The notes under the pieces are model-generated. The model saw only the letters and a program-made list of their open reading frames with translations, did no database searches and had not been told where the DNA came from. Below are positions 1-64,000 of a stretch of 64,000 bases of DNA, in pieces (position 1 is the first letter of the stretch; every line of letters begins with the position of its first letter). The stretch is from assembly GCA_017531845.1 (NCBI GenBank), contig JAFXKI010000007.1, positions 124,001-188,000 of the forward strand. Reading direction: 5' to 3'. This DNA comes from Opitutales bacterium. GTDB lineage: Bacteria; Verrucomicrobiota; Verrucomicrobiia; Opitutales; UBA953. Made by a program: the position numbers and the translations under genes.

Positions 1-636
1 GCGCCCGAGAAGGTGCGCAGCGAGTTTTCCGTGAGGATACGTGCGCTCGGATTCCACGAAAAGTTGCTCCGGCGCATCGGTCGGATACGCTTCAAGAAAG
101 CGTGCTTTTTCTTCCGGCGTTAATTTTTTTGCCAAAGTGAACGGAATTGCCCGCTTTTCGTTGAGATGGCGGGAAACCTCCGCCGGATCAAGAACGCGGG
201 AGCGCCCAAGCACGCGATTTAGCCGGTCGAGGTGCTTCTGAACCACTTTCGTGACCGCGCTCGCGCGCAAACGCGAAACCTCCACCTTCATTTCCGAAAA
301 CTTTTTCTGCTCGCGGCGAGCCGCACGAATATCCTTTCTGGCTTCAACGGAAAATTCCTCCCTCAGCGAACCCAAATCAATGACAACGGAATAGCGCGGA
401 CGGCTCGAAACCAGAACGTTCCCGTGACGGTCGAGAATATCGCCGCGCGCCGCCGGCATCGTTACGTAGCGCGAACTTTGGCGTTCGTATTGGTTCAAAT
501 AATCTTCCCGCTTAAAAATTTGCCGCACCGCCAAGCCGATGAGCAGATACAAAAGAATGATGCCGATAATTCCGCCGACGATGACAACGCGCCGCGGGCT
601 AATTCCGCTCACGCGGGTATCTCCCAGGCGGCTCAT
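1..636 (-). CDS. mrdA: Penicillin-binding protein 2 (MrdA), N-terminal part, cut by window edge
   Basis: The translation read from the complement starts MSRLGDTRVSGISPRRVV, followed by one membrane anchor at about residues 17-40. The PBP dimerisation-domain signature AARGDILDRHGNVL and a later YPHGKLAAHLLGR segment follow; both are typical of class B PBPs. The transpeptidase domain with its SxxK motif lies off the left edge, so only about 212 residues are visible. The start codon overlaps the mreD stop (ATGA), which indicates translational coupling in a cell-elongation operon. PBP2 is the elongasome transpeptidase working with MreBCD. The name rests on the N-terminal motifs plus context. Confidence 0.88.
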   Translation of the reverse strand, partial: MSRLGDTRVSGISPRRVVIVGGIIGIILLYLLIGLAVRQIFKREDYLNQYERQSSRYVTMPAARGDILDRHGNVLVSSRPRYSVVIDLGSLREEFSVEARKDIRAARREQKKFSEMKVEVSRLRASAVTKVVQKHLDRLNRVLGRSRVLDPAEVSRHLNEKRAIPFTLAKKLTPEEKARFLEAYPTDAPEQLFVESERTYPHGKLAAHLLGR

Positions 637-1277
637 TTTTCTTCCACCTCCCGTTCTCCGACCAAATCCACACCGCACATCCGATACAAAGAAACGACGG
701 CGTCAAAAAACCACCAACCCAAAAGCACAATAAAGGCGGAAGAAATAATTGCCGTTGCAAAAAAACCTCCCCAAAAAGCAAGTTTTCCGAGCTCCGTCCA
801 ACTAATTGCACACGCCCAAAGCAAAAAAATGACAAAATTCAAAATCAACGCCGTTACCAGCCACTGTTTCGGTGAGGACAAGTCGATATACGCGCGTAAA
901 AAACGCAGCGCGAAAAAGAAGATTACCATCCATGTTGCGCCGAAACCGACGGTCGCGGGAACGTCCGTCGTCATTTCCCCGAATAAAAACATTTCCCTTC
1001 CCGCGTCAAACAAGGCGGACTCCATTTTTTCAAACGGAACCGGAAGGGAAACATCAAACAAGAAACCGCTGATTAAAACAACGACAAGCCCGCGCGGGAA
1101 CGGCATCAGCAGTGCCGGCACGACCACGAGCAAGCCGGGCGCGAAAATACTCAGATTCCACGGAGAAAGCATGTCCGAGATTTCTCCCGACAAAAAAATC
1201 CACAAATACGCAATTGCACAGGCGGGAATCCAATAAAACGCGCTGACGGAAAAAATTTTTTTTATCGTTTCGTTCAC
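633..1277 (-). CDS. mreD: Rod shape-determining protein MreD
   Basis: This is a small hydrophobic protein of about 214 residues with five or six predicted membrane segments, for example around FYWIPACAIAYLWIF and LLVVVPALLMPF. It lies between mreC and mrdA, the standard position of MreD, the inner-membrane partner of MreC. I prefer the GTG at 1277 (16 bp after the mreC stop). An in-frame TTG at 1310 would overlap mreC. MreD sequences diverge quickly, so the call rests on topology, length and synteny more than on motifs. The end overlaps the mrdA start by four bases. Confidence 0.85.
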   Translation of the reverse strand: MNETIKKIFSVSAFYWIPACAIAYLWIFLSGEISDMLSPWNLSIFAPGLLVVVPALLMPFPRGLVVVLISGFLFDVSLPVPFEKMESALFDAGREMFLFGEMTTDVPATVGFGATWMVIFFFALRFLRAYIDLSSPKQWLVTALILNFVIFLLWACAISWTELGKLAFWGGFFATAIISSAFIVLLGWWFFDAVVSLYRMCGVDLVGEREVEEK

Positions 1278-1293
1278 CTCGCCTGCCCTTCTT

Positions 1294-2157
1294 TTATTCT
1301 TCCGCCACAAAATTTTTCAACACCGATTTATTCACGGGAACAAGAATCGCCGCTTCCTCAATCGCGGCAAGACGCTGCGCCAACTCCACGGGAACGCCAC
1401 GAAACATCCCGTCCGCAAAATTTGTCGGCGTTGCTGACACCGTTCCGATTTTTAGTCCTGCCGGAAAAATTCCGCCCAAGCCGGAAGTTACAACCTCCAG
1501 GCGCGTTATTCCTTCCGGAAACACCGCATCTGCCGGAATATCCGCTATTTTCCCGGAAGCAACACGCAGAGGCGACGCTCCCGCGCCCTGATACGTTACA
1601 GCACAATTTTCAATTCCTTCAATCGTTGCCGAAATACGAAACGCCGGAGACGAAATCAGCTCGACCACGCAGGTTGTTTCAAAAACCTGACGCACGCGCC
1701 CGACTACGCCGTAGGCGTTCACGACCGGGCAACCTACGCAAATTCCGTCCGCCTTACCCTTGCGCAAAATAATTTGCTGCCACCACATGCTCAAACGCCG
1801 CTGAACAACGCGCGCCGGCACTGTTCGAAAGTCCGGGCGTTCCTCCAGCCCGATCAGTTTCAAAAGGCGAGCATTTTCCTCTTTCAGCCCGTTGTTTTGG
1901 GCGATTTCATACTGCATTGTCGCGGCGAGCCTCGCAGTATCGCGTCCGGCACGAATCAAATCGTTTTTACTGCGGGAACGCATTTCCCAGTATTGCCCGA
2001 GCTCGCGCATGTGCGAAGAAAGCACAAGCGACGGAGCCTCAAATTCGTAACCCGCTTCGTAAACAAGCCGCCGAAGTGCCGAAGGAGCAAACCACCATAC
2101 CATCATGCCCACGAACAGGAAAAAGAACGGGCGCAGATTTCTGGTTTCCGGATTCAT
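1294..2157 (-). CDS. mreC: Rod shape-determining protein MreC
   Basis: The protein has 287 residues. An N-terminal membrane anchor (FFFLFVGMMVWWFA) is followed by a coiled-coil stretch (about 70-100, ending KEENARLLKLIGL) and a periplasmic beta domain. That domain contains the MreC-type segment ICVGCPVVNAYGVVGRV and a later GLGGIFPAGLKIGTV. MreC is the periplasmic scaffold connecting MreB, MreD and PBP2 during side-wall synthesis. It is the second gene of the mreB-mreC-mreD-mrdA cluster on the minus strand, 84 bp downstream of mreB. Confidence 0.93.
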   Translation of the reverse strand: MNPETRNLRPFFFLFVGMMVWWFAPSALRRLVYEAGYEFEAPSLVLSSHMRELGQYWEMRSRSKNDLIRAGRDTARLAATMQYEIAQNNGLKEENARLLKLIGLEERPDFRTVPARVVQRRLSMWWQQIILRKGKADGICVGCPVVNAYGVVGRVRQVFETTCVVELISSPAFRISATIEGIENCAVTYQGAGASPLRVASGKIADIPADAVFPEGITRLEVVTSGLGGIFPAGLKIGTVSATPTNFADGMFRGVPVELAQRLAAIEEAAILVPVNKSVLKNFVAEE

Positions 2158-2241
2158 CGGCTCAATTGCGGGAACGTTTCAAAAGCTTTCAAAACCCGAA
2201 GTTATAAAAAGGGGAAAATGTCGAAAAAATAAATTCGGCAA

Positions 2242-3258
2242 TTAGCGTAGAATCGAAGCCTTGCCTTCTTTTTCAATAATCGCTCCGGTGCCGTTTACGA
2301 CACAACGCAACGGATCTTCCGCAACAAAGAACGGCATTCCCATTTTGTCGCTCAAAAGGCGATCCAAGCCGCGAATCAATGCACCGCCGCCGGCGAGAGC
2401 CGCCCCGCGATCTAAAAGTTGTCCCGCAGATTCCGGCGGGCAAACTTCGAGCGTCTTGGAAATGCCTTCGATGATTTCGTCAAAATTATGCTTCAAAGCC
2501 TCGCGAATTTCCGTCGAATTGACCGTTTGCGCACGCGGCAAGCCGGAAATCGAGTCACGCCCTTTGATTTCAAGCGAAAGTTCCTGATCGAGCGGATACG
2601 CGGAGCCGATTTGTACCTTGATGCGTTCTGCCGTCTTCGAAGCGATGACAAGTCCGTAAGCATTTTTGACGTAATTGACAATACTTTTGTCAAATTCGTC
2701 TCCGCCGACACGAATGCTTCGTGCGGCAACGATCCCGCCCAAAGAAAGAATCGCGATTTCAGACGTCCCGCCGCCGATATCGACCACCATCGAGGTTTCC
2801 GACTCGCCGACCGGCAAGCCTGCGCCCAACGCGGAGGCTTTCGGCTCGGGCACCGTCAACACGTGTTGCGCTCCCGCGCGATATGCGGAATCCTTCACCG
2901 CGCGTTCTTCGACCGGAGTAATTCCGTAAGGCACGGCTATCACCACGGTGAGGTGCGTCAAGAACGAATGTTGCCCCGCTTTTTTGATAAAATAGCGCAA
3001 CATGTGCTCGCTGACTTCAAAGTCTGCGATTACTCCGTTTTTCATCGGGCGCACGACTTCGATTCCGGTCGGAGCCAAATCCGCCATTTCCTTCGCTTCC
3101 AAGCCGATTGCGAGCGGGCGGCGCGTCTTGGCGTCAATCGCAACAAAACTCGGCTCGTTCATGATAATGCCACGACCTTTTACGTAAACGAGAACGTTTG
3201 CCGTTCCCAAGTCGATGCCGATTGCGGTGGAGAAAATGCCCGGAATTTTCTTAATCAT
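2242..3258 (-). CDS. mreB: Rod shape-determining protein MreB (bacterial actin)
   Basis: The protein has 338 residues, the usual length for MreB. Actin-fold phosphate loops are visible: GIDLGTANVLVYVKGRGI near the N terminus and VVDIGGGTSEIAILSLGGI around residue 160, with the adenosine motif GAALAGGGALIRGLDRLL near the C terminus. MreB polymerises under the inner membrane and directs cell-wall elongation. It heads the cluster that continues with mreC, mreD and mrdA, so the organism is expected to have a rod-like growth phase. The ATG start is unambiguous. Confidence 0.97.
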   Translation of the reverse strand: MIKKIPGIFSTAIGIDLGTANVLVYVKGRGIIMNEPSFVAIDAKTRRPLAIGLEAKEMADLAPTGIEVVRPMKNGVIADFEVSEHMLRYFIKKAGQHSFLTHLTVVIAVPYGITPVEERAVKDSAYRAGAQHVLTVPEPKASALGAGLPVGESETSMVVDIGGGTSEIAILSLGGIVAARSIRVGGDEFDKSIVNYVKNAYGLVIASKTAERIKVQIGSAYPLDQELSLEIKGRDSISGLPRAQTVNSTEIREALKHNFDEIIEGISKTLEVCPPESAGQLLDRGAALAGGGALIRGLDRLLSDKMGMPFFVAEDPLRCVVNGTGAIIEKEGKASILR

Positions 3259-3335
3259 GATTTTCCAAAAAAACGTTTCCGTTAAGGAAACATCAAGGCT
3301 TCATAATTGTCAACGACACGCACGAAAATTTATCG

Positions 3336-4010
3336 TTACAAATGCGTTCCCGTGAGGCGTTCGAAAAGTGCTTTTGCCTTGGCGTGCCCTTCGGAAGCGG
3401 CTTTTTCGAGCCAATGAAGTGCGCGTTCGCGGTTATTTTCCCGCTCGTAGAGTTCCCCGAGCAAATAGCAGGCTTCCAGGTGGTTTGCAGTCGCCGCCTC
3501 AATAAAAAAATTCCGCGCCCGGGCGATGTCTTTCGCGACACCGCCGAGCCCGTCCCGATAGCAGATGCCGAGATTGGATTTTGCGTTGGGCACACCGGCG
3601 GCGGCGGCTTTTTCCCACCATTTGAGCGCTTCTTCCCGATCGGCAGGAACGTCCCCGCGCCCCAACCAACAAAATGTTCCGTAATTAAACTGAGCGATGG
3701 CATTTCCGGCTTCGGCAGCCCTTTTATACCATGCGGCGGAAAGCTTTAAATCTGTCACGCCGCCGAAAGAGCCCATTTCAAATCCTGTTGCCAAAAACAT
3801 CTGAGCGCGCACGTCACCGCGTGCCCCCGCCACGCTCATCCAACGCAACATCGCATCGCCGTCGCCGCGTTCCCGCGCCTCCAAACTTCGGTTGTAGGCG
3901 TATTCTGCCGAGCGAATTTTTTTAACGCTCCACGCTCCCGCCGCGCCGCCGAGAAGCGTAAGCGCGAGTGCGGAAAAAATCAGAATTTTCGTTCGTTTCT
4001 TCAGTTGCAT
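3336..4010 (-). CDS. Sel1-repeat (TPR-like) protein with N-terminal membrane anchor
   Basis: The protein has 224 residues. An N-terminal hydrophobic segment (ILIFSALALTLLGGAAGAW) acts as signal anchor or signal peptide. At least four Sel1-like repeats follow, with the pattern A..WY.RAAEAGNAIAQFNYG, ALKWWEKAAAAGVPNAKSNLG, ARNFFIEAATANHLEACYLLG and ALHWLEKAASEGHAKAKALF. Sel1 repeats form alpha-solenoids that mediate protein-protein contacts, usually in the periplasm for exported versions. The partner is unknown. The gene lies 13 bp downstream of asnS and upstream of mreB on the same strand, but no functional link can be read from the sequence. Confidence 0.85.
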   Translation of the reverse strand: MQLKKRTKILIFSALALTLLGGAAGAWSVKKIRSAEYAYNRSLEARERGDGDAMLRWMSVAGARGDVRAQMFLATGFEMGSFGGVTDLKLSAAWYKRAAEAGNAIAQFNYGTFCWLGRGDVPADREEALKWWEKAAAAGVPNAKSNLGICYRDGLGGVAKDIARARNFFIEAATANHLEACYLLGELYERENNRERALHWLEKAASEGHAKAKALFERLTGTHL

Positions 4011-4023
4011 TTCAACGCCTCCG

Positions 4024-5403
4024 TTAAGCGTGCCCGGGCGTGCGCGGGAACGGAATCACGTCTCGAATATTGCCTTCGCCCGTTACAAACATGAGCATGC
4101 GCTCAAACCCGAGCCCGAAGCCGGCGTGCGGCACGCTCCCGAAACGGCGCAAATCAACATACCAGGCGTAATCTTTTTCGGAAAGCCCGTGCGCTTCCAT
4201 CGCGGAGAGCAACTTTTCCAAGCGTTCTTCACGCTGGCTTCCGCCGACGATTTCACCGATGCCGGGAACGAGTAAATCCGTCGCCGCGACAGTTTTTCCG
4301 TCGTCGTTTTGGCGCATGTAAAACGGTTTTGCCTCTCGCGGATAATCGTAAACGGCGACGGGTGATTTGAAGTGTTTTTCCGTAAGAAAACGCTCGTGCT
4401 CGCTCTGTAGCCCCTCACCCCAAACAATCGGAAATTCGAACTTTTCTCCGGATTTTTGCAAAATCTCCACCGCTTCCGTGTAGCTGATACGGACAAAAGG
4501 TTTTTCGACGACTTGCTCAAGGCGTTCCCGCAACGTTTTGTCGATGAATTTGTTGAAAAACTCTATTTCGTCCGGACAATTTTTCAAAATATCCGCAATC
4601 AGATATTTAATGAGAGCTTCAGCAACGTCGATATCTCCGTGAATGTCGCAAAACGCCATTTCCGGCTCAATCATCCAAAATTCGCTGGCATGGCGAGACG
4701 TATTGGAATTTTCCGCCCGGAACGTGGGTCCGAACGTGTAAACTTTTCCGAGGGCACAAGCGAGCGTTTCCGCTTCAAGCTGCCCGCTGACCGTGAGGAA
4801 CGACGGACGCGCAAAAAAATCCTGCGAAAAATCGACGTTCCCGTCCCCGTTCTTCGGAGCGTTTTCGGGCGGAAGCGTGGTTACGCGAAAAAGTTCGCCG
4901 GCTCCCTCGCAATCGCTCGCCGTAATAATCGGCGTGTGAACGTAAGCGAAACCGCGTTCCTGAAAGAATTGATGCACCGCAAACGCCAAGCGGGAACGCA
5001 CCCGAAACATCGCGCCGAAACGGTTCGTGCGCGCACGCAGATGCGGAATCGAACGCAAAAATTCCACCGTGTGTCCTTTTTTCTGAAGCGGGAACGTTTC
5101 CGGAGCAAGTCCGAGAATCTCAATCTTTGTCGCGTGAATTTCCCAGCTCTGCCCCTTGCCCTGTGAGGCGATGAGCGCGCCTTCCACGGAAACGCTCGCG
5201 CCCGTTGTCGCATTTTTCAAAAGGGCGTAGCCCTCGCAATCGGCGTCCACGACGCATTGCAGGTTTTTCATACAGGAACCGTCATTGATTTCCAAAAACG
5301 AAAACGTTTTGGAATCGCGGCGTGTGCGCACCCAGCCCTGCACGAGCACGGAATTTTCAGCCGAAGAGGAACCGAGAGCTTCTTTTACGGAAAGTTTTTT
5401 CAT
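4024..5403 (-). CDS. asnS: Asparaginyl-tRNA synthetase
   Basis: A 459-residue class IIb aminoacyl-tRNA synthetase that charges tRNA-Asn. The N-terminal OB-fold anticodon-binding domain ([24 protein letters not shown]) precedes the catalytic domain. Motif 2 reads [22 protein letters not shown] and motif 3 reads [12 protein letters not shown]. The open frame extends upstream to 5484, but I place the start at the ATG at 5403 ([11 protein letters not shown]), which gives the normal family length. No strong ribosome-binding site precedes either start. It is the last minus-strand gene before the divergent rnr. Confidence 0.95.
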
Positions 5404-5553
5404 CGGGGGAAAATCTAATACCAAGTTCCGCCGACGCAAATAGAAATTATCGCTCCGCACGGGCATTTTTCCCGATTTTTTCAAAAACTCCGCCAGCTCC
5501 GCTCCGATTTTTGAATCGACGAGAGAACGCGAACGTTTTTCAATTTCAAACGT

Positions 5554-7878
5554 ATGGAATTGGAAGAAAAGCTCCTCGAATTTATGAGGCGGAAAGACTA
5601 TTCCCCGCTACGCCTCGACGAACTCCATAAAGCCCTCGGCGGCGACGGAAAACTTTTCCGTAAACTCAAAAAAATACTCCCGCGCATGGTGCGCGCAGGC
5701 TCCGTCGCGCAAGTCAAACGCGACCGCTTCTGCCTGCCCTCAGACGCAGATCTCATCAGCGGACGCATCCTGTTTCGAAACAGCGGAAGCGCAAAACTTT
5801 TACCCGACACGCCCGCAGACGGCTCTCCGCCTCCGCCCGCCGTCCACCTCCGAGCCGAAGATACGGGAACGGCATTTCACGGCGACCGCGTCGTCGTTCG
5901 GCTGGAACGCAAACGCCGTAAAGGCGGGTTTCGGGAACGCTACGCACAGGGAGACGATTTGCCCTTCGGGAGCGTTGTCAAAATTCTCGAACGTGCCTTC
6001 AGCTCAACCACGGGAACGCTCATTCAAACGCGTTATTACTGGACGGTTCGCCCCGACGATCCCCGCATCCCCAAAGACATTCTTGTACCCGATCCCGCGC
6101 GCTCGCCGCTCTTTCCGCAACCGAAAGCCGGCGAAAAAGTGGTTGTCCGCCTCAACGAATGGACGCGCCGCAACGAAAATCCCAGCGGCGAAATCGAAAA
6201 AGTCCTCGGCGAATCCCACACGCCGCTCGCCGAATACCGCGCAATCCTTTTCCGCTATCACCTTTCCCCGAAATTTCCTGACAGCGTCGCAGACGAATTG
6301 AAAAGCGTTCCCGCAAGCGTCGATTCCAAAGAAATGCGCGGACGCCTCGATTTAAGGAATGTTTTTACAATCACCATCGACCCGGACGACGCCAAGGATT
6401 TCGACGACGCGCTCTCCGTCGAATTTTTACCCGAAGAAAAAATTCGCGTCGGCGTGCACATCGCGGACGTTTCCCACTACGTCCGCCCGCATTCCGCACT
6501 TGACCGGGAAGCGCGCGCCCGCGGCAACTCCACCTACCTCGTCGGAACCGTCATTCCGATGCTTCCACACGCGCTTTCGAGCGGAATTTGCTCGCTTGTC
6601 GAAGGCGAAGCCCGCCTCACTAAATCCGTTTTCGCCACTTTTGATGCAAGCGGGAATATCACGCAAACACAGTTCGCCAACTCCGTTATTTCCTCTCGGA
6701 AGAGACTGACCTACGGGCAGGCTTTCGCATTGATGAACGAAGACGACAACCGGGAAATCCGCGCGTTCCCGCCCGTTCCCGTGCATCAATCCGGACATCC
6801 CGGGCGCGCCCTCGCCGAATTGAGCGACGAGGAAATTTCGCTCCTGAGAAAAAACATTCGCGCGCTTTGGAACCTTGCTTCAAAACTGCGCGAAGAACGA
6901 ATGCGCACGGGTGCACTTGACCTCGACATGCCGGAAGTCAAAATCTACGTCGATTCCGACGGTTTCGCCGAGCGCATCGAACAAGTCCGCCACGACGAAT
7001 CTCATCAGCTCGTGGAAGAATTTATGCTGCTCGCCAACGAAATTATCGCGCGGCAATTTCGCCAAGCCCGACTTCCGTTCATTTCCCGCGTCCACGACGC
7101 ACCCGAGACGGAAAAGCTTGCCGAACTGCGGGAAGAAATGATCGCGGCGGGCATCAAAATCGGCGATCTTTCCAAACGTAGCGAAATGATGAAACTCCTC
7201 TCCGTTCTTAAAGACCGGGAAGACGCGTATCCGTTGCGGATTCGCGTGCTGCGAAGCCTTAAACAAGCCTGCTATCGCCCGAGCGCAGACGGGCACTACG
7301 GCTTGGCAAAAAACGATTACGCGCACTTCACATCGCCGATTCGCCGCTATGCCGACTTAACCGTGCATCGCATCTTGGATTTTTATTTGCAAAAAAACCA
7401 TTTACCGACGGCTTCCGCCAAAAAAACACCCGCACTGGTTATAGCGGAACTCGCGGGAACGTCCGACCACATTTCCGAAACGGAACGCTCGTCAATGGAA
7501 GCCGAACGGGAATCCGTCAAAATTAAATTACTAGAATTTTTTGAACGCGAAGCCGAACGCAAGAAAAAGAAAGTTTTCTACGCCGTCATCACGGACATTC
7601 GCAGCATCGGGCTTTTCGTCGAACTGAAAATTTCGCAGGCATTCGGGCTGATTCCGCTCTCCTCCCTGACGGACGATTTGTATCAGGTTGCGCCGGACGC
7701 CTCGGCAATCGTCGGGCGGCGTTCCCGCAAACGCTACGCGCTCGGGCAAACCGTTCCCGTCGTCATCGACCGCGTGGACCGCTTCCGCCGCACGATGAAT
7801 TTTCACATGGTTTCGGAAAACGAAAATGCACCGATGCGTGAACATCGGCGCAAATCCGGGCAACGCTCCCGCCGCTGA
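5554..7878 (+). CDS. rnr: Ribonuclease R (RNB-family 3'-5' exoribonuclease)
   Basis: The protein has 774 residues. An N-terminal winged-helix-like region is followed by cold-shock domains. The RNB catalytic domain has the acidic signature TIDPDDAKDFDDALSVEF at about residues 272-290. A C-terminal S1 domain (FYAVITDIRSIGLFVELK) and a basic tail complete it. RNase R degrades structured RNA processively and takes part in RNA quality control. The start codon lies 150 bp from the asnS start on the opposite strand, so the two genes are divergent. The 3' end converges on the small gene at 7881; the two stop codons sit within a short perfect inverted repeat (7870-7889). Confidence 0.95.
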   Translation: MELEEKLLEFMRRKDYSPLRLDELHKALGGDGKLFRKLKKILPRMVRAGSVAQVKRDRFCLPSDADLISGRILFRNSGSAKLLPDTPADGSPPPPAVHLRAEDTGTAFHGDRVVVRLERKRRKGGFRERYAQGDDLPFGSVVKILERAFSSTTGTLIQTRYYWTVRPDDPRIPKDILVPDPARSPLFPQPKAGEKVVVRLNEWTRRNENPSGEIEKVLGESHTPLAEYRAILFRYHLSPKFPDSVADELKSVPASVDSKEMRGRLDLRNVFTITIDPDDAKDFDDALSVEFLPEEKIRVGVHIADVSHYVRPHSALDREARARGNSTYLVGTVIPMLPHALSSGICSLVEGEARLTKSVFATFDASGNITQTQFANSVISSRKRLTYGQAFALMNEDDNREIRAFPPVPVHQSGHPGRALAELSDEEISLLRKNIRALWNLASKLREERMRTGALDLDMPEVKIYVDSDGFAERIEQVRHDESHQLVEEFMLLANEIIARQFRQARLPFISRVHDAPETEKLAELREEMIAAGIKIGDLSKRSEMMKLLSVLKDREDAYPLRIRVLRSLKQACYRPSADGHYGLAKNDYAHFTSPIRRYADLTVHRILDFYLQKNHLPTASAKKTPALVIAELAGTSDHISETERSSMEAERESVKIKLLEFFEREAERKKKKVFYAVITDIRSIGLFVELKISQAFGLIPLSSLTDDLYQVAPDASAIVGRRSRKRYALGQTVPVVIDRVDRFRRTMNFHMVSENENAPMREHRRKSGQRSRR

Positions 7879-7889
7879 TTTCAGCGGCG
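7870..7889. terminator. Inverted repeat over the rnr stop codon
   Basis: A perfect stem CGCCGCTGA/TCAGCGGCG with a 2-nt loop spans the rnr stop codon and abuts the stop of the convergent 84-residue gene. There is no T-tract, so it is a weak candidate for termination or 3'-end protection. Confidence 0.4.
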
Positions 7890-8135
7890 CAGGTGCTTGT
7901 CCAATAAATCGGAAATTTCGCGCGGATCGGCATCATCCAAATCCCGCCCTTTCCGCTTCAAATCCTCGCAGGTTTTAATAAAGGTTTCCGCCATTTTGTC
8001 GTGTGTTTCCTCGCTTCCGCCGACGACGGAAAAGCGTTCCGCCTGCGTAATGCGCTTTTGCCCGTCCTTGGCATCCAAACCCAAGCCGAGCAAAAAAGAT
8101 TTCCCGCTACGGGAACGCTCTTCGGAATCGCTCAC
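7881..8135 (-). CDS. Conserved small hypothetical protein downstream of infA
   Basis: An 84-residue soluble, charged protein (MSDSEERSRSGKSFLLGLGL...) that I do not recognise. It starts 12 bp after the infA stop on the same strand, so it is probably co-transcribed with it. It has no membrane segment and no obvious catalytic motif. The C-terminal half (KMAETFIKTCEDLKRKGRDL) looks helical. Its frame is kept open up to the convergent rnr end. It is called a gene on position and coding character only. Confidence 0.65.
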   Translation of the reverse strand: MSDSEERSRSGKSFLLGLGLDAKDGQKRITQAERFSVVGGSEETHDKMAETFIKTCEDLKRKGRDLDDADPREISDLLDKHLRR

Positions 8136-8147
8136 GCCAAAGGAAAA

Positions 8148-8426
8148 TTAGCGGCGACGTGCGCTCGCGCTGTGCATCTGCGCCTGCATCTGCTGCATGG
8201 CCGGCGTCGCGTTGCGGAGGCGGTAAGTAATGCGGGCCTGCGTCAGATCCTTCGGGTCCATTTCGACACGCACGGTATCACCGACAAAAATTTTGATAAA
8301 GTTTTTGCGAAGTTTCCCGGAAATATGCCCGAGCACCACGTGTTTATTCGGCAACTCAATCCGGAACATCGTTCCCGGAAGCACCGCGATAATTTTGCCC
8401 TCTAATTCAATAAGACCGTCTGCCAT
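8148..8426 (-). CDS. infA: Translation initiation factor IF-1
   Basis: The protein has 92 residues starting [18 protein letters not shown]. It has the S1/OB-fold core [23 protein letters not shown] and the IF-1 segment [23 protein letters not shown]-1 occupies the ribosomal A site during initiation. The usual length is about 72 residues; this copy carries a C-terminal tail of about 20 residues rich in Met, Gln and Arg ([16 protein letters not shown]). The frame is open upstream to 8636, but the ATG at 8426 matches the family start. Confidence 0.95.
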
Positions 8427-8549
8427 TCTGATGATTTTGTAGTGTAAAAAATATAAAGGTTTTATTCTCTTTCGATTGCGTTCCCACGTCAAATAGAAAT
8501 TTAACACCCGCGCGCAATAAACATTGAAGTCGCCCCGAGAAAAGATAGT

Positions 8550-8870
8550 ATGGACGGAATTTCTTTTTTTATGGACGAAAACGCAGACATCACGTTCGCG
8601 CTCAGCGGCGCGGAAAAGAAAAAGCTTCGCGGGCAAGCTCAGCTCCTCGAGGCAAAAATCTCCGTCGGCAAAAACGGGCTCGTTCCGGAAACGCTCAAAA
8701 CGCTAAACCTCATGTTCAAAAAAGAGCCGCTGCTCAAAGTGAGATTCTCCGAAGGACGTGCCGAAATGAAAGCTCAAATCGCCGAAATCGAAGCGGGAAC
8801 GCAATCCGTGTGCGTCGGGCACGTCGGGCGCACAGCTTCGTTTTTCAAAAACACACCGGACACACTCTAA
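8550..8870 (+). CDS. yhbY: YhbY/CRM-domain RNA-binding protein
   Basis: The protein has 106 residues. The single CRM domain is recognisable from [27 protein letters not shown] and the GxxG-like loop region, followed by [20 protein letters not shown]. Bacterial YhbY associates with pre-50S ribosomal particles. An alternative start at 8571 (MDENAD) would trim seven residues. It is divergent from infA and lies 38 bp upstream of fhs, separated by an A/T-rich stretch (8868-8905) whose CATTCCT/TTCTAATT pattern recurs before uvrA. Confidence 0.88.
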
Positions 8871-8908
8871 TTCCTCATTCCTAATTTCTAATTCCTTCTT
8901 TACCATCC

Positions 8909-10540
8909 ATGAAAGAAATCCCTATCTTCAGCCTTGCAGAAAAACTCGGCATCGACGAACAGTTCGTCGAACCTTACGGACGCGACAAAGCGAAAATCTC
9001 GCTCACCGCGCTAAAAAATCCGCCGAAACGCGGGAAGCTCATTCTCGTTTCCGCCATCACGCCGACGCCCGCCGGTGAAGGCAAAACAACGACTTCCATC
9101 GGGCTTGCACAAGGTTTTAAAAAAATCGGAAAAAGTGCCGCTCTCGCACTCCGTCAACCGTCCATGGGACCCGTTTTCGGACGCAAAGGCGGCGCAACCG
9201 GCGGAGGGAAAAGCACCGTCCAGCCCGCTACTGAAATCAATTTGCAATTCACGGGCGATTTCCACGCCATCACTTCCGCGCATAATTTGCTCGCCGACGC
9301 GATTGACAACCGCCTCTACTTCCGCAATACCCGCCTCGATTCGCGCCGCGTAACCTGGAAGCGCGTTCTCGACATGAATGACCGCGCCCTGCGCAGCGTC
9401 ATCGTCGGGTGCGGCGGGAACGGCGTACCGCGAGAAACGGGCTTCGATATCACCGTCGCCTCCGAAATCATGGCAATTCTCTGCCTTGCGCAAAGTTACG
9501 AAGATCTTCGCGCACGCCTGAACAAAATGGTAGTCGGATTCGACGCGGAAAACAAACCTGTCTTCGCAGAAGAAATCGGCGTTACCGGATCGCTCATGGC
9601 AATCTTGAAGGAAGCACTGAAACCGAATCTCGTGCAAAGCGTAGAAGGCGTTCCCGCGTTTATCCACGGCGGACCTTTCGCCAACATCGCCCAAGGTTGC
9701 AACTCCGTCATCGCAACCCAAATGGCTATGAGCTACGCCGATTACGCCATCACGGAAGCAGGCTTCGCTTTCGATTTGGGCGGAGAGAAATTCTTCGACA
9801 TCAAATGCCGCACCGCAGGATTCGCTCCGGACGCCGTCGTCATCGTCGCCACCATTCGCGCGCTTAAAATGCACGGCGGACGCGGTTTGAAAGAACTTAC
9901 CGAGGCGGACGTTCCCGCCGTCGAGCGCGGACTTGAAAACCTCGCCGCTCACATCGATTCCGCGAAAAAATTCAAGCGTCCGATCGTTGTTGCCATCAAT
10001 CGTTTCCCGACGGATACGGAAGAAGAATTCGCCGCCGTGAAAAATTTCTGCGCCGGACAAAGCGTCGCCTGCGCCGTGGCAAACGTTTTCGGCGAGGGCG
10101 GAGACGGCGCTACCGAGCTCGCTCAAGTCGTTGCCGATGCCTGCGAAACGCCCTCTCCGGAATTCGTGCCGATTTACCCGCTCGACGTTCCCGTCGAAGA
10201 AAAACTCAACGCCATCGCTCGCGAAATTTACGGTGCAGACGGCGTAACAATTGCTGCCAAAGCAAAAAAGAAGCTCGAGCTTCTTGAACACGCCGGCGCA
10301 TCCCGGCTCATGATTTGCATGGCAAAAACTCAAAATTCGATTTCGGACGATCCCGCCAAGCTCGGACGCCCGCGCAACTTCACGATTTCCGTGCGCGACT
10401 TTGAAATCGCCGCCGGCGCGGGCTTCCTCGTCGCTCTCACGGGAGACATCATGCGCATGCCCGCACTCCCCAAAGTGCCCTGCGCCGAATCCATCGACCT
10501 CGATGCCGATGGCAACATCACCGGCATGCTCGGCGTTTAA
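8909..10540 (+). CDS. fhs: Formate-tetrahydrofolate ligase
   Basis: The protein has 543 residues, close to the usual 556. The nucleotide-binding loop TPTPAGEGKTTTSIGLAQG lies near residue 50, and RQPSMGPVFGRKGGATGGG follows. The enzyme makes 10-formyl-THF from formate, ATP and THF, feeding one-carbon metabolism for purines and fMet; it also serves acetogenic or anaerobic formate assimilation. It is followed by a strong terminator at 10581-10617. The assignment is secure. Confidence 0.97.
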   Translation: MKEIPIFSLAEKLGIDEQFVEPYGRDKAKISLTALKNPPKRGKLILVSAITPTPAGEGKTTTSIGLAQGFKKIGKSAALALRQPSMGPVFGRKGGATGGGKSTVQPATEINLQFTGDFHAITSAHNLLADAIDNRLYFRNTRLDSRRVTWKRVLDMNDRALRSVIVGCGGNGVPRETGFDITVASEIMAILCLAQSYEDLRARLNKMVVGFDAENKPVFAEEIGVTGSLMAILKEALKPNLVQSVEGVPAFIHGGPFANIAQGCNSVIATQMAMSYADYAITEAGFAFDLGGEKFFDIKCRTAGFAPDAVVIVATIRALKMHGGRGLKELTEADVPAVERGLENLAAHIDSAKKFKRPIVVAINRFPTDTEEEFAAVKNFCAGQSVACAVANVFGEGGDGATELAQVVADACETPSPEFVPIYPLDVPVEEKLNAIAREIYGADGVTIAAKAKKKLELLEHAGASRLMICMAKTQNSISDDPAKLGRPRNFTISVRDFEIAAGAGFLVALTGDIMRMPALPKVPCAESIDLDADGNITGMLGV

Positions 10541-10579
10541 AATCAAACCGCAAAAGTCTCACGACCTTTGCTTCAGCTC

Positions 10580-10617
10580 AAAACGTTCCCGCGAATTTCG
10601 ACGGGAACGTTTTTTTG
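10580..10617 (+). terminator. Rho-independent terminator built from two inverted CGGGAACG motifs
   Basis: Stem AAACGTTCCCG (10581-10591) pairs with CGGGAACGTTT (10602-10612) around a 10-nt loop, followed by a T run. Each arm contains one copy of the octamer that is over-represented throughout the window. It lies 41 bp after the fhs stop. Confidence 0.9.
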
Positions 10618-10729
10618 TGTTCTAGAATGTATGATGAAACGGAAGCGGCTAAATTTCAATTTGCAGTCTTTGCATTTTTGAGCAAGAATGGTGCTTTTAT
10701 TTTATTCTCAAACATCTAAGCATAACATC

Positions 10730-12178
10730 ATGGCTAATGTAAAATTTTTCAGCGGCAAGGAAATCCCGCTCGAAATGCACAAGGTGCGCATCGTTCAGAA
10801 ACTGAGCCTGCCGCCCGTGGAAGAACGCGTCGCACGCATGAACGAAGCCGGCAACAATACCTTCCTTTTGCAGAATCGCGATGTCTTTATGGACATGCTC
10901 ACCGACTCCGGCGTGAACGCTATGAGCGATCTCCAGCAAGCCTCCATGCTCCGCGCCGACGACGCCTACGCCGGCTCCGAAACCTACAATCGCATGACGG
11001 CGAAAGTTTCCGAAATTTTCGGCATGGAATATTTCCTTCCCGTTCACCAGGGGCGCGCGGCGGAAAACATTCTCGCCACCGCGTTTGTTAAGCCGGGCGA
11101 CGTTGTGCCGATGAACTTCCACTTCACGACGACGAAAGCGCACATCACGCGCCTCGGCGGAAGCGTCGAAGAACTCATCGTTCCCGAAGGCTTGGAACCG
11201 ATTAACGATTGCCCGTTCAAAGGCAATTTTGACATTCCGCGTCTCGAAGCTCTCATCGAAAAAGTAACGCCGGCTCGCATCCCGTTTGTCCGCATCGAAG
11301 CGGGAACGAACCTCATCGGCGGGCAACCGCTCTCGCTCCAAAATATGCGCGAAGTTGCCGCGCTTTGCAAAAAACACGGCATCAAAGTCATGCTCGACGC
11401 GTCGCTCCTGCAGGACAATTTGTATTTCATCAAAGAACGGGAAGAAGCCTGCAAAAACATGAGCATCCGCGAAATCACGGCGGAAATCGCCTCGCTCATG
11501 GACATCATTTACTTCTCGGCACGCAAATTCGGCTTCGCACGCGGCGGCGGGATCGCCATTCGCACAAAAGAAGACGAAATGCGCATGAAGGAATTTATTC
11601 CGCTCTACGAAGGATTCCTGACTTACGGCGGGATGTCCGTCCGCGAAATGGAAGCCATCGTCGTCGGCTTGGACGAATCGATGGACGAAGACGTCATTTC
11701 GCAGGGGCCGAAATTCATCGAATACATGGCGCAGGAGCTCCACAAGCGCGGCGTTCCCGTGATTCTTCCGGCAGGCGGACTCGGCTGCCACATTAACGCG
11801 ACGGAATTCTGCAAACACATTCCGCAGGCGGAATACCCGGCGGGAGCGCTCGCGGCAGCCGTTTACATCGCCAGCGGCGTGCGCGGCATGGAACGCGGCA
11901 CGCTCTCCGAACAACGCAACGAAGACGGCTCCGAACGCTTTGCCGAACTTGAGCTCCTCCGCATGGCAATGCCGCGCCGCGTTTACACGCTCTCGCAAGT
12001 GGAATACGCGATCGATCGCATCGCGTGGCTTTACCAAAACCGCGAACTCATCGGCGGGCTCAAATTCGTTGAAGAGCCCAAAGTTTTGCGCTTCTTCTTC
12101 GGTCGCCTCGCCCCGACAAGCAACTGGCAGGAAAAACTCGTCGAAAAATTCCGCAAGGATTTCGGCGACAGCCTGTAA
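10730..12178 (+). CDS. Tryptophanase / tyrosine phenol-lyase family beta-eliminating lyase
   Basis: A 482-residue fold-type I PLP enzyme starting MANVKFFSGKEIPLEMHKVR. Family segments include DSGVNAMSDLQQASM, HQGRAAENIL (cofactor phosphate site), FHFTTTKAHITRLGG and VMLDASLLQDN; the Schiff-base lysine is probably in FSARKFGFARGGG. Family members split Trp to indole or Tyr to phenol, releasing pyruvate and ammonia. The lysine region differs from the usual SGKKD of TnaA and Tpl, so the exact substrate cannot be assigned. The ATG at 10730 is chosen over the upstream non-conserved extension to 10688. Confidence 0.82.
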   Translation: MANVKFFSGKEIPLEMHKVRIVQKLSLPPVEERVARMNEAGNNTFLLQNRDVFMDMLTDSGVNAMSDLQQASMLRADDAYAGSETYNRMTAKVSEIFGMEYFLPVHQGRAAENILATAFVKPGDVVPMNFHFTTTKAHITRLGGSVEELIVPEGLEPINDCPFKGNFDIPRLEALIEKVTPARIPFVRIEAGTNLIGGQPLSLQNMREVAALCKKHGIKVMLDASLLQDNLYFIKEREEACKNMSIREITAEIASLMDIIYFSARKFGFARGGGIAIRTKEDEMRMKEFIPLYEGFLTYGGMSVREMEAIVVGLDESMDEDVISQGPKFIEYMAQELHKRGVPVILPAGGLGCHINATEFCKHIPQAEYPAGALAAAVYIASGVRGMERGTLSEQRNEDGSERFAELELLRMAMPRRVYTLSQVEYAIDRIAWLYQNRELIGGLKFVEEPKVLRFFFGRLAPTSNWQEKLVEKFRKDFGDSL

Positions 12179-12195
12179 GCGATTGAAACCGAAAA

Positions 12196-12285
12196 GCAGA
12201 GAAAGCTGAAACGTTTAGCCGGCTTTGCCCGGAAAATTCCTGAAGGGAATCTCTTTAACCGGAGGTTCCCTTCAGCTTTTCTGCA
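12196..12285 (+). terminator. Long nested hairpin downstream of the tryptophanase-like gene
   Basis: Outer arms GCAGAGAAAGCTGAA (12196-12210) and TTCAGCTTTTCTGC (12271-12284) are nearly complementary. An alternative inner stem CTGAAGGGAA (12240-12249)/TTCCCTTCAG (12266-12275) is followed by CTTTT. It may be a terminator. The GCTGAA/TTCAGC arms recall the dispersed intergenic repeat found around polA. Confidence 0.6.
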
Positions 12286-12353
12286 GGCGGACCGCACAAG
12301 TTTTTCAACTTTGTAATTTGGACGCGAAGCATGTTTAATAACGGAATTTTATT

Positions 12354-12962
12354 ATGTCCGATTACGAACTTGCCATGAAACAGCGCGAAGAACGCATTGC
12401 CGAACTTCGCACGAAACTTTTGGAAATCCTTCCCGCAGACATTGTTTCGGGAACGCGCGGACTTACGCTTGAGATCGGTTGCGGACACGGACATTTTCTC
12501 GCCGCCTATGCGCAGGCGTTCCCGCAGGAATTTTGCCTCGGGCTCGATTTGATTTCCAAGCGCATTGAACGCGCCAACCGCAAGCGGGAGCTTTCCGGAG
12601 CGGAAAATCTCGCATTTTTTAAAGCGGAAGCCACCGAGTTACTTCTCGCCCTGCCCGAGACCTGTCGCCTCGCGAAAATCTTTTTCCTTTTCCCGGATCC
12701 GTGGCCAAAAAAACGCCACCACAAAAACCGACTTATTCAAACCGAAATGCTCGATCGCCTCGCCACCCGCGCCCACGCGGGAACGCGCCTGCACTTCCGC
12801 ACCGACCACGCGGAATATTTCGACTGGAGCCGAGAACTCGTCGAGGCGCACCCGCAGTGGACTCTCCTGCCCGACGAGCCCTGGCCTTTCGAGCGCGAGA
12901 CGTATTTCCAAAGCATTCTTCCCGATGCCTACCAATCCCTCATTGCCGAGCGGAATACCTGA
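12354..12962 (+). CDS. trmB: tRNA (guanine-N7-)-methyltransferase
   Basis: A 202-residue SAM-dependent methyltransferase that makes m7G46 in the tRNA variable loop. The SAM site is LEIGCGHGHFLAAYA at about residue 40, and the family signature FPDPWPKKRHHKNRL lies near residue 115. The C-terminal segment FRTDHAEYFDWSRELV is also typical. It is followed by an A/T-rich spacer (12963-13026) and then the ABC-F gene in the same direction. Confidence 0.96.
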   Translation: MSDYELAMKQREERIAELRTKLLEILPADIVSGTRGLTLEIGCGHGHFLAAYAQAFPQEFCLGLDLISKRIERANRKRELSGAENLAFFKAEATELLLALPETCRLAKIFFLFPDPWPKKRHHKNRLIQTEMLDRLATRAHAGTRLHFRTDHAEYFDWSRELVEAHPQWTLLPDEPWPFERETYFQSILPDAYQSLIAERNT

Positions 12963-13026
12963 AACGAGAAACAAACATTTAACAGTTCTCTAAGCTTTAA
13001 GCCTTAAAACTTTCATCTTTCAAAAA

Positions 13027-14925
13027 ATGGCTTTGCTTGCAGTCAGAAATCTTTCCTTAAAATTCGGCGGTCCGTCGCTGTTTGACGACGTAACCTTCCA
13101 AGTCGAAGCGGGCGAGCGCGTCTGCCTCATCGGGCGCAACGGCGCGGGCAAAAGTTCTCTGCTGAAAATTATCGCGGGAACGCTTGAGCCGGATGCCGGC
13201 GAAGTTGCCGTTGCGCGCGGCTCTCACGCCGCTTTTCTCGCACAGGAAGTCCCGGAAAAAATCGCGGGAACGGTGCGCGATGTCGTTTTGAGCGGGCTCG
13301 GCGACGCGGGTGAAAAAATCCGCGCCTACGAAACGCACGACACGGAGAAATATTCCGAAGCCGAGCTCGACGCGATTTTTCATTGGCTTGAAAACCATTC
13401 CGCGTGGAGCCTTTCGAGCGAAGTTGACGCGATGATTTCCAAAATCGGTGCCGTTCCCGAGTTGCCGTTTTCCTCGCTTTCCGCCGGCATGAAACGCCGC
13501 GTTTTACTCGCGCGCGAACTCGTTTCCAAGCCCGATATTCTGGTGTTGGACGAACCGACAAACCATCTCGACATCGACGCTATCGAATGGCTCGAAGAAT
13601 TTCTTCTCGCGTGGCAGGGCGCGATTCTCTTCGTCACGCACGACCGCCGTTTTCTCAAGAAAATCTCCACGCGCATTCTCGACCTCGAAGGCGGCATCGT
13701 TACGTCCTGGGATTGCGATTACGATACTTACCTGACGCGCCGCGAAGAGCTCAACGCAAGCATCGCCGCCAACAATGCGGAGTTTGACAAATTACTCGCG
13801 CGCGAAGAGGCGTGGCTGCGCCAAGGCGTGAAGGCGCGCCGCTGCCGCAACGAAGGGCGCGTACGCGAGCTGAAAAAACTGCGCGAAATCCGCGCCGCAC
13901 GCCGCGCCTCCGTCGGGAACGTTCGTGCGACGATTTCCGAGGGCGAAAAATCCGGGGCGAAAGTGCTCGTCGCCGAAAACATCTCGCATACTTGGAACGG
14001 CGTTCCCGCGATCCGGAATTTTTCGACAACGATTATGCGCGGCGACCGCGTCGGGATTATCGGTCCGAACGGTATCGGGAAAACGACTTTGCTGAAAATT
14101 CTGCTCGGGCAACTTGCGCCCGACGCGGGAACGGTTACGCACGGCACGAATTTGCAAATCGCGTATTTCGACCAGCTGCGCTCGCAACTCAAGGAGGATA
14201 AAACGCTCATCGAAAACCTCGCCGGAGAAGGCGCGGACACCGTCGTCGTCGGCAGGCAAACGCGTCACGTCATCAGCTATCTCGGCGATTTTCTTTTTAC
14301 GCCGGATCGCGCACGCTCGACGGTTTCGATGCTCAGCGGCGGCGAACGCAACCGGCTTTTGCTCGCGAAAATTTTTCTCAAAACGGCGAACGTGCTCGTG
14401 CTCGACGAACCGACAAACGACCTCGATTTGGAAACGCTCGATTTGCTCGAAGAACTGCTCGGCAATTTCGACGGCACCGTGTTGCTCGTTACGCACGACC
14501 GCCAGTTTTTGGACAACGTAACAACGAGCTATATCGTCTTTGAAGGCGACGGAAATTTGCGAGAGTTTGTCGGCGATTACGACGCGTGGCGGCGGGAACA
14601 TCTCGCCGAAATCGCGGTAAAAAGCGCTCCCGCGAAGCCGGAAAAGCCGAAGGCGGACGTTCCCGCGGGAACGGCGCAAGTACCGAAAAATCCGCCGTCG
14701 AAGAAAAAGCTTTCCTACAAGGAAACACGCGAACTCGAAGCGCTTCCGCAAAAAATCGAAGATTTGGAAACCGAGCAAAAAACGTTGGCGGAAAAACTCA
14801 ACGATCCCGATTTTTACCGTGATCCCGCCGCCGTCCAAGCCACCAATGCGCGCCTCGCCGAAATTGACGAAGAATTGCTTTTCGCGCTCGAACGCTGGGA
14901 AGAACTCGAATCCCGGAAAGCGTAA
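13027..14925 (+). CDS. ABC-F family ATPase (Uup-like)
   Basis: A 632-residue soluble twin-ATPase without membrane segments. The first cassette has GRNGAGKSS, LSAGMKRRVLLARELV and VLDEPTNHLDI. The second has GPNGIGKTT, LSGGERNRLLLAKIF and VLDEPTNDLDL. A linker rich in Arg and Glu (about 255-300) joins them. The C terminus is a coiled coil (ALPQKIEDLETEQKTLAEKL), the DNA/RNA-binding tail typical of Uup. ABC-F proteins act on ribosomes or nucleic acids rather than as transporters. Which subgroup function applies is inferred, not shown. Confidence 0.92.
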   Translation: MALLAVRNLSLKFGGPSLFDDVTFQVEAGERVCLIGRNGAGKSSLLKIIAGTLEPDAGEVAVARGSHAAFLAQEVPEKIAGTVRDVVLSGLGDAGEKIRAYETHDTEKYSEAELDAIFHWLENHSAWSLSSEVDAMISKIGAVPELPFSSLSAGMKRRVLLARELVSKPDILVLDEPTNHLDIDAIEWLEEFLLAWQGAILFVTHDRRFLKKISTRILDLEGGIVTSWDCDYDTYLTRREELNASIAANNAEFDKLLAREEAWLRQGVKARRCRNEGRVRELKKLREIRAARRASVGNVRATISEGEKSGAKVLVAENISHTWNGVPAIRNFSTTIMRGDRVGIIGPNGIGKTTLLKILLGQLAPDAGTVTHGTNLQIAYFDQLRSQLKEDKTLIENLAGEGADTVVVGRQTRHVISYLGDFLFTPDRARSTVSMLSGGERNRLLLAKIFLKTANVLVLDEPTNDLDLETLDLLEELLGNFDGTVLLVTHDRQFLDNVTTSYIVFEGDGNLREFVGDYDAWRREHLAEIAVKSAPAKPEKPKADVPAGTAQVPKNPPSKKKLSYKETRELEALPQKIEDLETEQKTLAEKLNDPDFYRDPAAVQATNARLAEIDEELLFALERWEELESRKA

Positions 14926-14938
14926 ATTTTAATAAATC

Positions 14939-16327
14939 ATGAAAAAAGCACTCATTCTCGGCGGCGGCATCGCCGGACTCACCGTTGCAAACAGCCTCGC
15001 CCTACGCGGCATTGATTTTTTACTCATCGAAAAATCTACGAGAGTCGGAGGCGCAATCCGCACGTTTTCCCGAGACGGTTTCATCGCCGAAGGCGGTCCG
15101 CAAACCTTTATCGCGGAAGAAAAAAAAGTTTTCGATTTTCTTCGGGCGACGGGGATTCTTGAAAAAACCATCGAAGCCCGCCCCGCCGCGAAAAAGCGTT
15201 TTATCGTGCGCGGCGGGAAACCGCGCGTTGTTCCTATGTCGCCCGCCACTGCCGTTACGACACCGCTTTTTTCTCTTCTCGGAAAAATACGCCTGCTCGC
15301 CGAACCCTTTATTCCCGCCAAGCGCGACGGGAACGCAGAAAGCGTTGCGAATTTCGTCCGCCGCCGCATCGGCAAGGAGATGTATAATTACGCGCTGAAC
15401 CCGCTGGTTGCGGGAATTTTTGCCGGCAATCCGGAAACGCTCGACGTGCGTTTCGCGTTCCCGAAAGTTTGGAATCTGGAGCAACGCTACGGCTCGCTCA
15501 TTCGCGGCACGTTCCCGAACGCGAAAGCCAAAAAAGCCTCCGGGAACTACGAAAAAAAGCGTACGCTTTCGTTCCCGCAGGGTATGGAAACGCTACCGAA
15601 ACTTTTACGCGCGAAACTTGATCCGCGCAAAGTGCGTATCCATTCCGAAATTACAAATCTTACACGCGAAGGTTCCGGCTGGCGGGCGCATTGGCGTTCC
15701 CGCGCCGCCGTTTGCACTTTTTTTGAAGAAGACGCGTTTTTCGACGAAATCATCGTCGCCACACCGCCGCACACATGGGGTGAAATTCCGTTTTCCGATC
15801 CTGCCCTGCGTGCGCATTTTTCCCGCGTTCCCGCGCTCGCCACGCCGCCCGTGACCATGCTCACGCTCGGTTTTCCGCGGGCGAACGTCTCGCACCCGCT
15901 CGACGGTTTCGGAATGCTCGTTCCGGAAAAGGAAAATCGGAAAATTCTCGGCACGCTGTTTACGTCATCACTTTTTCCGGGACGCGCGCCGGAGGGCTTT
16001 GTTACGCTTTCCACTTATCTCGGCGGTTCCCGCCAATCGGAAATCACACACCTTTCTGCAGAAGAACAGTTAAAAATCGTGCGGGAGGAATTGCGCGAAC
16101 TGCTCGGCGCGACGGGCGAGCCCGCCTTTATCGAACGCGTGGAAAACCCGCAGGCGATTCCGCAATACAATCTCGGCTACGAAGATTTTTTTAAAAAACT
16201 TTCCGAAATCGAATCCGCGTTCCCGCTCCGCTTTGCGGGAAATTTCCGCGGCGGCATCTCCGTCGGGCAAACCATGCTTTCCGCCCTCGAAACTGCCGAG
16301 AAAACCGCGCTCGCCGCTCATAGCTAA
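14939..16327 (+). CDS. hemY: Protoporphyrinogen oxidase (HemY-type flavoprotein)
   Basis: The protein has 462 residues. The dinucleotide-binding motif ILGGGIAGLTVANSLALRG is at the N terminus, followed by LIEKSTRVGGAIRTF. The C terminus contains RFAGNFRGGISVGQTMLSA, the FAD-contacting segment of the oxygen-dependent oxidase family. It converts protoporphyrinogen IX to protoporphyrin IX in haem synthesis. No other haem genes are in the window. It sits 13 bp after the ABC-F stop and could be co-transcribed. The symbols hemG and hemY are both used for this family. Confidence 0.9.
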   Translation: MKKALILGGGIAGLTVANSLALRGIDFLLIEKSTRVGGAIRTFSRDGFIAEGGPQTFIAEEKKVFDFLRATGILEKTIEARPAAKKRFIVRGGKPRVVPMSPATAVTTPLFSLLGKIRLLAEPFIPAKRDGNAESVANFVRRRIGKEMYNYALNPLVAGIFAGNPETLDVRFAFPKVWNLEQRYGSLIRGTFPNAKAKKASGNYEKKRTLSFPQGMETLPKLLRAKLDPRKVRIHSEITNLTREGSGWRAHWRSRAAVCTFFEEDAFFDEIIVATPPHTWGEIPFSDPALRAHFSRVPALATPPVTMLTLGFPRANVSHPLDGFGMLVPEKENRKILGTLFTSSLFPGRAPEGFVTLSTYLGGSRQSEITHLSAEEQLKIVREELRELLGATGEPAFIERVENPQAIPQYNLGYEDFFKKLSEIESAFPLRFAGNFRGGISVGQTMLSALETAEKTALAAHS

Positions 16328-16376
16328 GAGTTGAATTTTTCAAAGTCTCTCTAAATAATAAAGCAATTTGAGTTTT

Positions 16377-17636
16377 ATGAACGCCCACCCTTTTATTTCC
16401 GAAGAAAGAGCAAATTCCCTCGCCGAAAAATTCGGGACACCGATCTACGTTTACGACGAAAAAACCTTGCGGGCAAACGCCGCCGATTGCCTTTCGTTCC
16501 CGAATGCCTTCGGGCTCACGGTGCGCTTTGCGATGAAGGCTTGCCCGACGGCGGCAGTGCTGAAACTTTTTCATTCGCTCGGGCTTCATTTCGACGCCTC
16601 CAGTCTCTACGAAGTGCAGCGCGCGATGCTTGCCGGCGTTCCCGCCGAAAAAATTTCGCTTTCCACCCAAGAGCTTCCTGCAGATTTTGCCGACGTGCTT
16701 AAACTCGGCGTAAAATTCAACGCCTGCTCGCTTTCCCAGCTCGAACGCTACGGGCAATCCTTTCCGGGAACGCGCGTGGGGGTTCGCTTTAATCCGGGAA
16801 CGGGTTCCGGCGGAACAGGGAAAACCAACGTCGGCGGACCGGATTCTTCCTTCGGTATTTGGCACGAATACGCCGACGACGTCGAAGCCGTTTTGAAAAA
16901 ATACGATCTCACGCTTGAGCGCATCCATACGCATATCGGCAGCGGAAGCGATCCCGCCGTTTGGCAAAAAGTGGCGTTGCAATCGCTTAGCTTGGTTCGC
17001 CGCTTTGAAAGTGTAGAAACGCTTGATTTCGGCGGCGGCTACAAAGTGGCACGGGTTGAAGGGGAAAAAACAACCGACCTGCAAATTTGCGGCGCGCCCG
17101 TGCGCGATGCCATCGCCAAACTCGCCGGAGAAACCAGAAGAAAACTTCATTTCGAAATAGAGCCGGGAACGTATCTCGTCGCCAATGCCGGCGCCGTTCT
17201 CGCGCGCGTTCAAGACCTTGCAGACACCGGAGAAAACGGACGCAAATTCATCAAACTCGACATGGGCATGACGGATTTACTTCGCCCGAGCCTCTACGGC
17301 GCGCAACATCCGATTTTTCTCGCAAAAAAATCCGGGCGCAGCGTTTCCGAAAATACAGAAAGTTACGTCGTCGTCGGTCATTGTTGCGAATCCGGAGACC
17401 TTGTTTCCTGTGCTCCCGGCGAACCCGAAACGCTTGCGGAAAAAACGTTCCCGCAGGCGGAAATCGGAGATTTTTGCATCATCGGCGGCGCCGGAGCCTA
17501 TTGCTCGGCAATGGCAACGAAGAACTACAACTCATTCCCCGAATCCGCAGAAGTGATGATTGAGGAAAACGGAAACGCCCGGCTAATTCGCCGAAAGCAA
17601 AAACTTGAGCAAATTATCCAAAACGAAATTGTTTGA
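16377..17636 (+). CDS. lysA: Diaminopimelate decarboxylase
   Basis: A 419-residue fold-type III (alanine racemase-like) PLP enzyme. The PLP lysine lies in VRFAMKACPTAAVLKLF. Further family motifs are HTHIGSGSDPAVW, LDFGGGYKV, EIEPGTYLVANAG and the CESGDLVS active-site cysteine loop near the C terminus. It makes L-lysine from meso-DAP. Carboxynorspermidine decarboxylase is related, but the CESGD loop and length fit LysA better. The ATG at 16377 is preferred to the TTG at 16368. It ends at a bidirectional terminator. Confidence 0.9.
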   Translation: MNAHPFISEERANSLAEKFGTPIYVYDEKTLRANAADCLSFPNAFGLTVRFAMKACPTAAVLKLFHSLGLHFDASSLYEVQRAMLAGVPAEKISLSTQELPADFADVLKLGVKFNACSLSQLERYGQSFPGTRVGVRFNPGTGSGGTGKTNVGGPDSSFGIWHEYADDVEAVLKKYDLTLERIHTHIGSGSDPAVWQKVALQSLSLVRRFESVETLDFGGGYKVARVEGEKTTDLQICGAPVRDAIAKLAGETRRKLHFEIEPGTYLVANAGAVLARVQDLADTGENGRKFIKLDMGMTDLLRPSLYGAQHPIFLAKKSGRSVSENTESYVVVGHCCESGDLVSCAPGEPETLAEKTFPQAEIGDFCIIGGAGAYCSAMATKNYNSFPESAEVMIEENGNARLIRRKQKLEQIIQNEIV

Positions 17637-17641
17637 GAGAC

Positions 17642-17678
17642 AAAAAAAAGCGGCACGAATTCATGCCGTTTTTTTTTG
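17642..17678. terminator. Bidirectional terminator between lysA and suhB
   Basis: Stem CGGCA (17651-17655)/TGCCG (17664-17668) is flanked by an A run on the left and a T run on the right, serving both convergent genes. Confidence 0.88.
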
Positions 17679-17686
17679 TCGCCGAA

Positions 17687-18436
17687 TTAAAGCCACTCTT
17701 CGCGGGCAGCGCAGCGAAGATTAAAGTTTAGAGCGCGTTTACCCGTCGGCTCAATTTTGATAAAGCCGCCGGCAGCTTTGACAAGTGCCATGCCTGCGGC
17801 AACGTCCCACAGATTCGTGCCTTTTTCGCTGTAAACGTCCGCTCGGCCGGAAGCGACATAAGCGACGGCAAGTGCCGCCGTCCCGATCATGCGGATTTTT
17901 TTAAACATTCCTACTTCGGCAATAAACGGAGCGAGTGCCTCGGGAGATTTGTCGGCAAGAGCCGGGAATCCGGTCATCAGGCAAGCTTGGGAAATTTCCG
18001 TTGCCCACGCGGGAACGATTTTTTCGCCGTTGAGGAAAACGCCTTCGCCGACCAAGCCGGAAAACATTTCGTTTGCGTTAAAATTATAAATAACGCCGAG
18101 CACGGGATCGCTCCCGCGCATTAAGCCGATGCTGACGCAAGTCAGCGGTTGCCCGCGCTGATAATTAAATGTGCCGTCGAGCGGATCCACGACCCAATAA
18201 AGCGCGCCCGGCGTGTCGTAAAGTGCGGGATCGCCGCCGAGCTCCTCCCCGAAAATCGGTAATCCGGTGGCGGCGAGACGTTCCCGAATCAATTTTTCGG
18301 AATCCGTATCTGCGGCAAGTTTAACGTCCGTATCGGAATTGAGAGCAACGCTTCGGTTTCCGCCTGTTCGAAGAATTGCGCCGGTATCTCTTGCGGCGGA
18401 CTCCGCAATTTTCAAAAGTTTTTTCAAAGCTTCCAT
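17687..18436 (-). CDS. suhB: Inositol monophosphatase family phosphatase
   Basis: The protein has 249 residues. Metal-binding motifs of the Li-sensitive phosphatase superfamily are visible: FGEELGG (motif with the key Glu), WVVDPLDGTFNYQRG and the C-terminal WDVAAGMALVKAAGG. Bacterial members hydrolyse myo-inositol-1-phosphate and related substrates, and SuhB also works in rRNA antitermination. Substrate assignment within the family is uncertain (SuhB, CysQ and HisN are alike). It is convergent with lysA. Upstream is the structured repeat at 18471-18669. Confidence 0.85.
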   Translation of the reverse strand: MEALKKLLKIAESAARDTGAILRTGGNRSVALNSDTDVKLAADTDSEKLIRERLAATGLPIFGEELGGDPALYDTPGALYWVVDPLDGTFNYQRGQPLTCVSIGLMRGSDPVLGVIYNFNANEMFSGLVGEGVFLNGEKIVPAWATEISQACLMTGFPALADKSPEALAPFIAEVGMFKKIRMIGTAALAVAYVASGRADVYSEKGTNLWDVAAGMALVKAAGGFIKIEPTGKRALNFNLRCAAREEWL

Positions 18437-18470
18437 AACATCGCAATTTTACTGCGTTCCCGCGTAATCC

Positions 18471-18669
18471 CGCAAATTGAAATTTGTTGCTCGTTTCGAG
18501 CAACAAATGCTGAAAAGCTTAAGAGCTTAGAAGTTTAGTTATTTCGCAAGCGAAACAAGGAAAAGAATCCTTTTTATTTTATAAAAGTAAAACCCTCGGC
18601 GTAGCCGATTAAACCCTTCAGCTTCTCAGCTTTTAAACATTTAGCGAACGCCTTGCGTTCGCTAAATTC
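18471..18669 (+). repeat. Structured intergenic repeat, copy A (abuts polA stop)
   Basis: A roughly 200-bp stretch made of nested inverted repeats: a hairpin TTGTTGCTCG...CGAGCAACAA, an arm GCTTAAGAGCTTAGAAG, small stems GTTTCGCAAGCGAAAC and AAGGAAAAGAATCCTT, a CGGCGTAGCCG stem, a return arm CTTCAGCTTCTCAGC, and a closing hairpin TTTAGCGAACG...CGTTCGCTAAA. Copy B (21294-21497) is an inverted copy on the other side of polA; copy C (53371-53541) shares the core. No coding potential is seen. It could be a structured RNA, a terminator module or a REP/MITE-like repeat. Confidence 0.85.
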
Positions 18670-21237
18670 CTATTTGGCATCCGCCCAGTTCGTGCCGGAA
18701 GCGGCATCCGCTACAAGCGGCACGGAGAGCGGGAACGCCGCAGACATTTCCTCCGAAAGCAAACGCTTCACGCGTTCCGCGTCGCCGGCGGGCACTTCAA
18801 CAAGCAGTTCGTCGTGAATTTGAAGCACCATTTTTGCGGTGGGAACGTCTTTTTTAAGCCGATTGTGCACGCGTAACATCGCAATTTTGATAATATCCGC
18901 CGCCGTTCCCTGAATCGGGGCATTCAGCGCAACACGTTCGCCGAACGCCCGCACATTGTGGTTTGGCGAAGCGAGTTCCGGCATCGCACGCCGCCGCCCG
19001 AGCAGGGTCGAAACAAAGCCGTCCGCCTTCGCTTTTTCGACAACATTTTTCATGTAATCGCGCACCCCGGAATATTTTTCGAGATAATTTTCGATATAAC
19101 GTTTGGCATCGCGGCGCGTTACACCAAGATCTTGGGCCAACGAAAACTCGCCGATTCCGTAAACGATTCCGAAATTCACCGCTTTAGCATGGCGGCGCAT
19201 CAGCGGCGTGATTTGCACGGGATCTGCGCGGAAAATCTGACACGCCGTCACGGAGTGAATGTCTTCTCCTTGGCGAAACGCTTTCTGCATCGCGGCATCA
19301 TCGGCGATGTGTGCGAGAACGCGTAGCTCAATCTGTGAATAGTCCGCATCGACAAGCACGTTCCCGCGTTCGGAGACAAACATTTTCCGCAATTCGTTGC
19401 CGAGCTCGCCGCGCGTGGGCACGTTTTGCAAATTGGGCTCGGAAGAGCTGAGGCGTCCCGTCGCGGTAACGGTCATATTAAACGTGGTATGAATACGCCC
19501 GTCGGGGGCTATCGCATCAATCAAGCCGTCTGCAATCGTTTTGAGCTTCGTAAACAGACGAAACTCACCGATTTTCCCGATTATGGGGTGAAGCGACTCC
19601 AACTCCTTGAGCACTTCGGCATTGGTCGAATACCCGGTTTTCGTTTTCTTTTTTGCCGGAAGACCGAGTTTTTCAAATAAAACTTCTCCAAGCTGCTTTG
19701 GTGAATTGAGATTAAATTCCGTTCCCGCAAGAGCAAAAACTCCATTCTGTGCATCTGCGGCACGATTTTCCATTTCCCGGGAAAAGTTCTCCAATTTTAC
19801 CCGATCGACCGCGATTCCGGCATGTTCCATTTCGGCGAGCACCGCGCAAAGCGGAAACTCAATTTCACGATAAAGCTTTGCCAAGCCTGCAGCCGCCAGC
19901 GCCGGAATTTGCTCTTCGCAAAAATTTTTCACACAGCGGGCACGCTCAATTTCGGAAAGCTCCTCCGGAAGCGAAGCAACGGTGCGTGTCGGCTCCAGCA
20001 AATACGCAGCGAGTGCCGTATCAAAAACAAAGCCTTCTGCGGGCAAGCCGGCGGCAAAGCAGGCACGCATCAGCGCCTTCACGTCGTGCGCGACCTTTTT
20101 TACGTTCCCGCCGAAGAATTTCTTCAAAAATTCCCCATACTCGGCTGCGGAAAACTTTTCTGCTGAAATCTGCACCGCCTGCGTTCCCGCGACCACGGAG
20201 AGCCGGCTCAGAGGTAATTCCGATTTTGTATCGGAAAACACATATACGCGCTCCTGACTTTCACAATATGAAAGAAAATTCGGCAACGATGAAATTTCGC
20301 CGGGCGGAAGAGCGTCCGCCTCTTCAGGCGACGCAAACAGGGGCAAATCCGCGTTTTCCTCTCCCGACGGAGCCAAGTTCCACTTCGCAATGAGCTTGGA
20401 AAATTCAAGTTTTTTAAAAAGGCGATAAAGCGCGGGAACGTCCGGCTCACGGCGCAGATTTTTTTCCGGTGAAAATGAGATCGGGGCGTTTGTCCGAATC
20501 GTCGCCAAGTCGAATGAGGCAAACGCACTTTCCCTTCCCGCGTCCAATTTTTTTCTCACCGAAGCGGAAACGTCTATTGTATCCAAATTTTCATAGACAT
20601 AAGAAATGGTTCCGAATTTCCGGATTAAGTCTCCGGCGGTTTTTTCTCCGATTCCGGGAACGCCCTTAATGTTGTCGGATGCATCTCCCATCAGAGCTTT
20701 TAAATCCACGATTTTCTCGGGAGAGAAGCCGTAGGTTTCGAAAAAGGTTTCCGGGGAAAACTCTTTTGTTTCGGTTTTTCCCATGCGGGAAACGACGAGT
20801 TTGACATGAACGCTTTCCGTCACGAGCTGGAGGCTGTCGCGATCGCCCGTAACGATTTCGCAGGTCCAGCCTTCAGCCGTGCAACGCACACCGATGGTGC
20901 CGAGTAAATCGTCTGCTTCCCAGCCGGCGAGCTCATAAGCGGGAACGTTCATTGCGGCGAGCACCTCTTTCAGGAGCGGGATTTGCGGGCGCAACTCTTC
21001 GGGCATCGGGCGTCGCCCAGCCTTATAGTCGGCATATTTTTCATGGCGAAAAGTCGGCGCATGAACGTCGAAGCAAACGCAAAGTGCGTCGGGCTTACTC
21101 TCGTCGAGGAGTTTGGAAAGGATTGTCAAAAAACCGTAAACGGCATTGGTCGGAGTGCCATCGCGCGTCGTCAAAAGCCGCACGCCGTAAAATGCGCGGT
21201 TCACGATACTGTTGCCGTCCAAAACCATCAATTTCAT
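18670..21237 (-). CDS. polA: DNA polymerase I
   Basis: A polymerase of about 855 residues starting MKLMVLDGNSIVNRAFYG. The N-terminal 5'-3' exonuclease/FEN domain has AGWEADDLLGTI and LKALMGDASDNIKGVPGIGEKTA. The polymerase domain carries motif A (VLVDADYSQIELRVLAH), motif B (RRHAKAVNFGIVYGIGEF) and motif C (MVLQIHDELLVE). The middle exonuclease-like domain lacks the acidic DxE of an active proofreader (VYVFSDTKSE replaces it), so proofreading is probably lost, as in Taq and Bacillus. The frame is open upstream to 21276. The gene is bracketed by inverted copies of a structured repeat. Confidence 0.96.
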   Translation of the reverse strand: MKLMVLDGNSIVNRAFYGVRLLTTRDGTPTNAVYGFLTILSKLLDESKPDALCVCFDVHAPTFRHEKYADYKAGRRPMPEELRPQIPLLKEVLAAMNVPAYELAGWEADDLLGTIGVRCTAEGWTCEIVTGDRDSLQLVTESVHVKLVVSRMGKTETKEFSPETFFETYGFSPEKIVDLKALMGDASDNIKGVPGIGEKTAGDLIRKFGTISYVYENLDTIDVSASVRKKLDAGRESAFASFDLATIRTNAPISFSPEKNLRREPDVPALYRLFKKLEFSKLIAKWNLAPSGEENADLPLFASPEEADALPPGEISSLPNFLSYCESQERVYVFSDTKSELPLSRLSVVAGTQAVQISAEKFSAAEYGEFLKKFFGGNVKKVAHDVKALMRACFAAGLPAEGFVFDTALAAYLLEPTRTVASLPEELSEIERARCVKNFCEEQIPALAAAGLAKLYREIEFPLCAVLAEMEHAGIAVDRVKLENFSREMENRAADAQNGVFALAGTEFNLNSPKQLGEVLFEKLGLPAKKKTKTGYSTNAEVLKELESLHPIIGKIGEFRLFTKLKTIADGLIDAIAPDGRIHTTFNMTVTATGRLSSSEPNLQNVPTRGELGNELRKMFVSERGNVLVDADYSQIELRVLAHIADDAAMQKAFRQGEDIHSVTACQIFRADPVQITPLMRRHAKAVNFGIVYGIGEFSLAQDLGVTRRDAKRYIENYLEKYSGVRDYMKNVVEKAKADGFVSTLLGRRRAMPELASPNHNVRAFGERVALNAPIQGTAADIIKIAMLRVHNRLKKDVPTAKMVLQIHDELLVEVPAGDAERVKRLLSEEMSAAFPLSVPLVADAASGTNWADAK

Positions 21238-21293
21238 AGGTTCATTTTTTCGCATCGGAACGTTCTTTTCGAACACAAAATCCGCAGGAAGAT

Positions 21294-21497
21294 GAAATTT
21301 GCCGAAGCGAGGGCTTCGGTAAAAGTTTAAAAGCTGAGAAGATGAAAAGTTTAATCGGCTTCACCGAGTGCTTTATTTTTACAAAAATAAAAAAGGATTC
21401 TTTTCCTTGTTTCGCTTGCAAAACAACTAAACTTTTAACCTCTTAAGCTTTTCAGCATTTGTTGCTCAAACGAACAATAAATTTCAATTTGCGGAAA
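21294..21497 (-). repeat. Structured intergenic repeat, copy B (inverted relative to copy A)
   Basis: The reverse complement matches copy A almost throughout: CGCAAATTGAAATTT, GCAACAAATGCTGAAAAGC, GCAAGCGAAACAAGGAAAAG and AGCCGATTAAAC are shared. It lies upstream of polA, whereas copy A lies just downstream, so polA sits between inverted repeats about 2.6 kb apart. The end hairpins differ in sequence from copy A but keep their pairing (GCCGAAGC...GCTTCGGT). That pattern suggests conserved structure rather than mere recent duplication. Confidence 0.85.
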
Positions 21498-21525
21498 AAA
21501 GCGGGAACGCGTTTAATTCCGTCCA

Positions 21526-22092
21526 ATGCGAGTAAACAAGACATCTGCGCCAAAACCGAACCTGATTTTAACAGGGTTTATGGGGACGGGGAAATCCTCC
21601 GTCGGGCGCCTGCTCGCGCGCTTGTGGCACCGCCCTTTTCTCGATACGGACAAAGAAATCGAACGTCGCACGCATCGGAAAATCAAAGATATTTTTGCAG
21701 AAGACGGAGAAGCATTTTTCCGCGAACTTGAGCGCCGTTGCGTTGAAGAATGGCTACCCGAGTCAGGCGCAATTATCGCCACCGGCGGCGGGATTCTGAC
21801 ATCGAGAGGTATGCACGAAAAATTGCGGGAACGCGGTATTATCGTCACGCTTTTTGCTTCGCCGGAAACCATTTATGCCCGCACCCGAAACGGTTCCCGA
21901 CCGCTTCTTCAGACAGAAAATCCTACGGAAAAAATTCGCGAACTGCTCGCCGCGCGGGAAAAAGATTACCTGAAAGCGGGAGTCGGCGTGCTTACGGACG
22001 GGCGCACCATGCTCGAACTCGCCCAAAACATCGGGCGCATTTACCATCGGCAAATGCTCGCCAAAAAAACCGGCTCCGAGACAAACGCGTAG
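21526..22092 (+). CDS. aroK: Shikimate kinase
   Basis: The protein has 188 residues. The P-loop LTGFMGTGKSSVGRLLAR is near the N terminus, followed by LDTDKEIERRTHRKIKDIF with the shikimate-binding DxD region, RCVEEWL, and ATGGGILT. A lid segment NGSRPLL follows. It phosphorylates shikimate in the chorismate pathway. The length is slightly above the usual ~170 residues because of short N- and C-terminal extensions. It is followed by kamA after 39 bp on the same strand. Confidence 0.93.
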   Translation: MRVNKTSAPKPNLILTGFMGTGKSSVGRLLARLWHRPFLDTDKEIERRTHRKIKDIFAEDGEAFFRELERRCVEEWLPESGAIIATGGGILTSRGMHEKLRERGIIVTLFASPETIYARTRNGSRPLLQTENPTEKIRELLAAREKDYLKAGVGVLTDGRTMLELAQNIGRIYHRQMLAKKTGSETNA

Positions 22093-22131
22093 CTTTTTCA
22101 AAAATCTGACGCCTTCCGGCATTCTTTTTTC

Positions 22132-23256
22132 ATGTATCCGCACGACAATATATCATTTTGGACAAGCGGACAGGGACTTTGGAAACACGTTCCCGCACAC
22201 CTTTGGAACGATTGGCGCTGGCAAATGCAAAACCGGATTACGACAGCCGCACAGCTCGAGGCATTCATGCCGCTGACCGCGCGGGAACGCGACGGATTCC
22301 TCGCCGTGAAAAACCGCCTCGCCTTCGCCGTCACGCCGCATTTTTTCAATTTGATAGATCGTGAAAATCCGGATTGCCCTATTCGCCGGCAAATCGTTCC
22401 CGTGACAGAAGAAAACATTTTTTCGGAAGGAGAAACCGACGATCCCGTAGGCGAAGAAAAATCATCGCCCGTTCCCGGACTCGTGCATCGTTATCCGGAC
22501 CGCGTTTTGCTTTTATCGACGGACAGATGTGCCTGTTACTGTCGCTATTGCACGCGCTCACGGCTCGTTTCAAATGCACGCGGCTATGATTTTCATCCGC
22601 ATCTTGATGCCGGACTCCGCTACATCGCCGAACATCGGGAAATCCGCGATGTTTTAGTCAGCGGCGGAGACTTTTTTCTCCTAAGCGATGAAAAAATCAA
22701 CGATCTTCTTTCTCGGTTGCGGGCGATTCCGCATGTTGAATTCCTTCGAGTCGGTTCCCGCGTTCCCGTCTTTCTTCCGCAACGCATTACACCCGCACTT
22801 TGTGAAATTCTGAAACGCCACGGTCCGATTTGGCTCAGCCTGCACATTAATCACCCGAGAGAATGTACGCGGGAACTTGCCGAGGCAGCGGAGCGACTCG
22901 CGTTTGCAGGAGTTGTGCTCGGAAATCAGTCCGTCCTGCTTCGTGGAGTCAACGACGACGAAACCGTCATGCGCTCGCTCGTGCATCGCCTGCTGATGAT
23001 GCGGATTCGCCCGTATTACCTTTACGCCTGCGACAAAATCAGCGGCAGTGCGCACTTTCGCGTTCCCGTCATACGCGGAATTGAGATTATCCGCTCGCTA
23101 CGCGGCAAAACAAGCGGCTACGCCATTCCGCAATTTGTAATTGATGCCCCCGGCGGCGGCGGGAAAATTCCCGTCAATCCGGATTACCTTGAAGCATTTC
23201 TTTCCGACGGTTCCGTTCGTTTAAAAAATTTTCTCGGCAAAGAATTTTTGTATTAG
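22132..23256 (+). CDS. kamA: KamA-family radical SAM lysine 2,3-aminomutase
   Basis: The protein has 374 residues. The radical-SAM cluster motif CACYCRYCTRSRLV is at about residues 127-140, followed by DVLVSGGDFFLL. The PLP/substrate region HFRVPVIRGIEIIRSLRGKTSGYAIPQFVIDAPGGGGKIPV strongly resembles lysine 2,3-aminomutase, which interconverts L-alpha- and L-beta-lysine. EpmB, which beta-lysylates EF-P together with EpmA, is a relative of similar length (~340). This gene is shorter than clostridial KamA (~416), so an EF-P modification role remains possible. No epmA or efp is nearby. Confidence 0.85.
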   Translation: MYPHDNISFWTSGQGLWKHVPAHLWNDWRWQMQNRITTAAQLEAFMPLTARERDGFLAVKNRLAFAVTPHFFNLIDRENPDCPIRRQIVPVTEENIFSEGETDDPVGEEKSSPVPGLVHRYPDRVLLLSTDRCACYCRYCTRSRLVSNARGYDFHPHLDAGLRYIAEHREIRDVLVSGGDFFLLSDEKINDLLSRLRAIPHVEFLRVGSRVPVFLPQRITPALCEILKRHGPIWLSLHINHPRECTRELAEAAERLAFAGVVLGNQSVLLRGVNDDETVMRSLVHRLLMMRIRPYYLYACDKISGSAHFRVPVIRGIEIIRSLRGKTSGYAIPQFVIDAPGGGGKIPVNPDYLEAFLSDGSVRLKNFLGKEFLY

Positions 23257-23309
23257 AAAAATCCCGCGCAACGCCGTAGCACCGCAATTTTTTTTTTCAT
23301 ACTCACGAA

Positions 23310-23364
23310 AAAAAAACAAGAGCGTTCCCGCGAAGATCGACTTTCGCCGTCACGGGAACGCTCT
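23310..23364 (-). terminator. Terminator of kbl built from two inverted CGGGAACG motifs
   Basis: AGAGCGTTCCCG (23319-23330) pairs perfectly with CGGGAACGCTCT (23353-23364). On the minus strand it is followed by a run of T, fitting termination of kbl. As after fhs, each arm contains one copy of the abundant octamer. Confidence 0.88.
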
Positions 23365-23388
23365 CTCGTTAAGCTTTAAGCTCGCTTC

Positions 23389-24582
23389 TTATGCGCCGAG
23401 TTCGTTTTTGACTTCGATAAACGCCGCAAGAGCTTTTTCCAAATCCGCGCGCGTGTGGCCCGCCGTAATTTGCGTGCGGATACGCGCCTTGCCTTTCGGA
23501 ACAACCGGATAGAAGAAGCCGATTGCGTAAATGCCTTTTTCGAGCAAGCGGCGGGAATATTCCTGCGCCAAACGTGCATCACCGAGCATAACGGGAACGA
23601 CCGGGTGCGTGCCGGGAACGACATTGAAGCCTGCCTTCGTCAAACCTTCGCGCCAGAACTTCGTGTTTTCCTGAATGCGTTGGACAAACGACGGATCGTT
23701 TTCGAGCAGTTCGAGCGCCTTGAGCGCGCCGCCGACAATCGCCGGAGCAATCGAGTTGGAGAACAGATACGGGCGGGACTGCTGGCGGAGCAAATCGATG
23801 ATTTCCTTTTTACCCGAAGTAAAACCGCCGGACCCGCCGGAAATGCCCTTGCCGAGCGTTCCCGTGATAACGTCCACGCGATCCATGACATCGCAGTGCT
23901 CGTGCGTTCCGCGTCCGGTTGCGCCGAGGCAGCCTGTGGAGTGGCATTCGTCAAAACCGACGAGCGCGTCGTATTTGTCGGCGAGGTCACAGATTCCCTT
24001 GAGATTGGCGATAACGCCGTCCATCGAGAACGAGCCGTCCGTGAAGATCATGATGTTTTTCGCACCCGCCGCGCGCGCTTCCTGAAGCTTGGCTTCGAGG
24101 TCCGCCATATCGTTATTTTTGTAGCGGAAACGCATCGCTTTGCAGAGGCGCACGCCGTCAATAATCGAAGCGTGGTTGAGTTCGTCGGAAATAATCGCGT
24201 CGCCTTCTTTGAGGAGGCATTCGAAAAGCCCGCCGTTTGCGTCGAAGCACGCGCCGTAAAGAATCGTGTCTTCGGTTTTGAGGAATTTCGAAATCGCGGC
24301 TTCGAGTTGTTTGTGAATCGTTTGCGTTCCGCAAATGAAGCGGACGGAGGCGCAACCGAATCCGTATTTATCGAGCGCTTCGTGCGCCGCCTTGATGACG
24401 TCCGGATTGTCCGCGAGCCCGAGATAGTTGTTCGCGCACATATTGATGACTTCGCGCCCGTCTTCGAGGCGAATGTGCGCCGCCTGCGGGCTGGCGATTA
24501 CGCGTTCTTCCTTGTAAAGCCCGGCTTCGCGGATTTCCGCGAGGCGTGCGTTTACGGTTTCAAGATAGCTTTTATATGCCAT
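23389..24582 (-). CDS. kbl: Glycine C-acetyltransferase (2-amino-3-ketobutyrate CoA ligase)
   Basis: A 397-residue PLP enzyme of the alpha-oxoamine synthase family. Motifs include [47 protein letters not shown] and the PLP-lysine segment [15 protein letters not shown]. It cleaves 2-amino-3-ketobutyrate, formed from threonine by Tdh, to glycine and acetyl-CoA. No tdh is in the window. Similarity to Kbl (near-canonical start [17 protein letters not shown]) is stronger than to KbaY-unrelated BioF. It is divergent from priA. Confidence 0.93.
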
Positions 24583-24649
24583 AGTTTTTTAGAAGTATAT
24601 TGGACTGAAGGGTGAAATTCTACTCCGATTCTACGTTTCGGAAAGGAAA

Positions 24650-27133
24650 ATGTTTCTTAAAAAAAAGCCTTCGACGGAAAACCTTGCAAGCCGGCGGGAA
24701 CGCGATTTTCATTTTTCGAACAAAATGGACTGGTTTCCGGAAACAGTTTCAAGCGCGGGTCAAACTCCCGATTCCGCCGCCGAATTCGTCGAAGTAATGC
24801 CGTTCGACGGCGGCGGACGCGCCTACACTTACCGCGTTCCCGCAAAATTTTCGGAAAAAATCACGACCGGTGTTCTCGTAAAAATTCCGCTCGGATCGCG
24901 GGAAAATCTTGGTGTTGTTTGGAAAACCGGAGCCGTTCCCGCTCCGGCGTGGATAAAAAAAGTGCGCGACATTGCGGAAATTTGTTGCGACGTTCCCGTG
25001 CTTACTCCCGAGGTTTTAAAACTCTGCGAATGGCTCGCCGCCTACTACGCCGCGCCGCTCAATAGCGTTTTGCAAACCGTCCTGCCGGGAACGGTGCGCC
25101 GCGGAGTTCGCCCCGTTACGGAAAAATACGTTTCGATTATACGGGAACCTTCACCGGAAGAGCTCGAAAAACTCCGCCGCCGCGCCAAAAAACAAGCTGC
25201 CCTGTATGAATTTCTCCGCCGCTTCCAAGCGGGAGAAACAGCAGGCGGAAACGCACGGGAACATTCGGACACAGAAAAATTTTCTTCACAATCTCCTTCT
25301 ACAAACACGGTTTTCTGTGAAAACGACAGGCGTGACGCTTCTTTCGGCATACCCGTTCTCCGTTCTTCGCTCCCGTTTTCTGAAAATGTAATTAACGCGC
25401 TGATACTTTCAGGAATTGCCAAACAGGAAATCGCCATCAAATCACGCCTCGCTTACAATGACGATTTTGAAGGCGGGTCACGCGGGAACGCCGTCGTTGC
25501 GCTCCCGCCCGTGCTTAACGACGAACAGCGCGCCGCACTTGATTCCGTTTCGCAAAGTTTGTCCGAAAAAAAATTTCGCACACACCTTCTCCACGGTGTT
25601 ACGGGCTCCGGAAAAACCGAAGTTTACATCGGCGCAATTCGCAAAGTTCTCGAAAACGGCGGAAGTGCGATTTTTCTTGTACCCGAAGTCGCTCTCACAC
25701 CGCAAACCGTCGAGCGGCTGCGTTCCCGACTCTCGGACTGCGCCACGCAAATTGTTGTCTGGCACAGCAATCTTTCCGCCGGCGAACGCTATGACGCGTG
25801 GATGGCGATGGCACGCGGCGAAGCGCGCCTCCTTGTCGGCGCACGCTCGGCAATTTTTGCTCCGCTGAAAAAACTCCGCCTCATCGTTGTCGATGAGGAG
25901 CACGAACCTTCCTTCAAGCAAGGAGAAACGCCGTTTTACCACGGGCGCGACGTTGCCGTTTTCCGAGCGCACCTCTGCAATGCCGTTTGCTTGCTCGGCT
26001 CGGCAACACCCTCTCTCGAAAGTTTTTACAATGCCCGCAACGGGAAATATTTGCTGAACCGCATCACCAAACGTGTGGACGACCGCGCGTTCCCGCCGAT
26101 GAAAATCATCGACATGCGCCGGGAAATCCTTCACACGAACGGGCAAACCACGTTCTCTCGCCCGCTCGTTGATGCGCTGCGGGAACGCCTCGAACGCCGA
26201 GAGCAAAGCATTCTTTTTTTGAATCGCCGCGGCTATTCGCGCGCGCTCATTTGCCCGGATTGCGGACACGTCATCACTTGCCCGCATTGCTCGTCCGCGC
26301 TCACCTATCATCGGACGGAAGAACTGATGCGTTGCCACCTCTGCGACCACGTCGAACCCGCCGCGTCGCGTTGCCCTGCCTGCGGCTCCCCGAAAATTCG
26401 TTGGCGAGGATTCGGCACGCAACGCGCGGAAGAAATTTTGAAAAACATTTTTCCCGATGCAGTCGCCGTGCGTCTCGACGCGGACACAATGTCGAAAAAA
26501 AACGAATTTCGTAAAATCCTCAGCGATTTTCGCGCCGGGAAAATCGATATCTTGCTCGGCACGCAAATGATTGCCAAAGGCTTGGATTTCCCCAAGGTTA
26601 CGCTCGTAGGCATTCTCGATGCAGACGTCTCACTTCACGTTCCCGATTTTCGCGCCGCGGAACGCACATTCCAGCTGCTCGTCCAAGTCGCCGGGCGCGC
26701 CGGACGCGGAACGCTCGAAGGCGAAGTTTTTGTTCAAACCTTCACGCCGCACGCCGCGCCGATTCAATTCGCAAAACGCGCTGATTTTGACGAATTCCTC
26801 GAAGACGAATTGGAACGCCGCAAGGAATTCGGCTATCCCCCGTTGCGCCATGTCATTCGGCATCTTTTCCGAGGACAAAGCGCAGAACTCGTCGAAGAAA
26901 CCGCCGACCGCTGGGCAGAATTCCTGGAAAAAAACACGCCGGACCTTTGCGAAATTCGAGGACCCGCGCCCTGCCCGACAGAAAAAATTCAAGACAACTA
27001 CCGCTTCCACATTTGGTATTTTTGCGACAACGTCGTGCGCGCAAGTGCCCAAATCATGCAAATGCGCGCTGCGTTCCCGTGGCCGCAGGATGTCGTAGAC
27101 CTTCTCGACGTCGATCCGGTTGACATCGGATAG
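24650..27133 (+). CDS. priA: Primosomal protein N' (PriA helicase)
   Basis: The protein has 827 residues. The N-terminal 3'-DNA-binding domain (VEVMPFDGGGRAYTYRVP) is followed by the SF2 helicase core with HGVTGSGKTEVYIGAI (Walker A) and VVDEEHEPSFKQ (Walker B). A zinc-binding insertion has four CxxC pairs (CPDCGHVITCPHC, CHLCDH, CPACGS), and motif V/VI GTQMIAKGLDFP and QVAGRAGRG follow. PriA restarts replication at stalled forks. A good AAGGA site 5 nt before the ATG supports this start; a second in-frame ATG lies at 24725. Confidence 0.95.
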   Translation: MFLKKKPSTENLASRRERDFHFSNKMDWFPETVSSAGQTPDSAAEFVEVMPFDGGGRAYTYRVPAKFSEKITTGVLVKIPLGSRENLGVVWKTGAVPAPAWIKKVRDIAEICCDVPVLTPEVLKLCEWLAAYYAAPLNSVLQTVLPGTVRRGVRPVTEKYVSIIREPSPEELEKLRRRAKKQAALYEFLRRFQAGETAGGNAREHSDTEKFSSQSPSTNTVFCENDRRDASFGIPVLRSSLPFSENVINALILSGIAKQEIAIKSRLAYNDDFEGGSRGNAVVALPPVLNDEQRAALDSVSQSLSEKKFRTHLLHGVTGSGKTEVYIGAIRKVLENGGSAIFLVPEVALTPQTVERLRSRLSDCATQIVVWHSNLSAGERYDAWMAMARGEARLLVGARSAIFAPLKKLRLIVVDEEHEPSFKQGETPFYHGRDVAVFRAHLCNAVCLLGSATPSLESFYNARNGKYLLNRITKRVDDRAFPPMKIIDMRREILHTNGQTTFSRPLVDALRERLERREQSILFLNRRGYSRALICPDCGHVITCPHCSSALTYHRTEELMRCHLCDHVEPAASRCPACGSPKIRWRGFGTQRAEEILKNIFPDAVAVRLDADTMSKKNEFRKILSDFRAGKIDILLGTQMIAKGLDFPKVTLVGILDADVSLHVPDFRAAERTFQLLVQVAGRAGRGTLEGEVFVQTFTPHAAPIQFAKRADFDEFLEDELERRKEFGYPPLRHVIRHLFRGQSAELVEETADRWAEFLEKNTPDLCEIRGPAPCPTEKIQDNYRFHIWYFCDNVVRASAQIMQMRAAFPWPQDVVDLLDVDPVDIG

Positions 27134-27146
27134 GCGCGCTTCCGCG

Positions 27147-29720
27147 TCAGCCTTTCAGCGTGCCGCGCGTAACGCCGAGCTTGGACTCGAGGCGGAGTCC
27201 GCGCCAGAGCGCGTTCCCGTCGATTTTCCCCGCAAGTAAATCGCGATAGCGTCCGAGAATTTCCGTCATGAGTTCCGGTGTTTCATCGATAAATTCGATG
27301 CGGAAATTGCGCACGCCGCGGGAGCGGATTTCGTCAAAAAACTCCGCGCCCGTTTGCGCACGCGCATTGTAAACCGTGTTGCGGCAACCCGCATCGGCTT
27401 TGACAAGATGTTCCAAGCCCGTGCGGTCGCGCAAACGCACAACATGTTTTTCGCAGGGACGCCCGCAATCGCGAAAATCTTTTCCTTCCGACAAAAACGA
27501 ACAGAAAACACAGTGCTCCATGTGAAACATCGGCATGTGCTGATGGAGTGTAACTTCGATTTTCTCTGGAGCGGGAACGCGCTCAAGCATCGCGCAAAGT
27601 TGCTCCAAATTCATATCATAAGACGCGGTTACACGTTCCAAATTGCGTTCCCGCAAATAATAATCCGCCGTAAGATGATTCGCTACGTTCAGCGAAAAAT
27701 CGCCGCGAACACGCGTTCCCGCGAACGTGTAGAGATGTTCGTGAGCACGCACGAGAAAACCGTCCGCTCCGCATTCGCGCACAACGCGCAAAATGCCGGC
27801 TTCGTCTGCCGCCTGCTTGAAAATGCGCGGCGGCTGCGCCCAAAACTCCGCCTCGGGAACGGCATGTACGCGCTCTGCGGCAATGCGGTAATCGCGCGGA
27901 TTTTCAAACTCCGCGTAAATTGTTTTCGCGCCGAACGCCAGAGCCGCCTCCACCTGCGCCAATTCCCGAACCACAGGAATCAAGCGGGCGGGAAAACATT
28001 CCGGCCTTCCTCGAGGGAGCGTCGAACCATCGGGAACGCCGGACAAATCCGCTGCATTCTCCGTTCCCGCATCGCTCGGCGAAGACAAGACAGGCTTCGT
28101 TTCCGAAATTGTCCACTTCACGGAGTTTTCGCGGGCAGCGTTGAGTTTTTCGACGAGAGCGCGTCGCAACTTGTTGGCGACGCTTGCGGGAACGAGCGGC
28201 GAGCCGGAAATCTCCGATTTCCAGTCGTCTAAAAAATATCCCGTTCCGCCGAGCCGGGCGAACTGCTCGCGTAGCCACGCGTCGCTTGCCGGTTTATTCG
28301 TCGCGGGAACAAGCGCGTCGCCGATTTCCGCCGAAACCGTGTTTCCGCAGGCATCGTCGCATTCCGCGCGGAGCGGTTTTCCGGTTTCGGCGAAAACACG
28401 CATATTGATTTCGCGCGCCCAATGCGGCAGGTCTCCGGCAAAGGTTTCGCGGATGCTTGCCGTGAGCGCGGGATCGGAGGTTTTCCAAAGTTTGTCGCCT
28501 CGGCGCACGCGTTCCCAGCGGATTCCGGCGCGTGCGAAACGCACGAAAACTTCGCCGCTCCCGCGCGCTTTTTCCACGCCGTAAACGTAGCCGCCCTCCT
28601 CTTTTTCTTCCGGTTTTCCCGCGTCGAAAACTACGCCGTCGCCGGATTTCAGCGCTGCTTTCAGGTGCACGAAAACGCCGTCTTTGCCGAAGCCGGAAAC
28701 TTCCCCGAGAAATACGCCGCGCTTTTTTCCGAAACGCGCGTGAACGAGCTCGCGATTATTGATGCCGCGCATCCAGCCCGTGTAAAGCCCGCGTGAAAAC
28801 GCCATCTCCAGCGCGTAGGCGTGGCGTTCCCGCAATTGTTTGGCAAAAGCGGAAAGCGTTTCGGCGGGAACGCCGTCCGTAATCATTTCGTGGATACGAT
28901 CTACGCTGTCGCGGTAAACGCGCGTTACGGAAGCGACGTATTCCGGGGTTTTTAGGCGACCTTCGATTTTGAGCGAACGCACGCCGAGGCGCATCAGCTC
29001 CGGAAGCATCTCCACGCCCGCCAAGTCCCGCGGCGAAAGCAAGTAGCGGCGCGCGCCGAGCGGCACTTTTTCTCCGTCGCAAATCAATTCATACGGCAAG
29101 CGGCACGCCTGCGCGCACTCGCCGCGATTGGCGGAGCGGCCGCCGAGCGCCTCGCTCGTCAGACATTGCCCGGAATACGCCACGCACAATGCGCCGTGCA
29201 CGAACATTTCAAGCGGGAGCGATTCCGCCGGATTCGCGTTCCCGCGCGCGACAATTTGCTCCAACTCGCCGATATTTACTTCGCGGGAAAGCACCGCGAG
29301 CGACGCGCCGAGTTCCCGCGCAAAACGCACGCCCGCAGCGGAGGAAACCGTCATTTGCGTCGACGCGTGAACGGGAAAATCCGGCGAAATTTTGCGAATC
29401 AGGCGCACGATGCCGACATCCTGCACGATCGCCGCGTCCACGCCGGCCGCGATGATTTTGCGAAGTTCTTTTTCCGCTTCTTCGAGCTCGTTTGAAAAAA
29501 TCAGCGTGTTGAAGGTAACGTAGCCGCGCACGCCGCGCCGATGGAGAAATTTCATCAGCTTGGGCAAATCGTCGGCGACAAAATTGTCCGCGCGCACGCG
29601 GGCGTTAAACCGCCCGACGCCGAAATAAATTGCGTCCGCTCCGTTTTCGACGGCGGCTTTCGCGCATTCCCACCCGCCTGCGGGCGCGAGCACTTCGGGC
29701 TTTTTCATTTCAAAATTCAT
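27147..29720 (-). CDS. U32-family peptidase-like protein (RlhA type)
   Basis: The protein is about 857 residues, starting near MNFEMKKPEVLAPAGGWEC. The N-terminal U32 domain has EMFVHGALCVAYSGQCLTSEALGGRSANRGECAQACRLPY, the signature cysteine cluster. A DUF3656-like insertion and a second C-terminal segment with further cysteines (HMEHCVFCSFL, DCGRPCEKHVV) follow. Despite the collagenase label, the characterised U32 relatives RlhA, UbiU and TrhP are RNA- or quinone-hydroxylation proteins, and RlhA makes 5-hydroxycytidine in 23S rRNA. The precise role here is inferred. The frame is open upstream to 29804. Confidence 0.85.
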   Translation of the reverse strand: MNFEMKKPEVLAPAGGWECAKAAVENGADAIYFGVGRFNARVRADNFVADDLPKLMKFLHRRGVRGYVTFNTLIFSNELEEAEKELRKIIAAGVDAAIVQDVGIVRLIRKISPDFPVHASTQMTVSSAAGVRFARELGASLAVLSREVNIGELEQIVARGNANPAESLPLEMFVHGALCVAYSGQCLTSEALGGRSANRGECAQACRLPYELICDGEKVPLGARRYLLSPRDLAGVEMLPELMRLGVRSLKIEGRLKTPEYVASVTRVYRDSVDRIHEMITDGVPAETLSAFAKQLRERHAYALEMAFSRGLYTGWMRGINNRELVHARFGKKRGVFLGEVSGFGKDGVFVHLKAALKSGDGVVFDAGKPEEKEEGGYVYGVEKARGSGEVFVRFARAGIRWERVRRGDKLWKTSDPALTASIRETFAGDLPHWAREINMRVFAETGKPLRAECDDACGNTVSAEIGDALVPATNKPASDAWLREQFARLGGTGYFLDDWKSEISGSPLVPASVANKLRRALVEKLNAARENSVKWTISETKPVLSSPSDAGTENAADLSGVPDGSTLPRGRPECFPARLIPVVRELAQVEAALAFGAKTIYAEFENPRDYRIAAERVHAVPEAEFWAQPPRIFKQAADEAGILRVVRECGADGFLVRAHEHLYTFAGTRVRGDFSLNVANHLTADYYLRERNLERVTASYDMNLEQLCAMLERVPAPEKIEVTLHQHMPMFHMEHCVFCSFLSEGKDFRDCGRPCEKHVVRLRDRTGLEHLVKADAGCRNTVYNARAQTGAEFFDEIRSRGVRNFRIEFIDETPELMTEILGRYRDLLAGKIDGNALWRGLRLESKLGVTRGTLKG

Positions 29721-29938
29721 TGGTTTTACGCTCCTGTGCGCATCGGAACCTAATTCTCCCCAAAAGTCCTCTAAAACGCGAGAACAAAGGCTCAAAAGCA
29801 TCACGCGCGACTAAAGAAGAACATGCGTTAAGTTGCAGGTTCGGGGAACTCTTTTGCCCGACAGGCGTTCCCGCCGTCAACAGCGTTCGCAAGCGTGTTT
29901 TAATATCGGGAATACGACTGTTACGGAAGTATTTTCTG

Positions 29939-29967
29939 TTGACAATGCAAACTCTTACGGTAATTAT
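29939..29967 (+). promoter_or_regulatory. Candidate sigma-70 promoter of the Rrf2 regulator
   Basis: TTGACA (29939-29944) is followed 16 bp later by TAATTA (29961-29966), leaving about a 50-nt leader before the ATG at 30016. The rest of the 295-bp gap (29721-30015) shows no gene. Confidence 0.6.
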
Positions 29968-30015
29968 TCGTGGTGACTACGAAACACACCCTATAACAAG
30001 AACTAAGCTTATCTT

Positions 30016-30444
30016 ATGAAAATATCCACCAGAGGTAGATATGGTCTTCGCATTCTTATAGATCTTGCGAAAAACCAAACAGAAAAACCGCGTATGATTG
30101 GGGAAATTTGCAAATCTCAGTCGCTCTCGCGTAAATACATCGGTCGCCTCATCATTCCTCTGTGCAAAGCCGGTCTTATTGTCTCCAAGCGAGGGGCGCA
30201 CGGCGGTTATTTTCTGAAAGCGGATCCGAAGGACATCACCCTGCTTCAGGTTATTGAAATTATGGAAGGCGCCATTTCATTGGTGCCCTGCATTGCCTGC
30301 CCGCGTCGTTGTAAGCGTGTAAAATCCTGCGCCGCGCATGAAGTTTGGAGCAAAACAAACGAGCAGGTGCGAAACGTGTTTTCCTCCATCACCCTCGACC
30401 AAATCATGAACGTCGAAGGAGACGTTACCGACGGTTGCCTCTAA
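30016..30444 (+). CDS. Rrf2-family transcriptional regulator
   Basis: The protein has 142 residues. The winged helix-turn-helix begins MKISTRGRYGLRILIDLAKN and includes the recognition region SRKYIGRLIIPLCKAGLIVSKRGAHGGY. It has four cysteines in the C-terminal half (C-x2-C-x3-C-x5-C in IACPRRCKRVKSC), so an Fe-S or redox sensing role is likely. Family members include IscR (Fe-S supply) and CymR (cysteine synthesis). It converges on cysK, which makes a cysteine-metabolism role plausible but unproven. Confidence 0.88.
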   Translation: MKISTRGRYGLRILIDLAKNQTEKPRMIGEICKSQSLSRKYIGRLIIPLCKAGLIVSKRGAHGGYFLKADPKDITLLQVIEIMEGAISLVPCIACPRRCKRVKSCAAHEVWSKTNEQVRNVFSSITLDQIMNVEGDVTDGCL

Positions 30445-30460
30445 GATTTTTCGATTCTCG

Positions 30461-30505
30461 AAAAAAAGAGCCGGACACTTTTTTTGGGTGCCCGGCTCTT
30501 TTTTT
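30461..30505. terminator. Bidirectional terminator between the Rrf2 gene and cysK
   Basis: AAAAAAAGAGCCGG (30461-30474) and CCGGCTCTTTTTTT (30492-30505) are perfectly complementary around a loop that includes further pairing (CAC/GTG). The A and T runs allow termination in both directions. Confidence 0.93.
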
Positions 30506-31427
30506 ACTCGCTGTAAAGCCAAGTCGATAAATACCGCGTTCCCGTATCAGGGATAATCGTTACAATCGTCTGCCCCGCATATTCCGGACGCGCCGCCAAA
30601 GAAAGAGCCGCAAAAACGGCAGCACCGGCAGAAATTCCGGAATGAATACCCTCCTCTTTGACGAGGCGGCGCGCGGTAGCTCCGGCATCTTCATCGCTTA
30701 CGCGCAAAACTCCGTCCACAAGATTTGCATCGTAAATCTTCGGTACAAATCCGGCACCGATGCCTTGAATTTTATGCGGACCGGCGTTCCCGCCGGAGAG
30801 TACGGGCGAAGTTTCCGGTTCGACGGCAAAGATTTTTACGGAAGTTTTTTTCGCTTTCAGCGCACGAGCGACTCCCGTGAGCGTGCCGCCGGTGCCGACT
30901 CCGGCAACAACGACATCGACGTTCCCGTCCGTATCCGCCCAAATTTCTTCCCCTGTCGTGCGATAGTGTGTTTCCGAATTTGCCGGATTTTCAAACTGCT
31001 GCGGCACAAACGCGTCCGGATGTTTCTCTTTTAATTCAAGGGCTTTTTCAATTGCGCCGCTCATTCCCCGCGCGCCCTCGGTCAAAACGAGTTCTGCGCC
31101 GAAGCTCGATAAAAATTTTCGCCGTTCCACGCTCATAGTGTCCGGCATTGTCAAAATCAGCCGATAACCTTTCACCGCTGCGACCAGTGCCAGACCGATT
31201 CCTGTGTTCCCGCTGGTAGGCTCAATAATTAAACCGCCCGGAGTCAGTAAGCCCTTCGCCTCGGCAGCTTCAATCATTGCAAATGCGGCACGATCCTTGA
31301 CGGAACCGGAGGGATTGAGAAATTCCAGCTTCGCCAAAACCGTAGCATTCCCGCCCGGGTTCAACGCATTCAAGCGCACCAGCGGAGTTTTCCCGATGAG
31401 TTCAAGTATATTGTTTGCGATTTTCAT
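30504..31427 (-). CDS. cysK: Cysteine synthase (O-acetylserine sulfhydrylase)
   Basis: A 307-residue fold-type II PLP enzyme. The PLP lysine lies in [14 protein letters not shown], the substrate loop is [16 protein letters not shown], and the phosphate loop is [14 protein letters not shown]. It makes cysteine from O-acetylserine and sulfide. The 8-bp duplication TTTTTTAA at 31433-31440 and the viral transposon lie directly upstream: only 13 bp separate the start codon from the element. A TTGACA/TTGATT promoter that probably drove this gene is now about 7.9 kb away at 39316-39344, so expression may depend on the element's end or be reduced. Confidence 0.95.
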
Positions 31428-31432
31428 GGTGT

Positions 31433-31440
31433 TTTTTTAA
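31433..31440. repeat. Left target-site duplication TTTTTTAA
   Basis: The 8 bases immediately left of the element are identical to the 8 bases immediately right of it (39308-39315). Eight bp is the size made by IS1595-family transposases. Confidence 0.93.
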
Positions 31441-31471
31441 CGGGCTGTCATAGATAAAGAGAAGTAAGGGG
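31441..31471 (+). repeat. Left terminal inverted repeat of the element
   Basis: It begins CGGGCTGTCATAGATAAAGA and ends near AAGGGG. The right end read inward begins GAGCCTGTCATAGATAAGGG and also reaches AAGGGG. There are thirteen identical core bases (CTGTCATAGATAA), then a purine-rich similar stretch. Confidence 0.92.
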
Positions 31472-31521
31472 AGAGATACCCTGCGGGAATAAACTGTGAA
31501 CAGATTGTGAACGGTTGTCAA

Positions 31522-31552
31522 TAGCACGGTTCTTGCATGGAAAACCGTGCTA
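31522..31552 (+). promoter_or_regulatory. Hairpin over the transposase start region
   Basis: A perfect 10-bp stem TAGCACGGTT (31522-31531)/AACCGTGCTA (31543-31552) has the ATG at 31537 in its loop and ends on the ATG at 31552. In mRNA entering from outside it would mask initiation. It could also be an operator. Confidence 0.75.
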
Positions 31553-32295
31553 TGAAGAAAAAAATGAGACAATCACTAATTCGACGTTGCCGGGTAAGCG
31601 TCGCAAAGCAAAGAGTTTTGTTTGCGCTGTTTTGCGCGGGAGCAACCGCGCGGGCGAGCGCGCGCGCGGCGGGCGTGAACCGGAATACAGCGGCAAGAAT
31701 CTTTCGGGTTTTCCGCCTCTTGATTGCGCTTTCCCGGCTTTCTCTTGCGCCGTTTTCCGGGCGCGTCGAAATAGATGAATGTTATTTGCGCGGCGGGAAC
31801 GGCGGGCGTAAGGTTGCCCGACAAGGGCGTTGCAACGCGGGAAAGTTTGTCGTTGTCGGTGCGGCGCAACGTTGCCCGGAAACGGGAACGCGTCGGCTCA
31901 AAACGGCGGTCATTCCGCAAGCGAACCGGGAAACCTTGCACGCGTTCGCGCGGAAACACGTCGCGCCCGGAAGCGAAATCAACACGGACCAATTCAAGGC
32001 GTATAAACTCAACAAATGCGGATACGTCCACAAGCGCGTCAATCACAGCCTTGTTTTTAAGGATTTCCGAAACGGAGCTTGCACGAATACAATTGAAAGC
32101 GCATGGAGCGTTTTGCGGCGGCATTTAGGGCGTTTTTGCGGCGGTTATCGCCACAATTTACACCTGTTTCTTGCTGAAATAGAAATGCGCTTTGAATGCG
32201 GCGTGAAAGCCTTTGAAAAGCGGCTTAAGAAATTACTAAGAAAGCCTTGCCCGAAGCTATGTTTAAAGACAAGATTTCGCGTTTATGGACAATAA
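31537..32295 (+). CDS. IS1595-family (ISXO2-like) DDE transposase
   Basis: The protein has 252 residues. The DDE-like core shows VEIDECYLRGGNGGRK (first Asp, about residue 76), EINTDQFKAYK (second Asp, about 150) and the distal NTIESAWSVLRRHLG motif, characteristic of ISXO2/IS1016/Merlin-type enzymes. An N-terminal helix-turn-helix-like segment (ARASARAAGVNRNTAARIFRVF) probably recognises the ends. It should catalyse integration of the element with 8-bp target duplications. All visible catalytic positions are present, so it may be active. A second start at 31552 lies at the foot of a hairpin. No separate IS ends surround it, so it belongs to the whole element. Confidence 0.92.
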   Translation: MENRAMKKKMRQSLIRRCRVSVAKQRVLFALFCAGATARASARAAGVNRNTAARIFRVFRLLIALSRLSLAPFSGRVEIDECYLRGGNGGRKVARQGRCNAGKFVVVGAAQRCPETGTRRLKTAVIPQANRETLHAFARKHVAPGSEINTDQFKAYKLNKCGYVHKRVNHSLVFKDFRNGACTNTIESAWSVLRRHLGRFCGGYRHNLHLFLAEIEMRFECGVKAFEKRLKKLLRKPCPKLCLKTRFRVYGQ

Positions 32296-32485
32296 CGAAG
32301 AAAAGAAACTCTTGGCGGATATTTCCGAAATCAAAGAAACCTTGCGTCTCGTGTTTGACAGCGCAAAAAAACAAGAGGCGTTTACAAAGAAAAATTGGCG
32401 TTGGTGTTGGATTATCTCTGCATCAACGGCTACTTTTTTTGCCTTAGTTTACGCCTTTTTTATGGGTATGGTCGCGGCGAATTAG
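32285..32485 (+). CDS. Small single-TM protein overlapping the transposase end
   Basis: The protein has 66 residues. A charged helical N-terminal half (MDNNEEKKLLADISEIKETL) precedes one membrane segment (WCWIISASTATFFALVYAFF). Its start overlaps the transposase stop by 11 bp, suggesting translational coupling. It is the only other plus-strand gene in the element and converges with the structural operon only 3 bp away. The function is unknown; a membrane partner of the transposase or a virion/lysis protein are both conceivable. Confidence 0.7.
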   Translation: MDNNEEKKLLADISEIKETLRLVFDSAKKQEAFTKKNWRWCWIISASTATFFALVYAFFMGMVAAN

Positions 32486-32488
32486 CCT

Positions 32489-32719
32489 TTACGTTGCAAC
32501 GTATTTGAAGCCGATGAAAGACGCGCCGACGGCGGCGGCGAGGATTGCAAGAGACTGAATCCGGCACGACGGGTTCGCGGCGTGTGCGGCTTCGAGTTCA
32601 GCAAGGTTTTTCGTATTTTCGGCGTTGGCTTCCGCCTCCCGTGCGCTGAAATACGAATACGCGGAAACACCGCCCGCTACGATTGCGGGAACGGCAAGAG
32701 CGACAAGAGGAAAAGCCAT
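32489..32719 (-). CDS. Small two-TM membrane protein, last gene of structural operon
   Basis: The protein has 76 residues with an N-terminal hydrophobic segment (FPLVALAVPAIVAGGVSAY), an alanine/glutamate-rich helix (AREAEANAENTKNLAELEAAH) and a C-terminal membrane segment (LAILAAAVGASFIGFKY). It is unrecognised. It is the distal gene of the element's minus-strand operon, 12 bp after the gene at 32732. Short two-TM proteins are typical of the internal membrane of tailless phages, but no specific homologue can be named. Confidence 0.7.
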   Translation of the reverse strand: MAFPLVALAVPAIVAGGVSAYSYFSAREAEANAENTKNLAELEAAHAANPSCRIQSLAILAAAVGASFIGFKYVAT

Positions 32720-32731
32720 TTCTGCGCCTCC

Positions 32732-33040
32732 TTAGTTTTTCGTGTAAAGGTATCCCGCCACCGCGCCGACGGCGAAAGGCAGGAGCGCGCGCGTCCATTT
32801 TCCGCCGCAACGTGCGCCCGCCGAAAGCGCGGCGAGAATGCCGGTAATTGCGGCGGCGGCTTGCAGGCTTGCCAAAGTTTTTTCGCGGCGGGAAACTCCG
32901 TCTTTTGCGCCGTTAAATTCAGAAACGAGGCGGATTTCTTCCAAGTTGTCCGCCGGGTCAACGGCGAGGACAACGGCGAAGCCCGCCGCCGCGCCGAGTG
33001 CGTAAGGCGCGAAAGTCTGAACTGTTTTCGCTACGCTCAT
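32732..33040 (-). CDS. Multi-TM membrane protein of the element
   Basis: The protein has 102 residues with three hydrophobic segments (YALGAAAGFAVVLAV, AAAAITGILAALSAG and ALLPFAVGAVAGYLY) and a polar loop between the first two. Its ATG overlaps the stop of the upstream 35-residue basic peptide (ATGA), and a GGAG site lies within that peptide's coding region. The function is unknown; it is probably a virion membrane or assembly protein. Confidence 0.72.
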   Translation of the reverse strand: MSVAKTVQTFAPYALGAAAGFAVVLAVDPADNLEEIRLVSEFNGAKDGVSRREKTLASLQAAAAITGILAALSAGARCGGKWTRALLPFAVGAVAGYLYTKN

Positions 33041-33144
33041 TTTTTCGCCCTCCGGATCTTGCGCGCGCGTGCGCGAGGCGAGCGACGGGAACGCGTGGTT
33101 TTTGCGGTTTTGCGTTTCGTTTTTGAAGATTTTCGTTTTTTCAT
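33037..33144 (-). CDS. 35-residue protamine-like basic peptide
   Basis: I translated this by hand from the complement. The peptide starts MKKRKSSKTKRKTAKTTRSR, continues RSPRARARKIRRAKK and then stops. Twenty of 35 residues are Lys or Arg, and acidic residues are absent. The start lies 6 bp after the BACON gene stop and the stop overlaps the next ATG (ATGA), so the frame is locked into the operon. Highly basic short peptides condense DNA in some membrane-containing and eukaryotic DJR viruses (adenovirus mu and pVII are examples). A genome-packaging or DNA-binding role is inferred. Confidence 0.72.
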   Translation of the reverse strand: MKKRKSSKTKRKTAKTTRSRRSPRARARKIRRAKK

Positions 33145-33150
33145 AATGGA

Positions 33151-34140
33151 TTAAGGGTTTTGCGTGATAATGTAATGAAGAGTTGCGCCTTTTGCGTTGC
33201 GGAAAATGACAGTTCCCACGCGCCCTCCGTTTCCGCTTGCGCCGCTTGGTGCTGTGTTGCCGTCCGTTCCCGAGCCTGTTCCCGTGCTTCCGTCCGTGCT
33301 TCCGCTTCCTGTGTCCGAGCCGCTTTCTCCGGCGGCTTCCTGATTTACGACAACGGAAACGGATTCGCGCGTCGGGGATTCAGGCGCATTTGCGTAAACC
33401 GTAAGCGTTGCCGTGCGAGCGTTGCCCGTGTTTGCGGCGGCGCGTATTGCCTTGTTGGAATACGTCGCCCAATCTGTGCCGGAATCTACGAGAATTTCGA
33501 CGTTATCCGGCGAAACGGAAAGAGTTCGCGCGCCGCCGCCGTTCCCTACGTTCCAAACCGTAGGAACGACTTTAAAGGCTTCCCCGGCTTGCTCTACATT
33601 CACGGTCGCCGTTTCGGTCGTTCCGTCCGTCATTGTCGCCGTAATTGTGACGTATCCGGCGCGACGAATTGACGAATTTTCCGAAACGGAAATCCCGCTT
33701 GCCGTGTCGCTTAGGCTTTCGGAAATCCAAGAGCCGGAAAGCGTCGCGGAAAAAGATTCAAAACTACCGGAAACGGAAACGCCCTGCGTTCCGCCCGCCT
33801 TGTCAAAATTCAAGGTAGTAGGAGCGACGGAAAGAGGAATAATCACGGATTCAAAGCCGCTTGCCGTGATGTTTCCCGGACCGGTTGCGTTATATGCCGA
33901 ATATTGAAAGACAAACGTTCCCGTTGCCGTTGCGGTTGCGGAAACGACGGGAACGCCGATTATTTCTCCGGCATCGTTTGTTTCGTTTGCGTCTGCGCGC
34001 AAATTGATTCCGCAATCTGTGCAAGTAAGCATTCCCGCGCAATCGACGGAAAGCGTAATTTCGTCGCCCGCGTTGACCTTTGCGCGAAACGTTCCGGAAA
34101 CGGTTTCGCCTTGCGGAATCGTCTGTGAAAATTCAGCCAT
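33151..34140 (-). CDS. BACON-repeat, Ser/Gly/Thr-rich putative virion surface protein
   Basis: A protein of about 329 residues starting MAEFSQTIPQGETVSGTF. After an N-terminal beta domain come two BACON-like domains: APTTLNFDKAGGTQGVSVSG...TATVNVEQAG and VVPTVWNVGNGGGARTLSV...VSVVVNQEA. A low-complexity GSDTGSGSTDGSTGTGSGTD linker and a short C-terminal strand-rich tip follow. BACON domains occur in carbohydrate-binding and mucin-associated proteins and in phage tail proteins. The ATG overlaps the upstream stop (TAATG). A 17-residue upstream extension (to 34191) is unlikely. The role is probably host-glycan attachment. Confidence 0.75.
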   Translation of the reverse strand: MAEFSQTIPQGETVSGTFRAKVNAGDEITLSVDCAGMLTCTDCGINLRADANETNDAGEIIGVPVVSATATATGTFVFQYSAYNATGPGNITASGFESVIIPLSVAPTTLNFDKAGGTQGVSVSGSFESFSATLSGSWISESLSDTASGISVSENSSIRRAGYVTITATMTDGTTETATVNVEQAGEAFKVVPTVWNVGNGGGARTLSVSPDNVEILVDSGTDWATYSNKAIRAAANTGNARTATLTVYANAPESPTRESVSVVVNQEAAGESGSDTGSGSTDGSTGTGSGTDGNTAPSGASGNGGRVGTVIFRNAKGATLHYIITQNP

Positions 34141-35126
34141 TAGGAAAGAGCCTCCACTTGAATTTCTCCGGCTGAATCGGCGGTGAGCCAATCCGTATTT
34201 GTTTCAACTGAAATTTCCCCGTTCATTTCGTCCCCGGCAAGAGGCACGGAAAGCGTTTGCGCGCCTGCGCCTACTGTTTCAGACAAGACCATAGCCGCGC
34301 CCGTTGTCATGCTCGCAAGGGCGTTTTCGAGTTCTTGAATCCGTGTCGCCATTGCTTCAAATTGTGCTTTTGCAATTGCGGGAGTAAGTGCAACATTTCC
34401 CCGCGAATCGTCCAAACTGTTGGCGAGCTTTACAACGCCGCCGTTTGACGTTGTCGCAAAGCGAACGCCCGCGCTGCCGTTTGCGCACATTCCGACTAAT
34501 CCGGCATCGTTCGGAACGCGCACAGATGTTCCGAGTTTAAATACGCCGTATTGCCCGGTTGTCGCGACAGGGACGCGCATTTGTCCGTCAGAGTTGCGCA
34601 AGACGGGCGCGTTGTCATTCGTCGCTACGGTTTCTGCGGCGTATTTAACAAGCCCGTAAGTCGTTGACGTTGCCGGACCTATTGCGTTGAGCTGTTCAAT
34701 CAGGCTTTCGATTTCTTCCCGATTTTGCTGAATCTTTTCCCGCAAAATTGCGATTGCTCCCGCCGTTCCCGCGTCGCCTTTGCGACATTCGAGCATATAA
34801 CCGACTTGAAGAACGACGAAAACGCGCTCGTTCCCGACGCTTTCAAGCGTGATTTCATTGAACGGCGTTCCGTAATACTTGAACTCAACGCTTGTTCCCG
34901 TTTCGGACAAAAACGGCGCGCTGTGTCCGAGCGTAATCCGGCAAGCCGCCGGAAGCTGGTAGCCCTCCGCGTCCACGGCGTAGCATTGCGAGACGTAAAC
35001 GCTCGTCCCTACGATTTTGAGCGTTTGAGGCGCGCCCGGTTCAAGCGTAAACTCACGAGTTGAAATTGACGGCGTAGGTTGAACCGTTCCGAGGTTTTGA
35101 CGGTTTGAAAATGTTGGAATACTCAT
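34140..35126 (-). CDS. Fibre/spike-like protein
   Basis: The protein has 328 residues. The N-terminal ~110 residues look like a compact beta domain (FTLEPGAPQTLKIVGTSVYV). A short collagen-like break (CRKGDAGTAGAIA) and a coiled coil (ILREKIQQNREEIESLIEQL) come next. The C-terminal half has tail-fibre-type repeats (TTYGLVKYAAE, GQYGVFKLGTSVRV, GGVVKLANS) and ends in another beta segment resembling the BACON domains of the next gene. This domain order fits a trimeric receptor-binding spike anchored at a capsid vertex. It overlaps genes on both sides by 1-4 bases. Confidence 0.75.
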   Translation of the reverse strand: MSIPTFSNRQNLGTVQPTPSISTREFTLEPGAPQTLKIVGTSVYVSQCYAVDAEGYQLPAACRITLGHSAPFLSETGTSVEFKYYGTPFNEITLESVGNERVFVVLQVGYMLECRKGDAGTAGAIAILREKIQQNREEIESLIEQLNAIGPATSTTYGLVKYAAETVATNDNAPVLRNSDGQMRVPVATTGQYGVFKLGTSVRVPNDAGLVGMCANGSAGVRFATTSNGGVVKLANSLDDSRGNVALTPAIAKAQFEAMATRIQELENALASMTTGAAMVLSETVGAGAQTLSVPLAGDEMNGEISVETNTDWLTADSAGEIQVEALS

Positions 35127-35287
35127 TTATCTTTTTCCTTTTTCAAATTTTTATACGTTGCTACTGCCATATAAATTGCGGTCGCAAATCCCGCCGCCGC
35201 GCTCGCCAAATCCGGCAAAGACAACGAGGCGAACGTTCCCGCAACGCCGAGGAAAACGCGGTTGCAAATTTGTTCAAAATTATGCAT
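35123..35287 (-). CDS. 54-residue membrane protein, hidden small gene
   Basis: I translated this by hand. It starts MHNFEQICNRVFLGVAGTFA, has a hydrophobic stretch continuing to DLASAAAGFATAIYMAVATY, and ends KNLKKEKDK. The start lies inside the end of the 62-residue gene upstream, and the stop overlaps the spike ATG (ATGA). Both overlaps support real translation. One or two membrane segments with a basic tail suggest a holin-like or virion membrane protein; this is not established. Confidence 0.7.
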   Translation of the reverse strand: MHNFEQICNRVFLGVAGTFASLSLPDLASAAAGFATAIYMAVATYKNLKKEKDK

Positions 35288-35468
35288 TCGATTCCGGCGC
35301 GTCTTTCTTCTTTTTCGTCAGCTTATGCCAACCGAAAACCGCGACGATTGCCGAGCCAACGCCCGAAACGACGCAATTCCACGGGAACGGCAAAAAGCCC
35401 GCAAGCGTTTCAATAAAATTTTGTGCTGTGTTTGCCGCGTCTGCGGTCAAAAGAATAAGCGTATCCAT
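35280..35468 (-). CDS. 62-residue holin-like membrane protein
   Basis: It starts MDTLILLTADAANTAQNFIE, has a hydrophobic core FLPFPWNCVVSGVGSAIVAVFGW, and ends in a lysine-rich tail (HKLTKKKKDAPESNA). One or two TM segments plus a charged C terminus is the layout of small phage holins. No endolysin could be identified next to it, so the holin label is tentative. Confidence 0.65.
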   Translation of the reverse strand: MDTLILLTADAANTAQNFIETLAGFLPFPWNCVVSGVGSAIVAVFGWHKLTKKKKDAPESNA

Positions 35469-35490
35469 AATTTATTTACTTTTTTTTGTG

Positions 35491-35913
35491 TTATTTTTTA
35501 AGGAAAAAGAGAACGCCGAGCGCGGCGGCGGCAATAACGGCAATTTTCAAAATTTCGGCGGAATCGTTGCGCGTGAGATTGTTTGCGACGGTTTCCGCGA
35601 CGGCGTTCGACGAGTTCACGGAATCGGAAACGGCGGCGGTCATTCGGTTTTGCGTGTCCACAATCATTTCCTGCGTTCCCGCCATAACTTCGCCCGCCCA
35701 ATCAAAAGCCGTTTGAACAAGGTCGTCTGAAAGCTGTTCGACGTGAACCGCCGCGCCGCCGCCCGTGCCAATTCCTGCGCCCGTGTCGCTTTGCGAAATT
35801 GTCGCTCCGGCAAGGTTTATGACTGCGCCGCTCCCGCTGTTGGAAAGTTGCGCTTGTTGGTTGTAATTGTTCGAGGTTGTCGAACTGCTTGAAGAACTTT
35901 TCTTGCTTCCCAT
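35491..35913 (-). CDS. Tail-anchored virion-type membrane protein
   Basis: The protein has 140 residues. A Ser/Gln/Gly-rich N-terminal region (MGSKKSSSSSSTTSNNYNQQ) leads to a helical centre and one C-terminal membrane segment (ILKIAVIAAAALGVLFFLKK). The TM-then-KK ending is shared with the proteins at 36374 and 36622, so three proteins of the operon have the same tail-anchored plan. This fits proteins that line the internal membrane of a tailless virion. Confidence 0.7.
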   Translation of the reverse strand: MGSKKSSSSSSTTSNNYNQQAQLSNSGSGAVINLAGATISQSDTGAGIGTGGGAAVHVEQLSDDLVQTAFDWAGEVMAGTQEMIVDTQNRMTAAVSDSVNSSNAVAETVANNLTRNDSAEILKIAVIAAAALGVLFFLKK

Positions 35914-35916
35914 GAC

Positions 35917-36369
35917 TTAAATTTCTTTAATGAGCTCAATTTTGGTCGGTTGAAAACCGAGGCGATTTAGCGCGGCAAACACGCCCGGGCGAAAGGTTTC
36001 CGCGAGGATTCCGGCGCAACCGTGTTCCCGCGCGTATTCTTCCAATTTCGGCAAAAAAACGTCGTAAGTGCATTTCTCCCCTTGCGAGGCGCAACCTTCG
36101 ACAAAAAGAAGTTTTTTCCCTTCCCGGATTTGAGCCGAAAGAAAGAGAGTTCCCTTGCGTTCGTTTTCGCGAAAAATTCCGAGTAAAACGAGTTCCCCGG
36201 CAATCCAACGCCGCCGCATGATTTCTTTTTCAGCGGCGATGTTTGAAAGCGGAATCGTCTCAAAATCCGCCGACGCACGCACATCGTAATCGATTACGCG
36301 CAAAACGGCGCGCGCGAGGATTTTTGAATCCTTGCGCACGATTTCGCCGTTTTGTGTGTGCCGCGCCAT
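35917..36369 (-). CDS. GNAT-fold acetyltransferase-like protein
   Basis: The protein has 150 residues. The predicted strand-helix order and the segment DVFLPKLEEYAREHGCAGILAETFRPGVFAALNRLGFQPTKI, with the usual C-terminal NRLGF ending, resemble GCN5-related acetyltransferases. The acetyl-CoA-binding Q/RxxGxG/A loop is not clearly seen. It lies between two membrane-protein genes in the operon with spacings of 3-5 bp. Whether it modifies host or virion proteins is unknown. Confidence 0.6.
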   Translation of the reverse strand: MARHTQNGEIVRKDSKILARAVLRVIDYDVRASADFETIPLSNIAAEKEIMRRRWIAGELVLLGIFRENERKGTLFLSAQIREGKKLLFVEGCASQGEKCTYDVFLPKLEEYAREHGCAGILAETFRPGVFAALNRLGFQPTKIELIKEI

Positions 36370-36373
36370 CTGA

Positions 36374-36619
36374 CTACTTTTTCAAAAGGTAAATCGCGAT
36401 CAATGCCGCTCCCGCGATACCGAGAGCGAGAAGCCAATTCACGCCCGCGGAATTGCTCTGCGTGCCGGAAAAATTGACGTTCCCGAAAGAAAAATTTCCG
36501 GTAGTGCCGCCGCGCGCGTCTCCGCTTGTCGCTCCGGACTGCGGAGAACTACTCATTTCGGAGCTAAGCACGCCGCCGCCCATTTGCGCCGCCGTTGCCG
36601 CCGCTGTGCCTGTCGCCAT
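36374..36619 (-). CDS. Small tail-anchored virion-type protein
   Basis: The protein has 81 residues from the ATG at 36619 (MATGTAAATAAQMGGG), which follows the upstream stop by 2 bp. The frame extends further upstream but overlaps the previous gene. The N-terminal part is low-complexity Ala/Gly/Ser/Thr, and the C terminus is a single membrane segment ending in KK (WLLALGIAGAALIAIYLLKK). It has the same plan as its two neighbours. Confidence 0.7.
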   Translation of the reverse strand: MATGTAAATAAQMGGGVLSSEMSSSPQSGATSGDARGGTTGNFSFGNVNFSGTQSNSAGVNWLLALGIAGAALIAIYLLKK

Positions 36620-36621
36620 TG

Positions 36622-36885
36622 TTATTTCAAAAGTTTTTTGACAACGAGAAGAACGACAACGCCGCCCAAGCCGATAGCAATGTATTTCGCCCACGGCGTG
36701 ACGGAAACGACTTGTGTTTGTTGTGCAGGCGCGGAAACGGGTGTAGTTTCGCCCTTGTTTCCGGTATTGATTCCAACAATATCGCCGACTGCGTCGGTGA
36801 TACCGTTGACAACGTCAAGCGCGCCCGTCACACCGTTTTTCAGCGTGTCAATTCCTCCGTTGAGTGTGTCGATAATAGAAGCCAT
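36622..36885 (-). CDS. Small tail-anchored virion-type protein with strong ribosome-binding site
   Basis: The protein has 87 residues starting MASIIDTLNGGIDTLKNGVT. A perfect AAGGAGG lies 7 nt upstream and decides this start over the longer frame to 36927. An amphipathic N-terminal helix is followed by a Pro/Gln/Thr linker and a C-terminal TM segment with lysines (YIAIGLGGVVVLLVVKKLLK). It directly follows the capsid gene; strong translation fits an abundant structural protein. Confidence 0.72.
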   Translation of the reverse strand: MASIIDTLNGGIDTLKNGVTGALDVVNGITDAVGDIVGINTGNKGETTPVSAPAQQTQVVSVTPWAKYIAIGLGGVVVLLVVKKLLK

Positions 36886-36905
36886 TTTTTTAGCCTCCTT
36901 TCCGA

Positions 36906-37754
36906 TTAGAGCGACGAAACGACGCAATCAATGATACAATTCGGCGAAATCGCTTCTTCCGTGACAACGCGGATGTTGAAATTTGTTTTTTCCGAATTGA
37001 GAATGCCGGACTTAACGCGCCCCTGATTCAACATAATATGCGTCCATTTTCCGGAGTCTTCCATGTCATGCATTCGGTTAATGAGCGCAAAATCCTTGTC
37101 CTTGACGTGATAAATCGACGTTGTTCCGAGATAAACCTCGATTTCTTTGATTTTGTTTGTATCAAAGTGAAGAGCCTGCAAAAGCCCACGGACGGGAACG
37201 TCGTAGCAATACACGCCGCCCGCGTTCGCTGAAAATTGCTTCGTATAAAGAACCGTCTGCAAAAATTCGCCCGGCGGGAGCGCGGTTTCGTAGGTCGTTC
37301 CGTTTTCCGTGACCGTCTGCCGGGTAAGGTCGTAAAACTGATACCCTTTGAGTTCGGGAACGGAATCAAGCCCGGATTTAATTTTCACCTCAATCGTGAA
37401 AAGCTGAACGCCCGGACCTGTGCCGATGCAGAGAGCATCTTCCAACGCGGGCGTTTCCGCCCAAGGACGCTCAAAATAAATCGTAAGGCTGTTCGGGTCG
37501 TCGTATTGACCGCGCCCGTAAAGAGAATTGATTTCGTGAAGCTGTTCCGGCGTGTATCGAAGAAACTCCATGCCGTTCAGCAACATTCGGACATATTCAA
37601 ATTCTTTTACGCCGTAGGGCGATTCCGTCGTTCCCGAGCCTGTCAAAACGATTTTGTGATAGCGGCGCCCGAGGTTCAAATTCATCGTGGCAAGCCCGCC
37701 AACACTTACGCCGAAAAAGCCGTTGAGCGTTTCGCAAACAACATTCGGATTCAT
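36906..37754 (-). CDS. Candidate double-jelly-roll major capsid protein
   Basis: A 282-residue beta-rich protein without signal or TM segment. Several stretches look like DJR capsid proteins: FEYVRMLLNGMEFLRYTPEQ (strand, NG turn, strand, then a helix ending INSLYG), LTIYFERPWAETP followed by EDALCIGTGPGVQLFTIEVKI, and a second set YCYDVPVRGLLQALHFDTNKIKEIEVYLG closing with IDCVVSSL. The size matches PM2 P2 (~269). It is the largest gene in the operon apart from the surface proteins and lies about 0.4 kb downstream of the packaging ATPase, as in other DJR viruses. The call is by pattern and context; structure prediction would settle it. Confidence 0.7.
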   Translation of the reverse strand: MNPNVVCETLNGFFGVSVGGLATMNLNLGRRYHKIVLTGSGTTESPYGVKEFEYVRMLLNGMEFLRYTPEQLHEINSLYGRGQYDDPNSLTIYFERPWAETPALEDALCIGTGPGVQLFTIEVKIKSGLDSVPELKGYQFYDLTRQTVTENGTTYETALPPGEFLQTVLYTKQFSANAGGVYCYDVPVRGLLQALHFDTNKIKEIEVYLGTTSIYHVKDKDFALINRMHDMEDSGKWTHIMLNQGRVKSGILNSEKTNFNIRVVTEEAISPNCIIDCVVSSL

Positions 37755-37776
37755 TGCTTGTTTTTCCCTTTCTCAA

Positions 37777-37899
37777 TTAGGCGTTAAACATGTTTCGGAC
37801 AACCGGAATTTTGTCGGTAATGCCGAATTTTCGTTCGAGGATAATTCCCGCCAACGCAACGGCGGAAAAAATGAGTGCGGTTTTGAGTTTTTTGTTCAT
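37777..37899 (-). CDS. 40-residue membrane peptide upstream of the capsid gene
   Basis: I translated this by hand: it starts MNKKLKTALIFSAVALAGII, continues LERKFGITDKIPVVRNMFNA, then stops. A basic N terminus precedes one TM segment. No strong ribosome-binding site is visible, so confidence is moderate. It fits the pattern of small membrane proteins around the capsid gene. Confidence 0.55.
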   Translation of the reverse strand: MNKKLKTALIFSAVALAGIILERKFGITDKIPVVRNMFNA

Positions 37900-37983
37900 G
37901 ACTTTTTGTGTGGTTTTTAGTTTGTGATGAAATTTTTGATACAAAAAAAGCCGCTCGCAAGCGGCTTTGTGTCGGCAAATGTT

Positions 37984-38181
37984 CTATTTTGTCGGCAAAT
38001 GTTTCATTTTCATTTTTTCGCGGAATTTCGGATTGTTTTTCAGCCATTCAAGAGCTTCTTCCGGCGTAATAACAATGCGCGAAAATCCCGCCTTTCTCAT
38101 CGCGGAAACGTATCCGGGAGAACGCCCGATTTTCGCGGCAAGCTCCTTTCGGGATAAAATTTTTGTATCTAAAATTTGCAT
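37984..38181 (-). CDS. Small helix-turn-helix protein of the element
   Basis: The protein has 65 residues. RKELAAKIGRSPGYVSAMRKAGF is a clear helix-turn-helix with the turn at GRSP, followed by an alpha-helical EEALEWLKNNPKF. The start overlaps the ATPase stop by 13 bp. It could be the element's repressor, an excisionase-like factor or a replication accessory protein. It is the only recognisable regulator in the element. Confidence 0.72.
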   Translation of the reverse strand: MQILDTKILSRKELAAKIGRSPGYVSAMRKAGFSRIVITPEEALEWLKNNPKFREKMKMKHLPTK

Positions 38182-38681
38182 ACTTTCAACGGTTTGAAAA
38201 ATTCCTTGTAAAAAAAGTGATACGGCGGGAGCGACGGCGCGCGCTTCAATCCCTCATCGTTAAACGCTTCCGCGACGATTTCCGCGCTTTCCTTGTGAAC
38301 GCTAAAAAGGAAAAGCGTTCGGCAATTGTCGCGGATTGTCGGAGCGAGCCCGCGCAAGCGTTGGCAGATGAAAACAACCTGATGCCCGCAATGCCGCGAC
38401 ATCGTCGCAAGCCAAAGAAATTTCGCCTTTTCGCCCGCTCCTAAGCCGATGTTTGCGAGGGCTTCGTCTACGATAATAAGGCAGTTCCGGGAACGCTTCG
38501 CGGCAATCAAAAGCGCGTCAAGGCTCGCCGTTCTCCACGTTGCCGGGAACGCATCGCGCAAGGGGTCAAAAACGAGAACACCCTTGCCGCGACGCAAGGC
38601 GCGTTCGGCAAGGCGTTTCGCGGCGTAGCTTTTGCCGCTCGCGGCGCAAATTGTGAACAATTCCGCCCGGAATTGTGTCAT
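38169..38681 (-). CDS. A32/FtsK-HerA-like genome-packaging ATPase
   Basis: The protein has 170 residues from the ATG at 38681 (MTQFRAELFTICAASGKSYAA); a GTG at 38714 is the alternative. The P-loop reads CAASGKSY, so the GKS is kept but the first glycine is missing. Walker B is RNCLIIVDEAL. The sensor region MSRHCGHQVVFICQRLRGLAPTIRDNC, with Gln and Arg, is typical of A32-like packaging ATPases of membrane-containing tailless viruses. It would pump DNA into preformed capsids. It lies upstream of the capsid gene in the same operon. The 5' part overlaps the previous frame by more than 110 bp. Confidence 0.78.
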   Translation of the reverse strand: MTQFRAELFTICAASGKSYAAKRLAERALRRGKGVLVFDPLRDAFPATWRTASLDALLIAAKRSRNCLIIVDEALANIGLGAGEKAKFLWLATMSRHCGHQVVFICQRLRGLAPTIRDNCRTLFLFSVHKESAEIVAEAFNDEGLKRAPSLPPYHFFYKEFFKPLKVCKF

Positions 38682-39252
38682 AAGACTTTTTCTTAAAGTC
38701 TTTTTTTGGGACACATTCCCGCACGCGCGTTGTGGTAAAGTCTTGTGAATAACTCAAAAAGACGAAACGCGGCTTAATTGTGAATAACTTTTTCGCCGGG
38801 TCAAATTCAGCCTCGCAGATTGCGCGCTCTTTCTCCGCCAAAATCCCGCGAACGTGAACACACAAACGCGCCTGTGTGCGGCTCGAAACGCTTTTCCGGT
38901 AAACTCTCCGGATTGCCTTTTTGAAAGGCTCAAAAAACGCCTTTCCTTTCGTATAAGAACGGATTCCGGCTTGCGCCAAAAGCGCGGCAATCGTCTTTGC
39001 CCGATGGTAATATTCCCCCCGTCGCCTCTTGTTGACCAACTGCCAACGAAAATACTTCTTCGGCTTTCCGTATTTCCTTTGGAAATTACGCTCTACGCGC
39101 TTTTTGTGTTCCCATTCCCGCGCGCGTTCACGCGCAACGTCAGCGGCGCGAATTTCGGCAATTTGCGCCATTGCCTCGTCCATATCGTCAGCGCGCCCGA
39201 TGAAAACGAGCGCGCCCGCTAAGCTAAGACTGGTTCTGGGATTCTCTTGCAT
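38566..39252 (-). CDS. First operon gene, basic protein of unknown function
   Basis: The protein has 228 residues and is strongly basic (many Arg and Lys in HKKRVERNFQRKYGKPKKYF and KKAIRRVYRKSVSSRTQARL). I recognise no domain. As the operon's leading gene in a virus with no visible replication protein, a DNA-binding or replication-initiation role is a guess. Its last 50 or so codons overlap the packaging ATPase in another frame. Its start codon lies in the 3' arm of a perfect 12-bp hairpin just inside the right terminal repeat. Confidence 0.6.
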   Translation of the reverse strand: MQENPRTSLSLAGALVFIGRADDMDEAMAQIAEIRAADVARERAREWEHKKRVERNFQRKYGKPKKYFRWQLVNKRRRGEYYHRAKTIAALLAQAGIRSYTKGKAFFEPFKKAIRRVYRKSVSSRTQARLCVHVRGILAEKERAICEAEFDPAKKLFTIKPRFVFLSYSQDFTTTRVRECVPKKDFKKKSYDTIPGGIVHNLRRERQKLRRETPCRTRLASRQGCSRF

Positions 39253-39276
39253 AGGTAGCTCGCAAGCTACCTATGC
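39249..39276 (-). promoter_or_regulatory. Perfect hairpin over the start codon of the right-end operon
   Basis: GCATAGGTAGCT (39249-39260) and AGCTACCTATGC (39265-39276) pair perfectly around a 4-nt loop. The ATG of the first operon gene (39250-39252 on the complement) is inside the stem. It mirrors the hairpin at the left end. Confidence 0.85.
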
Positions 39277-39307
39277 CCCTTTCTCCGCCCTTATCTATGA
39301 CAGGCTC
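39277..39307 (-). repeat. Right terminal inverted repeat of the element
   Basis: Read inward from 39307 it is GAGCCTGTCATAGATAAGGG followed by a purine-rich tract ending in GGGG. The core CTGTCATAGATAA is identical to the left repeat. Confidence 0.92.
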
Positions 39308-39315
39308 TTTTTTAA
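39308..39315. repeat. Right target-site duplication TTTTTTAA
   Basis: It is identical to 31433-31440. Joining the flanks at one copy restores a continuous arsR-cysK intergenic region of about 76 bp. Confidence 0.93.
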
Positions 39316-39344
39316 AATCAATGAATAAAAAGCGTCGCTGTCAA
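39316..39344 (-). promoter_or_regulatory. Candidate cysK promoter, now separated from cysK by the element
   Basis: On the complement, TTGACA (39344-39339) is followed after 17 bp by TTGATT (39321-39316). In the restored empty site this would start transcription within about 10 nt of the cysK ATG. Confidence 0.5.
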
Positions 39345-39375
39345 ACCTAAGAAAAACGGAACACCGCTCACCCGA

Positions 39376-39723
39376 CTACGATTTCAAGGAGGACGCAAGC
39401 TCTCCCAACCTGTTTTTAGTAGAACGGCACAGGCATTCGCAAATCCCAGGAAGCGAATCGTCCGCCAAGGAATAATAAACCTGAATGCCGTCTTTCCGGC
39501 GTTTAACCAAGCCGACAGCGGAAAGTTTTGCCAAATGCCGAGAAATATTTGCCTGTTTCGCACCGGATTCTTCGACAAGCTCCGTAACGTTGAGCTCCCC
39601 CCTGCAACAAAGCAAATTCAGAATACGCAGACGCATAGGTTCCCCCATCGCCGAAAGTTTTTCCGCTATCAGAGAAAGCGCATCGGGACTCAATAAATGC
39701 TTCGCAGACTTCTTCTTTGCCAT
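39376..39723 (-). CDS. ArsR/SmtB-family transcriptional repressor
   Basis: The protein has 115 residues. The winged helix includes MGEPMRLRILNLLCCRGELNVTELVEE and recognition helix SGAKQANISRHLAKLSAVGLVKRRKDGIQVYYSL. Cysteines in LLCCRGEL and in the C-terminal ICECLCRSTK could bind a metal or metalloid or act as a thiol sensor, but the classical ELCVCDL motif is absent. It is divergent from a flavoprotein disulfide reductase. A near-identical 17-bp operator lies in front of each gene, so it very likely represses both. Confidence 0.88.
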   Translation of the reverse strand: MAKKKSAKHLLSPDALSLIAEKLSAMGEPMRLRILNLLCCRGELNVTELVEESGAKQANISRHLAKLSAVGLVKRRKDGIQVYYSLADDSLPGICECLCRSTKNRLGELASSLKS

Positions 39724-39731
39724 GCTCCTAT

Positions 39732-39748
39732 ATTACTGCGTAATCATA
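39732..39748. promoter_or_regulatory. ArsR-type operator, arsR-proximal copy
   Basis: ATTACTGCGTAATCATA, with dyad ATTAC-TGC-GTAAT, is 9 bp upstream of the arsR start. It differs by one base from the copy at 39834-39850. Confidence 0.72.
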
Positions 39749-39822
39749 AAAAAGGAAGCGAACAGTGTGCAGTAAAATACCCGTGACTTCCCGAAAGCAA
39801 CGTTCCCTCTCCCAAATTTTCG

Positions 39823-39851
39823 TTGACTTATAGATTACTGCATAATCATAT
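39823..39851 (+). promoter_or_regulatory. Promoter of the disulfide reductase overlapped by the second operator copy
   Basis: TTGACT (39823-39828) and TCATAT (39846-39851) are spaced 17 bp. The operator ATTACTGCATAATCATA (39834-39850) covers the spacer and -10. The ATG follows only 8 nt after the -10, so the transcript should be leaderless or nearly so. Confidence 0.65.
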
Positions 39852-39859
39852 ATCAAAAT

Positions 39860-41254
39860 ATGAAATACGATTATGACTTAATTTGTATCGGGCTTGGTCC
39901 GGCAGGAATGGCGGTTTCCCTCATGGGAAGTGCGATGGGCTTGAGCGTGCTCGCCGTAGAGCGGGAACACATCGGCGGCGAGTGTATGAATGTCGGGTGT
40001 ATTCCCAGCAAAGGGATTTTGCGGGCGGCAAAACGTGTAAAAACAGCCGGAGAGCTTTTGGGTGAAATCGCGGGAACGCCTCCGCCTCCTTTTGAAAAAA
40101 TTCGCACGCACCTTGATTTTATCGGAGAGAAAAAGACAAAAAATCTTTTTGAAAACGTTCCCGTTGTTTTCGAAGAAGCGCACTTCGTCGATTCTCATAC
40201 GGTTGAGTTCGGAGGGACGAAAAAAACGGCAAAACGCATTTTTATTGCGACGGGAACGCGCCCGGAGCTTCCGAGTATCGAAGGCGCGGAATGCGTTAAA
40301 TTTTTAACGAATGAAAGCTTGTTTTCCTTAGAAAAAATCCCCGAGAGCATGATTATTCTCGGAGGCGGTGCCATCGCCTGTGAAATGGCGCAAGCCTTTT
40401 CCCGCCTCGGTTGCCGCATCACGATGATTCAACGCGGGAAAAGAATTTTGAGCCGTAGCGACGAGGAAGCCGCCTTGCTGATTCAGGAAAAATTTCGTGC
40501 GGAAGGCATTCGCATTCTCACGGGAACGCTCCCGAAATCCGTCCGGCAGTCCGACATCGGCGTTGAGCTGACGACCGATACGGGAGAAATTTTGCGTGCG
40601 GAAAAAATTCTCGCTGCCGCCGGCAGGCGCTTCGATTACACTGCACTCAAACTCGAAAACGCGGGCGTTGCCACGGATGCGCGCGGAAACATTCGCGTGA
40701 ATAAATTTTTGCAAACCTCTCAGGCTCACATTTTCGCCGTCGGCGATTGTAACGGTGCTCATTTATTTTCCCACGCGGCGATGCATCAGGGAATGATCGC
40801 ACTGATGAATGCAATGTTGCCGCGATTCTTGCGGCGGGATTTCAGAAAATACGTCGTTCCGGCAACCTTGTTTTCAGACCCGCAACTTTCCGAAGTCGGC
40901 GCAAGCGAACGCGCATTACGCGCCACGGGAACGCGTTTTGAGACAGTTGTTTGCCGCTACGGAGATTACGGTGCCGCGATTGCGGAAGATGTTACGGACG
41001 GTTTTGTAAAAGCGTTTATCGGACAGACCGGGCGCATTCTCGGTGCCTGTATCGTCGGCGAAGGTTCAGGTGAAATGATTAACGAATGGGCGCTTGCCGT
41101 GCAGAAAAAATTGCGTATTACGGATTTACTGTTTCTCCAGCATTCGTTCCCGACAATGGGATTTTTGAGTAAGCGCATTGCCGAAACCTGGATGATGAAA
41201 AGGACGGAGCCTCCGATTTTCAAAAAAATCTGCCGCTTTTTCTTCCGGCTCTAA
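39860..41254 (+). CDS. FAD-dependent pyridine nucleotide-disulfide oxidoreductase
   Basis: The protein has 464 residues. FAD site IGLGPAGMAVSLMGSAMGLSVL, redox-active pair GGECMNVGCIPSKG, NAD(P) site MIILGGGAIACEMAQAFSRLGC and FAD motif IFAVGDCNG are all present, with the usual dimerisation domain. The family includes dihydrolipoamide dehydrogenase, mercuric reductase and glutathione reductase. MerA's C-terminal Cys pair is absent (the end is KICRFFFRL), so it is not a standard mercuric reductase. Control by an ArsR-type repressor points to metal, metalloid or thiol stress. Confidence 0.87.
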   Translation: MKYDYDLICIGLGPAGMAVSLMGSAMGLSVLAVEREHIGGECMNVGCIPSKGILRAAKRVKTAGELLGEIAGTPPPPFEKIRTHLDFIGEKKTKNLFENVPVVFEEAHFVDSHTVEFGGTKKTAKRIFIATGTRPELPSIEGAECVKFLTNESLFSLEKIPESMIILGGGAIACEMAQAFSRLGCRITMIQRGKRILSRSDEEAALLIQEKFRAEGIRILTGTLPKSVRQSDIGVELTTDTGEILRAEKILAAAGRRFDYTALKLENAGVATDARGNIRVNKFLQTSQAHIFAVGDCNGAHLFSHAAMHQGMIALMNAMLPRFLRRDFRKYVVPATLFSDPQLSEVGASERALRATGTRFETVVCRYGDYGAAIAEDVTDGFVKAFIGQTGRILGACIVGEGSGEMINEWALAVQKKLRITDLLFLQHSFPTMGFLSKRIAETWMMKRTEPPIFKKICRFFFRL

Positions 41255-41292
41255 AATATATTTTGTGCCACCCGGCGTTTATTTTTTTACTG

Positions 41293-41329
41293 AAATACCG
41301 GCTTTGCCTAAGCAAAAGCCGGTATTTTT
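41293..41329. terminator. Bidirectional terminator between the oxidoreductase and GH29 genes
   Basis: AATACCGGCTTT (41294-41305) pairs with AAAGCCGGTATT (41315-41326), followed by T. The upstream A/T content also allows use by the convergent GH29 gene. Confidence 0.88.
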
Positions 41330-41369
41330 CTTTTTCCGGTTTCCGAAAAACCGGTCGCGCAATTCCGCT

Positions 41370-43388
41370 TTATTCCAAGACGCCGATTTCGGCGGCGGAA
41401 ACGTGATTTTTGTCGAGGGCGTGCGTTCCCGTGAAGCGGAAGTAACGCGCTTTTTCCGGCGGGAACGTAATCGTTTGCTCAATCGGGTTGGCGCGCAAAT
41501 TGCCGAATTCGCCTTCCGCGACTTTTTCCCATTTTTTGCCGTCGAGCGAGATTTCAAAAATGTAGCGGTCGGTCATGCCGTTTGTCGTGCCGTCCTGTCG
41601 CGGAAGATACGTGAAGGCGCGGATTTTGTGCGCTTCGCCCATATCGACCGTCAGCGACTGCGGCGGGCGCATTTCCTGCTTCATGTGCGTGTGCCAGAAT
41701 GTGGCGGCGTTCCCGTCGATAGCGGCTTTGGCGTTCGTTCCCGCGGTTGCTTTGACGATTTTCCACTTTGTTTTCGGCACGCCGGCGGTAACGCTCGGAG
41801 CGCTTTCGGCTTTTTTCAGATTTAAGCCTTCGGGCAATTTAAAGAGTGAAAGTTCGGAAATGCACGGGCATGCCTCCGATTCCGTAATGCGCAAACGCAC
41901 GCGTTGCGTCGTAACTTTTTTCGGCAAAACAAGCATGGCTTGAACTCCGATGGTTTGCCCGGAAACAACTTCCTGCCATTCGCCGTCGATTTCCGCGTCG
42001 AGAGCCCACGCGGCAACGCGTTGCCCGAGCCGGATTTCTTCGCGGACGCGCACGACATCGAAGGTCGTTTTCGCGGGAAGCGCAATCACCGCTGCCGCCT
42101 TTGTAACATTGTCGTTCGTCGCCCAATACGTGTCTAAATCGCCGTCCGTAAGATTTTGCGGTCCGAAGGATTTTTCGTTCCCGCGGCGCACCGCCTTGGC
42201 TTTCGCCTTGGCGTTGAGCGCGAAATCCTTTTTGTAAAGCGCGTCGCGGAGTTTTTTAAATTTCATGAGCGCGTCGACATCTTTCGGGTCGAGATTTCCG
42301 GTTTTGTCCGGAGCCAAATTCAAAATCAAATTAGCTCCGCGCCCGACGCAGTCGAACCAAACCTGCATGAGCTGTTCGGGAGATTTCGGGCGTCCGCCCT
42401 GATGCCAAAACCAACCGCTGTGGTTGATCGGCGTGTCGCCCTCGGCGGGAACCCAGCGGTCGCCGCCGGGAATGCCGTGCGCGGCGGTAACGTGGCGGCA
42501 GTTGTCCTTGCAACTTGCCGGGTGAGCCGACGGCGTGCGCTCCGGATTTTGTGCGCCTACGGTGTGCCAGTGCGGGTAGCCGACGTGTCCTTTTTCCGAA
42601 CCTCCCCAGCGCGCGTCGCCGTAATGCGAAGCACCCCAAACGATACAGTTCGGCTGCATCTTGCGAATATTTTTTACGATTTGCTCGAAATTGTAATATT
42701 TGTCTGCGCCGCCGGGAGTATTACGGCGTTCCCGCGCTCCGCCGTAGTAGCCGTCGCCGCCGTTGGCGCCGTCGAACCAAATTTCAAAAACGTCGCCGTA
42801 ATTTGTGAGCAATTCTTCGATTTGCCCGTAATAAGCCTTGATGTAGCCGTCGCGCCCGTATTCCGGGTGGTTGCGATCCCACGGCGAAAGATACGTTCCG
42901 AACTTGATTCCGTGTTTTTTGCAGGCATCGGCAAATTCTTTGACAACGTCGCCTTTACCTTTTTTCCACGGCGATTTTTTAATGCTGTGCTCGGTGGTTT
43001 TTGTCGGCCAGGAGCACCAGCCGTCGTGGTGCTTGGCGGTGTAAATCACGCCGGTCATGCCGCCGTCCTTGAAGGTTTTGACGATGCCGTCGGCGTTAAA
43101 TTTTGAGGGATTAAAAAGCTCCGGGCTTTCATCGCCGTAGCCCCATTCGCGCCCCGTAAACGTGTTTAGACCGAAGTGCGTGAACGCGTAAAATTCCATG
43201 CGTTGCCACTGAACCTGCGGTTCGGTCGGCACGGCGCCGTGCGGCTTGGGCGCACCGGCAGGCTGTTTCGGCGACTGCAACATTCCGGGAACGTTTTTGG
43301 CGGAGACTTCGGCGGGAACGCCGGCAAAGGCGGCAATCGCGGCGCACGCCGAGACGACGGAGAGAATTTTTCGGGTCGGGGAAAACAT
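41370..43388 (-). CDS. Secreted alpha-L-fucosidase (GH29) with two F5/8-type C domains
   Basis: A protein of about 672 residues with a signal peptide (MFSPTRKILSVVSACAAIAAFAGVPAEVSA). The GH29 barrel has FGLNTFTGREWGYGDESPELF, AKHHDGWCSWPTK and the nucleophile segment VFEIWFDGANGGDGYYG. Two C-terminal discoidin-like domains (from about 435 and 535, with TDGDLDTYWAT and IDGNAATFWHT) probably bind glycans. It removes fucose from host or algal glycans in the periplasm or outside. The frame extends upstream to 43514, but the signal peptide fixes the start. It is divergent from the macroglobulin gene. Confidence 0.92.
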   Translation of the reverse strand: MFSPTRKILSVVSACAAIAAFAGVPAEVSAKNVPGMLQSPKQPAGAPKPHGAVPTEPQVQWQRMEFYAFTHFGLNTFTGREWGYGDESPELFNPSKFNADGIVKTFKDGGMTGVIYTAKHHDGWCSWPTKTTEHSIKKSPWKKGKGDVVKEFADACKKHGIKFGTYLSPWDRNHPEYGRDGYIKAYYGQIEELLTNYGDVFEIWFDGANGGDGYYGGARERRNTPGGADKYYNFEQIVKNIRKMQPNCIVWGASHYGDARWGGSEKGHVGYPHWHTVGAQNPERTPSAHPASCKDNCRHVTAAHGIPGGDRWVPAEGDTPINHSGWFWHQGGRPKSPEQLMQVWFDCVGRGANLILNLAPDKTGNLDPKDVDALMKFKKLRDALYKKDFALNAKAKAKAVRRGNEKSFGPQNLTDGDLDTYWATNDNVTKAAAVIALPAKTTFDVVRVREEIRLGQRVAAWALDAEIDGEWQEVVSGQTIGVQAMLVLPKKVTTQRVRLRITESEACPCISELSLFKLPEGLNLKKAESAPSVTAGVPKTKWKIVKATAGTNAKAAIDGNAATFWHTHMKQEMRPPQSLTVDMGEAHKIRAFTYLPRQDGTTNGMTDRYIFEISLDGKKWEKVAEGEFGNLRANPIEQTITFPPEKARYFRFTGTHALDKNHVSAAEIGVLE

Positions 43389-43550
43389 GCTCCGAATTAT
43401 TTTAAGAAAAAGCATGCGGAGCAATCCGAAATCCGGATAAACACAAAAAAAAGCGCGGGAACGCCCTGCCGCTACGCTTGCACGATCCCACGCGATTGCG
43501 TTTAAGAAAGGCATAGACAGCCACTTTTGTCTTCAATAGATTATCCGCAA

Positions 43551-46500
43551 ATGCAAAAAGAATTAATTACCCTTTTAGTAGCCTCTGCATCTATTGCGAA
43601 CGGAGCTTTCGCGGGAACACCGAGGGCAACCGCGTGGTTCGAAGCCATCACCGCCACAGCCGAAACCCGCCCGCGTGACGCAATTTCCGCCCTTGATCGA
43701 ATTTCCGCACTCGCCGCCGATGCCCGCTCCTGGGGCGAATACGCGCTCGCCGCAGAAATGCGCGCCGCCGCACTCGCCGAAATCGCCGGCAAAGATGCCG
43801 CGCTCGCATGTATCCGCTCCCTGCAGGAATCCCTCGCCGCCGCGCCTGCACCGGAAGCCAAAATCTTTCTCGAAGCGAGCCTCGCATGGGCTTTTTCCAA
43901 TTTCGCACAATCCTACCGCGCGGGAACGTTGCGCGGGAGCGACGATACACTTGAACCCGACGCTGCCCTTCCCGAAAACATCGCCGAATGGAGCAACACG
44001 CAACTGCGGGAAGCCGCTGCCGCACACTACGAAAACGTGCTCGCGCGAAGCGATTTGCTCAAAAAAATCCCCCTCTCCGCCGTTAAAACGCCCAAAGTCT
44101 TCTCCGCCGAAGATCTTCGGGAAATCCGCTCCTTTTTCGAAAAATACGCCCTGCGAAACCGAGAAAGCGGCGAAGACATCGACGAACTCGTCAACGAACT
44201 CGTCAACGAAATCACGCGCCTCGATATTCTCACACTAAACGATGCACCCGCCGCCGAGTTCCCCACGCTCTATGATTTCATCGCCCGCGATGCGGAAAAA
44301 TTCTACGCGGCATTCTCGCCGGACGCGTTCCCGCAGGGAAAAACAGAGCTTCCCGATCCCGAAATCCTGCTCGCGCCGACTGCCGAATTTCTTGATTCCG
44401 TTCCCGCCGCCGACGTTCCCGCAAAAATCCCCGCCCTGCGCGCTCTGCAAATCCTACGCGACCGCACGCAATTCCATGCCGGCGACGCCGACCGTTCCGC
44501 CCTCGCACGCGCCGAGCTCGACCGCATACATTTCACCCAAAACAAATGCGGAGAAAAAGCGGCACCCGCACTCGAAGCCGCGCTGAAAAAATTTATTTCC
44601 GATTACGAATATTTTCCGATTTCCGCCGAAGCCTCCGCGTTGCTCGCCGAAATTTACATCGCGGAAAAACGCGAACCCGAAGCCCACCAAATTGTCGAAA
44701 AAGCCGTTGCCGAATTCGGGAACGCGCTCAATGCGAACCGTTGCAAAGAAATTTTGGCGCAACTTGAAAAAGTCGAGCTCACGCCGTTTGTATTTCCCAA
44801 CGTTTGGACAAGCTCGGTTGCGACTCCGGTTTACGCCTCCGCAAAAAACGTGAAGCAAATCCGCTTCCGCGCCGTTCCCGCCGATTGGCGCGACTATTTG
44901 AAAAAAGAGCACAACCGCACAAATCGCCTTTCGCAAAAAGAAATCACGGAGCTTTTGGACGCTCCGGAAGCCGTGCTTTGGAATCTGCCGCTGGAACAGT
45001 TTCACGATTTTCGCGAACATCGCTACAACTTGGAAATCCCGGCGGAAAAACTTTCGCCCGGTTTTTACTTCGTCTTCGTCGCGCCTGACAGCGAACCGTT
45101 TGAAGGCAAAAACGCTAAAAGCAAGTCCGCGCCTATTCCGGTTTGGGTCAGCGACATCGCCGTTATTACCGAGCGCGACGGTTATCAGGCAGTAAAATTA
45201 AGCGATGGCGGGAACGCTTCCGTGCGCGTCGTCAACGCGCTCACGGGAACGCCGATTGAAGGCGCAACCGTTTCCGCTTGGAACAAAGCGCGCTGGGGAG
45301 GCGAACGCATTTCCGTCGCCCCGGTCAAAACCGATGCGCTCGGCATCGCCGAAATTTCCGGATTAAAAAAAGACCGCGATCCGCTTCTGCTCGTCGAAGC
45401 CGAGTTGCCGGCAAAAGGCGAAGCCGCAGGCTCCGATGCGGGCACGCAGATCCACGCCGTTTCGCTCGAATCGTTTTCCCGGAACGACAAACCGAAAATT
45501 CCGGAAGACAACGGCTCCCGCATCGCGATCTTCCCCGACCGCAACGTTTTCCGTCCCGGACAGAAAATTTCCTTCAAAGGCGTTTTCGCGCGCAAGGAAA
45601 TGCCGGAAAACGCGACCGCCGAAGTTTTCCCCGGCAAAAAAGTTAAAATCTGCCTCGAAAGCAATGTTTCCGGCAAACGCGAAATCGTATCCGAAACGGA
45701 AGCGTGGACGAACGGATTCGGCTCGTTTGCGGGAACGCTCGATATTCCGCGCGAAATTTTGCTCGGAAATTTAAACATTTCCGCCGAAAGCGAAGGCGCT
45801 CCGCAGAGCCTTTGCACGGTGCGCGTCGAAGAATACCGAAAACCGAAATCCGAAATCAAAATTTCCGGCTCGGAACAACCGCAAATCCTCGGCGGGAACG
45901 CCTCGGCGATTATCACGGGAACGTCACTTACGGGCGCACCGCTCGACGGCGCGAAAGTGCGCTGGAACGTCAGCACTTACGATTTCGACGAACAGGTTCG
46001 AAAGGAAATCGCTGCCGGCGAAGGCGCGCTCGACGCTGCGGGAACGCTGAAAATTTCCTGGAAAACCAAGCGTCGCAAGCTGAACGACGGCGATTTTTCC
46101 GTGCGTAAACTTTCCCCGCAGGAACACAGGGAACGCGAATTGGACTTGAGTGCGGATTTCGAAATTTCCGCCGAAATCGTTGATTCCAACGGGGAAACCG
46201 TGACCGAAAACGAATTCGTCACCGTCAGCAACAGCAGTTTCGACCTCATAGCCGATTATCGCAACCTCTGTTTCGGCGAAGACGTTCCCGTCACGTTCCG
46301 ACGCTCGAAAAAAACGCAAACGCCAGTTCCCGTTAAAGCCGAAATTTTCCGCGTAAACGAACCGGAAAAACTCACGCGTGCACTCTACGAAAATTTCTCT
46401 GATCCGCAACCGACCGAACTCGGCGAAAAAGTGTTTTCCGCCGAAACAAAAACCGTATCCGAAAAAGAATATACAAACTCGCTCGTCGTTCCGGCGGGAA

Positions 46501-49500
46501 CGCTCACGCCCGGTTGCTACCGTGTGATTGCAACCTGCCGCGATGATTTTTCACAGGAAATTCGCACGGAAAGCGAGCTTATCGTTCTCGACGGCTCTGC
46601 CGAAAAATTTCCGCTGAATCGTGCTTTTTTTGCGGCGTGGAAAGACGAAAAAACGCTAAACGAACACCGTGTCGGAGAAACCGCAAAATTCATTTGGGGA
46701 AGCGCGATTCCGGGCTCACGAGTCTTTGTCGAAATTTTTATCAACGGCAAAGAATCCCGCTCGTTCTACACCGAGCCGAACCGCACGCAACAAATCATCG
46801 AAATTCCGATTACGGAAGATCTGAAAGGGAAATCCGTTTCCGTTCACTTTTCCCAAGCAGCTTTGGGAAAAGTGAACCGTCACACATTCGATTTTACCGT
46901 TTCTGCTGAAAAAACGCTGAATATAGAACCCCGGCAATTCGACACAAAACTTGAACCGGGAACGCCGCAAATCTGGACTTTCAAAATCACGCGCGCCGAC
47001 GGCTCACCCGCCGCAGACACGGAAATTCTCGCCGAGCTCTACGACGTTTCCGCTGAAAGTCTGCTCTACCGGAGTCTCCCCGATTTATGGAAAACGCAAG
47101 CCGGAAAACTCACACCGGGCGTTGATTGGTCCTTCAAAGCCTTCTTTTCGCCTTCGAACCTTCAGAGCCGCCGCTACTTTTCCTATCCGCAAACAGCATC
47201 GCAATTTTCCGCGTTTCTGCTTCCGGACTGGACGTATATGAAAAATCATTACGGATACACGCCCGTTTACTTTGCTCCCGCCTACTTCGGCGCGCGAAAC
47301 GGAATGAGCGCAATGGGCGCAATGCCGGTAATGGAAGCTGCACCCGCTCCGGTCGCACTTAAAAGCTCACGCACAACGCAGGCTGACACAGATGAAATGT
47401 ACGAAGAAGAAGGCGTTGGCGGAAACACCGCCCCCGAATCCGCCTCGCCGTTTGTGTTCCCGACCCGCAAAAACCTGCAGGAAACAGCATTCTTCTATCC
47501 GTTTTTACAAACGGACGAAAACGGCATCGTTACCATGCAATTTGTCGCACCCGAGGCACTCACTCGCTGGCGACTCCGCGTTTTCGCCCACGACAAACAA
47601 CTGCGCAAGGGAACGTTTGAAGAAACTGACATTTCCACATCAAAAGATTTGATGGTGCAGCCCGACGCACCACGCTTCCTCCGGGAAGGAGACGAAATTA
47701 AATTCCCGGTCAAAATCACGAATCGCGGGAACGCGGAACTGACGGGAACGCTCCGCGCCGACATTGAGTTTTTCGATGCCTCCGGCAAAAAAATCGCGCT
47801 CGAAAACGCAAGCTCCGCCGAACAAAAATTCGCCGTTCCCGCGCAAACCTCGAAAACGCTTTTCCGCACTATTCGCGTGCCGCTCGGTGCCGTGGTGATG
47901 AATTTTCGCGCAAGCGGTGTTGCCGGTAAAATTTCCGACGGAGAAAGTGCCGTGCTTCCCGTTTTGCCGCGCGAAGTCGTCATTACGGAATCGCGCACGG
48001 CACTCGTTCGCCCGAACACGCAGGCAAAGCTCGCGTTTGAAAAACTCACCGCGTCCGGTGCGGACGAAGATGCGCCGCGTTCCCGCAGTTTCACACTCGA
48101 TGCGCCCGCCGACGCCTACGACAACATTCTGCTCTCTCTCCCGCACATCGCGGAACAGGCACAGGAAACGGCATCCTCGGATTCCGTTCTTTATCGGCTC
48201 TACGCCAACGCACTCGCAAAAACAATTTGTGATGCCAATCCGCAAATCCGGGAACGCATTGAACATTGGAAACTGACGCAACCGAGGAAGTTCGATTCAC
48301 CGCTCACCGCCAATGCGCAAAACACGCCCTACACCGGAATCGCGCAAAAAGAAGGTGAAGAACGCCGCGCCGTCGAAATCTTTTTCAACGAAAATCAAAT
48401 CCGCGAAGAAATCCGTCGTGCGCTTAACGAGCTGCGGGAGCGTTCCCGCGCAAACAACGGATCCGGCTGGTCGTGGTTTCCGAACTCGCGCTGCGGAATC
48501 AATCACCCAATCACGCAGGAAATTCTCGTAGGGCTGGGGCGACTGCGGGAACGCATCGGCGACGCACAACTGAAAACAGAACTCGCCGACCTCGCCCGCC
48601 CCGCGCTCGCCTCCCAAACAGCTTGGCTCGACCGATGCTACAATGCCCGCGACGGCAACCCGCGAACGATCGATCCCGCCATCGCCCGCCACCTTTATTT
48701 GTGCTCGCTTTTCGCAGATTTAATTTCGGCGAAAAACGAAAACAGCGAGGCGTGGAAATACTACCTCGAAGAAGCCCGGAAAGCGGAATTTTGGACAAAG
48801 CTCCCGCGCATGTCTCAGGCGCATCTCGCGCTCGCGCTGTGGCGTAGCGGCGAAAAAGACGTTCCCGCAAAAATCGTCGAAAGCCTGCTCCAGCGAGCGA
48901 TTTACGACGAACAGCTCGGCATGTATTGGAACGATTTGCCGACGCTTCCGCTGTGGCTTCCGCAATACTCGCCGATTGAAACGCAAGCCGCGACAATTGA
49001 GGCTTTTTCCGAAATCGCGCAGGATAAAAAAGCGGTCGAAGAAATGAAAATCTGGCTACTCACGCGCAAACAAACGCACGCGTGGAAATCCTCCCGCGCA
49101 AGCGCAAACGCCGTCTACGCCCTACTTTGCGAAAGCGGAGAAACGCAAGCTGCTCCCGAAAACGCCGCCGAGCAACTCGCACAAACACCCGCGATCACAC
49201 TCACGAATGCCGACGGGGGAAAACTTGCGCCGGGAACGCTCGTTCCCGAACCAGCGCTCGCCGAAATCTCGGCGAAAAACGAAGGCTCCGCCCCCGCGTT
49301 CGTCTCCGCGCACTGGACGTTCTCGCAACCGCTTTCGGCTGTCCGTGCCGACGCGCCCGACAGCGGATTTTCCGTCAAAAAAACCGTTTTCAAGCGGGAA
49401 CGCGCCGCCAAAGGAAAGTTTGTCCTGCGCCCCGCCCGCGCAGAAATTCTAAAACCGGGAGACGAAATCACCGTGCGCCTCACGGTTTCGGCAGATCGCG

Positions 49501-49784
49501 ATTTTGAGTTCGTTTGTCTGAAAGATTTTCGCGCAAGCGGATGCGAACCGGCGGAAACCCTTTCCGGCTGGCGCAACAACCATACGCTTTGGTATTACGG
49601 AGAACCGCGAGACACGGAAACGCGCTTCTATTTCGACCGGCTTCCGGCGGGAACGCACGTCTTCGAATACACCCAGCGCGTGCGCACTTCCGGGCTGTAT
49701 TCGAGCGGGTTCGCCGAAATCCGATCGCTCTACGCGCCGGAATTTTCCGCACATTCGTCCTCGGAATCCCTCGTCTCCATGTAA
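43551..49784 (+). CDS. Alpha-2-macroglobulin-like protein lacking the thioester
   Basis: A protein of about 2,077 residues with an N-terminal signal peptide (MQKELITLLVASASIANGAFAG). It has TPR-like helical domains to about residue 400, then serial macroglobulin (MG) domains including FPDRNVFRPGQKISFKGVF. The A2M domain FFYPFLQTDENGIVTMQFVAPEALTRWRLRVFAHD is at about 1310. Where thioester members have CxEQ, this one has LPHIAEQAQET, so the reactive cysteine is missing. Bacterial A2Ms trap proteases in the periplasm; thioester-less forms are known. A TTG start at 43527 is possible. It is the largest gene in the window. Confidence 0.88.
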   Translation: MQKELITLLVASASIANGAFAGTPRATAWFEAITATAETRPRDAISALDRISALAADARSWGEYALAAEMRAAALAEIAGKDAALACIRSLQESLAAAPAPEAKIFLEASLAWAFSNFAQSYRAGTLRGSDDTLEPDAALPENIAEWSNTQLREAAAAHYENVLARSDLLKKIPLSAVKTPKVFSAEDLREIRSFFEKYALRNRESGEDIDELVNELVNEITRLDILTLNDAPAAEFPTLYDFIARDAEKFYAAFSPDAFPQGKTELPDPEILLAPTAEFLDSVPAADVPAKIPALRALQILRDRTQFHAGDADRSALARAELDRIHFTQNKCGEKAAPALEAALKKFISDYEYFPISAEASALLAEIYIAEKREPEAHQIVEKAVAEFGNALNANRCKEILAQLEKVELTPFVFPNVWTSSVATPVYASAKNVKQIRFRAVPADWRDYLKKEHNRTNRLSQKEITELLDAPEAVLWNLPLEQFHDFREHRYNLEIPAEKLSPGFYFVFVAPDSEPFEGKNAKSKSAPIPVWVSDIAVITERDGYQAVKLSDGGNASVRVVNALTGTPIEGATVSAWNKARWGGERISVAPVKTDALGIAEISGLKKDRDPLLLVEAELPAKGEAAGSDAGTQIHAVSLESFSRNDKPKIPEDNGSRIAIFPDRNVFRPGQKISFKGVFARKEMPENATAEVFPGKKVKICLESNVSGKREIVSETEAWTNGFGSFAGTLDIPREILLGNLNISAESEGAPQSLCTVRVEEYRKPKSEIKISGSEQPQILGGNASAIITGTSLTGAPLDGAKVRWNVSTYDFDEQVRKEIAAGEGALDAAGTLKISWKTKRRKLNDGDFSVRKLSPQEHRERELDLSADFEISAEIVDSNGETVTENEFVTVSNSSFDLIADYRNLCFGEDVPVTFRRSKKTQTPVPVKAEIFRVNEPEKLTRALYENFSDPQPTELGEKVFSAETKTVSEKEYTNSLVVPAGTLTPGCYRVIATCRDDFSQEIRTESELIVLDGSAEKFPLNRAFFAAWKDEKTLNEHRVGETAKFIWGSAIPGSRVFVEIFINGKESRSFYTEPNRTQQIIEIPITEDLKGKSVSVHFSQAALGKVNRHTFDFTVSAEKTLNIEPRQFDTKLEPGTPQIWTFKITRADGSPAADTEILAELYDVSAESLLYRSLPDLWKTQAGKLTPGVDWSFKAFFSPSNLQSRRYFSYPQTASQFSAFLLPDWTYMKNHYGYTPVYFAPAYFGARNGMSAMGAMPVMEAAPAPVALKSSRTTQADTDEMYEEEGVGGNTAPESASPFVFPTRKNLQETAFFYPFLQTDENGIVTMQFVAPEALTRWRLRVFAHDKQLRKGTFEETDISTSKDLMVQPDAPRFLREGDEIKFPVKITNRGNAELTGTLRADIEFFDASGKKIALENASSAEQKFAVPAQTSKTLFRTIRVPLGAVVMNFRASGVAGKISDGESAVLPVLPREVVITESRTALVRPNTQAKLAFEKLTASGADEDAPRSRSFTLDAPADAYDNILLSLPHIAEQAQETASSDSVLYRLYANALAKTICDANPQIRERIEHWKLTQPRKFDSPLTANAQNTPYTGIAQKEGEERRAVEIFFNENQIREEIRRALNELRERSRANNGSGWSWFPNSRCGINHPITQEILVGLGRLRERIGDAQLKTELADLARPALASQTAWLDRCYNARDGNPRTIDPAIARHLYLCSLFADLISAKNENSEAWKYYLEEARKAEFWTKLPRMSQAHLALALWRSGEKDVPAKIVESLLQRAIYDEQLGMYWNDLPTLPLWLPQYSPIETQAATIEAFSEIAQDKKAVEEMKIWLLTRKQTHAWKSSRASANAVYALLCESGETQAAPENAAEQLAQTPAITLTNADGGKLAPGTLVPEPALAEISAKNEGSAPAFVSAHWTFSQPLSAVRADAPDSGFSVKKTVFKRERAAKGKFVLRPARAEILKPGDEITVRLTVSADRDFEFVCLKDFRASGCEPAETLSGWRNNHTLWYYGEPRDTETRFYFDRLPAGTHVFEYTQRVRTSGLYSSGFAEIRSLYAPEFSAHSSSESLVSM

Positions 49785-49849
49785 AAACGTTTCCGACGCA
49801 AAAAAATCTTTTGCGTTCCCGCGTTGCGAGTGATTCCATAGGCGCACTT

Positions 49850-50719
49850 ATGGAAGTTTACATCGACGGACAATTTTACAAAAAAGAAGACGCTAAAATC
49901 TCTGTTTTCGACCACGGTTTGCTCTACGGCGACGGGCTTTTTGAAGGCATTCGCGTTTACGACAACTGCATTTTCAAACTCGACGCGCACCTCGAACGCA
50001 TCGAATACTCGGCGAAAGCCATCGCGCTCGATTTGCCGTGGAGCCGTGAGGAAATCGCGCAGGCACACGTCGAAGCCTGCCGCCGCAACGGCGTTGCCAA
50101 CGGCTACATCCGCACCGTCATCACCCGCGGCGTGGGAGACCTCGGACTCAGCCCGCGCAACTGCTCCAAACCGTCGATGATTATCATCGCGGATTCCATT
50201 AAATTGTATCCGCCGGAAGTATACACCAACGGCATTAAACTCATCACGGTGCCGACACGCCGCATGAGCGTTGCCGCGCTCCCGCCGATGGTCAAATCGC
50301 TGAATTATTTGAACAATATTCTCGCCAAAATCGAAGCGATTAACTGCGGCTACGACGAATGCCTCTTGCTCAACGACCAGGGCAACGTCGCAGAATGCTC
50401 CGGCGACAACATTTTCATCATTCACAAAGGAAAGCTCATCACGCCCGCTCCCGCGTCCGGGCTGCTCATCGGCATCACGCGCTCGGCGGCGATGGAATGC
50501 GCCCGCGAACTCGGGATTCCCGTCGTCGAAACGGACATGACGCGCTATGACATTTGGAATGCGGACGAAGCTTTTATCACGGGCTCGGCGGCAGAAGTCG
50601 TTCCCGTCGTCGAACTCGACGGACGCAAAATCGGCGCGGGCAAATGCGGTCCGCTCACGGAAAAAATCCTCGAACTTTTCCGCAAAAAAGTCCGCCTCGA
50701 CGGCACGATGATTTCCTAA
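49850..50719 (+). CDS. ilvE: Branched-chain amino acid aminotransferase
   Basis: A 289-residue fold-type IV PLP enzyme. FDHGLLYGDGLFEGIRVYDN near the N terminus, the PLP lysine in MVKSLNYLNNILAKIEA, and DECLLLNDQGNVAECSGDNIFI are all characteristic. It interconverts Val, Leu and Ile with their 2-oxo acids; D-amino acid aminotransferase and aminodeoxychorismate lyase are close relatives. The ATG at 49850 gives the expected start (MEVYIDGQF). A small hairpin (50728-50759) follows. Confidence 0.9.
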   Translation: MEVYIDGQFYKKEDAKISVFDHGLLYGDGLFEGIRVYDNCIFKLDAHLERIEYSAKAIALDLPWSREEIAQAHVEACRRNGVANGYIRTVITRGVGDLGLSPRNCSKPSMIIIADSIKLYPPEVYTNGIKLITVPTRRMSVAALPPMVKSLNYLNNILAKIEAINCGYDECLLLNDQGNVAECSGDNIFIIHKGKLITPAPASGLLIGITRSAAMECARELGIPVVETDMTRYDIWNADEAFITGSAAEVVPVVELDGRKIGAGKCGPLTEKILELFRKKVRLDGTMIS

Positions 50720-50783
50720 AAGCATCCCGTGGGAAACGGCAAGTGTGTCGCTTCCCACGTAAAAATTTTCTATCTTTTCCTGA

Positions 50784-51407
50784 ATGCCCCGTAGCTCGCG
50801 CAGCCTTTGGACACAAAAAATTCTTTCCGGGAATGTTGAAAAAAACGGTGCTTCCGGAAAGTTTTCTTTGCGCGACGCGACGGAAGCGTTCCCGAATGTC
50901 ATTTCCGGAACGAGAATTCCCTACACGGGCTTTGTACTCGGCATTGACCCGAGTTTGCGCGGTAGCGGCTTTGCCGTTGTTGAGTTTTCGCGCGGGAACG
51001 CGCCGAAGCTCCATTTTTCGAAAACACTGAAAATCGCCCGCGACGTGTCGCTCGCGACCTGCCTCGGCGAAATTTACAAGCTTTGCGCGGACTGTTGCGA
51101 AGATTTCCCCGTGCGTCACGTTGCGCTGGAAGAGACGATTTACGTCAACAACTTTAAAGTGGCACAAGTGCTCGGAGCCGCTCGCGGAGCGGCAATTGCG
51201 GCGGCTTCGGTCCTCGGACGAAAAGTTTTCGAGTATCCGCCCCTGCGGATTAAACAGGCGGTTGTCGGCTTCGGGCGAGCGCAAAAATCCCAAGTCGCCG
51301 GCATGACCAAGCAGATTTTGCGCCTCGCCAAAGAATTGCCTTTTGACGAATCCGATGCCGCCGCCGCTGCGCTCTGCCACGGCTACACGTTTCGGGATCC
51401 CGCCTAA
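50784..51407 (+). CDS. ruvC: Holliday junction resolvase RuvC
   Basis: The protein has 207 residues. Catalytic carboxylates are placed in LGIDPSLRGSGFAVV, VALEETIYVNN and PFDESDAAAAALCHGY, matching the RuvC D-E-D-D set. It cleaves Holliday junctions with RuvAB. The protein has an N-terminal extension of about 50 residues before the first catalytic Asp, whereas E. coli RuvC starts almost directly there. Part of this extension could be an overextended start, but no better ATG lies closer. Confidence 0.9.
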   Translation: MPRSSRSLWTQKILSGNVEKNGASGKFSLRDATEAFPNVISGTRIPYTGFVLGIDPSLRGSGFAVVEFSRGNAPKLHFSKTLKIARDVSLATCLGEIYKLCADCCEDFPVRHVALEETIYVNNFKVAQVLGAARGAAIAAASVLGRKVFEYPPLRIKQAVVGFGRAQKSQVAGMTKQILRLAKELPFDESDAAAAALCHGYTFRDPA

Positions 51408-51512
51408 AAAACGAATCCCAAATCCGTGAAACATCCGGCATTTCGAGATTCAAATAAAACGTCCGGGCAAAAATTTGCGGCTTGAAGAAGCGGGCGCGGA
51501 GTTTTTCAATCG

Positions 51513-52226
51513 TTGGTCGTGAATCCGGAAAACTATTTACTGATTGATGCCTCCTCGCCTCTTTCCGTTGCCGCCGGAATTTTGGGTGAGCGCGGACAAT
51601 CGTGGACGTGTTTTTTTGAAGAAAAATCCGCCGCACTGGAAGGTATTTTTTCGGCAACGCAAAAAATAAATCAATGCGTTCCCGCGAAATCACAAATCGG
51701 CTTTCTTTTCTGTGAAGGTCCCGGCTCGATTCTCGGTATTCGCATTGCCGCCGCCGCCGTTCGCGCGCGTCTTGCCCTCGCCGCCAATGCCGAAAACCCG
51801 CCTCGCGTCTTCGCCTACCGTAGTTTGCACCTTGCCGCGCATCTGATTCTGCGTGCGTTCCCGCAGGAAAAAAATTTCATCCTCGTTGCCGAATCCCGCA
51901 TGAATACCTGGAATATTCTGCGTGTTTGCGACGGCGTCCCCGAAGAAAATTTTTCCGAAATCAAAACAGCGGAAACAGAAAAACTCTCCATCGAAAAAAT
52001 TTTCATTCTTCCGCATCGCCGCAAACTTCCTCCCGCACTTGCAGACGCAACGCTCTGCCCGGTTTTTGAGCTTTTAAAAAATGACCCGCGCGTTTTCGCC
52101 GACGTTCCCGCACTTCTTCGCGATTGCGGGAACGCGCCGGACGCCGTCAACACTTCCGACATCAATTCCTACGCGCGTTGGACGCCGGAACGCCACCGCG
52201 CCGAAACACCTGCCGAAAAACAATGA
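51513..52226 (+). CDS. tsaB: TsaB-like t6A-modification protein
   Basis: The protein has about 235 residues. The N-terminal YLLIDASSPLSVAAGIL and the loop FCEGPGSILGIRIAAAAVRA match the actin-like TsaB family (the usual loop is GPGSFTGLRIG). TsaB supports TsaD in threonylcarbamoyl-A37 synthesis on tRNA. The start is uncertain: TTG at 51513 or GTG at 51519, with no ATG. Its stop overlaps the alr start (ATGA), so the two are coupled. The C-terminal half is divergent. Confidence 0.78.
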   Translation: MVVNPENYLLIDASSPLSVAAGILGERGQSWTCFFEEKSAALEGIFSATQKINQCVPAKSQIGFLFCEGPGSILGIRIAAAAVRARLALAANAENPPRVFAYRSLHLAAHLILRAFPQEKNFILVAESRMNTWNILRVCDGVPEENFSEIKTAETEKLSIEKIFILPHRRKLPPALADATLCPVFELLKNDPRVFADVPALLRDCGNAPDAVNTSDINSYARWTPERHRAETPAEKQ

Positions 52227-53371
52227 TTTCGCCCTGCGCAGCTCCGCTTCCGCGAGCGTGGGCGGAAATTAATTTGCCCGCCTTCGAACGCAATATCGGA
52301 AAAATCAAGGCAACGCTCCCGCCGCACATTCGCTATATTTCCGTAGTCAAGGCGGACGCCTACGGGCACGGTGTAGCGCATATTGTAGAGCGGCTTTTAC
52401 AATGCGGGATTGACCATTTTGCCGTCGCCAACGCCCGCGAAGGAGCAGATGTCCGCTACATCGCACCGATGGCGGAAATCGCAATTCTCGGTCCAACTTT
52501 GCCGGAAGAAATTCCGCAAGCTCTTGCAGACCGCCTCACCGTCGCCGTTTCCGACGAGCACGAAATCCGCGCCCTTGCGGATTTTTCCCGCAGGCAAAAT
52601 TGCCGCGCCCGCATCAACCTCGCAATCGACACCGGCATGGGACGCATGGGCGTTTGGCACGAAAATGCGGAAAAAATTTTCTCCGTGCTCGCGGAGGCTC
52701 CGGAGCTGGATTGGCGCGGTGTTTTCACGCATTTTTCGAGTGCCGATTCTTCGCGCGAATATACGGAGCTTCAGCGTTCCCGCTTTCTTGCCGCCGTGGA
52801 AAAAATTCCGCCTGAGCTGCGGGAACGCCTTACGATCCACGCCGATAATTCCGCCGGGCTTGAAACATTTTCGCGGGAACGCCCGTTCAACGCCGTGCGC
52901 GTCGGCATTCTTCAATACGGCTGGCAACCTGCGCCGGGAACGCTTTTTGAAAAAATTTCCCCGGAGCCCGTGCTTTCTTTCAAAACCCGAGTCGGGCTTA
53001 TAAAAAATCTCCCCGCGGGAACGCCGGTAAGCTACAACCGCACGTTTACGCTGGAAAAAAAATCCAAAATCGCCGTGCTCACCGCCGGCTACGGAGACGG
53101 CATTCCCACTGCCGCCAGCAACCGCGCTGAAGTGCTCATCGGCGGGCGGCGCGTTCCCGTCATCGGGCGCGTAACAATGGACCAAACGCTTGTTGATGCG
53201 TCCGCGCTCCCGGAAATTTCCGTCGGCGATGCGGCAACGATTATCGGAGAATCCGGGAGTTCGTGCATTTCCATCGAGGAATTTTGCTCGCGCGGCGACA
53301 GCATTCCTTGGGAGGCACTTGTTTCCATCACAAAGCGCGTTCCGCGTATTTACTGCGGCTTGCGCAGATAG
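52223..53371 (+). CDS. alr: Alanine racemase
   Basis: A 382-residue fold-type III PLP enzyme. PLP lysine lies in YISVVKADAYGHGVAHIVE near residue 45, and IDTGMGRMGVW and THFSSADSS follow. The C-terminal domain has TAGYGDGIPTAASNRAEVLIGG and RVTMDQTLVD with the second-site tyrosine nearby (VSYNRTF). It makes D-alanine for peptidoglycan. The ATG at 52223 overlaps the tsaB stop; the longer frame from 52124 is not needed. Confidence 0.94.
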   Translation: MISPCAAPLPRAWAEINLPAFERNIGKIKATLPPHIRYISVVKADAYGHGVAHIVERLLQCGIDHFAVANAREGADVRYIAPMAEIAILGPTLPEEIPQALADRLTVAVSDEHEIRALADFSRRQNCRARINLAIDTGMGRMGVWHENAEKIFSVLAEAPELDWRGVFTHFSSADSSREYTELQRSRFLAAVEKIPPELRERLTIHADNSAGLETFSRERPFNAVRVGILQYGWQPAPGTLFEKISPEPVLSFKTRVGLIKNLPAGTPVSYNRTFTLEKKSKIAVLTAGYGDGIPTAASNRAEVLIGGRRVPVIGRVTMDQTLVDASALPEISVGDAATIIGESGSSCISIEEFCSRGDSIPWEALVSITKRVPRIYCGLRR

Positions 53372-53541
53372 AAATTTACCGAAGTTGCACTTCGGAAAAA
53401 GTTTAAAGCTAAAGAGCTTAAAAAGTTTAGTTGTTTCGCAAGCGAAACAGGAAAAGAGCCTTTTTTTATTAATCTCATAAAAGTAAAACTCTCGTCGAAG
53501 CCGACTAAACTTTTAAGCTCTTAAGATTTTCAACAAGCGAA
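53371..53541 (+). repeat. Structured intergenic repeat, copy C
   Basis: It shares the core with copies A and B: GTTTCGCAAGCGAAACAGGA, CCTTTTTTTATT, ATAAAAGTAAAACTCTCG, GAAGCCGACTAAAC, and pairing arms GAGCTTAAAAAGTTTAG/CTAAACTTTTAAGCTC. The leading hairpin (CCGAAGTTGCACTTCGG) has a different sequence but the same position. It fills most of the 249-bp gap between alr and the pseudouridine synthase gene. Confidence 0.85.
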
Positions 53542-53620
53542 CCATCAGGGGAAAACGTCGAATTCGTGTTTGCCCGCGGGAACGTTCGCTTTTAGGATTT
53601 TCGAAACTTTTTGATTTCTT

Positions 53621-54703
53621 ATGGACGCACCGAAAGAACGTATTCGACTGCAAAAATATTTATCACAAGCGGAAGTCTGCTCCCGCCGCGCGGCGGAAAC
53701 GCTCATCGCCAACGGCGAAATTACCGTGAACGGCGAAATCGCCGAGCTCGGGCAAACCGTCGTTCCCGGCGAAGACGACGTGCGCCTCAACGGCAAAAAA
53801 ATCGTCCTCGAAACACGTTCCCGCATCGTTTTGATGATGAACAAACCTCGCGGATACGTGTGCACCAACCTCGACCCGCACAACGCGCAAACCGTATTCC
53901 AACTGATTCCGCCGGAATACGCGGCGCACAAACTCTTCTGCGTCGGGCGCCTCGACAAAGACAGCGAAGGACTTCTTCTCATCACCAACGACGGAGAGCT
54001 CGCCAACAACATCATCCACCCGTCGAGCAACATTTTGAAACGCTACGAGGTTACGCTCAACCGCGACTTCGATCCCGCGCTCACTCCGCGCCTGCTCAAA
54101 GGTGTTAAAATCAAAAACGAAAAAGACGAAGACGAATTTTTACAGTTCGCCAACGTCATTCGTTTTCCCGATTCGCGCAAACTTGAAATTCACCTCAAGC
54201 AGGGACGCAAACGCGAAATTCGCCGTCTGTTCGAAGTTTTCGGATTTTTCGTCAAAACGCTTGTGCGATTCCAAATCGGCGGGCTCATTTTGAAAAAAAT
54301 GCCGGCGGGCGATTGCCGCAAACTTTCGCAAAAAGAAATCGATTCCATTTTCGCCAAAGGCGGGAACGCTTCGCCCAAGCACAGCGGCTTGAAAAAACCG
54401 AACCGCGCCGCCCTACGCGGAGAGAAAGCCACGGAACGCAAAACCTCCACACACAAGAAAATTTCCACGCGCACCGCTCTGCGGGAACGCGACGCACAAA
54501 AGCTACGGGAACGCGCAAAATCACAAGCACAAAAACGCTCTCGCCCGAAACCCGCAGAAGAACCCGAAATCGAATTTTCCGAAAATTCCTTTGCGAAAAA
54601 ACGCCCGGAAATCTCCCGAGAAAATGTTTGGCAACGGGGAATTCGTCCGCATCACAAAAACGCACGCACCCGCAACTACGCTTCTCGCAAAAAGCGCGGG
54701 TGA
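53621..54703 (+). CDS. RsuA/RluB-family rRNA pseudouridine synthase
   Basis: The protein has 360 residues. The N-terminal S4 domain (RLQKYLSQAEVCSRRAAETLIANGEITVNG) is followed by the catalytic domain with GRLDKDSEGLLLITNDGELAN, which includes the catalytic Asp. LKQGRKREIRRLFEVFGFFV then follows. A basic, low-complexity C-terminal tail of about 100 residues (Arg/Lys/Glu-rich) is added, as in RluB. The target is probably 23S rRNA (RluB-like), but RsuA and RluF share the motifs. Confidence 0.88.
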   Translation: MDAPKERIRLQKYLSQAEVCSRRAAETLIANGEITVNGEIAELGQTVVPGEDDVRLNGKKIVLETRSRIVLMMNKPRGYVCTNLDPHNAQTVFQLIPPEYAAHKLFCVGRLDKDSEGLLLITNDGELANNIIHPSSNILKRYEVTLNRDFDPALTPRLLKGVKIKNEKDEDEFLQFANVIRFPDSRKLEIHLKQGRKREIRRLFEVFGFFVKTLVRFQIGGLILKKMPAGDCRKLSQKEIDSIFAKGGNASPKHSGLKKPNRAALRGEKATERKTSTHKKISTRTALRERDAQKLRERAKSQAQKRSRPKPAEEPEIEFSENSFAKKRPEISRENVWQRGIRPHHKNARTRNYASRKKRG

Positions 54704-54792
54704 GAATTAAAAATTAAGAATCAGATATTAAAAGGGAAAACTCCCTCATTCCTGATTCCTCATTTCTAATTTTCAATTTCTCGTCTTTCCAA

Positions 54793-57615
54793 ATGCTTTC
54801 CCCGGGAACAATTCACGTCAAAGGCGCGCGGGAACACAATCTGAAGAACATCGAGCTTCGGATCCCGCGCGGAAAGCTCGTCGTAATTACCGGCGTTTCC
54901 GGATCCGGGAAATCCTCGCTCGCGTTCGACACAATTTACGCCGAGGGCGCACGCCAATATTTGGAAAGCCTTTCGGCAAAAATGCGCGCGAATCTGGAGC
55001 AAATTCCGCGCCCGGACGTCGATTTCATCCACGGGCTTTCGCCCGTCATCGCCATCGAACAACGCAGCTCCTCCAACAACAACCCGCGAGCCACCGTCGC
55101 CACCGCCACCGAAATCGCCGACTACGCCCGCCTGCTCTGGTCCGTCGCGGGAACGCAATTTTGCCCGGACGACGGCGGCGAAATCACGCGCCGCACGCTC
55201 GACGATTGCCTCGGACAACTCTGCGCCCTGCCTGCGGGAACGAAACTCATCCTCGGCGCTCCCTACACGCAAATTAAACGAAAACTACTCGACGACGAGC
55301 TCGAAAACCTCCGCCGGCGCGGTTTCCAGCGCATTCGCATCGACGGCGAAATTTTCGACCTCGACGACGAATTGCCCAAGTTTGAAAAAAAAGGAGTCCT
55401 CGCACTCGATCTCATCGTCGACCGCCTCGTCGTTTCCGCCGACGCGCGTTCCCGCCTCGCCGACTCGCTCGAACTCGCCTTTCGCGAAGGCAAAAACCGC
55501 GCCTTCGCCCTGCTTCCCGCAGAAGAAAAGGAAATTCCCCTTCGCCTCGATTTTTCCTGCACAATCTGCGGAAAAACCTACGAGGCGCTCTCGTCGAAAA
55601 ATTTTTCCGAAAGCCACCCCGACGGCGCGTGCCCCGCGTGCGGCGGGCTCGGCGAAACACCGCAATTTTTACCCGAACTCATCGTTCCCGACCCGAAAAA
55701 ATCGCTCAAAGACGGCGCGATCAAGCCTTGGCGCTACGGCTCGAAAAAAATGATTACCCAGCGCAACGCGTGGCTGCGCCAGCTCGCCGAGCAAGTGCCG
55801 TTTTCACTGAAAGAACCTTGGGAAAAACTCGACGCGGGAACGCAAGAACTCATCCTTTTCGGGAGCGGAGAAAAAGAATTCCTGTTGAAAAACGGACGCC
55901 GCAAGCCCGCGCCGCGCCCCTTCGAAGGCGTGCTCGCCGACTTGAAAAAAACGGCAACCTCGACATCGAGCCTGCTTCTGCGCACGCGTTTACTCGCGTT
56001 TCAGCATTCCGCGCCCTGCGCTGCGTGCGGCGGATTGCGCCTGAATCCGCGCGCACTCGCCGTGAAACTCGGCGGAAAATCCGTCGGCGATTTTTTCGCA
56101 ATGAGCGTTCCCGCCGCACTTGATTTTGTCAAAAATCTGAAAAGCGTTCCCGCGGTTGCGCCCGTGGAAGACGCGCGCGCCGGCTTGGAAAAACGTCTCC
56201 GATTTTTGGATACAACCGGGCTTTCTTACCTGACGCTGAATCGCGCCTACTCGACGCTTTCCGGCGGCGAAGTTCAGCGCGTGCGCCTTGCCGCGCAACT
56301 CGGCTTGGGCCTCGTCGGCGTAACTTATATTTTGGACGAACCGAGCATCGGCTTGCACCCGGCGGACCACGCGCGGCTGATTGCGCAGATGAAAGATTTG
56401 CGCGAACGCGGGAACAGCGTTCTCGTTGTCGAACACGACCGAGACACGATTTTGGCGGCGGATCACGTCGTCGAAATCGGTCCCGGCGCGGGAACGCAAG
56501 GTGGCGCGCTCGTCTTTTCGGGAACGCTCCCCGAATGCCTTGCCGAAGGGAAATCACGCACGGCGCAATTTCTGAATACTTCGTCGGACGCGCGTTCCCG
56601 CGAGCTCACCGAAGTTTTTCCGCGCGTTCCCGCGAAGCGATTTTTTACCGTGCGCGGTGCGGCGGAAAATAATTTGAAAAACATCGATGTCGCGTTCCCG
56701 TGCGGAGCGCTGACCGTTGTCTGCGGCGTTTCCGGCTCGGGCAAATCCACGCTCGTCAACGGCATTCTCGGCAACGCCGCCGCGCGCAAAATCAACCGCG
56801 CCAAGTGCATTCCCGGCAAACATGCAGGTATCGATGGACTGGAAAACTTTGAAGGTTTCGTCCGCATCGACCAAACCCCGATCGGGCGTTCTCCACGCTC
56901 GAATCCGGCGACCTTTACGGGCATTTTCGATTTGTTGAGAAAACTTTACGCCGCCACGCCGCTCGCCAAAATGCGCGGCTACGACGCGGGAAGATTTTCG
57001 TTTAACAAACGCGGCGGACGCTGCGAAAAATGCCAGGGCGAAGGGCAAATCGCGCTCGACATGCAATTCCTCGGCGAAACCTGGGTTGAGTGTCCGAGTT
57101 GCCGCGGCGCGCGCTACAACCGCGAAACACTCGAAGTGCTTTTCAAAGGGCTAAACATCGCGGAAGTGCTCGATATGACCGTCGCCGACGCGTGCACGTT
57201 TTTCCGTGCTCAACCGAGTATCCGAAATTTACTTACAACGCTCGACGAAGTCGGGCTGGGCTATCTGAAACTCGGACAACCCGCACCGACCCTTTCCGGC
57301 GGCGAAGCGCAACGCCTCAAACTCGCGCTCGAGCTTTCCAAGCGCAAGCGGGAACGCACACTTTACCTGCTCGACGAACCGACTACGGGCCTGCATTGGG
57401 ACGACATCCGCCTGCTCATGAATTTACTTTTTAAACTGCGCGATGCCGGGCACACGCTCATCGTTATCGAACACAACAGCGACGTCGTACGCTGCGCGGA
57501 TTGGATCGTCGAGCTCGGTCCCTGCGGCGGGAATGCCGGCGGCGAGCTCATCTTCTCCGGCACGCCGGAGGAACTTCGCTCCCGCGCCTCCACCCCCACC
57601 GCCAAGTTTTTGTAA
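54793..57615 (+). CDS. uvrA: Excinuclease ABC subunit A
   Basis: A 940-residue damage-recognition ATPase of nucleotide-excision repair. It has two ABC modules: [20 protein letters not shown] with [15 protein letters not shown], and [15 protein letters not shown] with [16 protein letters not shown]. Zinc motifs CTICGKTYE...CPACGG and [29 protein letters not shown] are intact. It is preceded by an A/T-rich spacer similar to that before fhs. Its 3' end is overlapped on the other strand by the truncated partner of a Panacea antitoxin. Confidence 0.97.
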
Positions 57616-57757
57616 AAACCGCTTCTCCCGAAGAATTACTACGGGTAAAATCCTTACTTCTTTTTTTTCGGCGGGGGACGGCGAATTCGTAGAGGGCGAA
57701 GAGGAATTCCGGCGTTTCGCGGTATTCCAAGTGTTTTTGCACGTCGTTATTCGTCAT
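57548..57757 (-). pseudogene. Truncated partner gene of the Panacea antitoxin
   Basis: The frame starts ATGACGAATAA, overlapping the antitoxin's last codons, the usual coupling in a two-gene toxin-antitoxin operon. The first ~30 residues (MTNNDVQKHLEYRETPEFLFALYEF) look like a real protein start. The remainder is basic and low quality and runs antisense into uvrA, so the original gene appears deleted. I cannot name the toxin family. Confidence 0.45.
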
Positions 57758-58220
57758 CGGCGTATTGACGGACCGAGGTTTCCGGTGTGCGGTAGAAAAC
57801 GCTTTCGTAGTCTATCGGCTCGCGGTTTTCCGCCACAATCCACGGCACGTCCTTGTGCGAATAATCCGAGATTTCCTTTGCGTTCATTCCCGCGTATTTG
57901 CGGAGACAATCCTCGATGTGGGCGAGTTCCCGCGCCGAGAATTTACTCAAATCCGCGTCGCGGTGCGGCAGATATTTCGTTTGTTCCTTGGTAAAATATT
58001 TGTCTTTCACGACGGAAAGCTCGTTCCCGCATTCCATCTCCTGCGTAATTTTTGCGAAATCCACCGGCGTCGGCCCGAATGTATTTTTGATGCATTTCGC
58101 GCCGATGAGTTGCTCTTCGAATTTTTCGTAGTAATCGAAATCGATAAAGTAGAGCAATTTATAAAGCACGGTCTGAGCGACGTTCGGACGCGCGCCCACC
58201 CGCCCGAGGATGTAGAGCAA
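57747..58220 (-). CDS. Panacea-domain (SocA/DUF4065-like) antitoxin-type protein
   Basis: The protein has 157 residues. LYKLLYFIDFDYYEKFEEQLIG and CIKNTFGPTPVDFAKITQEM match the Panacea domain, a versatile antitoxin module that can neutralise many toxin families. The only available start is a TTG at 58220; a stop codon lies 7 codons upstream, and no ATG precedes the domain. A one-base shift just upstream (in AAATTTAAAGAGG) would join it to another open frame, so the N terminus may be frameshifted. With its partner truncated, the system may be defunct. Confidence 0.75.
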   Translation of the reverse strand: MLYILGRVGARPNVAQTVLYKLLYFIDFDYYEKFEEQLIGAKCIKNTFGPTPVDFAKITQEMECGNELSVVKDKYFTKEQTKYLPHRDADLSKFSARELAHIEDCLRKYAGMNAKEISDYSHKDVPWIVAENREPIDYESVFYRTPETSVRQYADDE

Positions 58221-58419
58221 AACCTCTTTAAATTTCTCTCAAGAGATAAAGAAGCCTCGAATAGACACAAATTACCACGAATGATTTCTGCCTTGCCTCA
58301 AACGTCCAGTCCAAGCTTGAAGTTCAGTCCCTCCGAAAATAGTATTCTTCTCAGGTTTCCAACGCCGACGCATCACCTTCCCATCCTGAAAAATGCCGCC
58401 GATTCTACCCAAACAACAA

Positions 58420-60732
58420 ATGAGTGAAGAAGATATAAAGCTTCAATATATCACACCGGCACTCACGGCAAAATGGCCGCGTGAAAAAATCACGATGGAA
58501 ACCAAAATCACAGACGGAAGAATTAATCTCAGCGGAAATATCGTTCGACGCGAAAAACCGAAATTTGCGGATTACGTTCTTTGGCTCAACCCGCAAACAC
58601 CTCTCGCAATCGTTGAGGCAAAAGACAACAAGCACAGCGTCTCCCACGGGCTTCAGCAAGCAATCGAATATGCCCGAAAAATGGACATCCCCTTTGCCTA
58701 CAGTTCCAATGGTGACGGATTTTCCGAGCACGATTTTTTGACAGGGAAAGAACGCAATTTCGGTCTCAACGAATTTCCACCGCCGGAAGAACTCATAGCG
58801 CGCTACAAACAGGGGAAAAACAGCGGAAATGCGTTAACACCGCAGCAGGAAATCGTGAGTGCACAGCCATATTATACCAGCCAAACAACGCACTCGCCGC
58901 GGTACTACCAGCGCAACGCCGTCAACCGCACTTTAGACGCGATTGCACGCGGAAAAAATCGAATTCTGCTCGTCATGGCAACGGGAACGGGCAAAACCTA
59001 TACGGCATTCCAAATCGTTTATCGACTGCTTCAAAGCAACATGAAGCGCAAAGTACTTTACCTTGCGGACAGAAATATTCTCGTCGATCAATCCATTCAG
59101 CAGGATTTTTCCCCGATGGAGAAAATCATTCACAAGGTCAGCGTATCCAAAGACGATCCGCAAACTATCACCTCACACGAGGTTTATTTCTCTTTATATC
59201 AGCAGCTTGTCGGCGACGACGACCAAGAGCATTTCCGCAAGCTCTTTAAACCCGACTTCTTTGACCTTGTCATCGTCGACGAATGCCATCGCGGCTCAGC
59301 AAAAGAAGAAAGCCGCTGGCGAAAAATCCTCGACTATTTCAATTCCGCGACACAAATCGGCATGACGGCTACGCCGAAGGAAACCAAATATATCTCCAAC
59401 CTCAATTACTTTGGTGACCCCGTTTACAGCTACAGTCTGAAAGAAGGCATTGAAGACGGATTTCTCGCGCCGTTCAAAGTCATCAACATAAAGACCAATA
59501 TTGGCGACGGCTGGCGTCCGATCAAGGGGCAACGCGATATTTACGGAAACGAAATCCCGGATCGCATCTACACCAACTACGACTACGATTACAACATCGT
59601 CATCGCAGATCGCACGTTCCAAGTTGCGTCAGAAATCACGCGTTACCTCAAAGCAACCGACCGCATGGCGAAAACGATTGTCTTCTGCGCGAACGAAGAT
59701 GCCGCCGAACGCATGAGACAAGCGCTCGTCAATCTCAACTCTGACATGGTTGCGAAAAATCCGGATTACGTTGTGCGCATCACGGGAAGCGACATTTACG
59801 GAAAAAGCAAGTTGGACTATTTCATATCCGTTTCGAGCCCGTTCCCGGTTATCGCTACGACCTCTAAGCTCCTCTCAACCGGAGCCGATTGTAAGATGAC
59901 AAAACTCATTGTCCTCGACGAAATGATCGGCTCCATGACCGAATTTAAACAAATCATCGGACGCGGGACACGCTTACGCGAAGCCGAGGGAAAGACACAC
60001 TTCACCGTCATGGATTTTCGCGATGTTTCCCGCCTCTTCGCAGATCCGGACTGGGATGGCCCCGTCGAAATCAATCCTGCCTTTGAAAGCGGTTTGGGAA
60101 CGGGGACGAGGACAGGTCCCCAAGGAGTCGGAGAAAAAGAGGAACCCGACGAAATCGGTCCCTTGCCCACACCATTTGTGGATGCCGCCGGTTGCCCCGT
60201 GCGCATTATCGACAAAACCGTCGCCGTTTACGGAAACGACGGAAAACTCATCCGCTACGAAAACATCGTCGAATACACGAAACGTAACCTCCTCGAAGAG
60301 TTTTCGTCCATCGACGAATTTTCCCGACAATGGAACGTAGCCGAAAAGAAAATCGATATCATTCAAAAAATACGCGAACGCGGAATTGATCTTCAGACAC
60401 TCATGCTTGAAGAACACATGGGAGCCTTCGACGAATTCGATTTCATCCGCTACCTCGCGTTCGGAGAAACACCTCGCTCCCGCCAAACCCGCGCAAACAA
60501 CGCCAAGAATCACCCGAACCTCCTTTCCTTTACGGGCACATCGCTCTCCGTTCTCAACGCACTTCTCGAAAAGTACGTCGAGTCCGGCGTCAGCGAAATC
60601 GAAAAAATCGAAGTCCTCCGCTTAAATCCTTTTATTAAATTCGGCAGCCCGGCAAAAATCGTTTCCCTCTTCGGCGGGAAATCCGGTTACCTCAACGCTA
60701 TTAAACAACTCGAAAACTCCATTTACTCATGA
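58420..60732 (+). CDS. hsdR: Type I restriction enzyme R subunit
   Basis: A protein of about 770 residues. The N-terminal nuclease domain contains KPKFADYVLWLNPQTPLAIVEAKDN, with the PD-(D/E)xK-like Asp and ExK. The SF2 motor follows with VMATGTGKTYTAFQIVY (Walker A), IVDECHRGSAKEE (DECH) and QIIGRGTRLRE (motif VI). It cuts and translocates unmodified DNA together with HsdM and HsdS. It is shorter than EcoKI HsdR (~1,170), as in the EcoEI-like group. The ATG at 58420 is preferred to 58393. The stop overlaps the hsdM start (ATGA). Confidence 0.93.
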   Translation: MSEEDIKLQYITPALTAKWPREKITMETKITDGRINLSGNIVRREKPKFADYVLWLNPQTPLAIVEAKDNKHSVSHGLQQAIEYARKMDIPFAYSSNGDGFSEHDFLTGKERNFGLNEFPPPEELIARYKQGKNSGNALTPQQEIVSAQPYYTSQTTHSPRYYQRNAVNRTLDAIARGKNRILLVMATGTGKTYTAFQIVYRLLQSNMKRKVLYLADRNILVDQSIQQDFSPMEKIIHKVSVSKDDPQTITSHEVYFSLYQQLVGDDDQEHFRKLFKPDFFDLVIVDECHRGSAKEESRWRKILDYFNSATQIGMTATPKETKYISNLNYFGDPVYSYSLKEGIEDGFLAPFKVINIKTNIGDGWRPIKGQRDIYGNEIPDRIYTNYDYDYNIVIADRTFQVASEITRYLKATDRMAKTIVFCANEDAAERMRQALVNLNSDMVAKNPDYVVRITGSDIYGKSKLDYFISVSSPFPVIATTSKLLSTGADCKMTKLIVLDEMIGSMTEFKQIIGRGTRLREAEGKTHFTVMDFRDVSRLFADPDWDGPVEINPAFESGLGTGTRTGPQGVGEKEEPDEIGPLPTPFVDAAGCPVRIIDKTVAVYGNDGKLIRYENIVEYTKRNLLEEFSSIDEFSRQWNVAEKKIDIIQKIRERGIDLQTLMLEEHMGAFDEFDFIRYLAFGETPRSRQTRANNAKNHPNLLSFTGTSLSVLNALLEKYVESGVSEIEKIEVLRLNPFIKFGSPAKIVSLFGGKSGYLNAIKQLENSIYS

Positions 60733-62240
60733 GCAATCTTTCCGGATTTGTAAAAAAACTTCGCGACATTATGCGCAACGACGCCGGTATTAACGGCGAC
60801 GCCCAACGCATCGAACAAATCGCGTGGATCCTCTTTCTCAAAGTTTACGATGCCAAGGAACAGGACTGGGAACTCGAAGACGAAAGCTACACATCGATTA
60901 TTCCGGAGAAACTTCGCTGGTCAAACTGGGCACACGACGACCGAAGCGGAAATGCGCTCACCGGCGAAAAACTGCTGAACTTCGTCAACAACACGCTCTT
61001 CCCCGTTCTGAAAGGGAAAGACCTCAAAGACGCATCCGGAAAAATCCTTATCGAAGGCATCAAAGTTTCCGCCGAGACTCCGATTAAAAAAGCTATCGTC
61101 CGAACCACCTTCGCCGATGCCAACCAATACATGAAAGACGGTGTACTGCTCCGCGAAGTCATCAATGTCATCGATGCTCTCAACCTTTCCGATTACGAAG
61201 AAAGCCACGCCTTCGGCGAAATTTACGAATCCATTCTTAAAGAGCTACAGAGCGCCGGCTCCTCCGGAGAATTTTACACTCCACGCGCCGTCACCGATTT
61301 TATGGCACAGACCATTCGTCCCAAAATCGGCGAGCGCATGGCAGACTTCGCCTGCGGAACCGGCGGATTCCTCACCAGCTGGCTCAAAGAACTCAGCCAA
61401 GAAGTTTCCTCCGCCGCCGACGTTACCGCTTACGGCAATTCCGTTTACGGTATCGAGAAAAAGCAGTTTCCGTACATGCTCTGCATCACCAACATGCTTC
61501 TGCATGATTTAAACGTCCCGCAGGTCTTTCACGGGAACGCACTCACCCACAACGTTCTCGATTATACCGCCAAAGACCAATTCGATGTCATCCTCATGAA
61601 TCCGCCCTACGGCGGGAACGAAAAAGCCGACGTCAAAAGCCACTTCCCCGACGACCTCGCATCCTCCGAAACCGCCGATCTCTTCATGGCGGTTATCATG
61701 TACCGACTCAAACAAAACGGACGTGCCGCCGTCATCTTGCCCGACGGATTCCTTTTCGGCACAGACAACGCCAAGCTCAACCTTAAGAAAAAACTCCTCG
61801 CCGAATTTAATCTCCACACCATTGTCCGACTTCCCGCAAGCGTGTTCGCGCCCTACACATCCATTACGACGAACATTCTTTTCTTCGACCGCACCCAGCC
61901 GACCAAGGAAACCTGGTTCTATCGCCTCGATATGCCGGAAGGCTACAAGCACTTCTCCAAAACCAAACCGATGAAAATCGAGCACTTTGCGCCCGTCATC
62001 AATTGGTGGAACAAACGCGAAGAAATCTCCGTAGACGGCTTTGATAAAGCGAAAAAGTTCTCCGCACGGGAACTCGCCGAAGAACTCGGATTCAACCTCG
62101 ACCAATGCGGGTTCCCGCACGCCGAAGAAGAAATTCTCGAGCCTATGGATTTGATTCTGCGCTATCAGGAAAAACGAGCCTCACTCAATGCTGAAATCGA
62201 CCGCGTCCTCGCCGAAATCTCTCAAAAACTGAACGCTTAA
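60729..62240 (+). CDS. hsdM: Type I restriction-modification M subunit (N6-adenine methyltransferase)
   Basis: The protein has 503 residues. An N-terminal helical domain (LRDIMRNDAGINGDAQRIEQIAWILFLKVYD) precedes SAM motif I ADFACGTGGFLTSWL and catalytic motif IV ILMNPPYGGNE. It methylates adenine at the site set by HsdS. The start overlaps the hsdR stop by four bases. hsdS normally follows directly; here a 0.5-kb unit with a GxxExxY gene intervenes. Confidence 0.96.
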   Translation: MSNLSGFVKKLRDIMRNDAGINGDAQRIEQIAWILFLKVYDAKEQDWELEDESYTSIIPEKLRWSNWAHDDRSGNALTGEKLLNFVNNTLFPVLKGKDLKDASGKILIEGIKVSAETPIKKAIVRTTFADANQYMKDGVLLREVINVIDALNLSDYEESHAFGEIYESILKELQSAGSSGEFYTPRAVTDFMAQTIRPKIGERMADFACGTGGFLTSWLKELSQEVSSAADVTAYGNSVYGIEKKQFPYMLCITNMLLHDLNVPQVFHGNALTHNVLDYTAKDQFDVILMNPPYGGNEKADVKSHFPDDLASSETADLFMAVIMYRLKQNGRAAVILPDGFLFGTDNAKLNLKKKLLAEFNLHTIVRLPASVFAPYTSITTNILFFDRTQPTKETWFYRLDMPEGYKHFSKTKPMKIEHFAPVINWWNKREEISVDGFDKAKKFSARELAEELGFNLDQCGFPHAEEEILEPMDLILRYQEKRASLNAEIDRVLAEISQKLNA

Positions 62241-62249
62241 AAACGAACA

Positions 62250-62366
62250 CCGATTTAAACAATTCTACTCACTAACGTTGTTCAACTTCTTTAAGCATTA
62301 AGCTTTAAGCCCTCATCTTTCCACACAAGGCGTTAGCCGCGTTAGTAATTGATTTAATTGGAGTTA
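62250..62366. repeat. Palindromic repeat 1 flanking the GxxExxY gene
   Basis: Left part CCGATTTAAACAATTC...CTAACG (62250-62277) and right part starting ACAAGGCGTTAGCCGCG (62325-62366). The right 42 nt recurs at 62831-62872 with three differences. It lies between the hsdM stop and the GxxExxY start. Confidence 0.82.
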
Positions 62367-62385
62367 GGAAAATAAAAACAAAATT

Positions 62386-62793
62386 ATGGCAATAAAAGAT
62401 AATCCCTTCGCCTATGCGATTTTAGGTTGTGCAATGAAAGTTCATCGAACGCTCGGTTACGGATTTCTCGAAGCCGTTTATGCCGATGCCTTAGAAATCG
62501 AGCTTACAAATGCCGGAATTCCGTTTGAGCGAGAAAAAGAAATCCGTGTTTCCTATAACGGACAGATGCTTAAATCCGCCTACCGCGCAGATTTTGTTTG
62601 CGGAGAGAATTTCATCGTCGAACTCAAAGCGATAAAAAGTCTTTCCAATATCGAAAAAGCTCAAGTTTTAAACTACGTGAAAGCTACCGATGCGACAGCA
62701 GCTTTGCTCATCAATTTCGGTTCAACTTCTTTGCAGTACGAATACTTAACACCCCAAAAAAGAAACTCCGATTTGACCAATTCTGCTCGCTAA
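62386..62793 (+). CDS. GxxExxY protein (PD-(D/E)xK-like)
   Basis: The protein has 135 residues. The namesake motif is GFLEAVY in HRTLGYGFLEAVYADAL. The nuclease-like core has YRADFVCGENFIVELKAIK, giving the Asp and ExK of a PD-(D/E)xK fold. The family is widespread, often multicopy and of unknown function, and common in Verrucomicrobiota and Planctomycetota. Its last dozen codons and stop come from the second palindromic repeat. It sits between hsdM and hsdS like an inserted cassette. Confidence 0.88.
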   Translation: MAIKDNPFAYAILGCAMKVHRTLGYGFLEAVYADALEIELTNAGIPFEREKEIRVSYNGQMLKSAYRADFVCGENFIVELKAIKSLSNIEKAQVLNYVKATDATAALLINFGSTSLQYEYLTPQKRNSDLTNSAR

Positions 62794-62872
62794 CGCTACG
62801 CCGAATAAAAATAGAAATCATTCAAAAAAAACAAGGCGTTAGCCGCGTTAGAAATTGATTCAATCGGAGTTA
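62764..62872. repeat. Palindromic repeat 2 flanking the GxxExxY gene
   Basis: Arms AACTCCGATT (62764-62773) and AATCGGAGTT (62862-62871) pair perfectly, as do CGCTAACG and the inner CGTTAGC. It supplies the GxxExxY stop codon. The spacing to repeat 1 is 506 bp. Confidence 0.82.
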
Positions 62873-62883
62873 AATCTAAAAAA

Positions 62884-64000
62884 ATGACACCGCAAGAGCT
62901 CAAAAATTCCATTCTTCAACTTGCTGTTCAAGGCAAGCTCGTCCCGCAACGTCCCGAAGAAGGCTCCGCCGAAGAACTCCTCGCCGCCATCCGCGCCCAA
63001 AAACAATCTTCAGACTCTCGTAGCACCGTAAAAAAGAAAAAGAGCTCTCACAAAGACACGGAGACACAGTGCGACGTTCCCGCCGACGAGATCCCCTTCG
63101 AAATCCCCGCCTCATGGAAATGGGTAAGGATTGGAGATTATTGCCCTAATATGTTTAGCGGGAAATCCCCCAAATACACAAAAATTGAAACACCATATAA
63201 AATCATTGGACAAGCAGCAAACCAACCTACAGGGCTTGATTACAGACAGATAAAGTTTACAACTAGAGAATTTTGGGAAAGTATGGATGAAGAATACTTC
63301 CTCAGAAAAAACGATGTTCTGCTCAACACTCTTGGGAACGGGACTCTTGGTCGTTCTGGGCTTGTTTTATCGTTACCTCAAAATCTTCTAACCGACGGAC
63401 ACTTGTTTGTGTTTAGATTTGGAAATGAAACCGCCTCAAAATTCTTTTATTACTTTTTGCAGGGGAAAAAATCTGAAATTGAAAAATCTGCAAATGGATC
63501 AACGAATCAAACTTTTTTATCATTAAGTAAAGTACGACAGTGGCTCATTCCTCTTCCGCCGCTTGCGGAGCAGAAACGCATTGTCGCGAAAATTGAGGAG
63601 TTGTTGCCGCTTTGCGAACGCTACGGGAACACCTACAACGAATTGCAAGTGCTCAACAAGCGCGTTCCCGGCGATTTGCAAAAATCACTGCTTCAACTTG
63701 CCGTCCAAGGCAAGCTTGTCCCGCAACGTCCCGAAGAAGGCTCCGCCGAAGAACTCCTCGCCGCCATCCGCGCCGAAAAACAAAAACTCTTAAAAGCGGG
63801 AAAAATAAAAAAAGAAAAGCTGCTACCGGAAATATCAGATGATGAAATCCCTTTCGATATCCCTGAAAATTGGTGTTTTACTCATATTGGGGAGCTTTTC
63901 TTGCACAATACAGGAAAAGCTCAAAATGCATTAGGTTCTCCAAATGGTGTAGTTCGAAAATTTATTACGACCTCAAACTTATACTGGAATCGTTTCGATT
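62884..64000 (+). CDS. hsdS: Type I restriction-modification S subunit, cut by window edge
   Basis: 372 codons are visible, starting MTPQELKNSILQLAVQGKLV. An N-terminal conserved helix is followed by the first target-recognition domain (about residues 75-220, A/T-rich at DNA level), then the central conserved helices LPPLAEQKRIVAKIEELLPL, then a second copy of LLQLAVQGKLVPQRPEEGSA and the start of the second recognition domain. HsdS sets the DNA target of the M and R subunits. A 57-bp perfect direct repeat connects the two conserved regions. Confidence 0.93.
   Translation, partial: MTPQELKNSILQLAVQGKLVPQRPEEGSAEELLAAIRAQKQSSDSRSTVKKKKSSHKDTETQCDVPADEIPFEIPASWKWVRIGDYCPNMFSGKSPKYTKIETPYKIIGQAANQPTGLDYRQIKFTTREFWESMDEEYFLRKNDVLLNTLGNGTLGRSGLVLSLPQNLLTDGHLFVFRFGNETASKFFYYFLQGKKSEIEKSANGSTNQTFLSLSKVRQWLIPLPPLAEQKRIVAKIEELLPLCERYGNTYNELQVLNKRVPGDLQKSLLQLAVQGKLVPQRPEEGSAEELLAAIRAEKQKLLKAGKIKKEKLLPEISDDEIPFDIPENWCFTHIGELFLHNTGKAQNALGSPNGVVRKFITTSNLYWNRFD
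62941..62997 (+). repeat. 57-bp perfect direct repeat within hsdS, copy 1
   Basis: It is identical to 63718-63774 and encodes part of the conserved LVPQRPEEGSAEELLAAIRA segment. No synonymous change separates the copies, which indicates recent duplication or gene conversion. Confidence 0.92.
63718..63774 (+). repeat. 57-bp perfect direct repeat within hsdS, copy 2
   Basis: It is identical to 62941-62997, in the same reading frame, at the junction before the second target-recognition domain. Confidence 0.92.

Follow-up and report, generated by a model that had tools for sequence, protein, structure and literature searches.

How does a tailless phage with an internal membrane come to reside in a bacterial chromosome? 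For most prophages of the Vinavirales the integration mechanism is described as unclear by Yutin et al. 2022 (PMC9502842), and a 7,867-bp unit in a verrucomicrobial genome raises the question of whether transposition provides the route. All coordinates are numbered within the window, which is the whole 64,000-nt stretch analysed here (GCA_017531845.1, contig JAFXKI010000007.1, 124,001-188,000, forward strand). The unit (31441-39307) carries an IS1595-type DDE transposase and a viral operon between 17-bp inverted ends, and is flanked by an exact 8-bp duplication. The left end, CGGGCTGTCATAGATAA (31441-31457, plus strand), and the right end, GAGCCTGTCATAGATAA (39291-39307, minus strand, given as the reverse complement), are identical at 14 of 17 positions, and TTTTTTAA lies on both sides (31433-31440 and 39308-39315). 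Since the target is T-rich, the duplication by itself is weak evidence. The insertion was settled by the empty site in a sister species (G003; CysK 97% identical), in which the uninterrupted arsR-cysK intergenic region, holding one copy of the duplicated octamer, aligns unbroken with the joined flanks minus one duplication copy. The whole unit thus inserted in a single event that duplicated 8 bp of target, as the first-pass annotation had read it, and it did so fairly recently, to judge from the perfect duplication and the empty site of the sister species. The element is present once in the genome. Its end motif does not recur elsewhere in the host genome, nor within the element at fewer than five mismatches, and its tetranucleotide composition sets it apart from all host stretches of the same size (0.219, against no more than 0.161). 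In a viral contig collection, the exact end motif gave 11 unpaired single matches with no viral or transposase genes nearby, which we attribute to chance.

The transposase gene (31537-32295, plus strand) encodes 252 amino acids and matches Pfam PF12762 (6.8e-27) and NCBIfam NF033547 (1.6e-32), with family matches to IS1595 models only and none to IS630. By alignment, its DDE_Tnp_IS1595 domain retains the complete catalytic triad (D80-D151-E187), in agreement with the single IS1595-type enzyme that had been annotated. Pfam detected the DDE domain alone and no N-terminal zinc ribbon, which is the rule in the IS1016 subgroup. The ends are of the GGG(G)CTGT..TAGA type, as in ISApl4 (GGGGCTGTACTAGA) of that subgroup, except that the outermost base of the element differs (C and G), and TTTTTTAA is an 8-bp AT-rich target of the kind that the subgroup duplicates. 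To judge from these sequence features, the transposase, the ends and the duplication all match the IS1016 subgroup within IS1595. Passenger genes are tolerated in this family, as in the mobilizable MTnSag1 and tISCpe8, but the cargo of these relatives is none or a resistance gene, whereas that of the element is a virion-gene operon. For MTnSag1, a circular intermediate is reported and replicative excision has been proposed (PMC5704250). Downstream of the transposase lies a 66-aa membrane ORF (32285-32485, plus strand) without a family match in Pfam or PHROG. A decayed transposase remnant (91% identity across 136 bp) was found in another sister species (G006). The faecal "phage" MT839549 was rejected as a relative because it matched solely via a stand-alone IS1595 gene.

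The remaining genes, all on the minus strand, form a densely packed operon, and all listed reading frames are uninterrupted. The 282-residue product of 36906-37754, annotated at first as a double-jelly-roll capsid candidate, matches Pfam P2_N (4.6e-19) and P2_C (1e-6) above the cut-off. An AlphaFold model from the single sequence was useless (pLDDT 33); that from a five-sequence alignment was of moderate confidence (pLDDT 70.7), and its best fold match was PM2 P2 (2vvf; Z 19.2, 251 aligned, rmsd 3.9). By family matches and predicted fold, the protein is a PM2-type double-jelly-roll major capsid protein. The packaging ATPase that had also been called (38169-38714) matches autolykivirus packaging ATPases by tblastn (2e-15) and the STIV B204 profile (4.9e-5), and thus supplies the FtsK/HerA-type packaging ATPase expected of Vinavirales. 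A third core gene, encoding a GNAT-type acetyltransferase (35917-36369), lies between the capsid and spike genes, as in Vinavirales. Its protein has no direct Pfam match, and the assignment comes from homology to the L024 protein (phmmer 3.5e-9; hhalign 96%) and to a counterpart at the same position in the L063 contig, which is Pfam Acetyltransf_1.

The gene order agrees with that of Vibrio phage 1.249.A and published Vinavirales: ORF h, ATPase, P7, MCP, P3, P8, GNAT, P10 and spike. The operon starts with a 228-aa protein (38566-39252) that stands, by position, where ORF h (assembly factor) would be expected, and a 65-aa helix-turn-helix regulator (37984-38181; PHROG transcriptional regulator, 2e-4) follows the ATPase. 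A 40-aa membrane peptide (37777-37899), an 87-aa membrane protein (36622-36885), an 81-aa membrane protein (36374-36619) and a 140-aa membrane protein (35491-35913) occupy the P7, P3, P8 and P10 positions, respectively. The candidates for ORF h, P7, P3, P8, P10 and the P1 spike are thus in the right places; the P3 candidate has weak similarity to its L025 counterpart, the P10 candidate weak pairwise similarity, and the others are too divergent. Next come membrane proteins of 62 aa (35280-35468) and 54 aa (35123-35287), the latter holin-like by a weak PHROG match (4e-3). The spike and BACON genes of the first-pass annotation are both present, but their identities are less firm than the names imply: the 328-aa putative spike (34140-35126) is so called from a weak PHROG head-fibre match (1e-4), a tail-collar match (1.6e-3) and its position, and the 329-aa BACON-like surface protein (33151-34140) matches Pfam BACON in two stretches (4.4e-4), below the Pfam cut-off. 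The many small membrane proteins and the protamine-like peptide were borne out; the latter is a 35-aa Arg/Lys-rich product (33037-33144) that resembles basic peptides of L063 and L024, and is followed by membrane proteins of 102 aa (32732-33040) and 76 aa (32489-32719), which position would place in a lysis region. Pfam and PHROG recognised no Rep, cell-wall lysin or P14/P15/P16 regulator among the proteins searched, which include small proteins of unrecognised family; a lysin is likewise not reported for published verrucomicrobial members of the order (PMC9502842).

Does the combination recur? A related transposase is encoded with a capsid of the P2 type and an ATPase on a second, 10.7-kb contig (L063, of MAG Lapin-032), so that the co-occurrence anticipated by the first-pass annotation was found, making two such units of IS1595 transposase and DJR virion genes. 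With the jelly-roll fold of the capsid candidate, the first reading has thereby withstood both of the checks it had named as able to refute it. The L063 transposase is 48% identical to that of the element, the two group together (support 0.91), and the convergent layout is the same. A terminal repeat resembling that of the element forms the exact end of the contig; on the left, no end was recognised, a candidate near position 711 being not significant. Its transposase frame is broken and its viral genes are open. It also carries a gene for a Rep-like protein, and the replicase of this group is thus not necessarily the transposase. Verrucomicrobial relatives have tyrosine recombinases, Rep_1-like proteins or SSB in place of a transposase. 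Queries of the viral contig collection with the capsid, the transposase, the ATPase or the transposase pair turned up no relatives other than the known Vibrio phage. Two further genomes (G273 and G736) were rejected as capsid carriers because their P2_N matches fell below the cut-off, and the G273 locus (L026) had zero matches to the element's proteins. The P2_N genome-search tallies are lower bounds, since the search missed the capsid in L063's own genome.

Taken together, the element is very probably a Vinavirales provirus integrated by its own transposase, whether or not it is virion-competent, and its virion genes and transposase are enclosed by one pair of transposon ends. The corresponding phage would belong to the PM2-like group and be tailless, with an internal membrane. 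With PM2 and the Autolykiviridae it shares the DJR capsid, the packaging ATPase, the GNAT gene and the gene order. The genomes of those viruses are either circles or molecules with inverted terminal repeats, and nearly all encode a replication protein (Rep, polymerase B or others), whereas none was recognised in the element. These findings suggest that, among tailless phages, some use transposition rather than a phage integrase to integrate and perhaps also to replicate.

In a possible life cycle, the transposase would bind the terminal repeats and copy the unit into a double-stranded circle, a step proposed for IS1595-type elements such as MTnSag1; the circle would be transcribed and then packaged by the ATPase into the DJR capsid, and after infection it would paste into an AT-rich target. 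Transposition might also supply replication, with or without host enzymes, a step suggested because no Rep gene was recognised. We regard this copy-out and packaging route as tentative. Somewhat more doubtful is the fuller version, a Mu-like lifestyle that arose independently in membrane-containing tailless phages, with the IS1595 transposase replacing both integrase and Rep, the packaged circle serving as the genome and transposition as its replication.

The absence of a recognised lysin or Rep means that the provirus may be defective: a dead viral cassette, its Rep, lysin and regulators lost, would be carried by the transposon as cargo, which allows transposase-mediated integration and denies a live virus. 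Passenger-carrying IS1595 elements are known, the element is in single copy, and published verrucomicrobial Vinavirales were suspected of being inactivated (PMC9502842). Against this, the reading frames are open and the operon is tight, the perfect duplication and empty sister site indicate a fairly recent insertion, and in L063 it is the transposase that is broken and not the viral genes; we consider a dead cassette unlikely, if well worth weighing. A helper-dependent satellite, bringing its own capsid and relying on a co-resident phage to replicate and lyse the cell, would account for the unrecognised Rep and lysin and for a length of 7.9 kb, below the 9-12 kb typical of the order, but is improbable because a capsid and ATPase of its own would be unusual in a satellite. 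Very improbable, and already largely refuted, is an ordinary Vinavirales prophage integrated by another route and entered by an unrelated insertion sequence whose ends are not the viral borders: related prophages do have tyrosine recombinases or lie beside malQ without a recognised integrase, and selfish and phage-domesticated transposases are indistinguishable from sequence alone (PMC6813254), but the repeats and duplication enclose the entire viral operon, a second internal end is absent, the unit is missing in its entirety from the sister site, and L063 shows the arrangement again with a related transposase.

How new is a provirus that integrates by its own IS1595 transposase? The first-pass annotation named tyrosine/serine integrases, XerC/D or plasmid-like maintenance for known DJR prophages. 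This needs correcting, and the idea is not wholly new in Vinavirales: the human-gut group HGV-2, the only one for which the main text of Yutin et al. 2022 reports transposases, encodes IS630-family enzymes with a proposed integration role (PMC9502842). Like the element, HGV-2 is a Vinavirales-type prophage with a DDE transposase; by its description, that enzyme belongs to IS630, whereas ours is IS1595 with an 8-bp duplication, a distinction drawn from the published assignment, and the two may yet be the same. Ends, duplication and an empty site for HGV-2 are not given in that main text. What is new here is the transposase family, the exact ends, the duplication, the empty site and the apparent lack of a Rep gene. 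With defined ends, a target duplication and an empty-site control, the question of Vinavirales integration becomes directly testable. Polintons/Mavericks resemble the element in carrying virus genes, including DJR capsids, within transposon ends, but they encode a retrovirus-type integrase and polymerase B, neither of which Pfam found among the element proteins searched. The "bacterial Polinton" of the first reading therefore stands as an analogy only. In Teratorn, a piggyBac-herpesvirus fusion, virus genes likewise lie inside transposon ends (PMC5601938). The element may be a bacterial counterpart of such virus-transposon fusions on the DJR lineage common to Polintons, virophages and giant viruses. 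Mu and Mu-like phages likewise insert by means of a DDE transposase and duplicate their target, as proposed here, but their enzyme and virion are unrelated to the element's. Phage Mu is tailed, encodes MuB, has about 37 kb and makes a 5-bp duplication. The element may represent a second origin of transposition-based phages besides Mu.

Two predicted hairpins lie near the ends of the unit. One, with a 12-bp stem, covers the start of the virion operon (39249-39276, minus strand, z -4.0); the other covers the start of the transposase gene (31522-31552, plus strand, z -3.0) and might insulate it against outside transcription.

The window comes from a 1.69-Mb genome, where it is part of a 332-kb contig; its 7,867-bp unit (31441-39307) lies between cysK (30504-31427, minus strand) and an ArsR-type regulator gene (39376-39723, minus strand). 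Its ends, CGGGCTGTCATAGATAA and GAGCCTGTCATAGATAA, are inverted and identical at 14 of 17 positions, and TTTTTTAA flanks the unit on either side. A whole-genome motif search found no other site for the end motif in the host, and no internal copy with fewer than five mismatches was found within the element. The empty site was searched for with CysK as the query against all 8 genomes of the genus. In the sister species G003, whose CysK is 97% identical, the joined flanks align continuously over the junction with a single target copy, showing that the unit is absent from this species and that its borders are insertion borders. The tetranucleotide composition of the element falls beyond the range of 21 host stretches of equal size. 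The transposition read from the ends in the first-pass annotation was thus borne out: the inverted ends, the flanking TTTTTTAA and the empty G003 site show that the unit integrated as a transposon.

The 252-aa transposase matches DDE_Tnp_IS1595 (6.8e-27) and the NCBIfam IS1595 model (1.6e-32), with D80, D151 and E187 all conserved, and no zinc-ribbon domain was found in it. The IS1016 group is devoid of this domain, and 8-bp duplications are usual for members of the IS1595 family (PMC8101967); the IS1016-type ISApl4 has the ends GGGGCTGTACTAGA and 8-bp AT-rich duplications (PMC12561309). The unit fits the IS1016 type on every count: domain content, ends and duplication. Strong hairpins just within the two ends, one over the transposase start codon (31522-31552, z -3.0) and the other over that of the first operon gene (39249-39276, z -4.0), may insulate the element against external transcription.

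The major capsid candidate, a 282-aa protein, scored above the cut-off of 25 bits for both Pfam P2_N (68.9 bits) and P2_C (29.1 bits). Its single-sequence model folded poorly; the model built with four distant relatives (pLDDT 70.7, pTM 0.67) had PM2 P2 as its top solved-structure match (Foldseek 5.1e-13; Z 19.2 over 251 residues, rmsd 3.9), and then the capsids of STIV, PRD1 and PBCV-1. Against the packaging ATPases of autolykiviruses, the 181-aa protein shows 33-36% identity (best E 2e-15), and its family profile picks up STIV B204. Both the capsid and the ATPase proposed earlier are therefore supported. The 150-aa protein is homologous to genes at the GNAT position in related prophages, and the gene order is that of Vibrio phage 1.249.A and agrees with the published core order of Vinavirales, the PM2-like tailless phages; the other small membrane proteins are assigned from position alone.

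Across 373 genomes of the order, P2_N exceeded the cut-off in five, including that of the window. The packaging-ATPase profile was positive in seven genomes. Three related neighborhoods (L022, L024 and L025) encode tyrosine recombinases, L023 encodes a Rep_1-type protein, and further relatives encode SSB or large proteins at the Rep position; none of these neighborhoods contains a match to the window transposase. The sister species G006 carries a decayed 136-bp piece of the transposase gene, 91% identical (L031:9343-9478, contig C16), and, on a different contig (C6), one isolated end motif (L057:8371-8387). These are footprints of older insertions, left by related elements that visited the genus earlier.

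A second combination of these genes came from an ATPase-profile scan of genome contigs, which retrieved L063 (CANQUN010000057.1, 10,733 bp; isolate name Lapin-032, by which the source is probably rabbit), binned, doubtfully, as Clostridia. Besides an ATPase, a P2_N/P2_C capsid (2.2e-8 and 1.4e-7) and GNAT, it encodes a fibre with a collar domain, a basic peptide and a Rep-like protein; an IS1595 transposase gene (7.8e-18) runs convergently to the operon. The two transposases are 48% identical over the shared part, compared with at most 37% for seven other IS1595 transposases, and group together (support 0.91). The gene block expected between the same ends elsewhere was thus recovered in part: the contig stops precisely at GGGACTGACTTAGATAA, which matches the right end of the window unit at 13 of 17 positions, but a search found no left end, and the transposase gene (L063:9912-10602) is broken across two frames, possibly through decay, programmed frameshifting or an assembly error. 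A search of the order assigned to this genome gave no additional case, a weak negative since it missed L063's own capsid.

The genome in PM2 virions is circular double-stranded DNA, and a circle made by transposition would for this reason be a ready packaging substrate. Replicative excision would supply it: IS1595-type elements are thought to leave one copy in place and produce a double-stranded circle, and for MTnSag1 a circle was observed (PMC5704250). Replication proteins are near-universal in Vinavirales, yet none was recognized among the proteins of the element, and transposition itself may therefore be the replication step. This would be a derived state, since L063 retains a Rep-like gene. 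The main alternative is that the element is a defective provirus.

According to the first-pass annotation, known double-jelly-roll prophages use tyrosine/serine integrases, XerC/D or plasmid-like maintenance. A DDE transposase of the IS630 family had, however, already been noted in the human-gut Vinavirales group HGV-2 as a proposed mediator of integration (Yutin et al. 2022, PMC9502842); inovirus genomes also contain transposases (PMC6813254). What is new is the different transposase family, the exact ends, the duplication, the empty site and the lack of a recognized Rep. No paper in the literature searched mentions 'double jelly-roll' together with 'IS1595'.

Elsewhere in the window, type I restriction-modification genes (HsdR- and HsdM-like ORFs, translations judged by eye) lie downstream at 58393-62240. 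Two verrucomicrobial Vinavirales prophages, L023 (genome G238) and L073 (G311), in which no integrase was recognized, both adjoin a 4-alpha-glucanotransferase (malQ-like) gene, suggesting a shared attachment site. In L023, a plus-strand ORF block (10579-12775), possibly an accessory-gene hotspot, breaks into the virion operon and separates the ATPase gene from the small pre-capsid gene.
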